46,084 nt of DNA from Bacteroidales bacterium (lineage in GTDB: Bacteria; Bacteroidota; Bacteroidia; Bacteroidales; Bacteroidaceae). Under the pieces are notes generated by a model. That model did not search any database, was not told the DNA's origin, and saw only the letters and a program-made list of their open reading frames with translations. The position numbers and the translations under genes were made by a program. Positions 1 through 46,084 of the stretch are shown piece by piece; position 1 is the first letter of the stretch, and each line of letters starts with the position of its first letter. The DNA lies in assembly GCA_015060965.1 (NCBI GenBank), contig SUXN01000023.1, positions 1-46,084 on the forward strand, given 5' to 3'.

Positions 1-79
1 GGTCAGTGGCTTGAGATAAATTTCTCTTTCTGTTTTCATATAGTTCTTTTTTTTGTTTATTCTTTTCTTAAAAGGGTCA

Positions 80-166
80 GGGGTTACAGGTGAGGGTTAT
101 GGGTAACCGCTGCTGTAAACCTTTATGCCTTTGTTGTTTATCTTAGTTGCTATTTTTTTTAAAGGG
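80..166 (+). repeat. ~90-bp direct repeat, copy 1
   Basis: This segment begins with a GGGGTTA / GGGTAACC G-rich stretch and continues into GCTGTAAACCTTTATGCC and a TTTATCTTAGTTGCT tail. It is repeated with a few mismatches at about 702-790, so both are copies of one repeat. Function is unknown; it always sits just before a GACCCTCTCCG two-hairpin repeat. Confidence 0.8.
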
Positions 167-169
167 TTA

Positions 170-320
170 AGGGTCAACAAGACCCTCTCCGAGGCTTTGC
201 CTCTCGTCTCCCTAAAACAGGGAGACAATAGTTTTTTTTAACGGAAAGCTGCGGATACCCTTAACCTGTCATCCGTTGCCTTTAACCCATAATCCCTTAA
301 CCTTTCTCCCCTCACCCGCA
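170..320 (-). repeat. Composite repeat: G-tract block plus two-hairpin element, copy 1 (minus)
   Basis: Read on the minus strand, this is a GGGTTAAGGG-rich block (about 240-320) followed by the R1 element with core hairpin GTCTCCCT / AGGGAGAC at 206-226 and second hairpin GAGGC-ttt-GCCTC at 191-203. Two near-identical copies lie in the opposite orientation at about 4220-4380 and 10743-10880. Copies 1 and 2 therefore bracket the first sialidase gene as inverted repeats. Confidence 0.85.
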
Positions 321-356
321 GTCCTTTACAAAACGGTAATTTTTCTTTACGTTTAC

Positions 357-675
357 GGGTAACAAATCTCCCTGTTTTATACAGCAAAATCCGCCTCAGG
401 GGTATCTGTGGCCTTTAAGTGGGCGTTAATCAAACAACTTTTGCAACCACTTGATATCCAAAAGAAAAACCCGTCTCTTTTGGAGGCGGGTAACAAACTG
501 GTAACAAAAGATGAAATTAAAATTCAGCTACAGATGAAAACTATTTTTTGGTCATCAAAGACGTTTCCTTGCAAAAAGCGATTCACAAGGTATCTAATCA
601 AGGCTTCAACGAAAACTCAAGAGTGCGTTTCCGGGTAACAAAACTGCAAAAAACGGGTAACAAACGGGTAACAAA
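357..675 (+). repeat. Cluster of GGGTAACAAA motifs
   Basis: The decamer GGGTAACAAA occurs at 357-366, 488-497, 633-642, 655-664 and 666-675, with a one-mismatch copy (TGGTAACAAA) at 499-508. Spacing is irregular, so this is not a simple tandem repeat. It may be a decayed end of a mobile element or a run of protein-binding sites; I cannot tell which. Confidence 0.6.
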
Positions 676-701
676 ATGTGTGAAATAACGTTTTAAAGGT
701 T

Positions 702-790
702 TAGGGGTTATAGGTGAGGGGTTATGGGAACCGTTGCTGTAAACCTTTATGCCTTTGTCGTTTATCTTAGTTGCTCTTTTTTTAAAAGGG
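702..790 (+). repeat. ~90-bp direct repeat, copy 2
   Basis: Second copy of the segment at 80-166, again with a G-rich start, GCTGTAAACCTTTATGCC and the TTTATCTTAGTTGCT tail. It is followed by GACCCTCTCCG, the edge of a two-hairpin repeat. Confidence 0.8.
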
Positions 791-865
791 TCAGGGGTTA
801 ATGAGACCCTCTCCGCACTGCTTCGCGAAGCTGATACACATTTAGCCCCTCACCGCTTCGCGGAG

Positions 866-955
866 CTCCCCTTGATTACAAACAAGGGGAGCAGCTGTTT
901 GTGTTTGGCGCCAAAGTTATAAGATCTTTAGGGTCTATAGTGGGAGCTATTTAAA
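866..955 (+). repeat. 88-bp interspersed repeat R3, copy 1
   Basis: The unit opens with the hairpin CCCCTTG / CAAGGGG, continues through GTTTGGCGCCAAAG and ends in GGGTCTATAGTGGGAGCTAT. Further copies are at 1017-1106 and 8196-8290. The first two are nearly identical, which points to recent duplication. Confidence 0.85.
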
Positions 956-1016
956 TCCGCAAGGTGGGGTTAAATTTGAAGTTATGGTTTTAGCTCCTCA
1001 GTCACTCCGTGACAGC

Positions 1017-1106
1017 TCCTCTTAATTACAAACAAGGGGAGCTGCTGTTTGTGTTTGGCGCCAAAGTTATAAGATCTTTAGGGTCTATAGTGGGAGCTAT
1101 TCAAAC
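1017..1106 (+). repeat. 88-bp interspersed repeat R3, copy 2
   Basis: Near-identical to 866-955 apart from one arm of the opening hairpin (CTCTTAATTACAAAC instead of CCCCTTGATTACAAAC) and a single change in the GCAGCT/GCTGCT step. It is preceded by a reversed R2-type hairpin (CAGTCACTCCGTGACAG, 999-1015). Confidence 0.85.
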
Positions 1107-1109
1107 GGC

Positions 1110-1205
1110 CAATTCAACCCTCTCCGCAACTCCGTTGCTTGTCTCCCTAATACAGGGAGACAATAGCTTTTATATTCCTCCCCCTGACACGCAGTGACTG
1201 ATGGG
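1110..1205 (+). repeat. Two-hairpin repeats R1 and decayed R2
   Basis: An R1 element with second hairpin GCAAC-tcc-GTTGC (1126-1138) and core GTCTCCCT / AGGGAGAC (1141-1161) is followed by a decayed R2 element (CCTCCCC then ACGCAGTGACTGATGGGTA). The same R1-then-R2 order recurs at 7910-8050 and 8291-8400. Confidence 0.75.
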
Positions 1206-1661
1206 TATGTTTCGCTAAACGTTAAGCCCGTTGGGCTTGAGCCTGCTCCCGCTCGGCATAATAAAAGCAAGCTTTTCCTCTACAATTAACTTTGTTGATT
1301 TTTCGTTCGCTCGTTGCAAGAGCTCAATCAAGCTTGGCTCTTACTTGCTACCCCTCACCCCTCACCCCTCACCCTTGACCCTTATATATAAATAAGGTAT
1401 AGATTCAATCAACTTTTAATAGGGCTCTAAACTATCTTTTGTTTTTTGCTTTTTGTGGGGGCTTTTCTTGCGAGGATTGCTTTGATTTTAACACTGCGCT
1501 GTTAAATTTAATGTATTTTTATGCGGGTTTTATAAGTAACTTTTTGTTACTGATTTTAAACTTGTTTCAGATTTATTGGTCTTTATTGGTAGGTTAATCG
1601 TGATAAAAAGTCCAAAATGGATGAAAAAACAGCCGCTTTGTGCATTTTTTCTATAAAAAAG

Positions 1662-1693
1662 TTGGAACTTGTTAATATTTATATCTACATTTG
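1662..1693 (+). promoter_or_regulatory. Bacteroidetes-type promoter of sialidase 1
   Basis: A -7 box matching TAnnTTTG lies at 1686-1693 and a TTG (-33 element) at 1662-1664, 21 bases upstream. Transcription would start near 1700. This places the start codon at 1768 and excludes the upstream in-frame start at 1669. Confidence 0.6.
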
Positions 1694-1767
1694 CCGAAAC
1701 GTATCATTTTGATTTTTTGCGTTTATTGCAATACTGCGGACAAAATGAACCTGGTAAAACGATTACT

Positions 1768-4152
1768 ATGATAAAGAAATTACTGACTTTTGTGGCACTT
1801 TCAGCCGCAACTATTTTTACTGCAAATGCGCAGACTACACTTTTTCACAGTGACACAAACAATTCATTGCCATACCGTATTCCTGCCATTGTGCAGACAA
1901 GCAATGAGGATATTCTTGTCTTTGCGGATAAACGCTACGGCGGTGGTGATGTAGGACAGAATGGCTCAAATTCATCACGTATTGATGTTGTCTACAAACG
2001 CTTCTCTGGTAATACCTGGGGAAATGAGACTACTGTAAAGGCAGGTACCAATAGTTTCGGTTATGGCGATGTTGCTGTAGTAGCAGACCGTGAGAATCCT
2101 GCAGAGTTAGTCTTCTTTACAGCAGCTGGAAATATCTTCTTTACAAACTCAGAGAATAGCGACGGTAAAAGACTGCAATGTTATCGTTTCAATAGCAGTA
2201 ATGGTGGTGCAACTTGGACTGAGGGTACAGATGTTACTAGTCAGGTTTATGACTTAGCTTCAGATTATACAGGTGCTTTTTTTAGCAGTGGACGTATTTG
2301 CCAAAGTTCGCAAATTAAGGTTGGTTCGCACTATCGCCTTTATGCGGCTCTATGTGTGGGTGAAACAACGGGCCTTATTTTTAAAAGTACAAAGACATAT
2401 TCTTTGGTAATATACTCCGATGATTTCGGTTCAACATGGAATCTTTTGGGTACACAACCAGTTATTGGAGAAGGCGGTGACGAAGCAAAGTGCGAAGAAC
2501 TTCCCAATGGAAATGTGCTTGTAAGCAGCAAAGGAAAGAGTACACGCTATTATAATGTGTTCAAATACAATTCTTTCCCGACTGCACCAAATACTGCGGA
2601 CGGAAATTGGAGTGGGAAGGTCGACGGTTGTAGCTCGCAAGATGCAAATGGTACAAATGGTGAGTTGCTCTTGGTGCAGGCAAGCAAAAATGGTCAGAAC
2701 TGTTATTTGGTTATGCAGACCATACCGGCGAACAGCACATCTGGCACAACCCGCAAAAATGTCACAATATATTGGAAAGAACTTGATACGACAGACCTAA
2801 ACGATGCGTATCAGTTCTCAGGCGCATGGCCTAATACCAAAAGCCTGTCAGATACTACCTCATCATATTCTACAATGATTCAGCTCGCCGATGGTACAAT
2901 AGCATTTGCGTATGAGGAAAACTATTATTCGATAAGCAAGGGTGGATATGATATCCAGTACAAGAACCTGAATATCTCGGACATTGCAACCGGTTATACC
3001 CTTCCGGTAATTGCTGCCCCTGTCATCAGTCCTGCGGGTGGCGAAGTAGAGAAGGGTACACAGGTTGAAATAACAGGCCCAACGGGTGCTACAATCTACT
3101 ATACAACAGACGGCAATGACCCCACAACTTCTTCTGCTGTGTATAATGGCCCGATTACAGTGGATAACGATATGACTATCAAGGCTATTGCTGTAAAAAG
3201 AGCATGGACTGATAGTGCGGTATCTACAGCGACATTCACTGTAAAAGCCGCTGCTCCTGTAGAGAAAGTGGCATCTCCAACCTTCAGCATTGCCGGTGGT
3301 GAGGTTGAAGAGGGTACAACAGTTACAATCAGTTGTGCTACAAGCGGTGCGACAATCTACTACACTACCGACGGCAATGAGCCTACTACTTCATCGGCAG
3401 TATACAGCGGTGCAATTACAGTGAACAAGGCTATGACTATCAAGGCTTTTGCAGCCAAGGATGGTTATACCGACAGTGAGGTTGTTTCTGCTACATTCAC
3501 AATCAAGGAGGTTGTTGTTGAACCTGAGGTTACTGAGCATCCTGTGACTCCTGTTTCAGGTCTTATCGGCGGAACAACATACTATCTTGCGACATTCAGC
3601 GCAAATGAGAATACTGTGGCTCCTGCGGGTGTGAGTGTATTCTACGTGAAGACTGTAAGCAGCGACGAGGTGGCTCTGTCACGCGTGTCAAGCGGCAAGA
3701 CTATCCCTGCCGGTGAGGGTGTAATCCTGATGGCAAGCAGCGCGTCGGCGTTCAACATGACTTCAACGACTGACGAGAGCAATGTGGCTGACTTCAGCGA
3801 CAACTGCCTTGCCGCTACCGGTGACGTTGTTGATTTCACTTTCAATGTTGAGAACTGCTACGCATTGGCAGTGAAGGGCTCTGGCGAGCTCGCCGGGCAG
3901 TTCGCATTCTGCAAGGTTGCTGCGGGTACTACTCTCAACGGCTATAACAACCGTGCTTATCTCGACTTGTCGGCTTCGGGTGCGTCGTTCAGCAACAACG
4001 TACGTGTCTCGTTCGACGGTGTGACTGGTATCGAGTCGTCGGTTGAGGAGTTCCAGGAACAGGTTATCTATGACATCTGTGGCCGCAGAGTCCATGAGAT
4101 GAAACCGGGTAACATTTACATAGTAAACGGCAGGAAAGTACTGAAAAAGTAA
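1768..4152 (+). CDS. Secreted exo-alpha-sialidase with two chitobiase C-terminal-like repeats (sialidase 1)
   Basis: Predicted GH33 sialidase of 794 residues that would cleave terminal sialic acids from glycoconjugates outside the cytoplasm. A signal peptide (MIKKLLTFVA onward, cleavage after TANA before Gln22) is followed by a beta-propeller domain to about residue 410. It has the YRIP motif (Arg37, first catalytic Arg), Asp boxes (SNGGATW, SDDFGSTW), the EELPNG Glu, Arg in STRYYNVF, Arg in TTRKNVT and Tyr in SSYSTM, so the catalytic set looks intact. Two chitobiase/hexosaminidase C-terminal-like repeats (nt 3010-3245 and 3274-3510), a beta-rich domain (3538-4050) and a sorting-like tail (VIYDICGRRV, ending NGRKVLKK) follow. 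Paralogues at 4733 and 8882. The catalytic half is visibly more AT-rich than the tail. I chose the ATG at 1768 because it starts the signal peptide and lies downstream of the promoter. Confidence 0.88.
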   Translation: MIKKLLTFVALSAATIFTANAQTTLFHSDTNNSLPYRIPAIVQTSNEDILVFADKRYGGGDVGQNGSNSSRIDVVYKRFSGNTWGNETTVKAGTNSFGYGDVAVVADRENPAELVFFTAAGNIFFTNSENSDGKRLQCYRFNSSNGGATWTEGTDVTSQVYDLASDYTGAFFSSGRICQSSQIKVGSHYRLYAALCVGETTGLIFKSTKTYSLVIYSDDFGSTWNLLGTQPVIGEGGDEAKCEELPNGNVLVSSKGKSTRYYNVFKYNSFPTAPNTADGNWSGKVDGCSSQDANGTNGELLLVQASKNGQNCYLVMQTIPANSTSGTTRKNVTIYWKELDTTDLNDAYQFSGAWPNTKSLSDTTSSYSTMIQLADGTIAFAYEENYYSISKGGYDIQYKNLNISDIATGYTLPVIAAPVISPAGGEVEKGTQVEITGPTGATIYYTTDGNDPTTSSAVYNGPITVDNDMTIKAIAVKRAWTDSAVSTATFTVKAAAPVEKVASPTFSIAGGEVEEGTTVTISCATSGATIYYTTDGNEPTTSSAVYSGAITVNKAMTIKAFAAKDGYTDSEVVSATFTIKEVVVEPEVTEHPVTPVSGLIGGTTYYLATFSANENTVAPAGVSVFYVKTVSSDEVALSRVSSGKTIPAGEGVILMASSASAFNMTSTTDESNVADFSDNCLAATGDVVDFTFNVENCYALAVKGSGELAGQFAFCKVAAGTTLNGYNNRAYLDLSASGASFSNNVRVSFDGVTGIESSVEEFQEQVIYDICGRRVHEMKPGNIYIVNGRKVLKK

Positions 4153-4169
4153 GCCTGAATAGCATAGAA

Positions 4170-4198
4170 AAAGGGTTGGAGGTCTCCTCCGACCCTTT
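4170..4198 (+). terminator. Hairpin terminator after sialidase 1
   Basis: A 13-bp stem (4170-4182 with 4186-4198, one G-T pair) starts 18 bases after the stop codon. No T-run follows, so termination may be inefficient or factor-dependent. Confidence 0.6.
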
Positions 4199-4219
4199 GG
4201 CCTTAAATAACGATGATTG

Positions 4220-4380
4220 GTGAAGGGTGAGAGGTGAAGGGATTATGGGTTAAGGGCAACGGATGACGGGTTAAGGGTATCCGCAGCTTTCCGTTTTCAC
4301 CTATCCGTTTCCCGTTATAAATACTATTGTCTCCTTGTGTTAGGGAGACGAGAGGCGCTGCCTCGGAGAGGGTTGATTAA
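4220..4380 (+). repeat. Composite repeat: G-tract block plus R1, copy 2
   Basis: The block holds five GGG tracts separated by short loops at 4239-4277, then the CCGCAGCTTTCCGTT link, then R1 with core hairpin at 4329-4349 and second hairpin GAGGC-gct-GCCTC at 4352-4364. It is an inverted copy of 170-320 and a direct copy of 10743-10880. Confidence 0.85.
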
Positions 4381-4390
4381 TTGTTAAGAA

Positions 4391-4530
4391 ATAACCCCTC
4401 CGCCCTAAAGGGCACCTGATTGCGCCCCTGTTTTAGGGGAGCTGTCGGTTTACCGACTGAGGGGTTATGCCAGGGGAGGAATATATAAAAGCTATTGTCT
4501 CCCTGTATTAGGGAGACGAGCGAAGCGGAG
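4391..4530. repeat. R2 hairpin pair and R1 element
   Basis: A minus-oriented R2 (hairpin GCCCTAAAGGGC, about 4402-4413) abuts a plus-oriented R2 (CCCCTGTTTTAGGGG, then GTCGGT-tt-ACCGAC at 4444-4457). A minus-oriented R1 follows, with core 4497-4517. The same R2 pair recurs at 11061-11140 with identical hairpin stems. The remainder to 4732 has no gene and contains the sialidase 2 leader. Confidence 0.8.
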
Positions 4531-4650
4531 AGGGTCAATTAATTGTTGAAAAATAACCCCTTCGGTACCTTATGACAGGGCCCTTCGGGACTCCTTTAGG
4601 CCCTTATAAACCGGCGCCCAACCAGGCCACACTAAAAGATGATTTTTGTT

Positions 4651-4680
4651 CCTTGTATAAGGTCAAGGTACCATACAAGG
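4651..4680 (+). promoter_or_regulatory. 8-bp inverted repeat upstream of sialidase 2
   Basis: CCTTGTAT (4651-4658) and ATACAAGG (4673-4680) are perfect inverted repeats separated by 14 bases, 52 bases before the start codon. It could be an operator or a leader hairpin. I found no clear TAnnTTTG box next to it. Confidence 0.45.
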
Positions 4681-4732
4681 TTAAAAATAAGAGAGAGAAA
4701 ACACACATTAATTAACACTAAAATTAATGATT

Positions 4733-7717
4733 ATGAACATCAGAAAATTTGCGCTTGTGGCAATGACATTGTCAGCCATGGGCTTCTCTTCGATGAACGC
4801 CCAGACAGCGGCCTCAGCTGTCGACGGCAAGAAACAGACAATTTATTTGTCGGCTAACCATGCTTCAACACCCTACCGCATCCCTGCTGTAGCTACACTG
4901 AACAACGGTACAGTGCTTGCTATCGCTGACCATCGTCCTTGCGGTGCTGACATAGGTAACGGCGAGGTTGATCTTTATGCAAAGGTGGGTACCATTGCGG
5001 CCAACGGCTCTTACAGCTGGAATCCTTCGGCTATCGACCCATCTGTAAGCGGCGGACTCAAGATTGCTGACGGTGACAGCAGCAACGGTTACGGCGACGC
5101 GGCGGTAGTTGTAGACCGCGAGAGTGGTAAGGTACTCGTTATCTGTGTATCGGGTAAGGTGGTGTTCTCACAAGGTTCATCATTAAAGCACAACAAGATG
5201 GCACGCATTGTGGGCTCTGCCGACGGCCTCAGCTGGGAGACTCCACAGGATGTGACAACTGCTTTCTTTGACAACCTGTTGCCGAGTGCGTATACAATGT
5301 TCATGGCATCGGGTAGAATGATTCAGTCACAGCACGTGAAGGTGGGCAACTACTACCGTATATACGGCGTTCTCCTTGTACGCGAGAAGAGCGGCTGGTT
5401 CAGCAAGTCAAACAACAACTATGTGGTATACTCTGATGACTTCGGTGCAAGCTGGAAGGTCCTTGGCGGTTCATACTGCCTGAAGGGCGGCGATGAGGCC
5501 AAGGTTGAGGAGTTGCCTAACGGTGACCTTGTGATGAGCAGCCGTACAAGCGGTGGCCGTTACTTTAATGTCTTCAAGTTCACTGACCTTAACTCTGCAT
5601 CAGGCTCATGGGGCAGTGCCACAAAGTACAGCTTCGGCGGCAGCAACAGCACCAACGGTGAGCTCATGCTCTACAAGGGTCTTGTTGACGCCAACGGCAC
5701 TGAGTACAACGTGATGCTCCAGTCACTCCCCACAGGCAGCAGCCGCAGCAACGTTGCTGTGTTCTACAAGGCTTTTGCGACAAGCAAGACCTCTTGGGCC
5801 GTAAGTGACTTCACAAGCGGCTGGACAAAGGGTATCGAGGTTGACGACGGCTTATCTGCTTACTCTACAATGACTATCCTGCCTAACGGTCAGGTAGGCT
5901 TCCTCTATGAGGAAGGCAATGACACAAGCAATGCTGATGCTGACTATTTTAATATCGTTTATGTTCCTCTTACAGTCGAGGAGATTACAGGCGGTGCATT
6001 CAGCGCTCCTGCAACAGGGGAGCCCGAGGCTCCTGCTGTAGCTGTAGAGACTCCTGCCTTCAGCATTGCCGGTGGTGAGGTTGAAGAGGGTATAACAGTA
6101 ACAATCTCTTGCGCAACTGAGGGCGCAACAATCTACTACACAACTGACGGTACAGAGCCTACAACATCATCAGCTGTATACAGCGGTGCAATCACAGTGA
6201 ACAAGGCTATGACCATCAAGGCTATGGCTGCCAAGGAGGGTAACTACACCGACAGTGAGGTTGCTTCTGCCACATTCACCATCAAGTCACGTGAGGTTGT
6301 CGCTACTCCTGTCATCAGTCCTGCGGGCGGTGAGGTTGCTGCAGGTACAGCTGTTACCATCAGCTGCGCTACAAACGGTGCTACAGTATACTACACAACC
6401 GACGGTTCAACACCTACAACATCATCAGCTGTTTACAGCGGTGCAATCACTGTGAACAGTGCAATGACCGTCAAGGCTATGGCTGCAAAGAACGGTTACT
6501 ATACAAACAGCTCTGTTGCTACTGCTGCGTTCACAATCAAGGTTGAGGCTGTTGCCGTTTCAACTCCTGTCATCAGCCCTGCCGGCGGTGAGGTGGAGGA
6601 GGGTACAACAGTTACCATCACTTGCGCTACAGAGGGTGCAACAGTATACTACACAACTGACGGTACAGAGCCTACTACATCATCAGCCGTTTACAGCGGT
6701 GCAATCACAGTGAACAGCGCAATGACAATCAAGGCAATGGCTGCCAAGAGCGGTAACTACACCAACAGCGGTGTCGCTACAGCCACATTCACTATCAAGG
6801 AGGTTATCGTTGAGCCTGAGACTCCGGTTGAGCCAGAGGAGCCCGAGACTCCTGTAATTGACGAGGCTCTGCAGCAGGCTATCGTTGCAGCCCAGGAGGT
6901 TGCTGCTTGTGCCGGTGTAGGTTATCCTTCATCAAGCGCCGCTACACGTGTAGCCCTCGACAATGCTATTGCAAATGCTCAGGCAGGCAACGCTACGGTA
7001 AGCGACCTTGAGAATGCAGTAAGCGCATTCAAGAACGAGGTAAACGACATCCAGATGCCAGAGGACGGTGTTACATACAAGTTCGTGAACGTTGCACAGA
7101 ACGGTACAAGATATTACATCAATTATGCTTCATCAGGTATCAGCATGGTGACAGACGAGTCACAGGCTACAGAGTATACCTGCGAGGCTATCGGTGGCGA
7201 TGAGTATGCTTTCGTTACAAGCGACGGCAGATACCTCATCTGGAAGGGTCCTAACGGTACCGAGGGCTGGTTGTTCTGGAAGAAGACTTACGGCTATAAC
7301 AGCAACAAGGGTTATGTGACAAGCTACAACAGCACATACTGTGACCTCGTTGTCGAGAAACTTACCAACGGTGGCAACGTAAGCGCAAGCAGCAATGCCG
7401 ACCTCTTTGGTATGATGGCTATCCAGGGTATGCGTTACTCACGCAGCGAGTATGGCTACTTCACCATCAAGAGCGACGGTACATTCGATGCTTCATCCGA
7501 CCCATACTACAACAGCTCATACTCATCGGCATTCTACATTGTAGCTACAGGTACAGCTGCCAAGGGTAGCCGCATCGAGGGCACAACAGCCGTTGAGGAG
7601 ATTACTGTAGAGAGAGTTGCCGATGACGCAATCTACGACCTCACAGGCCGCAAGGTAACTGAGATGCGCGCCGGTGAGATTTACATCCAGAACGGCAAGA
7701 AGATCCTGAAGAGATAA
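4733..7717 (+). CDS. Secreted exo-alpha-sialidase with three chitobiase-like repeats and lectin-like C-terminus (sialidase 2)
   Basis: Predicted GH33 sialidase of 994 residues, the largest of the three. The signal peptide ends SMNA before Gln24. The propeller carries TPYRIP (Arg49), SDDFGASW Asp box, EELPNG, GGRYFNVF, SRSNVAV and SAYSTM, so all expected catalytic positions are filled. Three chitobiase C-terminal-like repeats (nt about 6046-6285, 6300-6540, 6560-6800), each with the core IYYTTDG or VYYTTDG, precede a Pro/Glu linker, a helical FIVAR-like stretch (6865-7060) and a Tyr-rich domain of possible lectin type (7063-7590). The tail AIYDLTGRKV ending NGKKILKR resembles the sorting tails of its paralogues. 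An ATG two codons upstream (4727) is an alternative start. Codon use is more uniform and C-ending than in sialidases 1 and 3, suggesting higher expression. Confidence 0.88.
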   Translation: MNIRKFALVAMTLSAMGFSSMNAQTAASAVDGKKQTIYLSANHASTPYRIPAVATLNNGTVLAIADHRPCGADIGNGEVDLYAKVGTIAANGSYSWNPSAIDPSVSGGLKIADGDSSNGYGDAAVVVDRESGKVLVICVSGKVVFSQGSSLKHNKMARIVGSADGLSWETPQDVTTAFFDNLLPSAYTMFMASGRMIQSQHVKVGNYYRIYGVLLVREKSGWFSKSNNNYVVYSDDFGASWKVLGGSYCLKGGDEAKVEELPNGDLVMSSRTSGGRYFNVFKFTDLNSASGSWGSATKYSFGGSNSTNGELMLYKGLVDANGTEYNVMLQSLPTGSSRSNVAVFYKAFATSKTSWAVSDFTSGWTKGIEVDDGLSAYSTMTILPNGQVGFLYEEGNDTSNADADYFNIVYVPLTVEEITGGAFSAPATGEPEAPAVAVETPAFSIAGGEVEEGITVTISCATEGATIYYTTDGTEPTTSSAVYSGAITVNKAMTIKAMAAKEGNYTDSEVASATFTIKSREVVATPVISPAGGEVAAGTAVTISCATNGATVYYTTDGSTPTTSSAVYSGAITVNSAMTVKAMAAKNGYYTNSSVATAAFTIKVEAVAVSTPVISPAGGEVEEGTTVTITCATEGATVYYTTDGTEPTTSSAVYSGAITVNSAMTIKAMAAKSGNYTNSGVATATFTIKEVIVEPETPVEPEEPETPVIDEALQQAIVAAQEVAACAGVGYPSSSAATRVALDNAIANAQAGNATVSDLENAVSAFKNEVNDIQMPEDGVTYKFVNVAQNGTRYYINYASSGISMVTDESQATEYTCEAIGGDEYAFVTSDGRYLIWKGPNGTEGWLFWKKTYGYNSNKGYVTSYNSTYCDLVVEKLTNGGNVSASSNADLFGMMAIQGMRYSRSEYGYFTIKSDGTFDASSDPYYNSSYSSAFYIVATGTAAKGSRIEGTTAVEEITVERVADDAIYDLTGRKVTEMRAGEIYIQNGKKILKR

Positions 7718-7842
7718 TATCCTTGCTCTCGGTGAGTTTTTTAGCGTATGGTCGCACGTAGCACCGCTCTAAGTGGTGCCGTGCGGGTCGCTAATAAAAA
7801 AACGAGTCAACGGCAAGAAGATCCTGAAGAGATAATATCCTT
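7691..7842 (+). repeat. 34-bp direct repeat of the sialidase 2 tail bracketing a long hairpin
   Basis: The last codons and stop of sialidase 2 plus a few bases (7691-7724) are repeated exactly at 7809-7842. Between the copies is a palindromic segment: TTTTTTAGCG (7737-7746) faces CGCT...AAAAAAA (7789-7802), and GCAC/GCACC (7754-7765) faces GGTGC/GTGC (7775-7784). It looks like a small insertion flanked by a duplication. Confidence 0.85.
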
Positions 7843-7854
7843 AGCGGAATATGA

Positions 7855-7892
7855 AAAAGCCACAGCTTCACACCAGTGAAGCCGTGGCTTTT
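7855..7892 (+). terminator. Strong intrinsic terminator after sialidase 2
   Basis: A 17-bp stem with one mismatch (7855-7871 and 7876-7892) ends in TTTT and is followed by GTTTTG. The A-run on the 5-prime side makes it potentially bidirectional. Confidence 0.85.
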
Positions 7893-7909
7893 GTTTTGCG
7901 ATTAGCGGT

Positions 7910-8060
7910 TAGCGAGACCCTCTCCGCAACTCCGTTGCTCGTCTCCCTAACACAGGGAGACAATAGCTTTTATATATTCCTCCCCTGCTATAACCCCTAT
8001 AATATTTCTCCCCTGTTTTAGGGGAGGTGGCTGAAAAGCCGGAGGGGTTATTTTTCAAAT
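7910..8060 (+). repeat. Two-hairpin repeats R1 and R2
   Basis: R1 has second hairpin GCAAC-tcc-GTTGC (7926-7938) and core 7941-7961. R2 has CCCCTGTTTTAGGGG followed by GGCT-gaaa-AGCC (8029-8040) and GGAGGGGTTAT. The gap 7893-8753 contains no gene; it is filled by this and the next repeats. Confidence 0.8.
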
Positions 8061-8195
8061 TAATAGCCCCTCTCCGCACTGCTTCGCGAAGCTGATACAC
8101 ATTTAGCCCTTCACCGCTTCGCGGAGGGCCCTTCGGGACTCCTTTGTAAAGCTAAAGCTTCAGTCGTCGCAAACATTGCTCGTTCGCAATGGCCA

Positions 8196-8290
8196 CCTTG
8201 ATTACAAACAAGGGGAGCAGCTGTTTGTGTTTGGCGCCAAAGTTATAAGGTCTTTAGAGTCTATAGTGGGAGCTATTTAAACGGCTAATT
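8196..8290 (+). repeat. 88-bp interspersed repeat R3, copy 3
   Basis: Third copy of the unit at 866-955, with CCTTGATTACAAACAAGG, GTTTGGCGCCAAAG and GTCTATAGTGGGAGCTAT. It differs from the first copies by a few substitutions (AAGGTCTTTAGAGTC) and again leads straight into an R1 element. Confidence 0.85.
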
Positions 8291-8560
8291 CGACCCTCTC
8301 CGCAGCTTCGTTGCTCGTCTCCCTAATACAGGGAGACAATAGCTTTTTATATATTCCTCCCCTGTCCTTAGGGGAGCTGTCACGCGGTGACTGAGGGGTA
8401 TGTTTCGTTAAACGTTCATCGCTAACCTATATTCCTCCCCTGACCTTAGGGGAGGTGCCCTTTAGGGCGGAGGGGTTATTTTTCAACAATTAATCGACCC
8501 TCTCCGAGGCTTTGCCTCTCGTCTCCCTAATACAGGGAGACAATAGCTTAGGGGCCTTAA
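8291..8560 (+). repeat. Series of two-hairpin repeats (R1, R2, R2, R1)
   Basis: In order: R1 with GCAGC-ttc-GTTGC (8302-8314) and core 8317-8337; R2 with GTCAC-gcg-GTGAC (8379-8391); R2 with GCCC-ttta-GGGC (8457-8468); R1 with GAGGC-ttt-GCCTC (8506-8518) and core 8521-8541. The second hairpin differs each time but stays paired. Confidence 0.8.
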
Positions 8561-8569
8561 TGGGCACTA

Positions 8570-8635
8570 TTTCCTTAACCTTTAACCCCCACCCTTCGCC
8601 CTTAACCTTTAACCTCTAACCCTTCACCCGTTGCC
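8570..8635 (-). repeat. C-tract (minus-strand G-tract) microrepeat array
   Basis: Degenerate repeats of CCCTTAACC and TTTAACC with runs of CCC every 6-10 bases. On the minus strand it resembles the GGGTTAAGGG blocks at 4239-4277 and 10766-10804. Confidence 0.65.
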
Positions 8636-8753
8636 TCTCTTGTTAAATATTCCGCTCTAAACGGTTCAGTAGCTTGTTGTTAAAATGTTGTTGTTTATAG
8701 AAATGTTGCGTTGATTGTATATATATAGGTATTTATATATAAAGGATTTTTTG

Positions 8754-8761
8754 TAACTTTG
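8754..8761 (+). promoter_or_regulatory. -7 box of sialidase 3 promoter
   Basis: TAACTTTG matches the Bacteroidetes -7 consensus exactly and is followed by C. No clear TTG is seen at the usual -33 distance. The predicted 5-prime leader is about 110 bases long and holds two short hairpins (AGGGC/GCCCT at 8789-8803 and GAGCC/GGCTC at 8848-8861). Confidence 0.65.
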
Positions 8762-8881
8762 CACCCGATTTTGCAGGGGCGTTTCCGGAGGGCTTTATGC
8801 CCTGTTTTTGTGACGTTGTTCCTGCTGACAAACATTGAAATATAAAAGAGCCGGAGGGCTCAAACAAAAACAACTTATTTT

Positions 8882-10732
8882 ATGAAAAAAAATCTTTTGA
8901 TTGCCTTGGCGCTTGTTGCCACAGGCATTTTCTCTGCGAGCGCGCAGGATGATGTGTTCTTGTCTACTGGAGCTGAACGTCCGTACCGTATTCCGGCAAT
9001 TGCAACATTGAAAGATGGTAGTCTGCTTGCAATCAGTGACTATCGCCCCTGTTACAAAGATGTCGGTAACGGCGAGGTTGATATGTATGCCAAGGTGGCT
9101 ACTATGGATGCAGCAGGGAATTACTCATGGAACGTAGAGGCAGAGCGTATTGCCGATGGTAAAGATGACAATGGATATGGTGATGCTGCGCTTGTGGTAG
9201 ACCGTGAGAGTGGCGATGCGCTTGTAATATGCGTATCAGGAAAAGTTGTATATGGCAGTGGCTCGTCAACAACTCATAATGGAATGTCACGCATTGTTCG
9301 TTCTGCCGACGGCCTCAGCTGGGAGACTCCACAGGATGTGACAACTGCTTTCTTTGACAACCTGTTGCCGAGTGCGTATACAATGTTTATGGCATCGGGC
9401 AGAATGTTGCAGTCTAATATCGTAAAGGCCGAAGGTGCTGAATATTATCGTATCTATGGTGCTCTGTTGGTTGATGGCAGTGAAGGTGAGGGCAACTACG
9501 TTGTATATTCCGATGACTTCGGCAATAGTTGGAACCTGCTTGGTGACGGTATGTGTGTTAGGGGTGGTAACGAGGCAAAACTTGAGGAGCTGCCTAACGG
9601 CGACATTGTAATCAGCAGCCGTGCCAATGGTGGCCGTATATTCAATGTCTTTAACTTTACAAATCTTCAAACTGCCGAAGGTAATTGGGAAGGACAGCCT
9701 GATGAAGTCTATAATTTTGAGGGTAATGTTGCCAGTGCTTCCGGTAAGAGCGGATGTAATGGCGAACTTCTTTTCTACAAGGGGCTTGTAAATGTAAATG
9801 ACGGTAAGACATATAACGTGATGCTTCAGTCTTTGCCTGCAGGAACCAGTGGTAATGAAAAGCGTAGTAATGTTACTGTTTTCTATAAGGCTTTTGAGGC
9901 GGACAAGACCTCTTGGGCTGTAAGTGACTTCACAAGTGGTTGGGCAAAGGGTCTTGAGGTTGATGGTGGTGAATCGGCTTACTCTACAATGACAATCCTG
10001 CCTAATGGTAATATCGGTTTCCTGTATGAAAGCGAGGAGGTGGGGTTCGTAAAAATTCTTTTCTTTGGATACCAATATTATGGCTACAATATCAAGTTTC
10101 GTAATCTTACAGTAAACGAGATTACCGGCGATGCATACAAGAATCCTGCCTATTCTGTAAACCTCAACGAGTGTACCATCGACGGCGAGTCAAAGGCGTT
10201 GGCTACGTTCAGTGCTCCGGTGTCAACAAGATGTCCCGAGGGTGTTGCTGCATATTACATCAAGGCTATGGACAATGGCTATGCAAAGCTTGAGGCAGTT
10301 GAGGAGGGCAAGACTATCCCTGCCGATGCGGGTGTGATGCTTATGGCGGATGCTGCCGGCAGCTACACGATGACCGGTGTGGGTGAGTTTGCCGACGCGG
10401 CTCTCACAGACAACATGCTTGTGGGAAGCAGCAACGGTACTGTCACTTTCGGCGGTGGTGTCGAGGGCTATATCCTCAAGGGCGACGGCCAGGGCGGTGT
10501 GGCTTTCTACAAGGCTACCGGTACGCTGGGCAAGAACAAGGCTTATCTGAACCTCGACGGCGCGGAACTGAGCGCGGGTGTGCGCATCACTATTGACGGC
10601 ACAACTGCTATTGAGGATGTTGTTGAGGTACAGGGTGCCGAGGATGTCATCTATGACCTCTACGGCCGCCGCGTGAGCGAGATGCTGCCGGGTAACATTT
10701 ACATCGTAGGTGGCAAGAAGGTGTTGAGATAA
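8882..10732 (+). CDS. Secreted exo-alpha-sialidase without chitobiase repeats (sialidase 3)
   Basis: Predicted GH33 sialidase of 616 residues. Signal peptide MKKNLLIALA ... SASA, cleaved before Gln22. Catalytic features: RPYRIP (Arg36), SDYRP with the candidate acid/base Asp, Asp boxes SADGLSW and SDDFGNSW, EELPNG, GGRIFNVF, KRSNVTV and SAYSTM. The propeller is followed directly by the beta-rich domain (about 10150-10610) also found in sialidase 1 and by the sorting-like tail VIYDLYGRRV ending GGKKVLR. An 86-nt stretch (9302-9387) is identical to sialidase 2 although the flanks have diverged. The last ~550 bp are far more GC-rich than the rest, so the gene looks chimeric. The ATG at 8882 opens the signal peptide. 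Confidence 0.88.
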   Translation: MKKNLLIALALVATGIFSASAQDDVFLSTGAERPYRIPAIATLKDGSLLAISDYRPCYKDVGNGEVDMYAKVATMDAAGNYSWNVEAERIADGKDDNGYGDAALVVDRESGDALVICVSGKVVYGSGSSTTHNGMSRIVRSADGLSWETPQDVTTAFFDNLLPSAYTMFMASGRMLQSNIVKAEGAEYYRIYGALLVDGSEGEGNYVVYSDDFGNSWNLLGDGMCVRGGNEAKLEELPNGDIVISSRANGGRIFNVFNFTNLQTAEGNWEGQPDEVYNFEGNVASASGKSGCNGELLFYKGLVNVNDGKTYNVMLQSLPAGTSGNEKRSNVTVFYKAFEADKTSWAVSDFTSGWAKGLEVDGGESAYSTMTILPNGNIGFLYESEEVGFVKILFFGYQYYGYNIKFRNLTVNEITGDAYKNPAYSVNLNECTIDGESKALATFSAPVSTRCPEGVAAYYIKAMDNGYAKLEAVEEGKTIPADAGVMLMADAAGSYTMTGVGEFADAALTDNMLVGSSNGTVTFGGGVEGYILKGDGQGGVAFYKATGTLGKNKAYLNLDGAELSAGVRITIDGTTAIEDVVEVQGAEDVIYDLYGRRVSEMLPGNIYIVGGKKVLR

Positions 10733-10742
10733 CGTTTAACGT

Positions 10743-10880
10743 CGAAGGGTGGGGTTAAAGGTTAAGGGATTATGGGTTAAGGGCAACGGATGACGGGTTA
10801 AGGGTATCCGCAGCTCTCCGTTAAAAAAACTATTGTCTCCCTGTATTAGGGAGACGAGAGGCGAAGCCTCGGAGAGGGTA
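10743..10880 (+). repeat. Composite repeat: G-tract block plus R1, copy 3
   Basis: Five GGG tracts (10766-10804), the CCGCAGCTCTCCGTT link, then R1 with core 10835-10855 and second hairpin GAGGC-gaa-GCCTC (10858-10870). It is a direct copy of 4220-4380, so the pair brackets sialidases 2 and 3. Confidence 0.85.
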
Positions 10881-10917
10881 ATTAAAGTGTTGAACGCGGG
10901 TGTTTTGTGCTGAACGG

Positions 10918-11165
10918 TAACCCCTCCGGCTTTTCAGCCACCTCCCCTAAAACAGGGAAGGAATATATAAAAAAGCTATTGTCTCCCTGTATTAGGGAGA
11001 CGAGCAACGAAGTTGCGGAGAGGGTCTTGTTACACGTCAACTATTTTACCGGCGCCAATAAAACTCCTCCGCCCTGAAGGGCACCTGATTGCGCCCCTGT
11101 TTTAGGGGAGCTGTCGGTTTACCGACTGAGGGGTTATGCCAGAGGAGGACTCAGTTGTCGGCAGA
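10918..11165. repeat. R2, R1 and R2 hairpin pair
   Basis: A minus R2 (GGCT-tttc-AGCC, 10928-10939), a minus R1 with core 10981-11001 and hairpin GCAAC-gaa-GTTGC (11004-11016), then an R2 head-to-head pair like that at 4391-4470, with GTCGGT-tt-ACCGAC at 11113-11126. No gene lies between 10733 and 11243. Confidence 0.8.
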
Positions 11166-11243
11166 TGAGATGCAAGCTTGGGACATAACCTTGTAATCAC
11201 TGTATTGTTTAAACTTTTGAATTGACATTAAAATATTTGGACT

Positions 11244-11399
11244 ATGAAAAAGAATTATATTGCACCTTTTGCTGTAGAGGTTGATATTACAGCGGAAAAC
11301 ATGATTGCGACTTCTGTTCCTGTAAAGGAGGAAGAGGGTAACGCCGGCGAGGCGTGGTCTAATGACCGTCGCGGAGATTGGGGAAATCTTTGGAACTGA
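11244..11399 (+). CDS. Small 51-residue protein of unknown function
   Basis: An ATG opens a 51-codon frame beginning MKKNYIAPFAVEVDITAENM, continuing IATSVP and an acidic Gly/Glu region, and ending DWGNLWN. I recognise the pattern from many Bacteroidales genomes: a short protein starting K-K-x-Y-x-x-P, a central M-I-A-x-S and a Trp-containing acidic C-terminus. To my knowledge the function is unknown. No signal peptide, no transmembrane segment, no cysteine. It stands alone between repeats and a terminator. It could be a secreted or modified peptide precursor, but nothing nearby looks like a processing enzyme. Confidence 0.7.
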   Translation: MKKNYIAPFAVEVDITAENMIATSVPVKEEEGNAGEAWSNDRRGDWGNLWN

Positions 11400-11490
11400 T
11401 TTCTCTTCGTTAAACGTTACACGTTAATCGTTTTACCTGACGCCTTAAGGTCCTGAAGTCTTTAGGATTCTTAATGGGCGCGGATTGAAT

Positions 11491-11540
11491 AAAACAAAGC
11501 ACAGGGGCTTCCCGTATGAGAAGCCCCTGTGCTTTGTTTT
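11491..11540. terminator. Bidirectional intrinsic terminator
   Basis: A perfect 21-bp inverted repeat (11491-11511 and 11520-11540) with an 8-base loop, AAAA on one side and TTTT on the other. It can end transcription of the small protein gene on the plus strand and of ribH on the minus strand. Confidence 0.9.
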
Positions 11541-11694
11541 ACTTCGTGCGACCTATTGCTGCAAGTGCTGTCGGAACGCCATCATCTGCTCTTTTGCACA
11601 TTGACACCACTTGCTTACCGCAACCCGCACTTCGTGCGACCTATTGCTGCAAGTGCTGTCGGAACGCCATCATCTGCTCTTTTGCGCATTGACA
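11541..11694 (-). repeat. 66-bp direct repeats carrying palindrome P arms
   Basis: 11541-11606 and 11629-11694 are almost identical, period 88 bp. The second contains a full palindrome: GACACCACTTGC (11603-11614) facing GCAAGTGCTGTC (11649-11660) around an inner GCAC-ttc-GTGC. The first has only the GCAAGTGCTGTC half (11561-11572), the rest being replaced by the terminator. The array lies immediately downstream of ribH. The gap 11400-11747 has no other gene. Confidence 0.8.
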
Positions 11695-11768
11695 ATGCCG
11701 TCTTATCGCACCCCGCGAGGCGCCAATTTCATCGGCGCTTCTCGCGACTATTTGCTGCCGGCATTGTC
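11691..11768 (-). repeat. Palindrome P1 overlapping the end of ribH
   Basis: GACAATGCCG (11691-11700) and CGGCATTGTC (11759-11768) are perfect arms of a 78-bp palindrome with inner stems CGCGAG/CTCGCG and GCGCC/GGCGC. The right arm encodes Asp-Asn-Ala of ribH and the ribH stop lies inside it. Confidence 0.8.
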
Positions 11769-12248
11769 GAAGTGCAGTGACATCATTTGTAATGCTGTCA
11801 CTGCACATTCATCGCCTTTGTTGCCAAGGCGGCCGCCACTGCGCTCCTGTGCCTGAAGCAGGTTGTTGGTGGTTATGAGGCCGAAAATGACGGGCACGTC
11901 ATACTCTACATTGAGTCTTGAGAGGCCTGCTGTGACGCCCTCGCAAATATAATCGAAGTGTGGTGTGTCGCCACGTATCACACAACCTATGGCTATGACG
12001 GCGTCGTAGTTGCCGCTCTTTACCATCTGTGATGCTCCGAAGATGAGCTCGAAGCTGCCAGGCACGCTGGCGAGGGTGATGTCGTTCTCCTCGACACCGT
12101 TCTCTATAAGGGTCTTTACCGCTCCGTCGCGCAGTGCGTATGTTATCTCGTCGTTCCACTCGGCATATACAATGCCTACACGGCGTCCCTTGCCGCTTGC
12201 TACCTTGGTGGGGTCGTAGCTTGAAAGGTTCTTGAGTTCTGTTGCCAT
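11748..12248 (-). CDS. ribH: 6,7-dimethyl-8-ribityllumazine synthase
   Basis: Lumazine synthase, 166 residues; condenses 5-amino-6-ribitylamino-uracil with 3,4-dihydroxy-2-butanone 4-phosphate in the penultimate step of riboflavin synthesis, in the cytoplasm. Family motifs are clear: GIVYAEWN near residue 26, VPGSFEL, AIGCVIRGDTPHFDY (with the catalytic His after RGDTP) and the C-terminal block GNKGDECAVTAL. The ATG at 12248 gives MATELKNLSS; an in-frame upstream start at 12311 has no family support. The last residues (FDNAGSK) and the stop are encoded by a palindromic repeat, so the C-terminus may have been reshaped by that element. No FMN riboswitch is visible upstream. A terminator separates it from the upstream TPR gene. 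Confidence 0.93.
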   Translation of the reverse strand: MATELKNLSSYDPTKVASGKGRRVGIVYAEWNDEITYALRDGAVKTLIENGVEENDITLASVPGSFELIFGASQMVKSGNYDAVIAIGCVIRGDTPHFDYICEGVTAGLSRLNVEYDVPVIFGLITTNNLLQAQERSGGRLGNKGDECAVTALQMMSLHFDNAGSK

Positions 12249-12364
12249 AATTTCTCTTTGGTGAAGGTTTGTTGTAGTTTCTACCCCCTCCGGACCTTGT
12301 GAGATCCTCATCCCCCTGATGCAGGGGCAATAGACAAAAGGGATATTGTCTGTCTCTGTGTAAT

Positions 12365-12402
12365 AAAAAAGGCTGTCACATACAAGTATGCGGCAGCCTT
12401 GT
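12365..12402 (-). terminator. Intrinsic terminator of the TPR gene
   Basis: On the minus strand AAGGCTGCC...GGCTGTCACATAC-type arms (12369-12383 with 12386-12400) form a long stem with one mismatch, followed by CCTTTTTTATTAC. It lies about 20 bases past the TPR stop, so ribH probably has its own promoter. Confidence 0.8.
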
Positions 12403-12418
12403 ACTGTTCCTTTTTAAG

Positions 12419-13092
12419 GATTACTTTGCTGAGTTGAGCTGTCTGTCGATCTCGCCAGTGAGAACGAGTACGCAGCTTGGGTACTCCTTCTTGATTCTCT
12501 CGTAGAGCTCTACAGCCTCGGCTGTCTTGCCCTGCTGCTCATACATTGCTGCTACGTCTCTCAAGCAGAATGGAGTAACGGCCTCGTTGTTTGCGCTGTT
12601 GGCAGCGTCGAGGATAAGGCTGATAGCCTTGTCTGTGTCACCTGTGTGTGCATAGCAGTTGCCGAGAGCGTGCTTTACCTTCTGTGCAACGATAGCATCG
12701 TCACCGTCAAAGTCCTCGAGGTACTGGATAGCCTCCTCATAGTTCTCCTGCTTTGCCAATGAAAGACCTGCATATGCCTTTGCAAGGTTGCCTGCCTTTG
12801 TGTTGCCGTACTCGTCGGCAATGGCTCTTGTACCCATGTTGATACCGTCACCGTCGAGTGACTCTGCATGGTTGCCGGCCTCGAAGTTCTGCACTGCAAC
12901 AACCATAGCCTTGTTTGCCTCGTTGTTCTGTGGCTCAAGGATGAACTTTGTGTAACCAAGATATGCCACTACCAACAATACTACAGCCAAAACGACGCCT
13001 GTGATTGTCTTCTTGTTATTGAGGACAAATGCCTCTGACTTTCCAAGTGCCTCATCGGCAAGGATTGGAGTCTCTTTCTCTTTTTTGCTCAT
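12419..13092 (-). CDS. Membrane-anchored tetratricopeptide repeat protein
   Basis: Protein of 223 residues with an N-terminal cytoplasmic stretch, one transmembrane segment (about residues 30-50, TGVVLAVVLLVVAYLGY) and TPR-like helical repeats after it (GNLAKAYAGLSLAKQENYEE; HALGNCYAHTGDTDKA; AAMYEQQGKTAEAVELYERI). The layout resembles YfgM, an ancillary protein of the Sec translocon, and this gene type commonly sits between ribH and recF in Bacteroidales. The function is not proven here. Its promoter is divergent from that of recF; a TATTTTTG box on the minus strand at 13168-13175 is a good -7 candidate. The exact 3-prime end is the TTA at 12421-12423 (minus strand TAA). Confidence 0.8.
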
Positions 13093-13167
13093 GATTTTAT
13101 CTAATTTTTTGTTTTTTTATCTTGCTTGTGCGGTGTGTACCTAATATACACAATCCGTAACATTGCG

Positions 13168-13175
13168 CAAAAATA
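13168..13175 (-). promoter_or_regulatory. -7 box of the TPR gene
   Basis: Minus-strand TATTTTTG fits TAnnTTTG and is followed by C; the start codon lies about 75 bases downstream. The intergenic stretch 13093-13446 holds this, the recF promoter and small palindromes such as GGATGCATCC (13418-13427); no gene. Confidence 0.5.
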
Positions 13176-13270
13176 ATCAAATTATTGTTCGCTTGAAAAT
13201 AATAAATGATTTTTTTGCTCTTTTGTGGAGTTATCTTCCTTTTTATGGGGCTTTTTACGTGATTCGTGTG

Positions 13271-13278
13271 TATATTTG
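13271..13278 (+). promoter_or_regulatory. Candidate -7 box of recF
   Basis: TATATTTG followed by C matches the Bacteroidetes -7 consensus and predicts a leader of about 160 bases. A weaker alternative, AAACTTTGC, lies nearer the gene at 13392-13400. Confidence 0.45.
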
Positions 13279-13446
13279 CAGTAAACTGGGACATGGACCA
13301 TAGGGCGGCTTGCCGCACTCCTTGGGGAAACTTGGGCTCCTGTTGTCGCAGGCAACGCTGATTTCGTGTTGCCACAGTGAAATGTCAAAGTAAACTTTGC
13401 ATATTGTCCGGGTGATCGGATGCATCCGGATTGAATATATTACGGG

Positions 13447-14571
13447 ATGAAAATAAACAATATATCTCTTCTCAACTACAGGAACCTGCGCGAGGTGGAC
13501 ATTGCCCTCTCGCCAAAGGTCAATTGCCTTATCGGACGCAACGGTATGGGCAAGACGAATCTGCTCGACGCTGTATACTATCTGTCGTTCTGTAAGAGTA
13601 CGGTTACGGCAACAGACAACTCCAATATATTGCACGACGAGCTGTTCTTTATGCTGCAGGGCTGCTATGTGAGCGACAGCGGTATCGAGGAGGAGATTTC
13701 ATGCGGCTTCAAACGTGGCGAGAAGAAGCAGTTCAAACGTGGGGGCAAGGCTTACGAGCGTCTGTCGGACCATATCGGCTCGATACCTCTTGTGATGGTC
13801 TCGCCTGCCGATAATGAGCTCATTGCCGGTGGCAGTGAGGAGCGCAGGCGTTTTATGGATATGGTAATCTCGCAGTATGACAAGGAGTATCTGGCTGCCC
13901 TGATACGTTACAACAGGGCGCTGCAACAGCGTAATGTGATGCTGCGTGCCGATTATGCCCCTGATGCGGAGATGATGTCGCTCATTGAGGATATGATGGT
14001 GGCCGAGGCGGTGCGCATAAACCGTGGACGCAAACAGTTCGTGGAGGAGCTTGTGCCTATATTCTCGCAGTTCCACAGCACCATAACGGGTGACAGCGAG
14101 CAGGTGAGCCTGCGCTACCGTTCGCACCTGAATGACGGTGACCTGGGTGAGCTGTTGGCGGCTTCGCGTACCGATGACCGCAATTTGGGTTATACTTCCA
14201 AAGGTACTCACCGTGACGAGCTGGTGATGCAGCTTGGCGGTTACCCCATAAAGAAGGAGGGTTCGCAAGGGCAGAACAAGAGTTTTCTTGTGGCGCTGAA
14301 ACTGGCGCAGTTCGACTTCCTGCGCCGCAAGGGAGGCGAGACGCCTCTGCTGTTGTTGGATGATATCTTCGACAAGCTCGACAGCAGCAGAGTTGAGCAG
14401 ATTGTGAACCTTGTGTCGGGCGAAGGCTTCGGGCAGATATTCATCACTGATGTGAACCGTGAGCATATCGACAGCATACTTGAGAGCATAGATAGCGGCT
14501 ACAGGCTTTTTGAGGTGAAGAAAGGTGAGGTTGAACTGTTGAAGGAACGGGCTGTAGAAACGGAAATGTGA
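13447..14571 (+). CDS. recF: DNA replication and repair protein RecF
   Basis: RecF, 374 residues, an SMC-like ABC ATPase that with RecO and RecR loads RecA on gapped DNA. Walker A is GRNGMGKT (residues about 30-37), the signature is near SQGQNKSF, and Walker B is LLLLDDIFDKLD; the N-terminal MKINNISLLNYRNL is typical. It is divergent from the TPR gene and followed, after a repeat-filled 671-bp gap, by the DUF721 gene that usually follows recF directly in Bacteroidales. The insertion of repeats into this spacing is unusual. The last codons merge into short GAAATGTGAAAGCTGA repeats after the stop. Confidence 0.95.
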   Translation: MKINNISLLNYRNLREVDIALSPKVNCLIGRNGMGKTNLLDAVYYLSFCKSTVTATDNSNILHDELFFMLQGCYVSDSGIEEEISCGFKRGEKKQFKRGGKAYERLSDHIGSIPLVMVSPADNELIAGGSEERRRFMDMVISQYDKEYLAALIRYNRALQQRNVMLRADYAPDAEMMSLIEDMMVAEAVRINRGRKQFVEELVPIFSQFHSTITGDSEQVSLRYRSHLNDGDLGELLAASRTDDRNLGYTSKGTHRDELVMQLGGYPIKKEGSQGQNKSFLVALKLAQFDFLRRKGGETPLLLLDDIFDKLDSSRVEQIVNLVSGEGFGQIFITDVNREHIDSILESIDSGYRLFEVKKGEVELLKERAVETEM

Positions 14572-14624
14572 AAGCTGAAAACGGAAAACTGAAATGTGAA
14601 AGTTGAGCCGAAACAGGCGGTTTT

Positions 14625-14650
14625 GTCATCCTGACGAAAGGAAGGATCTC
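14625..14650 (+). repeat. GTCATCCTGA / GGATCTC extragenic element
   Basis: GTCATCCTGA followed by CGAAAGGAAGGATCTC forms an ATCCT/AGGAT hairpin. From memory, very similar short extragenic motifs are scattered in many bacterial genomes; their role is not established. Confidence 0.5.
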
Positions 14651-14694
14651 AAAAAAATATGAACGACTAAAGCTGTAAATCAAGAGCTTCGGTA

Positions 14695-14724
14695 TTTTGA
14701 ATGAAATGAAATGAGGTGAAAGCC
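14695..14724 (+). repeat. Copy of the DUF721 gene start motif
   Basis: The stretch TTTTGAATGAAATGAAATG continuing AGGTGAAAGCC matches the beginning of the DUF721 gene (15232-15260) and another copy at 15099-15127. Here and at 15099 it stands directly before a palindrome arm. Confidence 0.7.
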
Positions 14725-14733
14725 GCAGGCTTC

Positions 14734-15083
14734 GACAACAGTTGCAGCGATAGGTCGCAGGTAGCTCTCCCACCCCTCAGTCGGTAAACCGACAGGGCTT
14801 CTTCGAAGACTCCTTTGTGGCGCTAAAGCACCAGTCGTCGCAAGGTTTGTGCCAGCGAGTGGGTGGAAGCTTGCTTACACACACAACGAGCGCAGACAAA
14901 GCTCGCTGAAAGCAATGCAGTGCTGTGGCTCGCAATGTCCCCTTGAAATGTGGAGCAACTAAAAACGGGAATTGGTCAATTGAAACTTGAATAAAGCTCC
15001 TCCCCACGTGTGGGGAGGTGGTCGCAGACCGGAGGGGAGATATTCTAAATGTGCAATGCGGGTCGCGGCAGGCAAGTGTTGTC
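14734..15083 (+). repeat. Palindrome P3, split by inserted repeats
   Basis: GACAACAGTTGC (14734-14745, followed by AGCGATAGGTCGC) and GCAAGTGTTGTC (15072-15083, preceded by GCGGGTCGCGG) are the arms of the same palindrome type as P4 but lie about 330 bp apart. The interior holds an R2-type hairpin (GTCGGTAAACCGAC, 14780-14793), a CAGTCGTCGCAA segment shared with 8161-8171, and an R2 element (CCCCACGTGTGGGG with GGTC-gca-GACC, 15002-15030). This reads as insertion of other repeats into a palindrome. Confidence 0.65.
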
Positions 15084-15098
15084 AAATAATGTGAACCT

Positions 15099-15127
15099 AT
15101 TTGAATGAAATGAAAAGAGGAGAAAGC
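15099..15127 (+). repeat. Second copy of the DUF721 gene start motif
   Basis: ATTTGAATGAAATGAAAAG then AGGAGAAAGCC: identical over about 25 bases to the sequence that starts the DUF721 gene at 15243. It belongs to a larger direct repeat, 15058-15125 and 15190-15257. Confidence 0.75.
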
Positions 15128-15137
15128 CACGGGCTTC

Positions 15138-15215
15138 GATAATGCTTGCAGCAATAGGTCGCGTGTAGGATGGATGAAATTCATCCCAAGTGGGTTGCGA
15201 ATAGCAAGTATTATC
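15138..15215 (+). repeat. Palindrome P4
   Basis: Arms GATAATGCTTGC (15138-15149) and GCAAGTATTATC (15204-15215) match at 11 of 12 positions; the centre is the perfect hairpin GGATGAAATTCATCC (15172-15186). The left half, with AGCAATAGGTCGCG, resembles the 3-prime end of ribH. Confidence 0.8.
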
Positions 15216-15242
15216 AAATAAAGTTGAATTGATTTGAATGAA

Positions 15243-15533
15243 ATGAAAAGAGGAGAAACCAAATCAATAGCTGAACTGGTGCGTGCGACATGTCGCGAGG
15301 AGGGGATAGAGACTCCTCTCAACGAGTACAGGCTTATACAGGCCTGGTCGCAGGTATTGGGCAAGGCTGTGCAGATGTATACAAAGGAACTGAAGATATA
15401 TAACCAGGTGCTTTATGTGAGGGTGACTTCGTCGGTGCTCCGTCAGGAGTTGCTGATGAACCGCAAGTCGCTTGTAAAGAGACTTAATGACCACGTGAAG
15501 GCGCAGGTGATCACTGATATTGTGTTGCGATGA
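15243..15533 (+). CDS. DUF721 / DciA-like protein
   Basis: Protein of 96 residues of the DUF721 family, which includes DciA, a loader of the replicative helicase in bacteria without DnaC; a role in replication is inferred from the family and from the recF neighbour. Conserved features are the N-terminal helix region (IAELVRATCREEGIETPLNE), AWSQVLG, and the C-terminal KH-like block VLYVRVTSSVLRQEL with HVKAQVITDIVLR. The ATG at 15243 (MKRGETKS) fits the family; an in-frame TTG at 15234 is less likely. The start codon sits inside a motif that is repeated twice upstream. It ends 120 bp before the nucleoside transporter. Confidence 0.8.
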   Translation: MKRGETKSIAELVRATCREEGIETPLNEYRLIQAWSQVLGKAVQMYTKELKIYNQVLYVRVTSSVLRQELLMNRKSLVKRLNDHVKAQVITDIVLR

Positions 15534-15540
15534 GGCTGTG

Positions 15541-15634
15541 AACCAATCCGCAGTTATGTTGGTTTGTAAGGAGATAACTATTATAAACTAACAAGTTGCT
15601 CAGGAGCTGGGCGGTAACCGCCACGGTGTCTGAG
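15541..15634 (+). promoter_or_regulatory. Two hairpins before the nucleoside transporter
   Basis: AACCAA/TTGGTT (15541-15564) is followed by a hairpin with CTCAG/CTGAG outer arms and a perfect GGCGGT-a-ACCGCC inner stem (15599-15634). The second ends 19 bases before the transporter start. They could be a weak terminator plus a leader structure. Confidence 0.4.
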
Positions 15635-15653
15635 GCAATAAAAAAATGTGGAT

Positions 15654-16907
15654 ATGCGGTATTCGAACGTAAAGCTCAGGCTTGTGGTGTTGAGTTTCTT
15701 GCAGTTTGCTGTCTGGGGTGCTTACCTCACCTCGATGGGACGTTACCTGGGCAGCGTGGGTATGGGCAGCAGTATCGGCTGGTTCTACTCGGTGCAGGGT
15801 GTGGTGTCAATCTTTATGCCTGCCATTGTGGGTATAATTGCCGACCGATGGGTGCAGGCACAGCGTATGCTTGCATTCTGTCATGCCATGGCGGCCCTGT
15901 TTATGGGAATAACGGGCTACATAGGGATGATGGAGGGCCCAACGGTGGCGTTCAATGACATTTTTTGGACATATACCTTAGCTGTGGCTTTTTATATGCC
16001 TACCTTGGCGCTGTCGAACTCTGTGTCGTACAGCGTGCTCAGCAGGGCAGGGCTTGACACGGTAAAGGCTTTCCCGCCGATAAGGGTGTTCGGGACTGTG
16101 GGTTTTGTTGTCTCGATGTTGCTGGTGGATGTCACCGGCTTCCAGAATGACTACAACCAGTTCTTTGCCTCGGCTGTGTGGGGTGTGGCGGTGGCGCTTT
16201 ACTCCCTGACATTGCCTCCTTGTCCGGTGGGTTCGGCAGGCGGACGCCGCTCGTTGGTGTCGTTGCTGGGGCTTGATGCTTTCAGGCTGTTCCGCATACG
16301 CCGTATGGCGCTGTTCTTTATCTTTGCGATGCTGCTGGGTGCGGCACTGCAGGTGTCGAACGGTTATGCGAACACTTTCATCAACGGCTTCGGGGCTTAT
16401 GCTGAGTATGCAGGTACATTCGCGGTGGAGCATACGAATGTGCTCATATCGCTGTCGCAGATGTCGGAGATACTGTGTATCCTGCTAATCCCTTTCTTCC
16501 TCAAGAGGTTCGGGATAAAGAGGGTGATGCTTGTGGCTATGGTTGCATGGGTGTTCCGCTTCGGGTTCTTTGCAATCGGTGACCCGGGTATGCCGGGTGT
16601 GCTGCTCTTTGTGCTGTCGATGCTTGTCTATGGCGTGGCCTTTGACTTTTTCAATATCTCGGGCTCGCTGTTTGTGGACAAGGAGGTGCCCGAAGGGCAA
16701 CGCTCGAGTGCACAGGGACTGTTCATGCTGATGACCAACGGCCTTGGAGCATCGGTGGGTGTGGTGGCTGCACAGGGTGTAGTGAACCATTTTACTGCGC
16801 ACCAGACGGATTTTCAGGGCTGGACGGCTGCGTGGTTGGTATTTGCAGGCTATGCGCTGGTGGTGGCGGTGTTGTTTGCCTCGGTTTTTAAAGAGAAAAA
16901 AGAGTAA
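15654..16907 (+). CDS. MFS nucleoside permease (NupG-like)
   Basis: Inner-membrane transporter of 417 residues, about 12 transmembrane segments, of the nucleoside:H+ symporter branch of the major facilitator superfamily. The N-terminus LSFLQFAVWGAYLTSMGRYL and the following VFMPAIVGIIADRW-like segment (here IFMPAIVGIIADRW) match NupG. It would import nucleosides for salvage. I chose ATG 15654 (MRYSNVKL); a GTG two codons upstream (15648) is possible. First gene of a tightly packed operon: the BFN gene begins 8 bases after its stop. Confidence 0.82.
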   Translation: MRYSNVKLRLVVLSFLQFAVWGAYLTSMGRYLGSVGMGSSIGWFYSVQGVVSIFMPAIVGIIADRWVQAQRMLAFCHAMAALFMGITGYIGMMEGPTVAFNDIFWTYTLAVAFYMPTLALSNSVSYSVLSRAGLDTVKAFPPIRVFGTVGFVVSMLLVDVTGFQNDYNQFFASAVWGVAVALYSLTLPPCPVGSAGGRRSLVSLLGLDAFRLFRIRRMALFFIFAMLLGAALQVSNGYANTFINGFGAYAEYAGTFAVEHTNVLISLSQMSEILCILLIPFFLKRFGIKRVMLVAMVAWVFRFGFFAIGDPGMPGVLLFVLSMLVYGVAFDFFNISGSLFVDKEVPEGQRSSAQGLFMLMTNGLGASVGVVAAQGVVNHFTAHQTDFQGWTAAWLVFAGYALVVAVLFASVFKEKKE

Positions 16908-16915
16908 TAAGATAT

Positions 16916-17476
16916 ATGGTAGAACTTTTTATTGCAGATATAATGTCAAAGGTCACTGACCGCAGGGCTCAGGTGCTGGTGTTGCAGGAGAAAGAGGGGC
17001 TGCGCAAAATCATTGTGGCTCTTGGCTTCATTGAGACGCAGGCTATTGTGTTTGCCATGCGTGGCGTGAATCCCGGACGTCCTCTGACGCACGACCTGTT
17101 CGGCTCTTTGACAAGTGCCTTCGGTATCGAACTGCAGTATGTGCTCATTGACGGAATAAACGACGGTACTTTCCACGCGAAGCTGCACTATGTAAGGGGT
17201 GATGAGGTGCAGGATATCGATTCGCGCACAAGTGATGCGATAGCGATCGCTTTGCGTGCAGGGGTGCCTGTATATATCGAGGATGAGCTGCTCAACCGTA
17301 TGTGTATACGCGATGAGATGAACGGGGCGATATCTATCCCTATCACTGCCGCCGACGAAGAGACTCTGCGCACTGCAATGGATAATGCTGTAAAGGCCGA
17401 GAACTATGAACTGGCGATGAAGCTGAAGGAGGAGATTGATTCGCGCCACACAACGGATAATGAAAAACACGAATAG
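16916..17476 (+). CDS. Bifunctional nuclease (BFN) family protein with UVR motif
   Basis: Protein of 186 residues: a BFN/DUF151 domain (residues 1-130, with LREIIVALG-like KIIVALGFIETQAI, RPLTHDLF and SRTSDAIAIALRAGVPVYI) and a C-terminal UVR-type helical hairpin (MDNAVKAENYELAMKLKEEI), the motif that lets UvrB and UvrC interact. The pairing of BFN and UVR is usual in Bacteroidetes. Nuclease activity has been reported for plant members; the bacterial role is unsettled. ATG 16916 is near the transporter stop and rsmE begins 3 bases after its end. Confidence 0.85.
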   Translation: MVELFIADIMSKVTDRRAQVLVLQEKEGLRKIIVALGFIETQAIVFAMRGVNPGRPLTHDLFGSLTSAFGIELQYVLIDGINDGTFHAKLHYVRGDEVQDIDSRTSDAIAIALRAGVPVYIEDELLNRMCIRDEMNGAISIPITAADEETLRTAMDNAVKAENYELAMKLKEEIDSRHTTDNEKHE

Positions 17477-17478
17477 AT

Positions 17479-18180
17479 ATGGCACTTTTTTATGTACCTG
17501 ATATTGCCGACAGCTGGGAACTGTCGGATGAGGAGGCGGCTCACGCTCTGCGTGTGTTGCGTCTTGCTGTAGGTGATGCTTTGGATGTGACCGATGGCCG
17601 CGGAAACCTTTACAGGACCGAGGTGGCATCGATAGCAGGCAAGCATTGCTATGTGAAGGCTGTGGAGCCTGTGGCTATGCCAAAGAACTGGAACGGCACG
17701 TTCCACCTTGCCATTGCCCCGACAAAGAATATGGACCGCATAGAGTGGCTTGCCGAGAAGGCTACTGAGATTGGACTTGATGCCATCACCTTCCTCAACT
17801 GCCGCTTCTCGGAGCGTAAGGTGGTGAAGACCGAGCGTGTGGAGCGCATAGTGGTCTCTGCCATGAAGCAGTCGCTCAAGTACTGCAAGCCTGTGGTGGG
17901 TGAGATGACCGACTTCAAACGTTTCATTGCCGAAGAACGCCCCGGGGCAAAGTTCATAGCACACTGCTACGACAGTGAGAGGGTGTTGCTGAAAGAGGTG
18001 CTGCAACCTGGCGAGGATGTTACTATACTTGTGGGGCCCGAGGGTGACTTCAGCCCCGAGGAGGTTGAACTTGCCGTGAAGGCGGGCTACAGGCCTGTAA
18101 GCCTTGGAAGCTCGCGCCTGCGCACCGAGACTGCCGGTCTTGCGGCGTGCCATACATTCATACTGAAGAACGAGATATAA
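17479..18180 (+). CDS. rsmE: 16S rRNA (uracil-1498-N3)-methyltransferase
   Basis: RsmE, 233 residues; methylates N3 of U1498 in 16S rRNA using S-adenosylmethionine. The N-terminal PUA-like domain contains EAAHALRVLRLAVGD; the C-terminal SPOUT knot shows AEKATEIGLD, SMKQSLK-type AMKQSLKYCKP, VGPEGDFSPEEV and LGSSRLRTETAG, the cofactor-binding loops. The stop codon overlaps the truA start by one base (TAATG), which indicates coupled translation. Confidence 0.93.
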   Translation: MALFYVPDIADSWELSDEEAAHALRVLRLAVGDALDVTDGRGNLYRTEVASIAGKHCYVKAVEPVAMPKNWNGTFHLAIAPTKNMDRIEWLAEKATEIGLDAITFLNCRFSERKVVKTERVERIVVSAMKQSLKYCKPVVGEMTDFKRFIAEERPGAKFIAHCYDSERVLLKEVLQPGEDVTILVGPEGDFSPEEVELAVKAGYRPVSLGSSRLRTETAGLAACHTFILKNEI

Positions 18181-18929
18181 TGTTCCGCTATTTCATATAT
18201 TTCTCTTATGACGGGGCGGCTTATCACGGTTGGCAAGTGCAACCGAATGCCATCACTGTGCAGCAGGTGCTTGAGGAGGCGCTTGCGAAACTTGTGCGCC
18301 AGCCTGTGCCGCTTGTGGGTGCCGGCCGCACCGATGCCGGCGTGAATGCTGCCTGCATGGTGGCGCACGGCGATTTCCCGTGCGAGGTCGATTGTGCCCA
18401 ATTGGTGTATAAGCTGAACAAGATTCTGCCGCCTGACATTGCGGTGAGTGACGTGCGTCGTGTCAAAGACGATGCGCACGCCCGGTTCGATGCCCTCTCA
18501 CGCCGGTATAACTACCGTGTGGTTACTGCCAAATCGCCTTTTGCGCGTCGGTACGCATGCAGGGTGTTGCCGGGCGTGGATTTCGAGGCCATGAACCGCG
18601 CTGCGGAAATACTATATGAGTACACCGATTTTACCAGCTTCAGCAAGCTGCATACCGATGTGAAGACCAACAACTGCAAGGTGACCTTTGCCCGTTGGCG
18701 TCAGGTGAGCGACAACGAATGGGTCTTTGAGATTGAGGCCGACCGTTTCCTGCGTAACATGGTGCGTGCCATTGTGGGTACATTGCTGCTTGTGGGGCGC
18801 GGTAAACTGACACTCGACGGCTTCAGGGCTGTGATTGAGAACAAGGCGCGTGGCGAGGCCGGTGATTCGGCTATGGGTGAGGCACTGTTCCTTGTAGATG
18901 TGAAATATCCTGATGACATATTCCTATGA
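18180..18929 (+). CDS. truA: tRNA pseudouridine(38-40) synthase
   Basis: TruA, 249 residues; isomerises uridines 38-40 in the tRNA anticodon arm. The catalytic Asp lies in AGRTDAGVNA near residue 50, and YHGWQVQ, FTSFSK and RFLRNMVRAIVGTLL are family blocks. The family-like N-terminus MFRYFIYFSYDGAAYHGW sets the start at 18180; an upstream in-frame start at 18147 would lie inside rsmE. Its stop overlaps the next gene by four bases (ATGA). Confidence 0.94.
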   Translation: MFRYFIYFSYDGAAYHGWQVQPNAITVQQVLEEALAKLVRQPVPLVGAGRTDAGVNAACMVAHGDFPCEVDCAQLVYKLNKILPPDIAVSDVRRVKDDAHARFDALSRRYNYRVVTAKSPFARRYACRVLPGVDFEAMNRAAEILYEYTDFTSFSKLHTDVKTNNCKVTFARWRQVSDNEWVFEIEADRFLRNMVRAIVGTLLLVGRGKLTLDGFRAVIENKARGEAGDSAMGEALFLVDVKYPDDIFL

Positions 18930-19825
18930 TGTGGGCTCTGCTTGCTTTTATGTCGGCAGCCCTGTTGGGCTGTTATGACTTCTTCAAGAAGGTGTCGCTC
19001 AAGGATAACTCCGTTGTGGCGGTGCTCTTCCTGAATACTCTTTTTTCTACGCTGCTGTTTGCCCCTTTCATTGTGCTGTCGCGCACCGGGGTGATAGAGA
19101 GCGGTCCTCTGTTTGTGCCCGAGGCAGGCTTTGAGACGCATCTTCTGCTTCTGCTCAAGGCTGTGATTGTGCTCAGCTCATGGCTATGCGGGTACATAGG
19201 TATCAAGCATCTGCCCATAACAATAGTCTCTCCTATCCAGTCGACACGTCCTGTGATTGTACTGCTGGGTGCCTTGCTGCTCTTTGGCGAGACGCTGAAC
19301 CTGTACCAATGGATCGGAGTTATAATAGCAATCCTGTCGGTGTTCCTGCTCAGCCGCAGCGGCAAGCGCGAAGGAATACACTTTGCAAGTAACCGTTGGG
19401 TGGCTTTTGTGGCGCTTGCAGCGCTGTTCGGTGCGGTGAGTGCATTGTATGACAAGTTCCTGATGCGTTCGTTGGAACCTATCCTGGTGCAGTCGTGGTT
19501 CAATCTCTACCAATGTATCCTGATGGGTTGCATCGCTCTGCTGCTCAATGCCTTGTGGCCTGCCCAGCGTGGCCGTAAGTTCCATTGGAGTTGGGCAATA
19601 CCTATGATTTCACTTTTCTTGGGCTTTGCCGATTTCTGTTACTTCTCGTCTCTTGCGCAGGATGGCGCGCTCATAGCTGTTGTCTCCATGATACGCAGGG
19701 GCAGCGTGGTGGTATCGTTTGCCTTCGGGGCATTCCTGCTGCACGAAAAGAACCTCAAAAGCAAGGCAATTGACCTTCTGTTGATAATTATTGGATTATT
19801 CTTCCTATATTTGGGCTCGAAATGA
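18926..19825 (+). CDS. EamA/DMT-family transporter
   Basis: Inner-membrane protein of 299 residues with ten predicted transmembrane segments in two EamA-type halves (first half to about residue 145, ending in VFLLSRSGKREG; second half from WVAFVALAALFGAVS). Members export amino acids or other metabolites or import sugars; the substrate cannot be deduced. The start overlaps truA by four bases; a second ATG follows at once (18929). The stop overlaps the next gene by four bases. Confidence 0.82.
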   Translation: MMWALLAFMSAALLGCYDFFKKVSLKDNSVVAVLFLNTLFSTLLFAPFIVLSRTGVIESGPLFVPEAGFETHLLLLLKAVIVLSSWLCGYIGIKHLPITIVSPIQSTRPVIVLLGALLLFGETLNLYQWIGVIIAILSVFLLSRSGKREGIHFASNRWVAFVALAALFGAVSALYDKFLMRSLEPILVQSWFNLYQCILMGCIALLLNALWPAQRGRKFHWSWAIPMISLFLGFADFCYFSSLAQDGALIAVVSMIRRGSVVVSFAFGAFLLHEKNLKSKAIDLLLIIIGLFFLYLGSK

Positions 19826-20442
19826 AAAAGATACTCTTCATATTGGTGGTTATGGTGTGTTGCATGGGGCAGAGTCTCTATGCGCAAGGTATGCGTCAGC
19901 TTTTTGTTGACGCTCCCGATGAGGTGTTCCCGTTGCTTACAAGGAACAACCGCGCCGACTGTGCCGATTACCTTGAAGCCGGAATGGAGGCGAAGGTTAC
20001 AAACCGCCTGGGTGGGGTGTGCAGAATGAAGGCTCTTACCGATGACTTTCTACACATTGAGCCGTCATATGCCTCGTCGGTACAGGTGAAAAGGCTTGTT
20101 GCCGATGGTGATACACTGCTGTGCGTGGTGAATAGCGTGAAGGCGGAGGCTGCAGGCAGCCGTATCTCTTTCCGCAACCTGCGTTGGGAGAGTGTTGAGG
20201 CGAAGGGGCTGTTCGAGGCTCCCGCAATAGGTGATTTCTTTGTGTCGGCCGACAGCGCAATGCTTTATGCCGACAAGTGTGATATATATCTTGTTTCGCT
20301 GACGCTCTCACCTGATGATGATACTCTGACCGCAGAGTATACCATGCCCGGTTATATGAGTGAGGATGATGCTGTGGCTGTGAGGCCCCTCTTGCAAAGG
20401 ATTGTCTACCGCTGGGACGGCAAGAGGTTTGTCAAAGAGTGA
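19822..20442 (+). CDS. DUF3256 family exported protein
   Basis: Protein of 206 residues with a signal peptide (MKKILFILVVMVCCMGQSLY, cleavage after YA before Gln) and a compact domain starting GMRQLFVDAPDEVFPLLTRNNRADCADYL. I recognise it as the Bacteroidales DUF3256 family; function unknown. It is the last gene of the operon, coupled to the transporter by a four-base overlap, and its stop overlaps the 3-prime end of the converging capA-like gene by 11 bp. Confidence 0.75.
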   Translation: MKKILFILVVMVCCMGQSLYAQGMRQLFVDAPDEVFPLLTRNNRADCADYLEAGMEAKVTNRLGGVCRMKALTDDFLHIEPSYASSVQVKRLVADGDTLLCVVNSVKAEAAGSRISFRNLRWESVEAKGLFEAPAIGDFFVSADSAMLYADKCDIYLVSLTLSPDDDTLTAEYTMPGYMSEDDAVAVRPLLQRIVYRWDGKRFVKE

Positions 20443-21586
20443 GTTTTACAGAGTCGGTACGCAACTCCCGGATGTCCCCTTTGTTATGCTTTTCCAATAG
20501 TGTGCGGCTGTCGTTGATGAACAGCTGCAGCTTCTCTTTTGCTCTGGCGCTGCCTGTTATGGTGGTCGTCGCGGCAGGGTAGATGGTGAAGTCCCGGCTG
20601 CCGTCAGCCTCTTTGGGTGCTATCCAGGTAAGCAGGTAGCCGAGAGAGGATACGCGGGTGTAGTTCAGAATCTTGGTAAGCTCCATGCCGATCATCGCTC
20701 CTCCGTCGGTGCGACGCAGTGACATGTTCGACAACAGGTTGCCGGTGGAATATACAACGGCATTGTAGTTGCAGGTCTCCTTGTCGAAGCGCATCTCCAT
20801 GGGCTGTATAACGTGGGGGTGGTTGCCTATGATATGGTCAACGCCCTGTTCAAGCAACCAATCAGCAAGTTCCTTAATTCTTTGGGGCGGCATGCTCACA
20901 TATTCGTCGCCCCAATGCATGCATGCAATGATGACGTCAGGGTTCAGGCATTTCGCATCTGCTATGTCGCGTTTGATGGTCTCCTTATCGATGAGGTTTA
21001 CGATTATAGGCTCAGGAATTGCCCTGCCGTTGGTTCCGTAAGTGTAGTTTAAGATTGCTATCCTGACATCTTTCTTGTCAATTATTAGGGGATATCGCAT
21101 CTTGCGGTCATTTGCGTTCCGGTAGACTCCGCAATGGGCGATGCCTAATGAGTCCATAAGGTTCAGGGTGTAGAGGGCTGTGCTCTTACCTTTGTCAAGG
21201 CAATGGTTGTTGGCAAAGAGCATTACATCGAATCCTGCTCCAGCAGCAGCGTAGAGGAAACTGTCGGGGGCGCAGAATGACGGGTAGCCGCTGAAGCCGC
21301 TCTTCCCGATGGGTGTCTCTAAATTGCCTACGGCAATATCGGCAGAACCTATGAAATCCTTTATATGGCGGTAATTGTCTGAGAAACTGTATGTGCCGTC
21401 GGGCCTCCTTGCCGCATTGAGCTGTGACTCGTGCTGCATGATGTCACCGGCGAACAACAGGTTTACCTTCTGTAATGGGGTAGGGATATATTGCGCCATA
21501 GCGGTAACTACCGCTATGGCGCAATATGTTGTGAATATGAGAAATCTCCTTTTCAAGTTACTTGTAGATTTCACGCTTGCCTGCAA
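20432..21586 (-). CDS. CapA-family metallophosphoesterase-like exported protein
   Basis: Protein of 384 residues of the CapA/PgsA family (poly-gamma-glutamate synthesis related, calcineurin-like fold). Motifs include [11 protein letters not shown] near residue 45, [30 protein letters not shown] and [14 protein letters not shown], so the metal-binding Asp, Asn and His residues are present. A signal-like segment (residues about 12-32, ending AMAQ) directs it out of the cytoplasm. Actual substrate unknown. The listed ATG overlaps folD by 29 bp; a TTG at 21556, two bases past the folD stop, is an alternative start that leaves a standard signal peptide. The signal-peptide codons contain a perfect 19-bp inverted repeat. 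Last gene of the DUF4831-ffh-folD operon. Confidence 0.82.
21488..21527. repeat. Perfect 19-bp inverted repeat inside the capA-like signal-peptide codons
   Basis: ATATTGCGCCATAGCGGTA (21488-21506) is followed, after the two bases AC, by its exact reverse complement (21509-21527). Because of the symmetry both strands encode nearly the same peptide ([13 protein letters not shown] versus [13 protein letters not shown]). In the mRNA it would form a very stable hairpin about 60-100 bases after the start codon. Confidence 0.95.
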
Positions 21587-22439
21587 GCAGGGTGTTCTTC
21601 ATGAGTGATACAATTGTCATGGGGCCTACACCGCCGGGTACAGGGGTGATGTATGAGCACTTGGGAGCCACGTTCTCGTAGTCTACGTCACCGCACAGAC
21701 GGAAACCGCTCTTGCGTGTCGCGTCGGGGACGCGTGTGGTGCCCACGTCAATGACAACTGCTCCCTCCTTTACCATGTCGGCCTTTAGGAAATGGGGCTG
21801 TCCCAAAGCTGCGATGATTATATCGGCGCGGCGGCACTCATCGGCAATGTTCTCGGTGTGGCTGTGGCACACCGTCACGGTAGCGTCACCGGGTATCTGC
21901 TTCTGCATCATAAGGTTTGCCATTGGCTTGCCTACAATGTTGCTGCGGCCCAATACTACGCACTTCTTGCCCTTGGTGTCAATGTTGTAACGTGCGAGCA
22001 ACTCCATGATTCCGTTGGGCGTTGCCGACAGGAAACAGGGTAGTCCTATGGCAAGGCGACCGGCATTTACCGGGTGAAAACCGTCGACATCCTTGCGGTA
22101 GTCGATAGCTTCTGTGACTTTCTGTTCGTCGATGTGCTTTGGAAGCGGCAGCTGCACGATGAATCCGTCCACGTCGCTGTCATTGTTCAGCTCGTCGACC
22201 TTCTTGAGCAGTTCTTCCTCGGTGACATCGGCCTCGTAGCGTATGAGCGTTGAGGTGAAGCCACACTCTTCGCAGGCTTTGACCTTGTTGGCTACGTATG
22301 TTTCGCTGCCACCGTCGTGTCCGACGAGGATGGCTGCCAGATGTGGACGTTTGCCTCCGTTGGCAATAATGCTCTCGACCTCCTGGGCAATCTCTTTCTT
22401 TATTGCTGCCGCAACAGCTTTTCCGTCAATAATCTGCAT
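21558..22439 (-). CDS. folD: Methylenetetrahydrofolate dehydrogenase/cyclohydrolase
   Basis: FolD, 293 residues, bifunctional: oxidises 5,10-methylene-THF to methenyl-THF with NADP and hydrolyses it to 10-formyl-THF, supplying one-carbon units. Evidence: [20 protein letters not shown] (catalytic Tyr and Lys), [42 protein letters not shown] (Rossmann loop) and [12 protein letters not shown]. Starts 53 bases after ffh and overlaps the next gene, so it is in the same operon. Confidence 0.95.
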
Positions 22440-22492
22440 AGTGTATGGCTTTTGATGTTAAACAATCTCTTTATCTATTGGCTTTCGCCTGC

Positions 22493-23818
22493 TTATCTTC
22501 TTCCCATTCCGGGCATCATTCCGGGGAACTTTCCGCCTGCAACGGTCTTCATTGTCTTGCGTATCTGCTCGAACTGTTTCATCAGTTTGTTGACCTCCTG
22601 GAGTGTTGTACCGCTACCGCGGGCAATGCGCTCCTTGCGTGAATTGTTGATGATATCCGGGTTGGCACGCTCCTTTGGAGTCATTGAACGGATGATGGCC
22701 TCCACTCCCTTGAAAGCGTTGTCATCGATGTCCATGTCCTTGACTGCCTTTCCGATACCCGGTATCATGCCAAGGAGGTCCTTGATGTTACCCATCTTCT
22801 TTATCTGTTCAATCTGTGCAAGGAAGTCGTTGAAATCGAATTGGTTACGTGCGAGCTTGCGCTGTAGTTTCTTTGCCTGCTCCTCGTCGAACTGTTCCTG
22901 TGCGCGTTCAACGAGTGAAACGACGTCACCCATGCCCAGAATACGGTCGGCCATACGGTTGGGGTGGAACTGGTCGATGGCCTCCATCTTCTCGCCTGTA
23001 CCGATGAACTTGATGGGCTTTGTCACTACGGTGCGGATAGAAAGCGCGGCACCGCCACGTGTGTCACCGTCGAGCTTGGTGAGGATGACACCTGTGAAAT
23101 CGAGGCGGTCGTTGAACTCCTTTGCAGTGTTCACTGCATCCTGACCAGTCATTGAGTCGACAACGAAGAGTGTCTCGGTGGGGTTCACAGCCTCCTTGAT
23201 TGCTGCAATCTCCTGCATCATCGCCTCGTCGACAGCCAAACGGCCGGCGGTATCGATTATTACGAGGTTGTAGCTCTTTGCCTTGGCCTCTTTTATCGCG
23301 TTGAGGGCAATCTGTACAGGGTCCTTGCTGTCGGGCTCGCTGTATACGGGAACACCGATACTCTCACCCAATACCTTGAGCTGGTCGATGGCTGCGGGGC
23401 GGTATACGTCGCATGCGACGAGTAACGGATTGCGGTTTTTCTTCTTCTTGAGGTAGTTGGCAAGCTTTGATGAGAATGTGGTCTTACCGCTACCCTGGAG
23501 ACCTGACATCAGGATCACGGCAGGGTGTCCCTCATAGTTTATCTCGGCTGTCTCGCCACCCATGAGTGCGGTAAGTTCGTCATGCACGATCTTCACCATC
23601 AACTGGCTGGGGTGGATTGATGTCAGCACGTTCTGACCGATGGCCTTGTTCTTTACAGTATCGGTAAAGGTCTTTGCGACCTTGTAGTTCACGTCGGCGT
23701 CGAGGAGTGCCTTGCGCACGTCCTTCAGTGTCTCGGCCACGTTTACCTCGGTAATGCGGCCCTCTCCTTTGAGTATCTTAAATGAACGTTCTAATCTTTC
23801 GCTTAAGTTTTCAAACAT
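22493..23818 (-). CDS. ffh: Signal recognition particle protein Ffh (SRP54)
   Basis: Ffh, 441 residues; binds signal sequences of nascent chains and 4.5S RNA and delivers ribosomes to FtsY. The N domain (residues 1-90) is followed by the GTPase domain with GLQGSGKTT, DVYRPAAIDQL, DTAGRL and TKLDGDTRGG, and by the Met-rich M domain (IKKMGNIKDLLGMIPG, SMTPKERANP and a GGKFPGMMPGMGRR end). It lies 26 bases after DUF4831. The position next to folD is common in Bacteroidetes. Confidence 0.95.
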   Translation of the reverse strand: MFENLSERLERSFKILKGEGRITEVNVAETLKDVRKALLDADVNYKVAKTFTDTVKNKAIGQNVLTSIHPSQLMVKIVHDELTALMGGETAEINYEGHPAVILMSGLQGSGKTTFSSKLANYLKKKKNRNPLLVACDVYRPAAIDQLKVLGESIGVPVYSEPDSKDPVQIALNAIKEAKAKSYNLVIIDTAGRLAVDEAMMQEIAAIKEAVNPTETLFVVDSMTGQDAVNTAKEFNDRLDFTGVILTKLDGDTRGGAALSIRTVVTKPIKFIGTGEKMEAIDQFHPNRMADRILGMGDVVSLVERAQEQFDEEQAKKLQRKLARNQFDFNDFLAQIEQIKKMGNIKDLLGMIPGIGKAVKDMDIDDNAFKGVEAIIRSMTPKERANPDIINNSRKERIARGSGTTLQEVNKLMKQFEQIRKTMKTVAGGKFPGMMPGMGRR

Positions 23819-23844
23819 CTTATTCTATATTATTTTGTTATACT

Positions 23845-24903
23845 TTATCTCTTTTCAATGCTGATGATGCCGCCTGTGGCGGTGTCGAAAACAACCTTTG
23901 TGGCGTTATTCTTGTTGAAGAGGCTCTTTGAGAGTATCTCTGTTGTACCTAACTGCGCAACAGGTATCTCTTCTTTTATGAGTTTTCTTGTATGGGTGTA
24001 CACCTCAATCTCTGCCTTGCCGGGAATTGTGTAGCAGATACCTTCTTTCTTTATCGGCTTTCTCTTCTTGAGTTCCTCGGCTGTGGGGCGCTTTACGGTC
24101 TTCAGGTCACGGAAATCGTAGTATACCGGTTCGCCTGCAAGGTTGTCCTTGCCTACAAATCCCAATTTGTGCGAGAAACGCAGGAGCACGGCTTTGGTGG
24201 TGTCGCTGTTCTCGCGTGGCTCAATCAGTATACGCATTTCTTGTGTGAGGGTGTCTGTACGGCCGATGAACAGTTCTGTGAGTGCCATCTCCTGCTTGTC
24301 GAGCTCGTCAAGCATAAGTTGCATTGCCTGACCGTCTTTGGGCATGTTCTCCGACTGTCCTCTTGTTATCGCGAGCTTGCTCTCACGGATGGCGTATATC
24401 TCTTTCGCGGTGAGTTCGGCGAGTTTTGCGGTAGATGATGCCTGAAGCATCTCTTCGGTCATGTAGTGGCTTGCATCGGTGTGACGTTGTGTCGCGGTTG
24501 CAACACTGCTGTTTTCTTCTGCCGCCGGATACGAGGTATTTATGGCTGCAATAATTCCCTGCTCGTCGAGTGTCAGGTTGCTGGCATTGCTGCCGTTGAG
24601 CTTTACGGTGAACATCTTCTCGGGTGACGGTGTTCCGATGGTTGCTGTTTCTGCTCCGGTGAGCTCCCAATAGCTGTTAGCCTCCTTTATGGCATCCTTC
24701 ACGCGCAGGTAGCGGTCGGCATAGCGGCTGAACTCGCCCGGACTCTTCTTGATACAGGTGGCTTTCAGGATAATCTCGATCTTTGTATCGGGAAGATGGT
24801 ATGTGACACCTTCGTTCGCTCCCGAGAAAAATGCGTTGACCTCGGTCTGGGCATAGCCCGATACGGCAGTGGTCAATATCAGGATAAAAAGTGCTCTTTT
24901 CAT
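23845..24903 (-). CDS. DUF4831 family exported protein
   Basis: Protein of 352 residues with a signal peptide (MKRALFILILTTAVSGYA before Gln). It contains the blocks GVTYHLPDTKIEI, SRYADRYL, AELTAKEIYAIRESKLAI and NMPKDGQAMQLMLDELDKQE that I recognise from the Bacteroidales DUF4831 family; function unknown. An in-frame extension to 24993 is rejected because it lacks a signal peptide and would begin upstream of a likely -7 box (minus-strand TATCTTCG at 24952-24959). First gene of the ffh-folD-capA-like operon. Confidence 0.75.
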   Translation of the reverse strand: MKRALFILILTTAVSGYAQTEVNAFFSGANEGVTYHLPDTKIEIILKATCIKKSPGEFSRYADRYLRVKDAIKEANSYWELTGAETATIGTPSPEKMFTVKLNGSNASNLTLDEQGIIAAINTSYPAAEENSSVATATQRHTDASHYMTEEMLQASSTAKLAELTAKEIYAIRESKLAITRGQSENMPKDGQAMQLMLDELDKQEMALTELFIGRTDTLTQEMRILIEPRENSDTTKAVLLRFSHKLGFVGKDNLAGEPVYYDFRDLKTVKRPTAEELKKRKPIKKEGICYTIPGKAEIEVYTHTRKLIKEEIPVAQLGTTEILSKSLFNKNNATKVVFDTATGGIISIEKR

Positions 24904-25085
24904 AATGTTAAAAGTTTGCTTTTGTATGAGCGCATAGTCTCTAATATGGTGCGAAGATAGTAATTTGTTTTCAAAACTCCACGAAAAATACACGCAACTT
25001 ATATATTAGGTGGCGAAACGGCGGAATTAATCCCTGACTCTTCAAAAAAAAGGCGCTCTGCTGATGAATTTTCAGAACTTTGTTC

Positions 25086-25093
25086 TATTTTTG
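25086..25093 (+). promoter_or_regulatory. -7 box of hpt
   Basis: TATTTTTG matches TAnnTTTG exactly, with transcription expected near 25100 and the ATG at 25141. It is divergent from the DUF4831 promoter. Confidence 0.55.
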
Positions 25094-25140
25094 TAGAGAC
25101 TATCCTAAGTTGGGGTAGTGTTGTGGAAAAACAACTGTTT

Positions 25141-25680
25141 ATGTCTATTGTCAAATTGCACGATAAGACTTTTGTCAAGTCGATTACAAATGAAGAGATT
25201 TGTCGCGAAATCAAAAAGGTTGCCGACAGAATAAACCATGATTACGCCGGAAAGCGTCCGGTGATGCTCGGTGTGCTCAACGGCTGTTTCATGTTCGTTG
25301 CCGAATTGCTCAAGAATCTGAACATCGAGTGTGAGATCTCTTTTGTGAAGCTCTCTTCGTATCAAGGAACAAATTCCACAGGTGTCGTACGCGAGGTTCT
25401 CGGCCTGACAGACTCTATTGTGGGTCGTGATGTCATAATTATCGAGGATATTGTCGATACGGGTTATACCATGCAGAGCATGCTTGAGACCCTTGGCACC
25501 CGCGAGCCGGCTTCATTGGAGATTGCTTCGCTGTTTGTAAAGCCTGCGCGTCTGAAGGTCCCTGTTGATGTGAAGTACAGTGTCTTTACTATCCCTGACA
25601 GGTTTATCGTCGGTTTCGGCCTTGATTATGATCATCTGGGACGTAACTTGCCCGATATCTATGATGCTGCAGAAGAGTGA
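25141..25680 (+). CDS. hpt: Hypoxanthine phosphoribosyltransferase
   Basis: Purine salvage enzyme of 179 residues that transfers phosphoribose from PRPP to hypoxanthine or guanine. The PRPP-binding motif is VIIIEDIVDTGYTM; VLNGCFMFVAELL and the C-terminal PDRFIVGFGLDYDHLGRNLP are typical. The ATG at 25141 (MSIVKLHDKTF) fits the family; a GTG six codons upstream (25123) is an alternative. Followed by adk and obg, a common Bacteroidetes arrangement. Confidence 0.92.
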   Translation: MSIVKLHDKTFVKSITNEEICREIKKVADRINHDYAGKRPVMLGVLNGCFMFVAELLKNLNIECEISFVKLSSYQGTNSTGVVREVLGLTDSIVGRDVIIIEDIVDTGYTMQSMLETLGTREPASLEIASLFVKPARLKVPVDVKYSVFTIPDRFIVGFGLDYDHLGRNLPDIYDAAEE

Positions 25681-25753
25681 TAAGCAGTGTGAGTCAGTAA
25701 ATAAATTATAGGCTGTATGTGCTTGGCACGCGGCTCAATAAAAATAAAAGATT

Positions 25754-26326
25754 ATGTTGAATATTGTCATTTTTGGCGCACCCGGTAGCGGTAAGGGTAC
25801 CCAAAGCGAGAGAATTGTTGAGAAATTCGGTATTGACCACATTTCTACAGGTGATGTGCTTCGTGCAGAGATTGCTGCAGGAACTGAGTTGGGCAAGAGT
25901 GCAAAGGCTCTTATAGACAACGGACAGCTGATACCTGATGCAATGATGGTTGACATCCTTGCTGCAAAATTGGATGCCTTTGTCGATAGCAAAGGTGTTA
26001 TCTTTGACGGTTTCCCGCGTACTATCGCGCAGGCCGAGGCTCTCAAGGTTATGCTTAACGAGCGTGGGCAGGATGTTACAGCCATGATAGAGCTTGATGT
26101 TCCTGAGGATGAACTGATGGACCGCCTTATCAAACGTGGTCAGATGTCGGGCCGTGCCGACGATAACGAAGAGACCATCAAAAAGCGTCTTGTCGTTTAC
26201 AATGAGCAGACATCTCCTCTAAAGGAGTGGTACAAGAAGGAGGGCAAGCACTGTTATATAAATGGCTTGGGCGACCTTGACCGTATCTTTGCCGATATCG
26301 TTTCGGCAATTGAGTCAAGGATGTAA
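25754..26326 (+). CDS. adk: Adenylate kinase
   Basis: Short-form adenylate kinase, 190 residues; interconverts ATP plus AMP and 2 ADP. P-loop GAPGSGKGTQ at residues 8-17, AMP-binding STGDVLRAE and GFPRTIAQAEAL, and RLIKRGQMSGRADDNEETI in place of a full LID domain, so there is no zinc site. It lies 73 bases after hpt. Confidence 0.95.
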   Translation: MLNIVIFGAPGSGKGTQSERIVEKFGIDHISTGDVLRAEIAAGTELGKSAKALIDNGQLIPDAMMVDILAAKLDAFVDSKGVIFDGFPRTIAQAEALKVMLNERGQDVTAMIELDVPEDELMDRLIKRGQMSGRADDNEETIKKRLVVYNEQTSPLKEWYKKEGKHCYINGLGDLDRIFADIVSAIESRM

Positions 26327-26393
26327 AAGTATAAGGGACGCATGACGCTGTGTCTCTTCCCCGGATGACAAGGTTGCTGCTATGGTATAGTGG

Positions 26394-26401
26394 CAACTTT
26401 G
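26394..26401 (+). promoter_or_regulatory. Weak -7 box before obg
   Basis: CAACTTTG differs from TAnnTTTG at one position. It would start transcription near 26408 and supports the ATG at 26441 over an upstream GTG at 26390. Confidence 0.35.
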
Positions 26402-26440
26402 ACTTTTACATCTTTGTTTAATAATGAAAAGAAACTATTT

Positions 26441-27601
26441 ATGGCGGAATCGAATTTTATAGATTATGTGAAGATAGTATGCCGTTCGGGGCGTGGCGGC
26501 AGGGGTATGGCGCATCTGCATCGCGCGAAGTATATCCCCAATGGAGGCCCTGACGGCGGTGACGGAGGAAAGGGTGGTGACATCATTCTGCGCGGCAACA
26601 GGAATTACTGGACGCTCCTGCATCTCAAATACCAGCGTCATATATTTGCCGGTAACGGACAGAACGGCGGTATAAACAAGAGTACGGGTGCCGATGGCGA
26701 AAGCAAGATCGTTGATGTACCATGCGGTACGGTGGCATATAATGCTGAAACAGGTGAGTTCCTTTGTGATGTGATGGAGGACGGTCAGCTTGTGACTCTG
26801 CTCAAAGGAGGTCGTGGCGGATTGGGTAATGTGCATTTTGCCACTCCTACACGTCAGGCTCCGCGTTTTGCACAGCCCGGCGAGCCTATGCAGGAGATGA
26901 CGGTTACGCTCGAGCTTAAGTTGCTTGCTGATGTGGGTCTTGTAGGTTTTCCGAATGCCGGAAAGTCAACATTGCTGTCTTCTGTTTCTGCTGCTAAACC
27001 GAAAATCGCGAACTATCCGTTTACGACGCTTGAGCCCAATCTTGGTATAGTCTCTTACCGCGACGGAAAGTCTTTCGTGATGGCCGATATTCCCGGTATC
27101 ATTGAGGGCGCAAGTCAGGGACGTGGCCTTGGTCTGCGTTTCTTGCGTCATATCGAGCGTAACTCCCTTCTGTTGTTTATGGTTCCTGCCGATGCCGATG
27201 ATATAAAGAAAGAGTATGAAGTTTTGCTCAATGAGCTTGCGACATTCAATCCCGAGATGCTTGACAAGCAACGTGTGCTTGCGGTAACAAAGTGTGACCT
27301 TATCGACGAAGAACTTAAGGATATGCTCTCGGAGAACTTGCCCGAGGATGTTCCATGTGTGTTCATATCGGCTCCAACCGGCGAGGGTATACAGGAACTC
27401 AAGGATATTCTGTGGTCGGCATTGAACAGTGAGGAGAACCGTTTGGCGGCGGTTAAGCGTGAAGAACTTGTGCACCGCAATTATGACAGAAAGATGCTTG
27501 CTGCGGATTTTGCCGACTGGGAACCTGATTATGATGACGAGCCTTTTGATGATGACGACGATTTGGGTTATGATGAGTTCGATTTCGAGGATGAAGAATG
27601 A
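26441..27601 (+). CDS. obg: GTPase Obg/CgtA
   Basis: Obg, 386 residues, an essential GTPase of large-subunit assembly and stress signalling. The Gly-rich Obg fold (residues 1-158, with [14 protein letters not shown] and KGGRGGLGN) precedes the G domain with [27 protein letters not shown] and TKCDL. The C-terminus is very acidic ([20 protein letters not shown]), as in other Bacteroidetes members. Followed by a strong terminator that separates it from the ribosomal protein cluster. Confidence 0.94.
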
Positions 27602-27627
27602 CCTATATATATAAGGTATAACGCTGT

Positions 27628-27668
27628 GCGCTCTTCCGGTTTTGTCCGCGAAGGGCGCTGTTTTTTTT
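27628..27668 (+). terminator. Intrinsic terminator after obg
   Basis: GCGC-t-CTTC (27628-27636) pairs with GAAG-g-GCGC (27650-27658) and is followed by eight T (27661-27668). Confidence 0.85.
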
Positions 27669-27841
27669 GGGGGGATTGGGAGATGCTTGTCCGGTAAGAA
27701 TTTTACCCCAAAAGTTATATTTAACAATATTTAACTATTAAAAAGACCTCTTTTGGCGTCTTTTGATGCCTGTTTCTTTCGAAAATCTATTCTTGGCGTT
27801 CAAAAATAGATTAAATCCTTTTTTATTAAAAAAATAATTTT

Positions 27842-27849
27842 TACCTTTG
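27842..27849 (+). promoter_or_regulatory. Main promoter of the str-S10-spc cluster
   Basis: TACCTTTG plus C is an exact TAnnTTTG box; a T-rich stretch (27819-27825) lies at the -33 distance. The expected leader before rpsL is about 80 bases and AT-rich. The gap 27602-27937 holds the obg terminator and this promoter, no gene. Confidence 0.7.
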
Positions 27850-27937
27850 CAGTCCAAAATGGAGTATAGCGTTTGGCTGTCTCCCCGCAAGCTTGAATAT
27901 TTAAAAAACAATATATAATAATTAAAAATTAAACAAA

Positions 27938-28318
27938 ATGCCTACAATTCAGCAATTAGTTAGAAAAGGCAGAGAGGTGATTGTAGAGAAGAGCAAGTCA
28001 CCCGCACTTGACAACTGTCCACAGCGTCGTGGTGTGTGTGTGCGTGTTTACACTACAACTCCAAAGAAACCTAACTCTGCTATGAGAAAAGTTGCTCGTG
28101 TACGCTTGACCAACCAGAAGGAGGTTAACTCTTACATCCCTGGTGAGGGTCACAACTTGCAGGAGCACTCAATCGTTTTGGTACGTGGCGGTCGTGTTAA
28201 GGACCTCCCTGGTGTTCGTTATCACATCGTTCGTGGTACACTTGATACCGCAGGTGTCGCTAACCGTACACAGCGCCGTTCAAAGTATGGTGCTAAGCGT
28301 CCCAAGGCTAAGAAGTAA
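27938..28318 (+). CDS. rpsL: 30S ribosomal protein S12
   Basis: S12, 126 residues, sits at the decoding centre of the small subunit and checks codon-anticodon pairing. [10 protein letters not shown] carries Lys43 and [10 protein letters not shown] carries Lys88, the positions whose mutation gives streptomycin resistance; both are the sensitive wild type. First gene of the cluster, with an unusually long 194-base gap before rpsG. Confidence 0.97.
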
Positions 28319-28404
28319 TTCTTAAAACAGGAACAAGCGGCAGCAAAGTGATTCCAGCTTGTAAATAACGGGATATGACTTTAACTTTACATATTTTTAT
28401 AACA

Positions 28405-28456
28405 TAGTTTTGGTTTGTTGGAGTTATAAAGGTTGAGTAAATGTCTCGGTGGAGAC
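28405..28456 (+). promoter_or_regulatory. Possible internal promoter and hairpin before rpsG
   Basis: TAGTTTTG (28405-28412) fits TAnnTTTG. A GTCTC-ggtg-GAGAC hairpin (28443-28456) lies in the predicted leader. Both are in the 194-base rpsL-rpsG gap, the longest inside the cluster. Confidence 0.4.
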
Positions 28457-28512
28457 GTTGAAGAATTAAAATAACGCAGCCCACACAAAACATTAAATTT
28501 TCGCAAAAGAAA

Positions 28513-28989
28513 ATGAGAAAAGCAAAACCAAAAAAGCGTGTGATCCTTCCGGATCCCGTTTTCAACGATCAGATGGTATCTAAGTTCGTTAACCACCTGA
28601 TGTACGATGGAAAGAAGAACGTATCTTACACTATTTTCTATGGCGCTCTTGAGCTTGTCGGTAACAAGATGAAGAACGAGGAGAAGACCCCACTCGAAAT
28701 TTGGAAGCAGGCATTGGAGAATGTTACTCCAAAGTTGGAGGTTAAGTCACGCCGTATCGGTGGTGCAACTTTCCAGGTTCCTACTGAGATCCGTGCAGAC
28801 CGTAAAGAGTCAATCTCTATGAAGAACATGATTCTGTTCGCCCGCAAGCGTGGCGGCAAGTCTATGTCAGAGAAGCTCTGCAACGAGATTATGGATGCAT
28901 ACAACAACCAGGGTGGTGCTTTCAAGCGTAAGGAGGATATGCACCGTATGGCTGAGGCTAACCGCGCATTCGCACATTTCCGTTTCTAA
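28513..28989 (+). CDS. rpsG: 30S ribosomal protein S7
   Basis: S7, 158 residues, a primary binder of the 16S rRNA 3-prime major domain, organising the head and the E-site exit. The N-terminus [17 protein letters not shown] and the block [18 protein letters not shown] are typical, as is the [15 protein letters not shown] end. In many bacteria S7 represses its own operon; a structured leader upstream would suit that but is unproven. fusA follows after 18 bases. Confidence 0.97.
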
Positions 28990-29007
28990 TCCGTAACAGT
29001 TAAGAAA

Positions 29008-31101
29008 ATGGCAAACGATCTTCAATTTACCCGTAATATCGGTATTAGTGCTCACATCGATGCTGGTAAGACTACCACATCAGAGCGTATATTGTACTAC
29101 ACCGGTCTTTCTCACAAAATCGGTGAGGTGCACGATGGTGCAGCAACAATGGACTGGATGGAGCAGGAGCAGGAGCGTGGTATCACCATCACTTCAGCGG
29201 CGACTACTACATTCTGGAAGTGGAACGGTACACAGTACAAGTTCAACCTCATTGACACTCCGGGACACGTTGACTTTACCGCTGAGGTAGAGCGTTCACT
29301 CCGTGTACTCGACGGTGCTATCGCTGCCTTCTGTGCAGTAGGTGGCGTTGAGCCTCAGTCAGAGACTGTATGGCGTCAGGCAGACAAGTACAATGTTCCT
29401 CGTATCGCTTACGTGAACAAGATGGACCGTTCAGGTGCTGACTACTTCTCTGTTATGCGTCAGATGAAAGAGATTCTCGGTGCCAATCCATGTCCTGTTA
29501 CAATCCCCATCGGTTCTGAGGAGAAGTTCTTGGGTGTTATCAACCTCATCACAATGAAGGCTCTCGTTTATCGTGACGGTGCCCTTGATTACACAGTTGA
29601 GGAGATCCCTGCAGAGCTTGTTGATGAGGCTAACCAGTGGAGAGAGCACCTTCTTGAGAAGGCTGCAGACTTCGATGAGGAGTTGATGATGAAGGTTCTT
29701 GAGGAGCCGGAGTCAATCACAGAGGAGGAGCTTATCGCTGCTATCCGCAAGGGTACTCTCGCGCTCGAGATCACTCCTATGACTTGCGGTTCTTCATTCA
29801 AGAACAAGGGTGTACAGCCTCTTCTTGACTTCGTATGTGCATTCTTGCCTTCTCCGCTTGACACTCCTGCTATCGAGGGTGTTAATCCTAAGACAGACGA
29901 GACAGAGACACGTACTCCATCTGAGGATGACAAGACATCTGCTCTTGTGTTCAAGATTGCTACAAACCCATTCGTTGGCCGTCTGATCTACGTTCGCGTA
30001 TATTCAGGTAAGCTCGAGTCCGGTTCATATATCTACGATACACGTTCAGGCCGCAAGGAGCGCATCTCACGTATGTTCCAGATGCACTCAAACAAGCAGA
30101 ATCCTGTAGAGGTCCTCGGTGCCGGTGATATCGGTGCTGTTATCGGTATGAAGGATGTCCGCACGGGTGATACACTCTGCTCAGAGGATGGTCCTATCGT
30201 ACTTGAGTCAATGACATTCCCCGATCCTGTGATCTCTATCGCAGTTGAGCCTAAGACCCAGAAGGATCTTGACAAGCTCGCTAACGGTCTTGCAAAGCTC
30301 GCAGAGGAGGATCCTACATTTACTGTAAGAACCGACGAGCAGTCTGGTCAGACAATTATCTCCGGTATGGGTGAGCTTCACCTCGAGATCATTATCGACC
30401 GTCTGAAGCGTGAGTTCAGCGTTGAGTGTAACCAGGGTCGTCCACAGGTTAGCTACAAGGAGGCAATCACTGGTACTGTTCAGGTTGACGAGACATACAA
30501 GAAGCAGACCGGTGGTAAGGGTAAATACGCTAAGATCCTCGTTTCTGTAGGTCCTGCTGATGAGGACTTCAAGGAGGGCAACCTTCAGTTCGTTAACGAG
30601 GTTAAGGGCGGTAACGTTCCAAAGGAGTTCATTCCTTCAGTACAGAAGGGCTTCCAGACAGCTATTAAGTCAGGTGTACTTGCCGGCTATCCAATGGAGT
30701 CTTTGAAGGTTGTTCTTCTCGATGGTGGCTATCACCCTGTAGACTCTGACCAGTTGTCATTCGAGGTATGTGCTATCCAGGCTTACAAGAATGCTTGCCA
30801 GAAGGCTAATCCAGTTCTTCTTGAGCCGGTAATGAGACTTGAGGTTGTTACTCCGGAGGAGAGCATGGGTGATGTTATCGCCGACCTCAACAAGCGCCGT
30901 GGTCAGGTTGAGGGCTTCGAGACAAGCCGTACCGGTGCGCGTATCGTGAAGGCTATGGTTCCACTTGCAGAGATGTTCGGTTACGTGACTTCACTCCGTA
31001 CAATCACCTCTGGTCGTGCGACATCTTCAATGACATACGATCACCACGAGCAGGTAAGTGCTTCTTTGACAAAGCAGATACTTGACGAACTTCAGAAGTA
31101 A
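29008..31101 (+). CDS. fusA: Elongation factor G
   Basis: EF-G, 697 residues, the GTPase that moves tRNAs and mRNA through the ribosome. Motifs: P-loop [10 protein letters not shown] near residue 16, switch region [24 protein letters not shown]; later domains carry [14 protein letters not shown] and the GYPMESLKV and RRGQVEG blocks of domains IV and V. The position in the str cluster and the full-length form identify the main translocase rather than a FusA2 paralogue. It ends with a hairpin-containing gap before rpsJ; tuf is not here, as usual in this group. Confidence 0.96.
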
Positions 31102-31110
31102 ATAAATAAA

Positions 31111-31146
31111 GCCTGCCGGTTAGCGAATGACTCTTAACCGGCAGGC
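31111..31146 (+). terminator. Strong hairpin without T-run between fusA and rpsJ
   Basis: GCCTGCCGGTTA (31111-31122) and TAACCGGCAGGC (31135-31146) form a perfect 12-bp stem with a 12-base loop. The following AATTATAAATT is AT-rich but not a T-run, so this may be a partial terminator, a processing site or an mRNA-stabilising structure at the str/S10 boundary. Confidence 0.55.
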
Positions 31147-31177
31147 AATTATAAATTATATTAACATTTAAATAGAC

Positions 31178-31483
31178 ATGAGTCAGAAAATTAGAATCAA
31201 ACTTAAATCTTATGATCACAACTTGGTTGACAAGTCAGCTGAGAAGATTGTAAAGACAGTGAAGGCTACAGGCGCAATCGTTAGCGGTCCTATTCCATTG
31301 CCGACACACAAGCGTATTTTTACAGTTAACCGCTCTACCTTCGTTAACAAGAAGAGCCGTGAGCAGTTCCAGCTTTCCTCTTTCAAGAGACTTATCGACA
31401 TCTACAGTTCTACAACAAAGACAGTCGATGCTCTCATGAAGCTTGAGCTTCCTTCAGGTGTTGAGGTCGAGATTAAAGTGTAA
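31178..31483 (+). CDS. rpsJ: 30S ribosomal protein S10
   Basis: S10, 101 residues, binds the small-subunit head and, with NusB, takes part in antitermination. The blocks [37 protein letters not shown] and the SPHV-equivalent loop region with KKSREQFQ identify it. First gene of the S10 segment, directly after the fusA-rpsJ hairpin. Confidence 0.97.
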
Positions 31484-31521
31484 TTTTAATGTATTTATCA
31501 ACTTATTTAAATTAAACTGAA

Positions 31522-32139
31522 ATGCCAGGATTATTAGGAAAAAAAATCGGAATGATGTCCGTTTTCAGTGCCGATGGTAAGAATGTTCCATGCACTGTTA
31601 TCGAAGCAGGTCCTTGCGCAGTTACACAGGTGAAGACAATTGAGAAGGACGGTTATGAGGCTGTTCAGCTCGGTTTCCAGGAGCAGAAGGAGAGTCGTGT
31701 TAACGCTCCTCTCGCTGGTCACTTCAAGAAGGCTGGTGTAACTCCCAAGCGCCACTTGGCCGAGTTCAAGGGTTATGAGACAGAGCTCAACTTGGGCGAT
31801 GTACTCACAGTGGATCTTTTTGCAGATGCCTCTTACGTTAGCGTAACAGGTACTTCAAAGGGTAAAGGATTCCAGGGTGTCGTTAAAAGACACAATTTTG
31901 GTGGTGTAGGTCAGGCTACTCACGGTCAGCACAACCGCGCCCGCAAGCCGGGTTCAATCGGTGCTTGTTCTTATCCAGCTAAGGTCTTCAAAGGTCTCCG
32001 CATGGGTGGACAGATGGGTAACGTGCGTGTTACTACACACAATCTTCAAGTGTTAAAGGTTATTCCTGAGCACAACCTGTTGGTTATCAAGGGTTCGGTT
32101 CCAGGTTACAATGGTTCAATCGTTATAATTGAAAAGTAA
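31522..32139 (+). CDS. rplC: 50S ribosomal protein L3
   Basis: L3, 205 residues, one of the first proteins to bind 23S rRNA; its long loop reaches the peptidyl-transferase centre. Start [15 protein letters not shown]; the loop [19 protein letters not shown] with the methylated-Gln region [19 protein letters not shown] is conserved. Stop and the rplD start share one base (TAATG). Confidence 0.97.
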
Positions 32140-32780
32140 TGGAAGTCAACGTATTAAATATTAAGGGTGAAAACACCGGAAGAAAGGTTACGTTAGACGA
32201 ATCTATCTTCGGCATCGAGCCAAACGAGCACGTAGTTTATATGGCAGTACGCCAGTACCTCGCTGCTCAGCGTCAGGGAACACACAAGTCTAAGGAGAGA
32301 AGCGAAATGTCTGGTTCAACACGTAAGCTCGGTCGCCAGAAAGGTGGTGGCGGTGCACGTCGTGGTGATATCAACTCACCTCTGTTGGTAGGTGGTGCCA
32401 GAGTTTTCGGTCCAACTCCACGTGACTATAACTTCAAGTTGAACAAGAAGGTTAAGCAGCTTGCACGTAAGTCGGCTCTTGCTCAGAAGGCTATTGACAA
32501 TGCTATTGTTGTTGTTGAGGACTTCAATTTTGAGGCTCCAAGCACTAAGGCTTTTATCGAGGTGTTAAATAATCTTAAAGTTTCTGAAAGAAAACAACTC
32601 TTCGTTTTGCCATCTAGCAATAAAGCAGTATATTTGTCAGCCAGAAATTTGAAGGGAACCCAAATGGCTATTGCTTCGGACATTAATACCTATGGTATAA
32701 TGAATGCCGAGGTTTTGGTTGTGACTGAAAGTTCACTCGAGATTATTAACAATACACTAACTAATACTAAGGAGGCTTGA
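32139..32780 (+). CDS. rplD: 50S ribosomal protein L4
   Basis: L4, 213 residues, lines the exit tunnel; the extended loop [20 protein letters not shown] is seen around residues 55-75. In many bacteria L4 represses the S10 operon, but no known leader is recognisable here. The end of the gene contains the Shine-Dalgarno sequence of rplW (AAGGAGG over codons Lys-Glu-Ala), so the two are probably coupled. Confidence 0.96.
32769..32775 (+). promoter_or_regulatory. Full Shine-Dalgarno sequence of rplW
   Basis: AAGGAGG lies 7 bases before the rplW ATG and inside the last codons of rplD. Such a motif is rare in Bacteroidetes, and only rplF and rpmD share it in this cluster. It also fixes the start at 32783 rather than the TTG at 32777. 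Confidence 0.85.
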
Positions 32781-32782
32781 AA

Positions 32783-33073
32783 ATGGGAGTATTGATTAAA
32801 CCTATTGTCACTGAGAAGATGACAAACATCACTGACAAGTTCAACCGCTTTGGTTTTGTTGTTCGCCCCGAGGCTAACAAGTTGGTGATTAAGAAGGAGA
32901 TTGAGGCGTTGTACAATGTAACAGTAGTAGACGTTAACACAATGAACTACTCAGGCAAGAACAAGAGCCGTTACACTAAGGCAGGCTTTGTGAAAGGCCG
33001 TACAAACGCTGTAAAGAAGGCTATCGTCACATTGAAGGAGGGCGATACTATTGATTTTTATAGTAACATTTAA
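32783..33073 (+). CDS. rplW: 50S ribosomal protein L23
   Basis: L23, 96 residues, at the exit of the peptide tunnel, where trigger factor and SRP dock. Conserved blocks: [11 protein letters not shown] at the start and [25 protein letters not shown]. The start follows a perfect AAGGAGG motif. It follows rplD by two bases and precedes rplB by five. Confidence 0.96.
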
Positions 33074-33078
33074 TAAAG

Positions 33079-33903
33079 ATGGCAGTACGTAAATTTAAGC
33101 CTACAACACCGGGCCAGAGACATAAGATTATTGGTACCTTTGAAGAGATCACTGCTGCGGTACCAGAGAAATCGCTTGTAACCGGTAAGCGTTCAACAGG
33201 TGGACGTAACAACGACGGTAAGATGACTATGCGCTACAGAGGCGGTGGTCACAAACGTAAATTCCGTTTTATCGACTTCAAGCGTAACAGAGACGGTATT
33301 CCAGCTACAGTAAAGACAATCGAGTATGATCCTAACCGTTCAGCTCGTATTGCACTTCTTTGCTATGCTGATGGTGTTAAATCATACATAATTGCTCCTA
33401 ATGGTTTGGAGGTTGGCGCAGTTCTGATGTCAGGTGCTGATGCAGCTCCCGAGGTAGGTAACGCTCTTCCTTTGAAGAACATTCCTATCGGTACTGTAGT
33501 TCACAACATCGAGCTCCGTCCTGGACAGGGTGCTATCCTCGTCCGTTCAGCCGGTAACTTCGCACAGATCGTTTCTCGTGACGAGAACTACTGCGTAATC
33601 AAGTTGCCTTCAGGTGAGGTTCGCCGTATCCTCGGTACTTGCCGTGCTACAGTAGGTACAGTTGGTAACTCAGACCACGCACTCGAGTCTTCTGGTAAGG
33701 CCGGTCGTTCACGTTGGTTGGGTCGTCGTCCTCACAACCGTGGTGTTGTTATGAACCCTGTAGATCACCCGATGGGTGGTGGTGAGGGCCGTGCTTCAGG
33801 TGGTCACCCACGTTCACGTAAGGGCTTGTACGCTAAGGGTCTCAAGACTCGTGCACCTAAGAAGCAGTCTTCAAAGTACATTATTGAGAGAAGAAAGAAG
33901 TAA
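33079..33903 (+). CDS. rplB: 50S ribosomal protein L2
   Basis: L2, 274 residues, needed for subunit association and peptidyl-transferase activity. Typical are the N-terminal [10 protein letters not shown], the [20 protein letters not shown] block, and the C-terminal [21 protein letters not shown] containing the conserved active-region His. Ends in a basic tail (YIIERRKK). Confidence 0.97.
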
Positions 33904-33927
33904 TAATAAGGAAATTTTTGAAATAAT

Positions 33928-34197
33928 ATGAGTCGTTCATTAAAAAAAGGTCCATATATCAATGTAAAGTTGGAGAGCAAAGTGCTTGCCATGAACGAGA
34001 GCGGTAAGAAATCGGTCATCAAGTCTTGGGCTCGTGCTTCTATGATTTCTCCCGATTTTGTGGGACACACTATAGCTGTTCATAACGGTAATAAATTCAT
34101 CCCTGTTTACGTTACAGAAAACATGGTAGGTCACAAGTTGGGCGAGTTCGCTCCTACACGTACTTTCCGTGGTCACTCTGGTAACCGTAAGAAATAA
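33928..34197 (+). CDS. rpsS: 30S ribosomal protein S19
   Basis: S19, 89 residues, binds 16S rRNA in the head with S13 and contacts the A-site finger. [16 protein letters not shown] at the start and [24 protein letters not shown] are diagnostic. It lies 24 bases after rplB, in the conserved S10 order. Confidence 0.97.
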
Positions 34198-34234
34198 ACA
34201 GGTATTATAAAACAGAATAAAATAAGATAATATA

Positions 34235-34669
34235 ATGGGAGCAAGAAAAAAACTAGCTGCTGACAAGAGAAAAGAGGCACGCAAGAGCCTTTATTTCGCC
34301 AGTGCAAACGATATCCCATCTTCTCCACGCAAGATGCGCCTGGTCGCTGATATGGTTCGTGGTATGGAGGTAGGTCGTGCACTCGGTGTCTTGAGATTCT
34401 CGACAAAGGCCGCTTCTTACAACGTTGAGAAACTGTTGCGTTCTGCTATCGCTAACTGGGAGCAGAAGAACGAGCGCAAGGCCGAGAATGGCGAGCTGTA
34501 CATCTCACAGATCTTTGTAGATGAGGCACGCACACTTTATCGTATGCGCCCTGCACCTCAGGGTCGCGGATACAGAATCCGTAAGCGTTCCAACCACGTT
34601 ACAATCTACGTGGACACTAAAGTAAGTAATGACAATAAAAAAGTAGAAAGCAATGGGACAGAAGGTTAA
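34235..34669 (+). CDS. rplV: 50S ribosomal protein L22
   Basis: L22, 144 residues, contacts all 23S rRNA domains; its hairpin narrows the exit tunnel. Conserved blocks are [21 protein letters not shown] and the hairpin [29 protein letters not shown]. The C-terminal extension ([15 protein letters not shown]) overlaps the rpsC start by 17 bases, which implies coupled translation. Confidence 0.96.
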
Positions 34670-35381
34670 TCCAATTAGTAATCGATTAGGTATCATCAGA
34701 GGATGGGATTCCAACTGGTACGGTGGTAAGAACTACGGTGACGAATTGGTTGAAGATTCAAAGATCAGAAAATACCTTAATGTACGTCTGGCTAAGGCTA
34801 GCGTTTCTAAGATTGTCATCGAGCGTACTTTGAAGCTTGTTACAATTACCGTTTGTACCGCTAAGCCCGGTATCATCATCGGTAAGGGTGGTCAGGAGGT
34901 TGACAAATTGAAGGAGGAGTTGAAGAAGATCACTGACAAGGAGATACAGATTAATATTTTTGAAGTTAAGAAACTTGAGCTTGACGCTACTATCGTTGCT
35001 AACAGCATCGCACGTCAGGTAGAGGGTAAGATCGCATACCGTCGCGCAATCAAGACCGCTATTGCTAACACAATGCGCATGGGTGCTGAGGGTATCAAGA
35101 TCCAGATTTCAGGCCGCTTGAACGGTGCCGAGATGGCTCGTTCAGAGATGTACAAGGAGGGTCGTACTCCATTGCACACATTCCGTGCTGATATCGACTA
35201 CTGCCAGGCAGAGGCTTTGACAAAGGTTGGTATCCTTGGTATCAAGGTTTGGATTTGCCGTGGCGAGGTTTATGGTAAGAGAGACTTGGCTCCTAACTTT
35301 ACACAGAGCAAGGAGAGCGGTTTCAACAACAACCAGGCTGGCGGAAGAAACTTCAAACGTAAGAAAAACAACAATCGCTAA
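34653..35381 (+). CDS. rpsC: 30S ribosomal protein S3
   Basis: S3, 242 residues, forms part of the mRNA entry tunnel. [20 protein letters not shown], the KH-domain loop [12 protein letters not shown] and the C-terminal domain with [18 protein letters not shown] and GEVYGKRDL are clear. The end is basic and Asn-rich (KKNNNR). It overlaps rplV and is followed by rplP after 20 bases. Confidence 0.97.
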
Positions 35382-35401
35382 CGAATTGAATTTCAAGAAT
35401 T

Positions 35402-35830
35402 ATGTTACAGCCTAAAAAGACAAAATATAGAAGAGTGCAGCACGGTGTGCAGAAAGGTTTCGCAACTCGCGGTAACCAGCTCGCATTCGGTTCTTTCGGA
35501 ATCAAGTGTCTGCAGTACAAATGGTTGAATGGCCGCCAGATTGAGGCTGCTCGTATTGCGGTTACACGCTACATGCAGCGCCAGGGTCAGGTTTGGCTCC
35601 GTGTTTTCCCCGATAAACCAATCACTCGTAAGCCTGCCGACGTACGTATGGGTAAGGGTAAGGGTGATCCAGAGGGCTTTGTATTCCCCGTTACACCGGG
35701 TCGTATCCTTATCGAGATTGAGGGCGTTTCATTCGATGTAGCAAAGGAGGCTTTGCGTCTCGCTGCTCAGAAGCTGCCTGTTACTACTAAGTTTATTGTT
35801 AGACGCGATTACGATTATAATAAGGCATAA
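35402..35830 (+). CDS. rplP: 50S ribosomal protein L16
   Basis: L16, 142 residues, binds near the A site and positions t[22 protein letters not shown] and the block [25 protein letters not shown] with the conserved Arg loop identify it. Stop and the rpmC start are two bases apart. Confidence 0.97.
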
Positions 35831-35832
35831 TT

Positions 35833-36027
35833 ATGAAAATAGCAGAAATTAGAGAGCTTTCTACAGCAGAGCTTAAGGAAAGAGTTGAGGCTGATGTTAC
35901 TCGTTATGCCCAGATGAAGTTGAATCACGCAATTTCACCATTGGAGAACCCTGAGTCGTTGAAGCAGTTGCGTCGCGACATCGCGCGCATGAAGGGTGAG
36001 TTGCGCTCTCGCGAATTAAATAAATAA
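35833..36027 (+). CDS. rpmC: 50S ribosomal protein L29
   Basis: L29, 64 residues, two long helices near the tunnel exit beside L23. MKIAEIRELSTAELKERVE and the C-terminal LRRDIARMKGELRSRE are the usual blocks. It lies between rplP and rpsQ, as in the conserved order. Confidence 0.96.
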   Translation: MKIAEIRELSTAELKERVEADVTRYAQMKLNHAISPLENPESLKQLRRDIARMKGELRSRELNK

Positions 36028-36036
36028 ATAAGACTT

Positions 36037-36288
36037 ATGAGAAATTTGAGAAAAGAGCGTACCGGTGTGGTTCTCAGCAATAAGATGGAGAAGACAATCA
36101 CCGTTGCTGCAAAGTTTAAAGAGAAGCACCCCATCTATGGTAAATTCGTGAGCAGAACAAAGAAATATCACGTACACGATGAGAAGCAGGAGTGCTCTAT
36201 AGGCGATACAGTTCGCATTATGGAGACACGTCCCTTGAGCAAGACCAAGAGATGGAGATTAGTTGAAATCATCGAAAAAGTTAAGTAA
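36037..36288 (+). CDS. rpsQ: 30S ribosomal protein S17
   Basis: S17, 83 residues, an OB-fold primary binder of the 16S 5-prime domain. [19 protein letters not shown] and [21 protein letters not shown] are diagnostic. rplN begins two bases after the stop. Confidence 0.97.
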
Positions 36289-36290
36289 TT

Positions 36291-36659
36291 ATGATACAGG
36301 TAGAATCAAGACTTACAGTATGTGATAATAGCGGTGCCAAGGAGGCTCTCTGTATCCGTGTACTCGGTGGTACACGTCGCCGCTATGCTTCTGTCGGGGA
36401 TGTGATCGTAGTCTCTGTGAAGAGCGTTATCCCCTCAAGCGATCTGAAGAAGGGAGTCGTTTCAAAGGCTCTTATTGTTCGTACTAAGAAAGAGGTTCGC
36501 CGTCAGGACGGTTCTTATATCCGCTTCGACGACAACGCCTGCATTCTGCTTAACAATGCCGGTGAAATGCGTGGCAGCCGTATCTTCGGTCCTGTAGCGC
36601 GTGAGCTTCGTGCTACTGATTATACTAAGGTTGTGTCATTGGCACCAGAGGTACTTTAA
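36291..36659 (+). CDS. rplN: 50S ribosomal protein L14
   Basis: L14, 122 residues, forms intersubunit bridges with 16S rRNA. The start [20 protein letters not shown] and the block [19 protein letters not shown]-like [20 protein letters not shown] are typical. It begins the spc-type segment. Confidence 0.97.
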
Positions 36660-36678
36660 TTTTTAAAAGTTTGAAGTA

Positions 36679-36996
36679 ATGAAGAAATTACATATCAAAA
36701 AAGGTGATATGGTCATCGTAAACGCTGGCGAGGACAAGGGCAAGACCGGTAAGGTTTTGCAGGTTCTCGTTCAGAAGGACCGTGCCATCGTAGAGGGCGT
36801 TAACATGGTTTCTAAGAGCACGAAGCCTAACGCAAAGAACCCCCAGGGAGGTATTGTAAAACAGGAGGCTTCAATCCACGTGTCTAACCTCAACTTGGTT
36901 GATCCAAAGTCAGGTAAGGCTACACGCATCGGCCGCAAGGTGAATGCTGAGGGAAAGAAGGTTCGTTATGCTAAAAAATCAGGAGAGGAGATTTGA
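36679..36996 (+). CDS. rplX: 50S ribosomal protein L24
   Basis: L24, 105 residues, an assembly initiator with a KOW motif ([20 protein letters not shown]). The [20 protein letters not shown] block follows. Its stop and the ATG of rplE are separated by two bases; the upstream in-frame TTG of rplE overlaps this stop. Confidence 0.97.
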
Positions 36997-36998
36997 TA

Positions 36999-37556
36999 AT
37001 GAGTAATACAGCTAGCCTTAAAAAAGAATATGCCGAGCGTATTGCTCCGGCTTTGATGAAGCAGTTCAACTATTCATCAGCAATGCAGGTGCCCGTGCTC
37101 AAGAAGATCGTCATCAACGAGGGTCTCGGCGCGGCTACTCAGGATAAGAAGATCATTGATGTCGCTATCAACGAGGTAACAGCTATCACAGGTCAGAAGG
37201 CCGTTGCTACTGTTTCTCGCAAGGATATCTCTAACTTCAAGTTGCGTAAGAAGATGCCTATCGGCGTTATGGTAACTCTGCGTCGTGAGCGCATGTACGA
37301 GTTCCTCGAGCGTCTGGTGCGCGTTGCTCTTCCACGTATCCGTGACTTCAAGGGTATCGAGAGCAAGTTCGACGGTAGCGGTAACTACTCTTTGGGTATC
37401 AAGGAGCAGATTATCTTCCCTGAGATCAATATCGATAACATCATGCGTCTGAACGGTATGAACATCACATTCGTGACAACTGCCAAGACTGACGAAGAGG
37501 GTTATGCTCTGTTGAAGGAGTTTGGTTTGCCTTTTAAAAATGCTAAAAATTCATAA
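36999..37556 (+). CDS. rplE: 50S ribosomal protein L5
   Basis: L5, 185 residues, binds 5S rRNA and touches the P-site tRNA. Typical blocks: [40 protein letters not shown] and [20 protein letters not shown] with EQIIFPEI. I place the start at the ATG 36999; the TTG at 36993 would add two residues without family support. Confidence 0.96.
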
Positions 37557-37563
37557 GTAGACT

Positions 37564-37863
37564 ATGGCAAAAGAATCAATGAAAGCACGTGAGGTAAAGC
37601 GTGCAAAATTGGCCAAGAAATACGCTGCAAAGCGTGAGGCTCTTAAGAAGATCATCAACACAGGTTCTCCTGAGGAGGCTTACGAGGCAGCACGCAAGTT
37701 GCAGGATTTGCCTTTGAACTCTAACCCTATCCGCCTGCACAACCGTTGCAAGCTGACTGGTCGTCCAAAGGGTTATATCCGCCTTTTCGGTATCTCTCGT
37801 ATTCAGTTCCGTGAGATGGCATCACAGGGCCTTATCCCAGGTGTAAGAAAAGCAAGCTGGTAA
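37564..37863 (+). CDS. rpsN: 30S ribosomal protein S14 (zinc-free type)
   Basis: S14, 99 residues, in the head near the decoding site. [30 protein letters not shown] is intact, but only one Cys remains, so the zinc-ribbon (CxxC...CxxC) of the short form is absent. A helical stretch, [14 protein letters not shown], makes it longer than the ~89-residue form I recall for Bacteroides, a point consistent with a Prevotellaceae origin. Confidence 0.95.
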
Positions 37864-37925
37864 TTTTTTGAGTGTTTAATATAAATATTGTCAGGGAAGT
37901 CCTGATCAATTTAAAATTAATTTTT

Positions 37926-38321
37926 ATGACAGATCCTATTGCAGATTATTTGACGAGGTTGAGAAATGCCATTCAAGCTAAGCACAGAGTGGTTGAAGTT
38001 CCTGCCTCTAACCTCAAGAAGGAAATCACCAAGATTCTTTTTGAGAAGGGTTACATCTTGAACTACAAGTTTGTTGAGGATGGCCCACAAGGCACAATCA
38101 AGATTGCCTTGAAGTACGACGCTGTAAACAAAGTGAACGCTATCAAGAACCTTGTTCGCGTTTCTTCACCAGGTTTGCGTCGTTATACGGGATACAAAGA
38201 TATGCCCAGAGTGATCAATGGATTGGGTATCGCTATTTTGTCGACATCCAAAGGTGTAATGACAGACAAGGAGGCAGCTACTGAGAAGATCGGTGGTGAG
38301 GTTCTCTGCTATGTCTACTAA
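37926..38321 (+). CDS. rpsH: 30S ribosomal protein S8
   Basis: S8, 131 residues, a primary binder of the 16S central domain and, in some bacteria, the repressor of the spc operon. The N-terminus MTDPIADYLTRLRNAI sets the start at 37926; the upstream in-frame start at 37872 adds residues with no family match. The C-terminal STSKGVMTDKEAATEKIGGE is typical. rplF follows, with its Shine-Dalgarno right after the stop. Confidence 0.96.
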   Translation: MTDPIADYLTRLRNAIQAKHRVVEVPASNLKKEITKILFEKGYILNYKFVEDGPQGTIKIALKYDAVNKVNAIKNLVRVSSPGLRRYTGYKDMPRVINGLGIAILSTSKGVMTDKEAATEKIGGEVLCYVY

Positions 38322-38322
38322 T

Positions 38323-38329
38323 AAGGAGG
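38323..38329 (+). promoter_or_regulatory. Full Shine-Dalgarno sequence of rplF
   Basis: AAGGAGG starts 2 bases after the rpsH stop and ends 8 bases before the rplF ATG. One of three such motifs in the cluster. Confidence 0.85.
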
Positions 38330-38337
38330 ATTGAGCA

Positions 38338-38916
38338 ATGTCTAGAATTGGTAAATTACCCATTAGTATTCCCGCTGGCGTTACCGTTGCTGTTAGTGAC
38401 GAGAACGTAATTACTGTAAAAGGTCCTAAAGGTGAGCTCTCACAGAAGGTAGATCCATCTATCGCTATTGCAGTTGAGGATGGTACCCTCACAGTGAAGT
38501 ACGCTGATTGTGAAACTTATGCTGAGGCTACAAAGCAGCAGCACGCTTATCACGGTCTCTACCGCGCGCTCATCAATAATATGGTTATCGGTGTTTCTGC
38601 CGGTTTCCGCAAAGAGCTTGAGCTTGTTGGTGTTGGTTATCGTGTGAACGATAAACCTAACAATGCTATCGAGTTGTTGCTTGGTTTTACTCACCCAATC
38701 TACATGCAGTTCCCTGCAGAGGTTAAGATTGAGACTAAGTCTGAGAGAAATAAGAACCCTCTTATCATCCTGGAGTCTTGCAACAAGGAGCTTCTTGGTC
38801 TTATTTGCGCTAAGATCCGCTCATTCCGCAAGCCAGAGCCATATAAGGGTAAGGGTGTTAAGTTTGTTGGTGAGGTTATTCGCCGCAAGTCTGGTAAGTC
38901 AGCAGGTGCGAAATAA
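38338..38916 (+). CDS. rplF: 50S ribosomal protein L6
   Basis: L6, 192 residues, near the factor-binding site and the sarcin-ricin loop. MSRIGKLPISIPAGVTV, ALINNMVIGVSAGFRKELEL and the C-terminal PEPYKGKGVKFVGEVIRRK are diagnostic. Translation is preceded by AAGGAGG, unlike most genes here. Confidence 0.97.
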   Translation: MSRIGKLPISIPAGVTVAVSDENVITVKGPKGELSQKVDPSIAIAVEDGTLTVKYADCETYAEATKQQHAYHGLYRALINNMVIGVSAGFRKELELVGVGYRVNDKPNNAIELLLGFTHPIYMQFPAEVKIETKSERNKNPLIILESCNKELLGLICAKIRSFRKPEPYKGKGVKFVGEVIRRKSGKSAGAK

Positions 38917-38936
38917 TTTAGTAAAACTGTAAGCAT

Positions 38937-39278
38937 ATGACAACAAAAATAGAAAGACGTACCAAGATTAAATATAGAGTGCGCAACAAGATTTCAGGTG
39001 TTGCCGAGCGTCCTCGTATGAGCGTTTTCCGCAGCAACAAGCAGATCTATGTTCAGATAATTAATGACCAGACAGGTCGCACATTGGCTGCAGCATCTTC
39101 TCTCGGTCTTGAGGCAATGCCCAAGAAGGAGCAGGCTGCTAAGGTAGGTGAGATGATCGCAAAGAAGGCAATCGAGGCTGGTATCACAGCTGTTGTTTTC
39201 GACCGTAACGGTTACCTCTACCACGGAAGAGTTAAGGAAGTGGCTGATGCTGCACGTAATGGAGGTCTTAAATTCTAA
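38937..39278 (+). CDS. rplR: 50S ribosomal protein L18
   Basis: L18, 113 residues, links 5S rRNA to 23S rRNA. Conserved: [20 protein letters not shown] and the C-terminal [26 protein letters not shown]. The rpsE start shares one base with its stop. Confidence 0.97.
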
Positions 39279-39799
39279 TGAATATGGCAGTTAATAATAG
39301 AGTAAAAGTCGCAAACGACGTTGAATTGAAAGATAGATTGGTTGCTATCAACCGTGTAACTAAGGTTACTAAGGGTGGTCGTACATTCAGCTTCTCTGCA
39401 ATTGTTGTTGTAGGTAACGAGAATGGCATCATCGGTTACGGTCTTGGTAAGGCAAGCGAGGTAACTGCAGCTATTGCCAAGGGCGTAGAGGCAGCTAAGA
39501 AGAACCTGGTTCGCGTACCCGTGCTCAAGGGAACTGTTCCTCACGAGCAGTCAGCTCACTTCGGTGGTGCAGAGGTTTTCATCAAGCCTGCTTCACACGG
39601 TACCGGAGTAGTTGCCGGTGGTGCGATGCGTGCCGTTCTTGAGAGTGTAGGTATTACTGACGTTTTGGCTAAGTCTAAGGGTTCTTCTAACCCACACAAC
39701 TTGGTTAAGGCTACAATTGCAGCCCTGAGCGAGATGCGTGACGCACGCATGGTAGCACAGAACAGAGGTGTTAGTATGAGTAAGGTATTTAACGGATAA
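39278..39799 (+). CDS. rpsE: 30S ribosomal protein S5
   Basis: S5, 173 residues, at the mRNA entrance, with roles in accuracy. The double-stranded-RNA-like fold carries [40 protein letters not shown] and the [15 protein letters not shown] block. A second ATG two codons later (39284) is possible. The stop overlaps the rpmD Shine-Dalgarno. Confidence 0.96.
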
Positions 39800-39804
39800 G
39801 GAGG
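39798..39804 (+). promoter_or_regulatory. Full Shine-Dalgarno sequence of rpmD
   Basis: AAGGAGG overlaps the rpsE stop codon (TAA at 39797-39799) and ends 6 bases before the rpmD ATG. Confidence 0.85.
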
Positions 39805-39810
39805 TTTACT

Positions 39811-39990
39811 ATGGCTACAATTAAAATCAAACAGGTAAAAAGTCGCATTGGTGCTCCTAAGACTCAGAAGCTTACTCTTGATGCTCTTGGCCTTACAAAG
39901 ATGAATAAGGTTGTTGAGCGTCCTGATAACGCCTCTATCCGCGGAATGATTAGGAAGGTTCAGCATTTGGTTGCCATTGTTGAAGAGTAA
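39811..39990 (+). CDS. rpmD: 50S ribosomal protein L30
   Basis: L30, 59 residues, a small ferredoxin-like protein of the large subunit. The sequence MATIKIKQVKSRIGAPKTQK, then LGLTKMNKVVERPDN and RGMIRKVQHLVAIVEE, fits the family over its full length. It lies between rpsE and rplO as expected and begins after a full Shine-Dalgarno. Confidence 0.95.
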   Translation: MATIKIKQVKSRIGAPKTQKLTLDALGLTKMNKVVERPDNASIRGMIRKVQHLVAIVEE

Positions 39991-40013
39991 TTAATTTAAA
40001 AAAGAATTTGACT

Positions 40014-40460
40014 ATGAAATTAAATAATCTTAAGCCTGCCGAGGGCGCTGTCAAGGCACGCAAAAGAATTGGTCGTGGTACCGGATCTGGTAGAGGTGGT
40101 ACTTCTACTCGTGGTCACAAGGGTGCTAAGTCTCGTTCCGGCTACAGCAAGAAGATCGGTTTCGAGGGTGGTCAGATGCCTTTGCAACGTCGTGTACCTA
40201 AGTACGGCTTCAAAAATATCAATCGTGTAGAGTACAAGGCTATCAACCTCTCTACTCTCCAGGCTCTTGCCGAGAGCAAGTCTTTGGAGACTATCAACAT
40301 CCAGGCACTTGTTGCTGCCGGCTTCGTATCTTCAAACCAGTTGGTTAAGATTCTTGCTAACGGCACATTGACTGCAAAGTTGACAGTAGAGGCTCACGCT
40401 TTCTCTCAGAAGGCTGTTGAGGCTATTGAGGCTGCAGGTGGAACAGTAGTAAAGCTTTAA
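40014..40460 (+). CDS. rplO: 50S ribosomal protein L15
   Basis: L15, 148 residues, a late-assembly protein with a long Gly/Arg-rich N-terminus (RKRIGRGTGSGRGGTSTRGH) and a globular C-terminus (VEAHAFSQKAVEAIEAAGG). The ATG at 40014 gives MKLNNLKPAEG; a TTG two codons upstream is rejected. secY begins three bases after the stop. Confidence 0.96.
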   Translation: MKLNNLKPAEGAVKARKRIGRGTGSGRGGTSTRGHKGAKSRSGYSKKIGFEGGQMPLQRRVPKYGFKNINRVEYKAINLSTLQALAESKSLETINIQALVAAGFVSSNQLVKILANGTLTAKLTVEAHAFSQKAVEAIEAAGGTVVKL

Positions 40461-40463
40461 AAA

Positions 40464-41810
40464 ATGGCAAATAAACAATCAAACCATAAATTCGTCCAGA
40501 CAATAAAGAACATCTGGAAAGTAGAAGACCTCAGGGTCCGCATCGGTATCACATTGCTTTTTGTGGCAATCTACCGTTTCGGTTCTTTCGTTGTTCTTCC
40601 AGGTATCGACACATCGGCACTTGCAAATCTTAAAAATCAAACGAGTGAAGGTTTGATGTCTCTGCTTGATATGTTCTCGGGTGGTGCATTCTCTAATGCA
40701 TCAATCTTTGCCCTGGGTATTATGCCCTACATCTCGGCATCTATCGTTATCCAGTTGCTCTCTATCGCTGTACCTTATTTCCAGAAGATGCAGCGTGAGG
40801 GCGAGAGCGGTCGCCGCAAGATGAACCAGTATACTCGTTATTTGACTATACTGATCCTTCTCTTGCAGGCTCCCTCTTATCTGGCTAACTTGAGATATAC
40901 AGCCGGCGGTGCAATATCTCCGGCTGTAGATATGGGAGTTTTCATGGTGACATCAACCATCATCCTTGCTGCAGGTAGTATGTTCATCCTCTGGTTGGGT
41001 GAGCGTATCACAGACAAGGGCCTTGGCAACGGTATCTCATTGATCATTATGATCGGTATCATTGCACGTCTGCCTGAGTCTTTCCTCCAGGAGTTCTTCT
41101 CAAGAACAGAGGGTGCTGCCGGTGGTGGTGTCATTGCACTCCTTGTCGAGGTTGTATTCCTGATTCTGGTAATGTGTGCAGCTGTTGCGCTGTTGCGCGG
41201 TACCCGTAAGGTTCCCGTGCAGTATGCAAAGCAGTCAGCCGGTGGTGCTACTGTTTCCGGTGCGCGTCAGTATCTGCCTCTTAAGGTAAATGCTGCCAAT
41301 GTGATGCCGATCATCTTTGCTCAGGCAATCATGTTCATCCCCATCGCAATCTTCGGTTACGGTTCGGAGGAGCCTTCAAAGTTCATGATGCTCCTTGGTG
41401 ACTACACAAGCTGGTTGTATAACTTGATATTTGCATCACTTATCATATTGTTTACATTCTTCTACACAGCTATCACAATCAACCCTGTTCAGATGGCTGA
41501 GGACATGAAGCGTAACAATGGATTTATCCCAGGTATCAAGCCGGGCAAACCCACAGCAGAATATATTGATACGATTATGACACGCTTGACCCTTCCTGGT
41601 GCGCTTTTCTTGGCGCTCATCGCAATCCTTCCCGCATTTGCAGGAATGTTCGGTGTTCAGCAGGGCTTCGCAAGTTTCTTCGGAGGTACATCGCTCCTCA
41701 TTCTTGTAGGTGTTGTCCTTGACACACTCCAGCAGGTTGAGAGCCACCTTTTGATGAGACACTATGATGGCTTGTTGAGCTCAGGTCGAATCAAGGGTCG
41801 TGTAGGATAA
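40464..41810 (+). CDS. secY: Preprotein translocase subunit SecY
   Basis: SecY, 448 residues, the channel of the Sec translocon in the inner membrane, with ten transmembrane segments. Landmarks: VGITLLFVAIYRFGSFVVLP-like RIGITLLFVAIYRFGSFVVL at the start, FALGIMPYISASIVIQLL, RYLTILILLLQAPS, the plug-region GGAFSNASIF, and MKRNNGFIPGIKPGKPT in the last cytoplasmic loop. Works with SecE, SecA and, for nascent chains, the Ffh product encoded at 22493-23818. Confidence 0.96.
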   Translation: MANKQSNHKFVQTIKNIWKVEDLRVRIGITLLFVAIYRFGSFVVLPGIDTSALANLKNQTSEGLMSLLDMFSGGAFSNASIFALGIMPYISASIVIQLLSIAVPYFQKMQREGESGRRKMNQYTRYLTILILLLQAPSYLANLRYTAGGAISPAVDMGVFMVTSTIILAAGSMFILWLGERITDKGLGNGISLIIMIGIIARLPESFLQEFFSRTEGAAGGGVIALLVEVVFLILVMCAAVALLRGTRKVPVQYAKQSAGGATVSGARQYLPLKVNAANVMPIIFAQAIMFIPIAIFGYGSEEPSKFMMLLGDYTSWLYNLIFASLIILFTFFYTAITINPVQMAEDMKRNNGFIPGIKPGKPTAEYIDTIMTRLTLPGALFLALIAILPAFAGMFGVQQGFASFFGGTSLLILVGVVLDTLQQVESHLLMRHYDGLLSSGRIKGRVG

Positions 41811-41827
41811 TTTGTTTGAGCTTAGAA

Positions 41828-42625
41828 ATGATATTTCTTAAGACATCAGAAGAGATTGAACTACTTCGGCAGGCAAATCTGCTTGTAGGCAAAACGCTTG
41901 CCGAAGTAGCTAAGATAATAGAGCCGGGAGTGACAACAAAGCAGCTCGACAGGGTTGCCGAGGAGTTTATCCGCGATAACGGGGCGATTCCCACATTCAA
42001 GGGTTATCCCAATCATGAGGGAGTTCCGTTCCCGGGTTCTATCTGTGCATCGGTGAACGATGTTGTAGTGCACGGAATTCCAAATGATGTTCCTCTTAAG
42101 GAGGGCGATATTGTGTCGGTCGACTGTGGAACATTGCTTGACGGGTTCTGTGGAGATTCTTGCTACACCTTTTGTGTAGGCGAGGTCGATGAGGAGACTA
42201 AGAAGTTGCTCCGTGTTACAGAGGAGTCTCTTTACAAAGGTATTGAAAATGCAGTTCACGGACGCCGTTTGGGAGATATCGGCAATGCTGTGCAGACACA
42301 CTGCGAGCAGAACGGTTACGGTGTCGTGCGTGAATTTGTAGGCCACGGTATCGGTCGCAATATGCACGAGGCTCCCGAGGTACCCAACTATGGACGCCGC
42401 GGTAACGGCCTTCAGTTGCGACAGGGAATGTGCATTGCCATTGAGCCGATGATTACGCTCGGTAAACGTCAGATATTTATGGAGCGTGACGGTTGGACGG
42501 TAAGGACGCGTGACAGAAAGAACGCGGCGCATTTCGAGCATACTGTAGCGGTCGGTAAAAACGGTGCCGATATATTATCATCGTTCGAGTTTGTAGAAGA
42601 AGTTTTAAGAAAGAAAGGTTATTGA
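41828..42625 (+). CDS. map: Methionine aminopeptidase, type I
   Basis: MetAP, 265 residues; removes the initiator Met co-translationally. The five metal ligands can be placed: Asp in [11 protein letters not shown], Asp in FCGDSCYTF, His in [10 protein letters not shown], Glu in AIEPMI and Glu in HFEHTVAV. No N-terminal zinc-finger extension. The ATG at 41828 is preferred to the TTG at 41816. Its position after secY is the usual one. Confidence 0.95.
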
Positions 42626-42626
42626 T

Positions 42627-42845
42627 ATGGCTAAACAAAATGCTATTGAGCAAGACGGTACTATTGTAGAGGCATTGTCAAATGCGATGTTCAGGGTTGA
42701 ACTCCAGAACGGTCATGAGGTGATTGCCCACATTTCGGGTAAGATGAGAATGCACTACATTAAGATACTGCCTGGTGACAAAGTAAGAATAGAGATGTCA
42801 CCTTATGATTTGACTAAAGGTAGAATCGTATTCCGATATAAATAA
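42627..42845 (+). CDS. infA: Translation initiation factor IF-1
   Basis: IF-1, 72 residues, an OB-fold protein that blocks the A site during initiation. [40 protein letters not shown] and [14 protein letters not shown] cover the family end to end. One base separates the map stop from its ATG. Confidence 0.97.
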
Positions 42846-42858
42846 AAAACAATATATT

Positions 42859-42975
42859 ATGAAAGTTAAAGCATCTATTAAGAAACGCACCCCAGACTGC
42901 AAAATCGTTCGCAGAAACGGTCGTTTGTATTTGATTAACAAGAAGAATCCCAAGTTCAAACTGCGTCAGGGGTAA
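42859..42975 (+). CDS. rpmJ: 50S ribosomal protein L36 (zinc-free type)
   Basis: L36, 38 residues: [20 protein letters not shown] and [18 protein letters not shown]. Only one Cys is present, so the zinc ribbon of the classical form (three Cys and one His) is missing and the protein should not need zinc. It lies between infA and rpsM, as usual. Confidence 0.95.
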
Positions 42976-43005
42976 TTAAAGTAGTAATTAAAAATATATT
43001 CGTAT

Positions 43006-43386
43006 ATGGCTATAAGAATAGTTGGTGTAGATATTCCTCAGAATAAAAGAGGAGAGATTGCGTTGACATACATCTATGGTATCGGACGCAGCAGTGCAGC
43101 CAAGATCCTTGACAAGGCAGGTGTTGACCGTGACATCAAGGTTCAGGATTGGACCGATGATATGGCAGCAAAAGTCCGTGAGGTTATTGGTGCAGAGTAC
43201 AAAGTAGAGGGTGACCTCCGTTCAGAGATTCAGCTTAACATCAAGCGTCTGATGGATATCGGTTGCTATCGTGGCATTCGTCATCGTAACGGTTTGCCGG
43301 TTCGTGGTCAGAGCACAAAGAACAACGCTCGTACACGCAAGGGACGTAAGAAGACAGTTGCTAACAAGAAAAAAGCTACAAAATAA
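43006..43386 (+). CDS. rpsM: 30S ribosomal protein S13
   Basis: S13, 126 residues, in the head, contacting the P-site tRNA and bridge to L5. [20 protein letters not shown], the [10 protein letters not shown] helix-hairpin motif and the [21 protein letters not shown]-terminal region are diagnostic. Confidence 0.97.
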
Positions 43387-43398
43387 TAGGTAAGTAAT

Positions 43399-43788
43399 AT
43401 GGCAAAGAAAACAGTTGCAACAAAGAAAAGAAATGTAAAGGTTGGAGCCAATGGACAGCTTCACGTTCATTCATCATTCAACAACATCATCGTATGTTTG
43501 GCAAATGATGAGGGACAGGTTATCTCTTGGTCATCTGCAGGTAAGATGGGCTTCAGAGGTTCTAAGAAGAACACTCCTTATGCAGCTCAGATGGCAGCAG
43601 AGGCTTGCTCTAAGATCGCTTTCGATCTTGGCTTGCGCAAGGTTAAGGCATATGTTAAGGGACCTGGTAACGGTCGTGAGTCTGCAATCCGCACTGTACA
43701 CAATGCAGGTATCGAGGTTACAGAGATCATTGACGTAACACCACTGCCACACAACGGATGCCGTCCTCCAAAGAGAAGAAGAGTATAA
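43399..43788 (+). CDS. rpsK: 30S ribosomal protein S11
   Basis: S11, 129 residues, on the platform near the E site. [40 protein letters not shown] and the ending [13 protein letters not shown] are typical. It follows rpsM by 12 bases. Confidence 0.97.
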
Positions 43789-43809
43789 TTTTTATTTAAG
43801 AAGTTTAAA

Positions 43810-44418
43810 ATGGCTAGATATACAGGACCTAAAAGCAAGATAGCACGTCGTTTCGGCGAGCCTATCTTTGGCGCAGACAAAGTGCTTTCTAAGAAGAACT
43901 ATGCTCCCGGCCAGCACGGTAACAACCGTCGCCGCAAGTCTTCGGAGTATGGTGTCATGCTTGCAGAGAAGCAGAAAGCAAAATATACATACGGAGTATT
44001 GGAGAAGCAGTTCCGTAATACATTCAAGAAGGCTGACTCGGCTCCCGGTATTACCGGTGAGGTTCTCTTGCAGAACCTTGAGTCTCGCTTGGACAACATC
44101 GTTTATCGTTTGGGTATCGCTCCTACTCGTGCAGCTGCACGTCAGTTGGTAAGCCACTGCCACATCCTCGTTGACGGTAAGGTATGTAACATCCCTTCAC
44201 GTCACATCAAGCCTGGTCAGGTAATCGGTGTACGCGAGCGTTCTAAGTCTCTTGAGGTTATCCAGAACTCATTGGCAGGTCTCAACCACAGCAAGTATCC
44301 TTGGTTGGAGTGGAATGAGTCTGAGATGGCAGGTAAGTTCTTGAGTGTACCTGAGCGTTCAGAGATCCCCGAGAACATCAAGGAGCAGTTAATCGTTGAG
44401 TTGTATAGCAAAAATTAA
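43810..44418 (+). CDS. rpsD: 30S ribosomal protein S4 (zinc-free type)
   Basis: S4, 202 residues, a 16S assembly initiator; in other bacteria it represses this operon. [18 protein letters not shown], the [32 protein letters not shown]4 RNA-binding domain and [11 protein letters not shown] are present. The N-terminal zinc-binding Cys cluster is absent. Confidence 0.96.
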
Positions 44419-44427
44419 TATTTGATA

Positions 44428-45420
44428 ATGGCGATATTAACATTTCAAAAACCCGACAAGGTGGTAATGTTGGAGGCAACCGACTTCTATGGCAAGTTCG
44501 AGTTCCGTCCTTTGGAGCCTGGTTTCGCAACAACCGTGGGCAACGCACTCCGTCGCATCTTGCTGTCTTCTTTGGAAGGCTTCGCAATCAATTGCATCAA
44601 GATTGCCGGTGTTGAGCACGAGTTCGCAACAGTTCCAGGTGTCAAGGAGGATGTTACCAACATAATTCTCAACCTTAAGAAGGTAAGATTCAAAAGAATC
44701 GTAGAGGAATTCGAAACCGAGAAAGTCTCAATCAATGTAGAGAATACCGAGGTGTTCACTGCGGGTGAGATTGGTAAGTATTTAACAGGATTTGAAGTGT
44801 TAAATCCCGAGTTAGTCATTTGCCATCTCGACGAGTCGGCTAAAATGCAGATTGAGATCAGCATCAACAAGGGACGCGGTTATGTTCCTGCTGATGAGAA
44901 CAGGGAGTTCTGCACAGAACCCACTATGATTCCAATCGACTCGATATACACTCCTATTCGTAATGTCAACTACCAGCGTGAGCCATTCCGCGTAGAGCAG
45001 AAGACCGACTATGACCGCTTGGTTATTGAGATTACGACAGACGGTTCCATACACCCGAAGGAGGCTCTTAAGGAGGCTGCAAAAATCCTTATCTATCACT
45101 TCATGTTGTTCTCTGACGAGAAGATCGCTATCGAGTCTTCTGACATCGACGGCAATGAGGAGTTTGATGAGGAGGTATTGCACATGCGTCAGTTGCTGAA
45201 GAGCAAGCTTGTTGACCTCAACCTTTCAGTACGTGCCCTCAACTGTTTGAAGGCTGCTGATGTTGAGACACTCGGACAGCTCGTTCAGTACAACAAGACC
45301 GACCTTCTCAAGTTCCGCAACTTCGGTAAGAAATCGCTCACTGAGCTTGATGATTTGCTCGAGAGTCTGAATCTTTCGTTTGGAACAGATATTTCAAAAT
45401 ATAAATTAGACAAAGAATAA
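44428..45420 (+). CDS. rpoA: RNA polymerase alpha subunit
   Basis: Alpha subunit, 330 residues. The N-terminal dimerisation domain (to about 225, with [17 protein letters not shown]) assembles beta and beta-prime; the C-terminal domain (about 245-315, with [23 protein letters not shown] and [16 protein letters not shown]) binds upstream DNA and activators. The ATG at 44428 gives [10 protein letters not shown]; a TTG two codons upstream is not favoured. Confidence 0.96.
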
Positions 45421-45422
45421 TT

Positions 45423-45902
45423 ATGAGACATAAGAAATCTTTTAATCATTTGGGCCGTACTGCATCTCACAGAAAGGCTATGCTTTCAAACATGGCTGTT
45501 TCTTTGATCATGCACAAAAGAATCACTACGACCCTCGCAAAGGCAAGAGAGCTGAAGAAGTTCGTTGAGCCGCTCATTACAAAGTCAAAGGACGATACAA
45601 CCAACTCTCGTCGTGTAGTATTCAGCTACCTCCAGAGCAAGGAGGCCGTTACAGAGCTCTTCAAGGAGATCTCGGTAAAGGTTGCTGAGCGCCCAGGCGG
45701 TTACACACGTATCATCAAGTTGGGTACACGTTTGGGTGACGCAGCCCAGATGTGTTTCATCGAGCTCGTTGACTACAATGAGAATATGGCCAAGACACAG
45801 GCTAAGAAGACACGTCGTCGCCGTTCAACAAAGAAGGCTGACGCTCCTGTAGCTGAGGCCGCTGTTGCAACAGAAGAATCTACACCAGCAGTTGCAGAAT
45901 AA
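45423..45902 (+). CDS. rplQ: 50S ribosomal protein L17
   Basis: L17, 159 residues, near the tunnel exit. [20 protein letters not shown] and LRDRIAT-like [10 protein letters not shown] with [20 protein letters not shown] are conserved. A C-terminal extension of about 35 residues, first basic ([11 protein letters not shown]) and then Ala/Glu-rich ([19 protein letters not shown]), goes beyond the core of the family. Last gene of the cluster. Confidence 0.96.
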
Positions 45903-45925
45903 TTAATTACTTACTTAATAGATGT

Positions 45926-45959
45926 GGGGGAGTGCCGTGAGGCATTCCCCCATTGTTTT
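45926..45959 (+). terminator. Intrinsic terminator of the ribosomal protein cluster
   Basis: GGGGGAGTGCC (45926-45936) pairs with GGCATTCCCCC (45941-45951) over 11 bp with one G-T pair, loop GTGA, followed by TTGTTTT. Confidence 0.9.
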
Positions 45960-46084
45960 CCCAGTGGAGCAGCTTTCCTGTTATATTGGTTCACCTGCAA
46001 ACTATAGGGGGGGGAATATCTTTTTAACACAGACAAAACATTAAACAATCTCTTATATTCTTTTATACAACTTACCCTTAATCT
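45960..46084. other. Sequence after the cluster, no feature seen
   Basis: AT-rich end of the window with a GGGGGGGG run at 46009-46016. I see no gene, promoter box or repeat copy here. Confidence 0.6.

Follow-up and report, generated by a model that had tools for sequence, protein, structure and literature searches.

The contig described here raises the question of what its short two-hairpin repeats, R1 and R2, are and what spreads them. The window, the whole stretch of 46,084 nucleotides that was analysed, is one entire contig (C4) of a 69-contig, 2.59 Mb Bacteroidales genome and contains nine copies of R1, five on the + strand and four on the - strand, and about ten of R2. All nine R1 cores reported in a first-pass annotation were recovered (at 206, 1141, 4329, 4497, 7941, 8317, 8521, 10835, and 10981), as were the R2 stem variants GTCGGT/ACCGAC, GGCT/AGCC, GTCAC/GTGAC, GCCC/GGGC, and GGTC/GACC. 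The R1 consensus is ACCCTCTCC-G[stem]C-TC-GTCTCCCT-AANAC-AGGGAGAC-AATAG, and R2 follows the plan CCCCTC(C/A)-G[stem]C-A(C/G)-CTCCCCT-loop-AGGGGAG. Both consist of a pyrimidine head, a variable hairpin, and a pyrimidine-rich core hairpin, and this common layout supports the earlier description of them as two branches of one design.

Table. R1 and R2 elements in the window
Element	Position	Strand	Remark
R1 (class I), stem GAGGC-TTT-GCCTC	181..231	+	
R2 (class II-like), stem CCGC-TTC-GCGG	844..892	+	core GCTCCCCTTG..CAAGGGGAGC
R2 (class II), stem GTCAC-TCC-GTGAC	994..1042	+	
R1, stem GCAAC-TCC-GTTGC	1116..1166	+	
R1, stem GAGGC-AGC-GCCTC	4324..4374	-	
Double-headed R2; heads with stems GCCC/GGGC and GTCGGT/ACCGAC face one common core hairpin	4395..4464	.	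second copy within 11062-11149, 97% identical
R1, short stem GCTTCGC	4492..4534	-	
R1, stem GCAAC-TCC-GTTGC	7916..7966	+	
R2 (class III), stem GGCT-TTTC-AGCC	8007..8049	-	
R1, stem GCAGC-TTC-GTTGC	8292..8342	+	one G-U
R2 (class II head), stem GTCAC-CGC-GTGAC	8356..8400	-	
R2 (class III), stem GCCC-TAAA-GGGC	8434..8477	-	
R1, stem GAGGC-TTT-GCCTC	8496..8546	+	
R1, stem GAGGC-TTC-GCCTC	10830..10880	-	
R2 (class III), stem GGCT-TTTC-AGCC	10919..10961	+	core one base off
R1, stem GCAAC-TTC-GTTGC	10976..11026	-	
Double-headed R2, second copy	11064..11133	.	
R2-type head, stem GTCGGT/ACCGAC, and downstream unit	14773..14843	+	97% identity over 71 bp to the DUF559 array on G000:C56
R2 (class III), stem GGTC-TGC-GACC at 14997-15039, plus flank	14938..15057	-	79% over 122 columns to the DUF559 array on G000:C56

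The exact R1 core has 28 occurrences across the genome and the reversed pattern none, and an R1 covariance model finds 33 matches, a few of them R2-type. The window elements occupy intergenic positions, and elements are present on either strand and in inverted mosaics, with tandem units of about 124–166 bp in arrays. R1 and R2 are, as REP sequences are, extragenic palindromes present in many copies and in mosaic or dimer arrays, and copy number and mosaic arrangement both fit the REP-like character proposed for them.

The first-pass annotation also held that the second hairpin varies yet stays paired. Within this genome, R1 stems (29 of 31 matches, leaving out one spurious and one headless copy) fall into two main types, GCAAC/GTTGC and GAGGC/GCCTC, plus the short GCTTCGC form, and double-sided changes affect three pairs, always in the same eight of 27 distinct sequences. 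This is close to the confinement to two or three types that had been named as counting against the claim, and with only three forms available the case for covariation had to come from outside data. Relatives provide it: among 38 distinct class I stems, pairs 1–4 are paired in 35–37, against shuffle maxima of 26–32. For classes II/III, 119 of the 138 distinct stems among the matches listed were long enough to compare; pairs 3–5 hold in 114, 113, and 112 of them (shuffle maxima 66, 65, and 73), pair 2 tells little, holding in 111 where shuffles reach 108, and pair 1 is paired in just 59. Across several phyla the sequence of these 119 stems varies almost freely, and in 51% of elements, versus 0.7% of shuffles, the pattern-free stretch folds into a hairpin of 6 bp or more. 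These observations support a variable hairpin that keeps its pairing and not its sequence.

Paired changes, taken earlier to mean that the structure is kept, need not reflect selection on that structure. Loops on the same stem are at times reverse complements of each other, in two pairs among 16 loops (p 0.0013) and four among 13 (p 0.025), both counted in one genome on stems picked after viewing. Such loops fit template switching, which yields compensatory changes by mutation, as described for RNA hairpins (PMC8794818), and part of the stem diversity probably arose by template switching inside the hairpin.

The repeats extend well beyond this genome. In a genus sample of 44 genomes, this one included, the class I (R1-type) pattern is found in 17 and the class II/III (R2-type) pattern in 25, while the reversed-pattern control gives zero in every genome; in the phylum sample the R2-type pattern is found in six of 394 genomes, again with this one included. 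A cross-phylum scan of named genomes returned at least 119 stretches holding at least 171 elements, and the matches listed include, going by record titles, Bacteroidota, Clostridia, Negativicutes, Bifidobacterium, Sphingomonadaceae, and Kiritimatiellae. Among those matches, head, junction, and closing base are coupled in 171 of 171 elements, only two of the eight allowed combinations occurring (C-C-G 99 times and A-G-C 72 times).

Clustering of ORFs near the elements yielded a small endonuclease family at five loci, DUF559, which is represented in this genome by two genes scoring 112.3 and 113.9 bits against a curated cut-off of 20.6 (Pfam PF04480) and is found in 221 of the 394 sampled Bacteroidota genomes. 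The first-pass annotation makes no mention of this nuclease partner. By fold and active-site residues DUF559 is of the EDxHD/Vsr type; E22, D51, D64, H68, and D77 are invariant in 36 sequences, and the spacings 29, 13, and 4 are shared with Caulobacter VsrA, for which E73, D102, D115, and H119 are described, while the last one differs, 9 versus 5 (PMC12907096).

Most of the DUF559 genes sampled have pyrimidine-rich hairpins close by, other genes much less often. Scoring any hairpin with a 6-bp all-pyrimidine arm containing at least three C within 200 bp, we found one in 30 of 36 near flanks versus 5 of 108 far windows in the genus set (18 of 30 loci long enough to test), in 38 of 50 versus 5 of 150 in the phylum set (25 usable loci of the best-scoring 30 from 221 positive genomes), and in 45 of 54 versus 5 of 162 in the cross-phylum set (27 of 30 loci, from genomes chosen because they carry the element); distant windows overall have it in 3–5% of cases. 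Loci of another gene, wecB, gave 5 of 48 near and 2 of 144 far. As intergenic DNA is richer in hairpins, intergenic windows beside other ORFs were compared too, and 5/19, 1/24, and 5/32 of these had one (4–26%). As loci within a set are related by descent, with LeuRS and MetH recurring among them, p-values overstate their independence. At two loci of the genus set, five of the 25 in the phylum set, and one in the cross-phylum set, neither side has such a hairpin. Among the stand-alone DUF559 genes of the genus, 20 have a full ORF; 17 of these have scanner matches in their flanks and one more (L269) has class I elements by covariance model; the flanks of the other two (L255 and L257) show no elements. 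The two-hairpin repeats of the window belong to a repeat family that is present in several bacterial phyla and flanks genes for DUF559, a small nuclease related to homing endonucleases.

How the flanks relate to each other differs among the sets. Inverted flank-to-flank matches of at least 12 nt occur at 1 of 18 genus, 6 of 25 phylum, and 18 of 27 cross-phylum loci, and direct ones at 14, 10, and 12 of the same loci; inverted ends are the rule in the cross-phylum set only, and tandem arrays dominate in the genus. In the genome studied here, one DUF559 gene (on C56) sits inside a tandem array of R2-type units, and the other (on C44) is bordered on either side by class I-type elements whose core is GTCCCTCT and whose variable stem, judged by eye, pairs poorly. 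The C44 locus and the window have no match of at least 35 bp, and the GTCTCCCT core of R1 is absent from both DUF559-bearing contigs. R1's own subtype is accordingly the weakest link to DUF559, not being seen beside a DUF559 gene.

The wecB locus of relatives displays the element in several states. Among 25 genus loci compared, 17 have a short linker, three (L277, L285, and L298) have shorter, partly hairpin-like variants, two (L283 and L272) have hairpin sequence without a DUF559 gene, the copy in L272 lying inside the coding sequence, and three (L271, L275, and L284) have hairpin-DUF559-hairpin in frame. The outer hairpins of L283 and L284 are nearly alike, without and with the gene. Thus one site is empty, hairpins-only, or hairpins plus DUF559 across relatives; the linker is replaced and not cleanly split, so no clean target duplication is visible at this one site, nor did the analysis turn up an insertion bearing one. 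DUF559 is also carried by 18 long ORFs, ten of which were checked: three are LeuRS, three MetH, and the other four contain one each of type ISP, N6_N4 methylase, HsdR, and HsdM domains. These last four might be working fusions and not insertions.

These associations suggest that DUF559 moves the repeats, and R1 and R2 are probably non-autonomous copies, as solo ends or end pairs, of DUF559-associated hairpin-ended mobile elements. The broader proposal, to which we give slightly less than an even chance, is that DUF559, with its Vsr/EDxHD fold, is the transposase-like driver of two-hairpin ends in a previously unrecognised class of mobile element, spreading autonomous copies, in-frame insertions, and REP-like repeats across many phyla, with the stem renewed by template switching. 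DUF559 would recognise the ends in folded form, or single strands bared during replication, and nick there; repair would then copy the element or end pair into new sites, mostly between genes and at times in frame within host genes. Gene-less copies such as the R1/R2 mosaics would be amplified in trans, as REP/BIME sequences are, and template switching inside the hairpin would renew the stem.

The elements could instead have been spread as REP sequences by a RAYT (Y1, HUH) transposase, as the first-pass annotation proposed. The elements are short, scattered hairpins whose mosaics run head to head and tail to tail, which does recall REP/BIME, and one Y1_Tnp gene, rare as the gene is, exists in this genome, which counts against a role for DUF559. 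However, that single gene is surrounded by a different repeat, the scanner finding no pyrimidine-core element beside it and one about 4 kb away (L026); Y1_Tnp is present in five of the 44 genus genomes and in only one of 14 element-bearing genomes, and it is absent from two single-contig genomes, G222, with 40 copies, and G073. The GT[AG]G foot was not seen at the hairpins of the R1 consensus and listed elements, although atypical feet are described in RAYT subclasses 2.6 and 3, and atypical repeats in subclass 2.6 of Bacteroidota (PMC6006769), of which genus genome G022 has a similar gene by motifs. A resident RAYT driver is largely refuted, and we consider spread by RAYT very improbable. An even slimmer prospect is a selected role as structured RNA, which the first-pass annotation also raised, or as a terminator or mRNA-processing signal. 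Paired stems in relatives and the intergenic positions in the window would suit such a role, but the elements occur on both strands and in inverted mosaics, one lies within wecB coding sequence, and Rfam gives no match in the window at gathering score; nothing was found in favour of structured RNA. Nor did the analysis bring up evidence that the variable stem serves as an address or type tag, as had also been suggested.

A dedicated enzyme may also be unnecessary. If slippage during replication, template switching, and recombination enlarge the arrays, DUF559 would be a selfish passenger favouring hairpin-rich DNA, which would account for the tandem units, for the reverse-complement loops on a shared stem, and for element-rich genomes without a strong DUF559 match: G001 has 63 class I and 131 class II/III copies and just a weak match, and 12 of the 25 genus genomes without a strong match carry elements nonetheless. 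This is nevertheless unlikely in our judgement. The same layout and its fully coupled bases recur across phyla, which calls for a common recogniser or repeated transfer; window elements have matches in the array surrounding the C56 DUF559 gene, and inverted ends flank DUF559 at most cross-phylum loci. On balance it is considerably more probable that DUF559 drives the repeats than that it lodges in them.

If DUF559 is the driver, a large and mostly unexplained class of palindromic repeats gains a candidate driver and DUF559 a role; REP-like systems would have evolved on more than one occasion around unrelated nucleases, and enzymes such as LeuRS and MetH would be able to harbour a homing-type nuclease in frame. 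The stems also offer a concrete case in which compensatory changes may come from mutation and not from selection on structure. REP/BIME sequences and their RAYTs (REPtrons) are alike in having short hairpin mosaics, many per genome, and one small nuclease gene flanked by repeats; here, however, the nuclease is DUF559, with the Vsr/EDxHD fold, and not an HUH Y1 enzyme, and R1 and R2 have two hairpins, one of them hypervariable, without a visible GT[AG]G foot. Rickettsia palindromic elements, which differ from R1 and R2 in sequence and host and are not known to come with a nuclease, are likewise palindromes able to sit in frame inside coding genes. Palindromes tagged with CGTC are described as REP-like sequences without a dedicated transposase, with Bacteroidetes among their phyla (Di Nocera 2013, PMC3733652). 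They have an unpaired CGTC end tag and a CCA-like tail, whereas the GTC of R1 lies within the core stem, its tail is AATAG, and class II/III has CACC or CAGC in place of CGTC; the extra variable hairpin belongs to R1 and R2. Vsr and the EDxHD homing endonucleases, as described for I-Bth0305I (3r3p; PMC3943268), have the same fold as DUF559 and matching conserved residues, but unlike the genes of these homing endonucleases, that of DUF559 is wrapped by hairpin repeats or lies in frame within other ORFs.

In the congeneric genome G006, a gene for DUF559, a small Vsr/EDxHD-type nuclease and the inferred partner of the hairpin elements, has class I (R1-type) elements on either side, three of which are spaced at 154 bp (L034/L100, contig C16). 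A second genome of the genus, G001, carries 63 copies of class I and 131 of class II/III (R2-type), and several of these occur approximately 50 bp apart in alternating orientation at loci L227 and L236. G001, whose assembly is 85% complete, has no strong DUF559 match: either its copies multiplied once the gene had been lost, or the incomplete assembly lacks the gene.

Within the window, R1/R2 elements sit in the gaps around three adjacent sialidase-like ORFs. Near-identical patches (85%) at 5174-5342 in ORF 2 and 9260-9428 in ORF 3 suggest gene conversion between these two ORFs. Degenerate short repeats surround many R1/R2 elements, and an 88-bp unit is tandemly duplicated at 11541-11716 (copies 90% identical).

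Coordinates of the genes and short repeats
Feature	Location	Remark
Y1_Tnp gene	L001 1250-2230 (G000:C29)	sole one of the window's own genome
Sialidase-like ORF 1	window 1669-4152	BNR_2 match, under curated cut-off
Sialidase-like ORF 2	window 4727-7717	BNR_2 match, under curated cut-off
Sialidase-like ORF 3	window 8882-10732	BNR_2 match, under curated cut-off
Degenerate short repeats (GGGTTAAGGG / TTAACCC-like, GTTTAACG-like)	window 60-340, 4210-4300, 8575-8650, 10740-10820	

Hairpin repeats of a different family (GCCCTGAAGGGC, GGCCGTGAGGCC) surround the Y1_Tnp (HUH transposase) gene and form a REP-like set separate from R1/R2. According to PMC6006769, subclass 1.2 generally lacks terminal IS200-type structures; judged by eye, the Y motif of this Y1_Tnp is similar to that of subclass 1.2.
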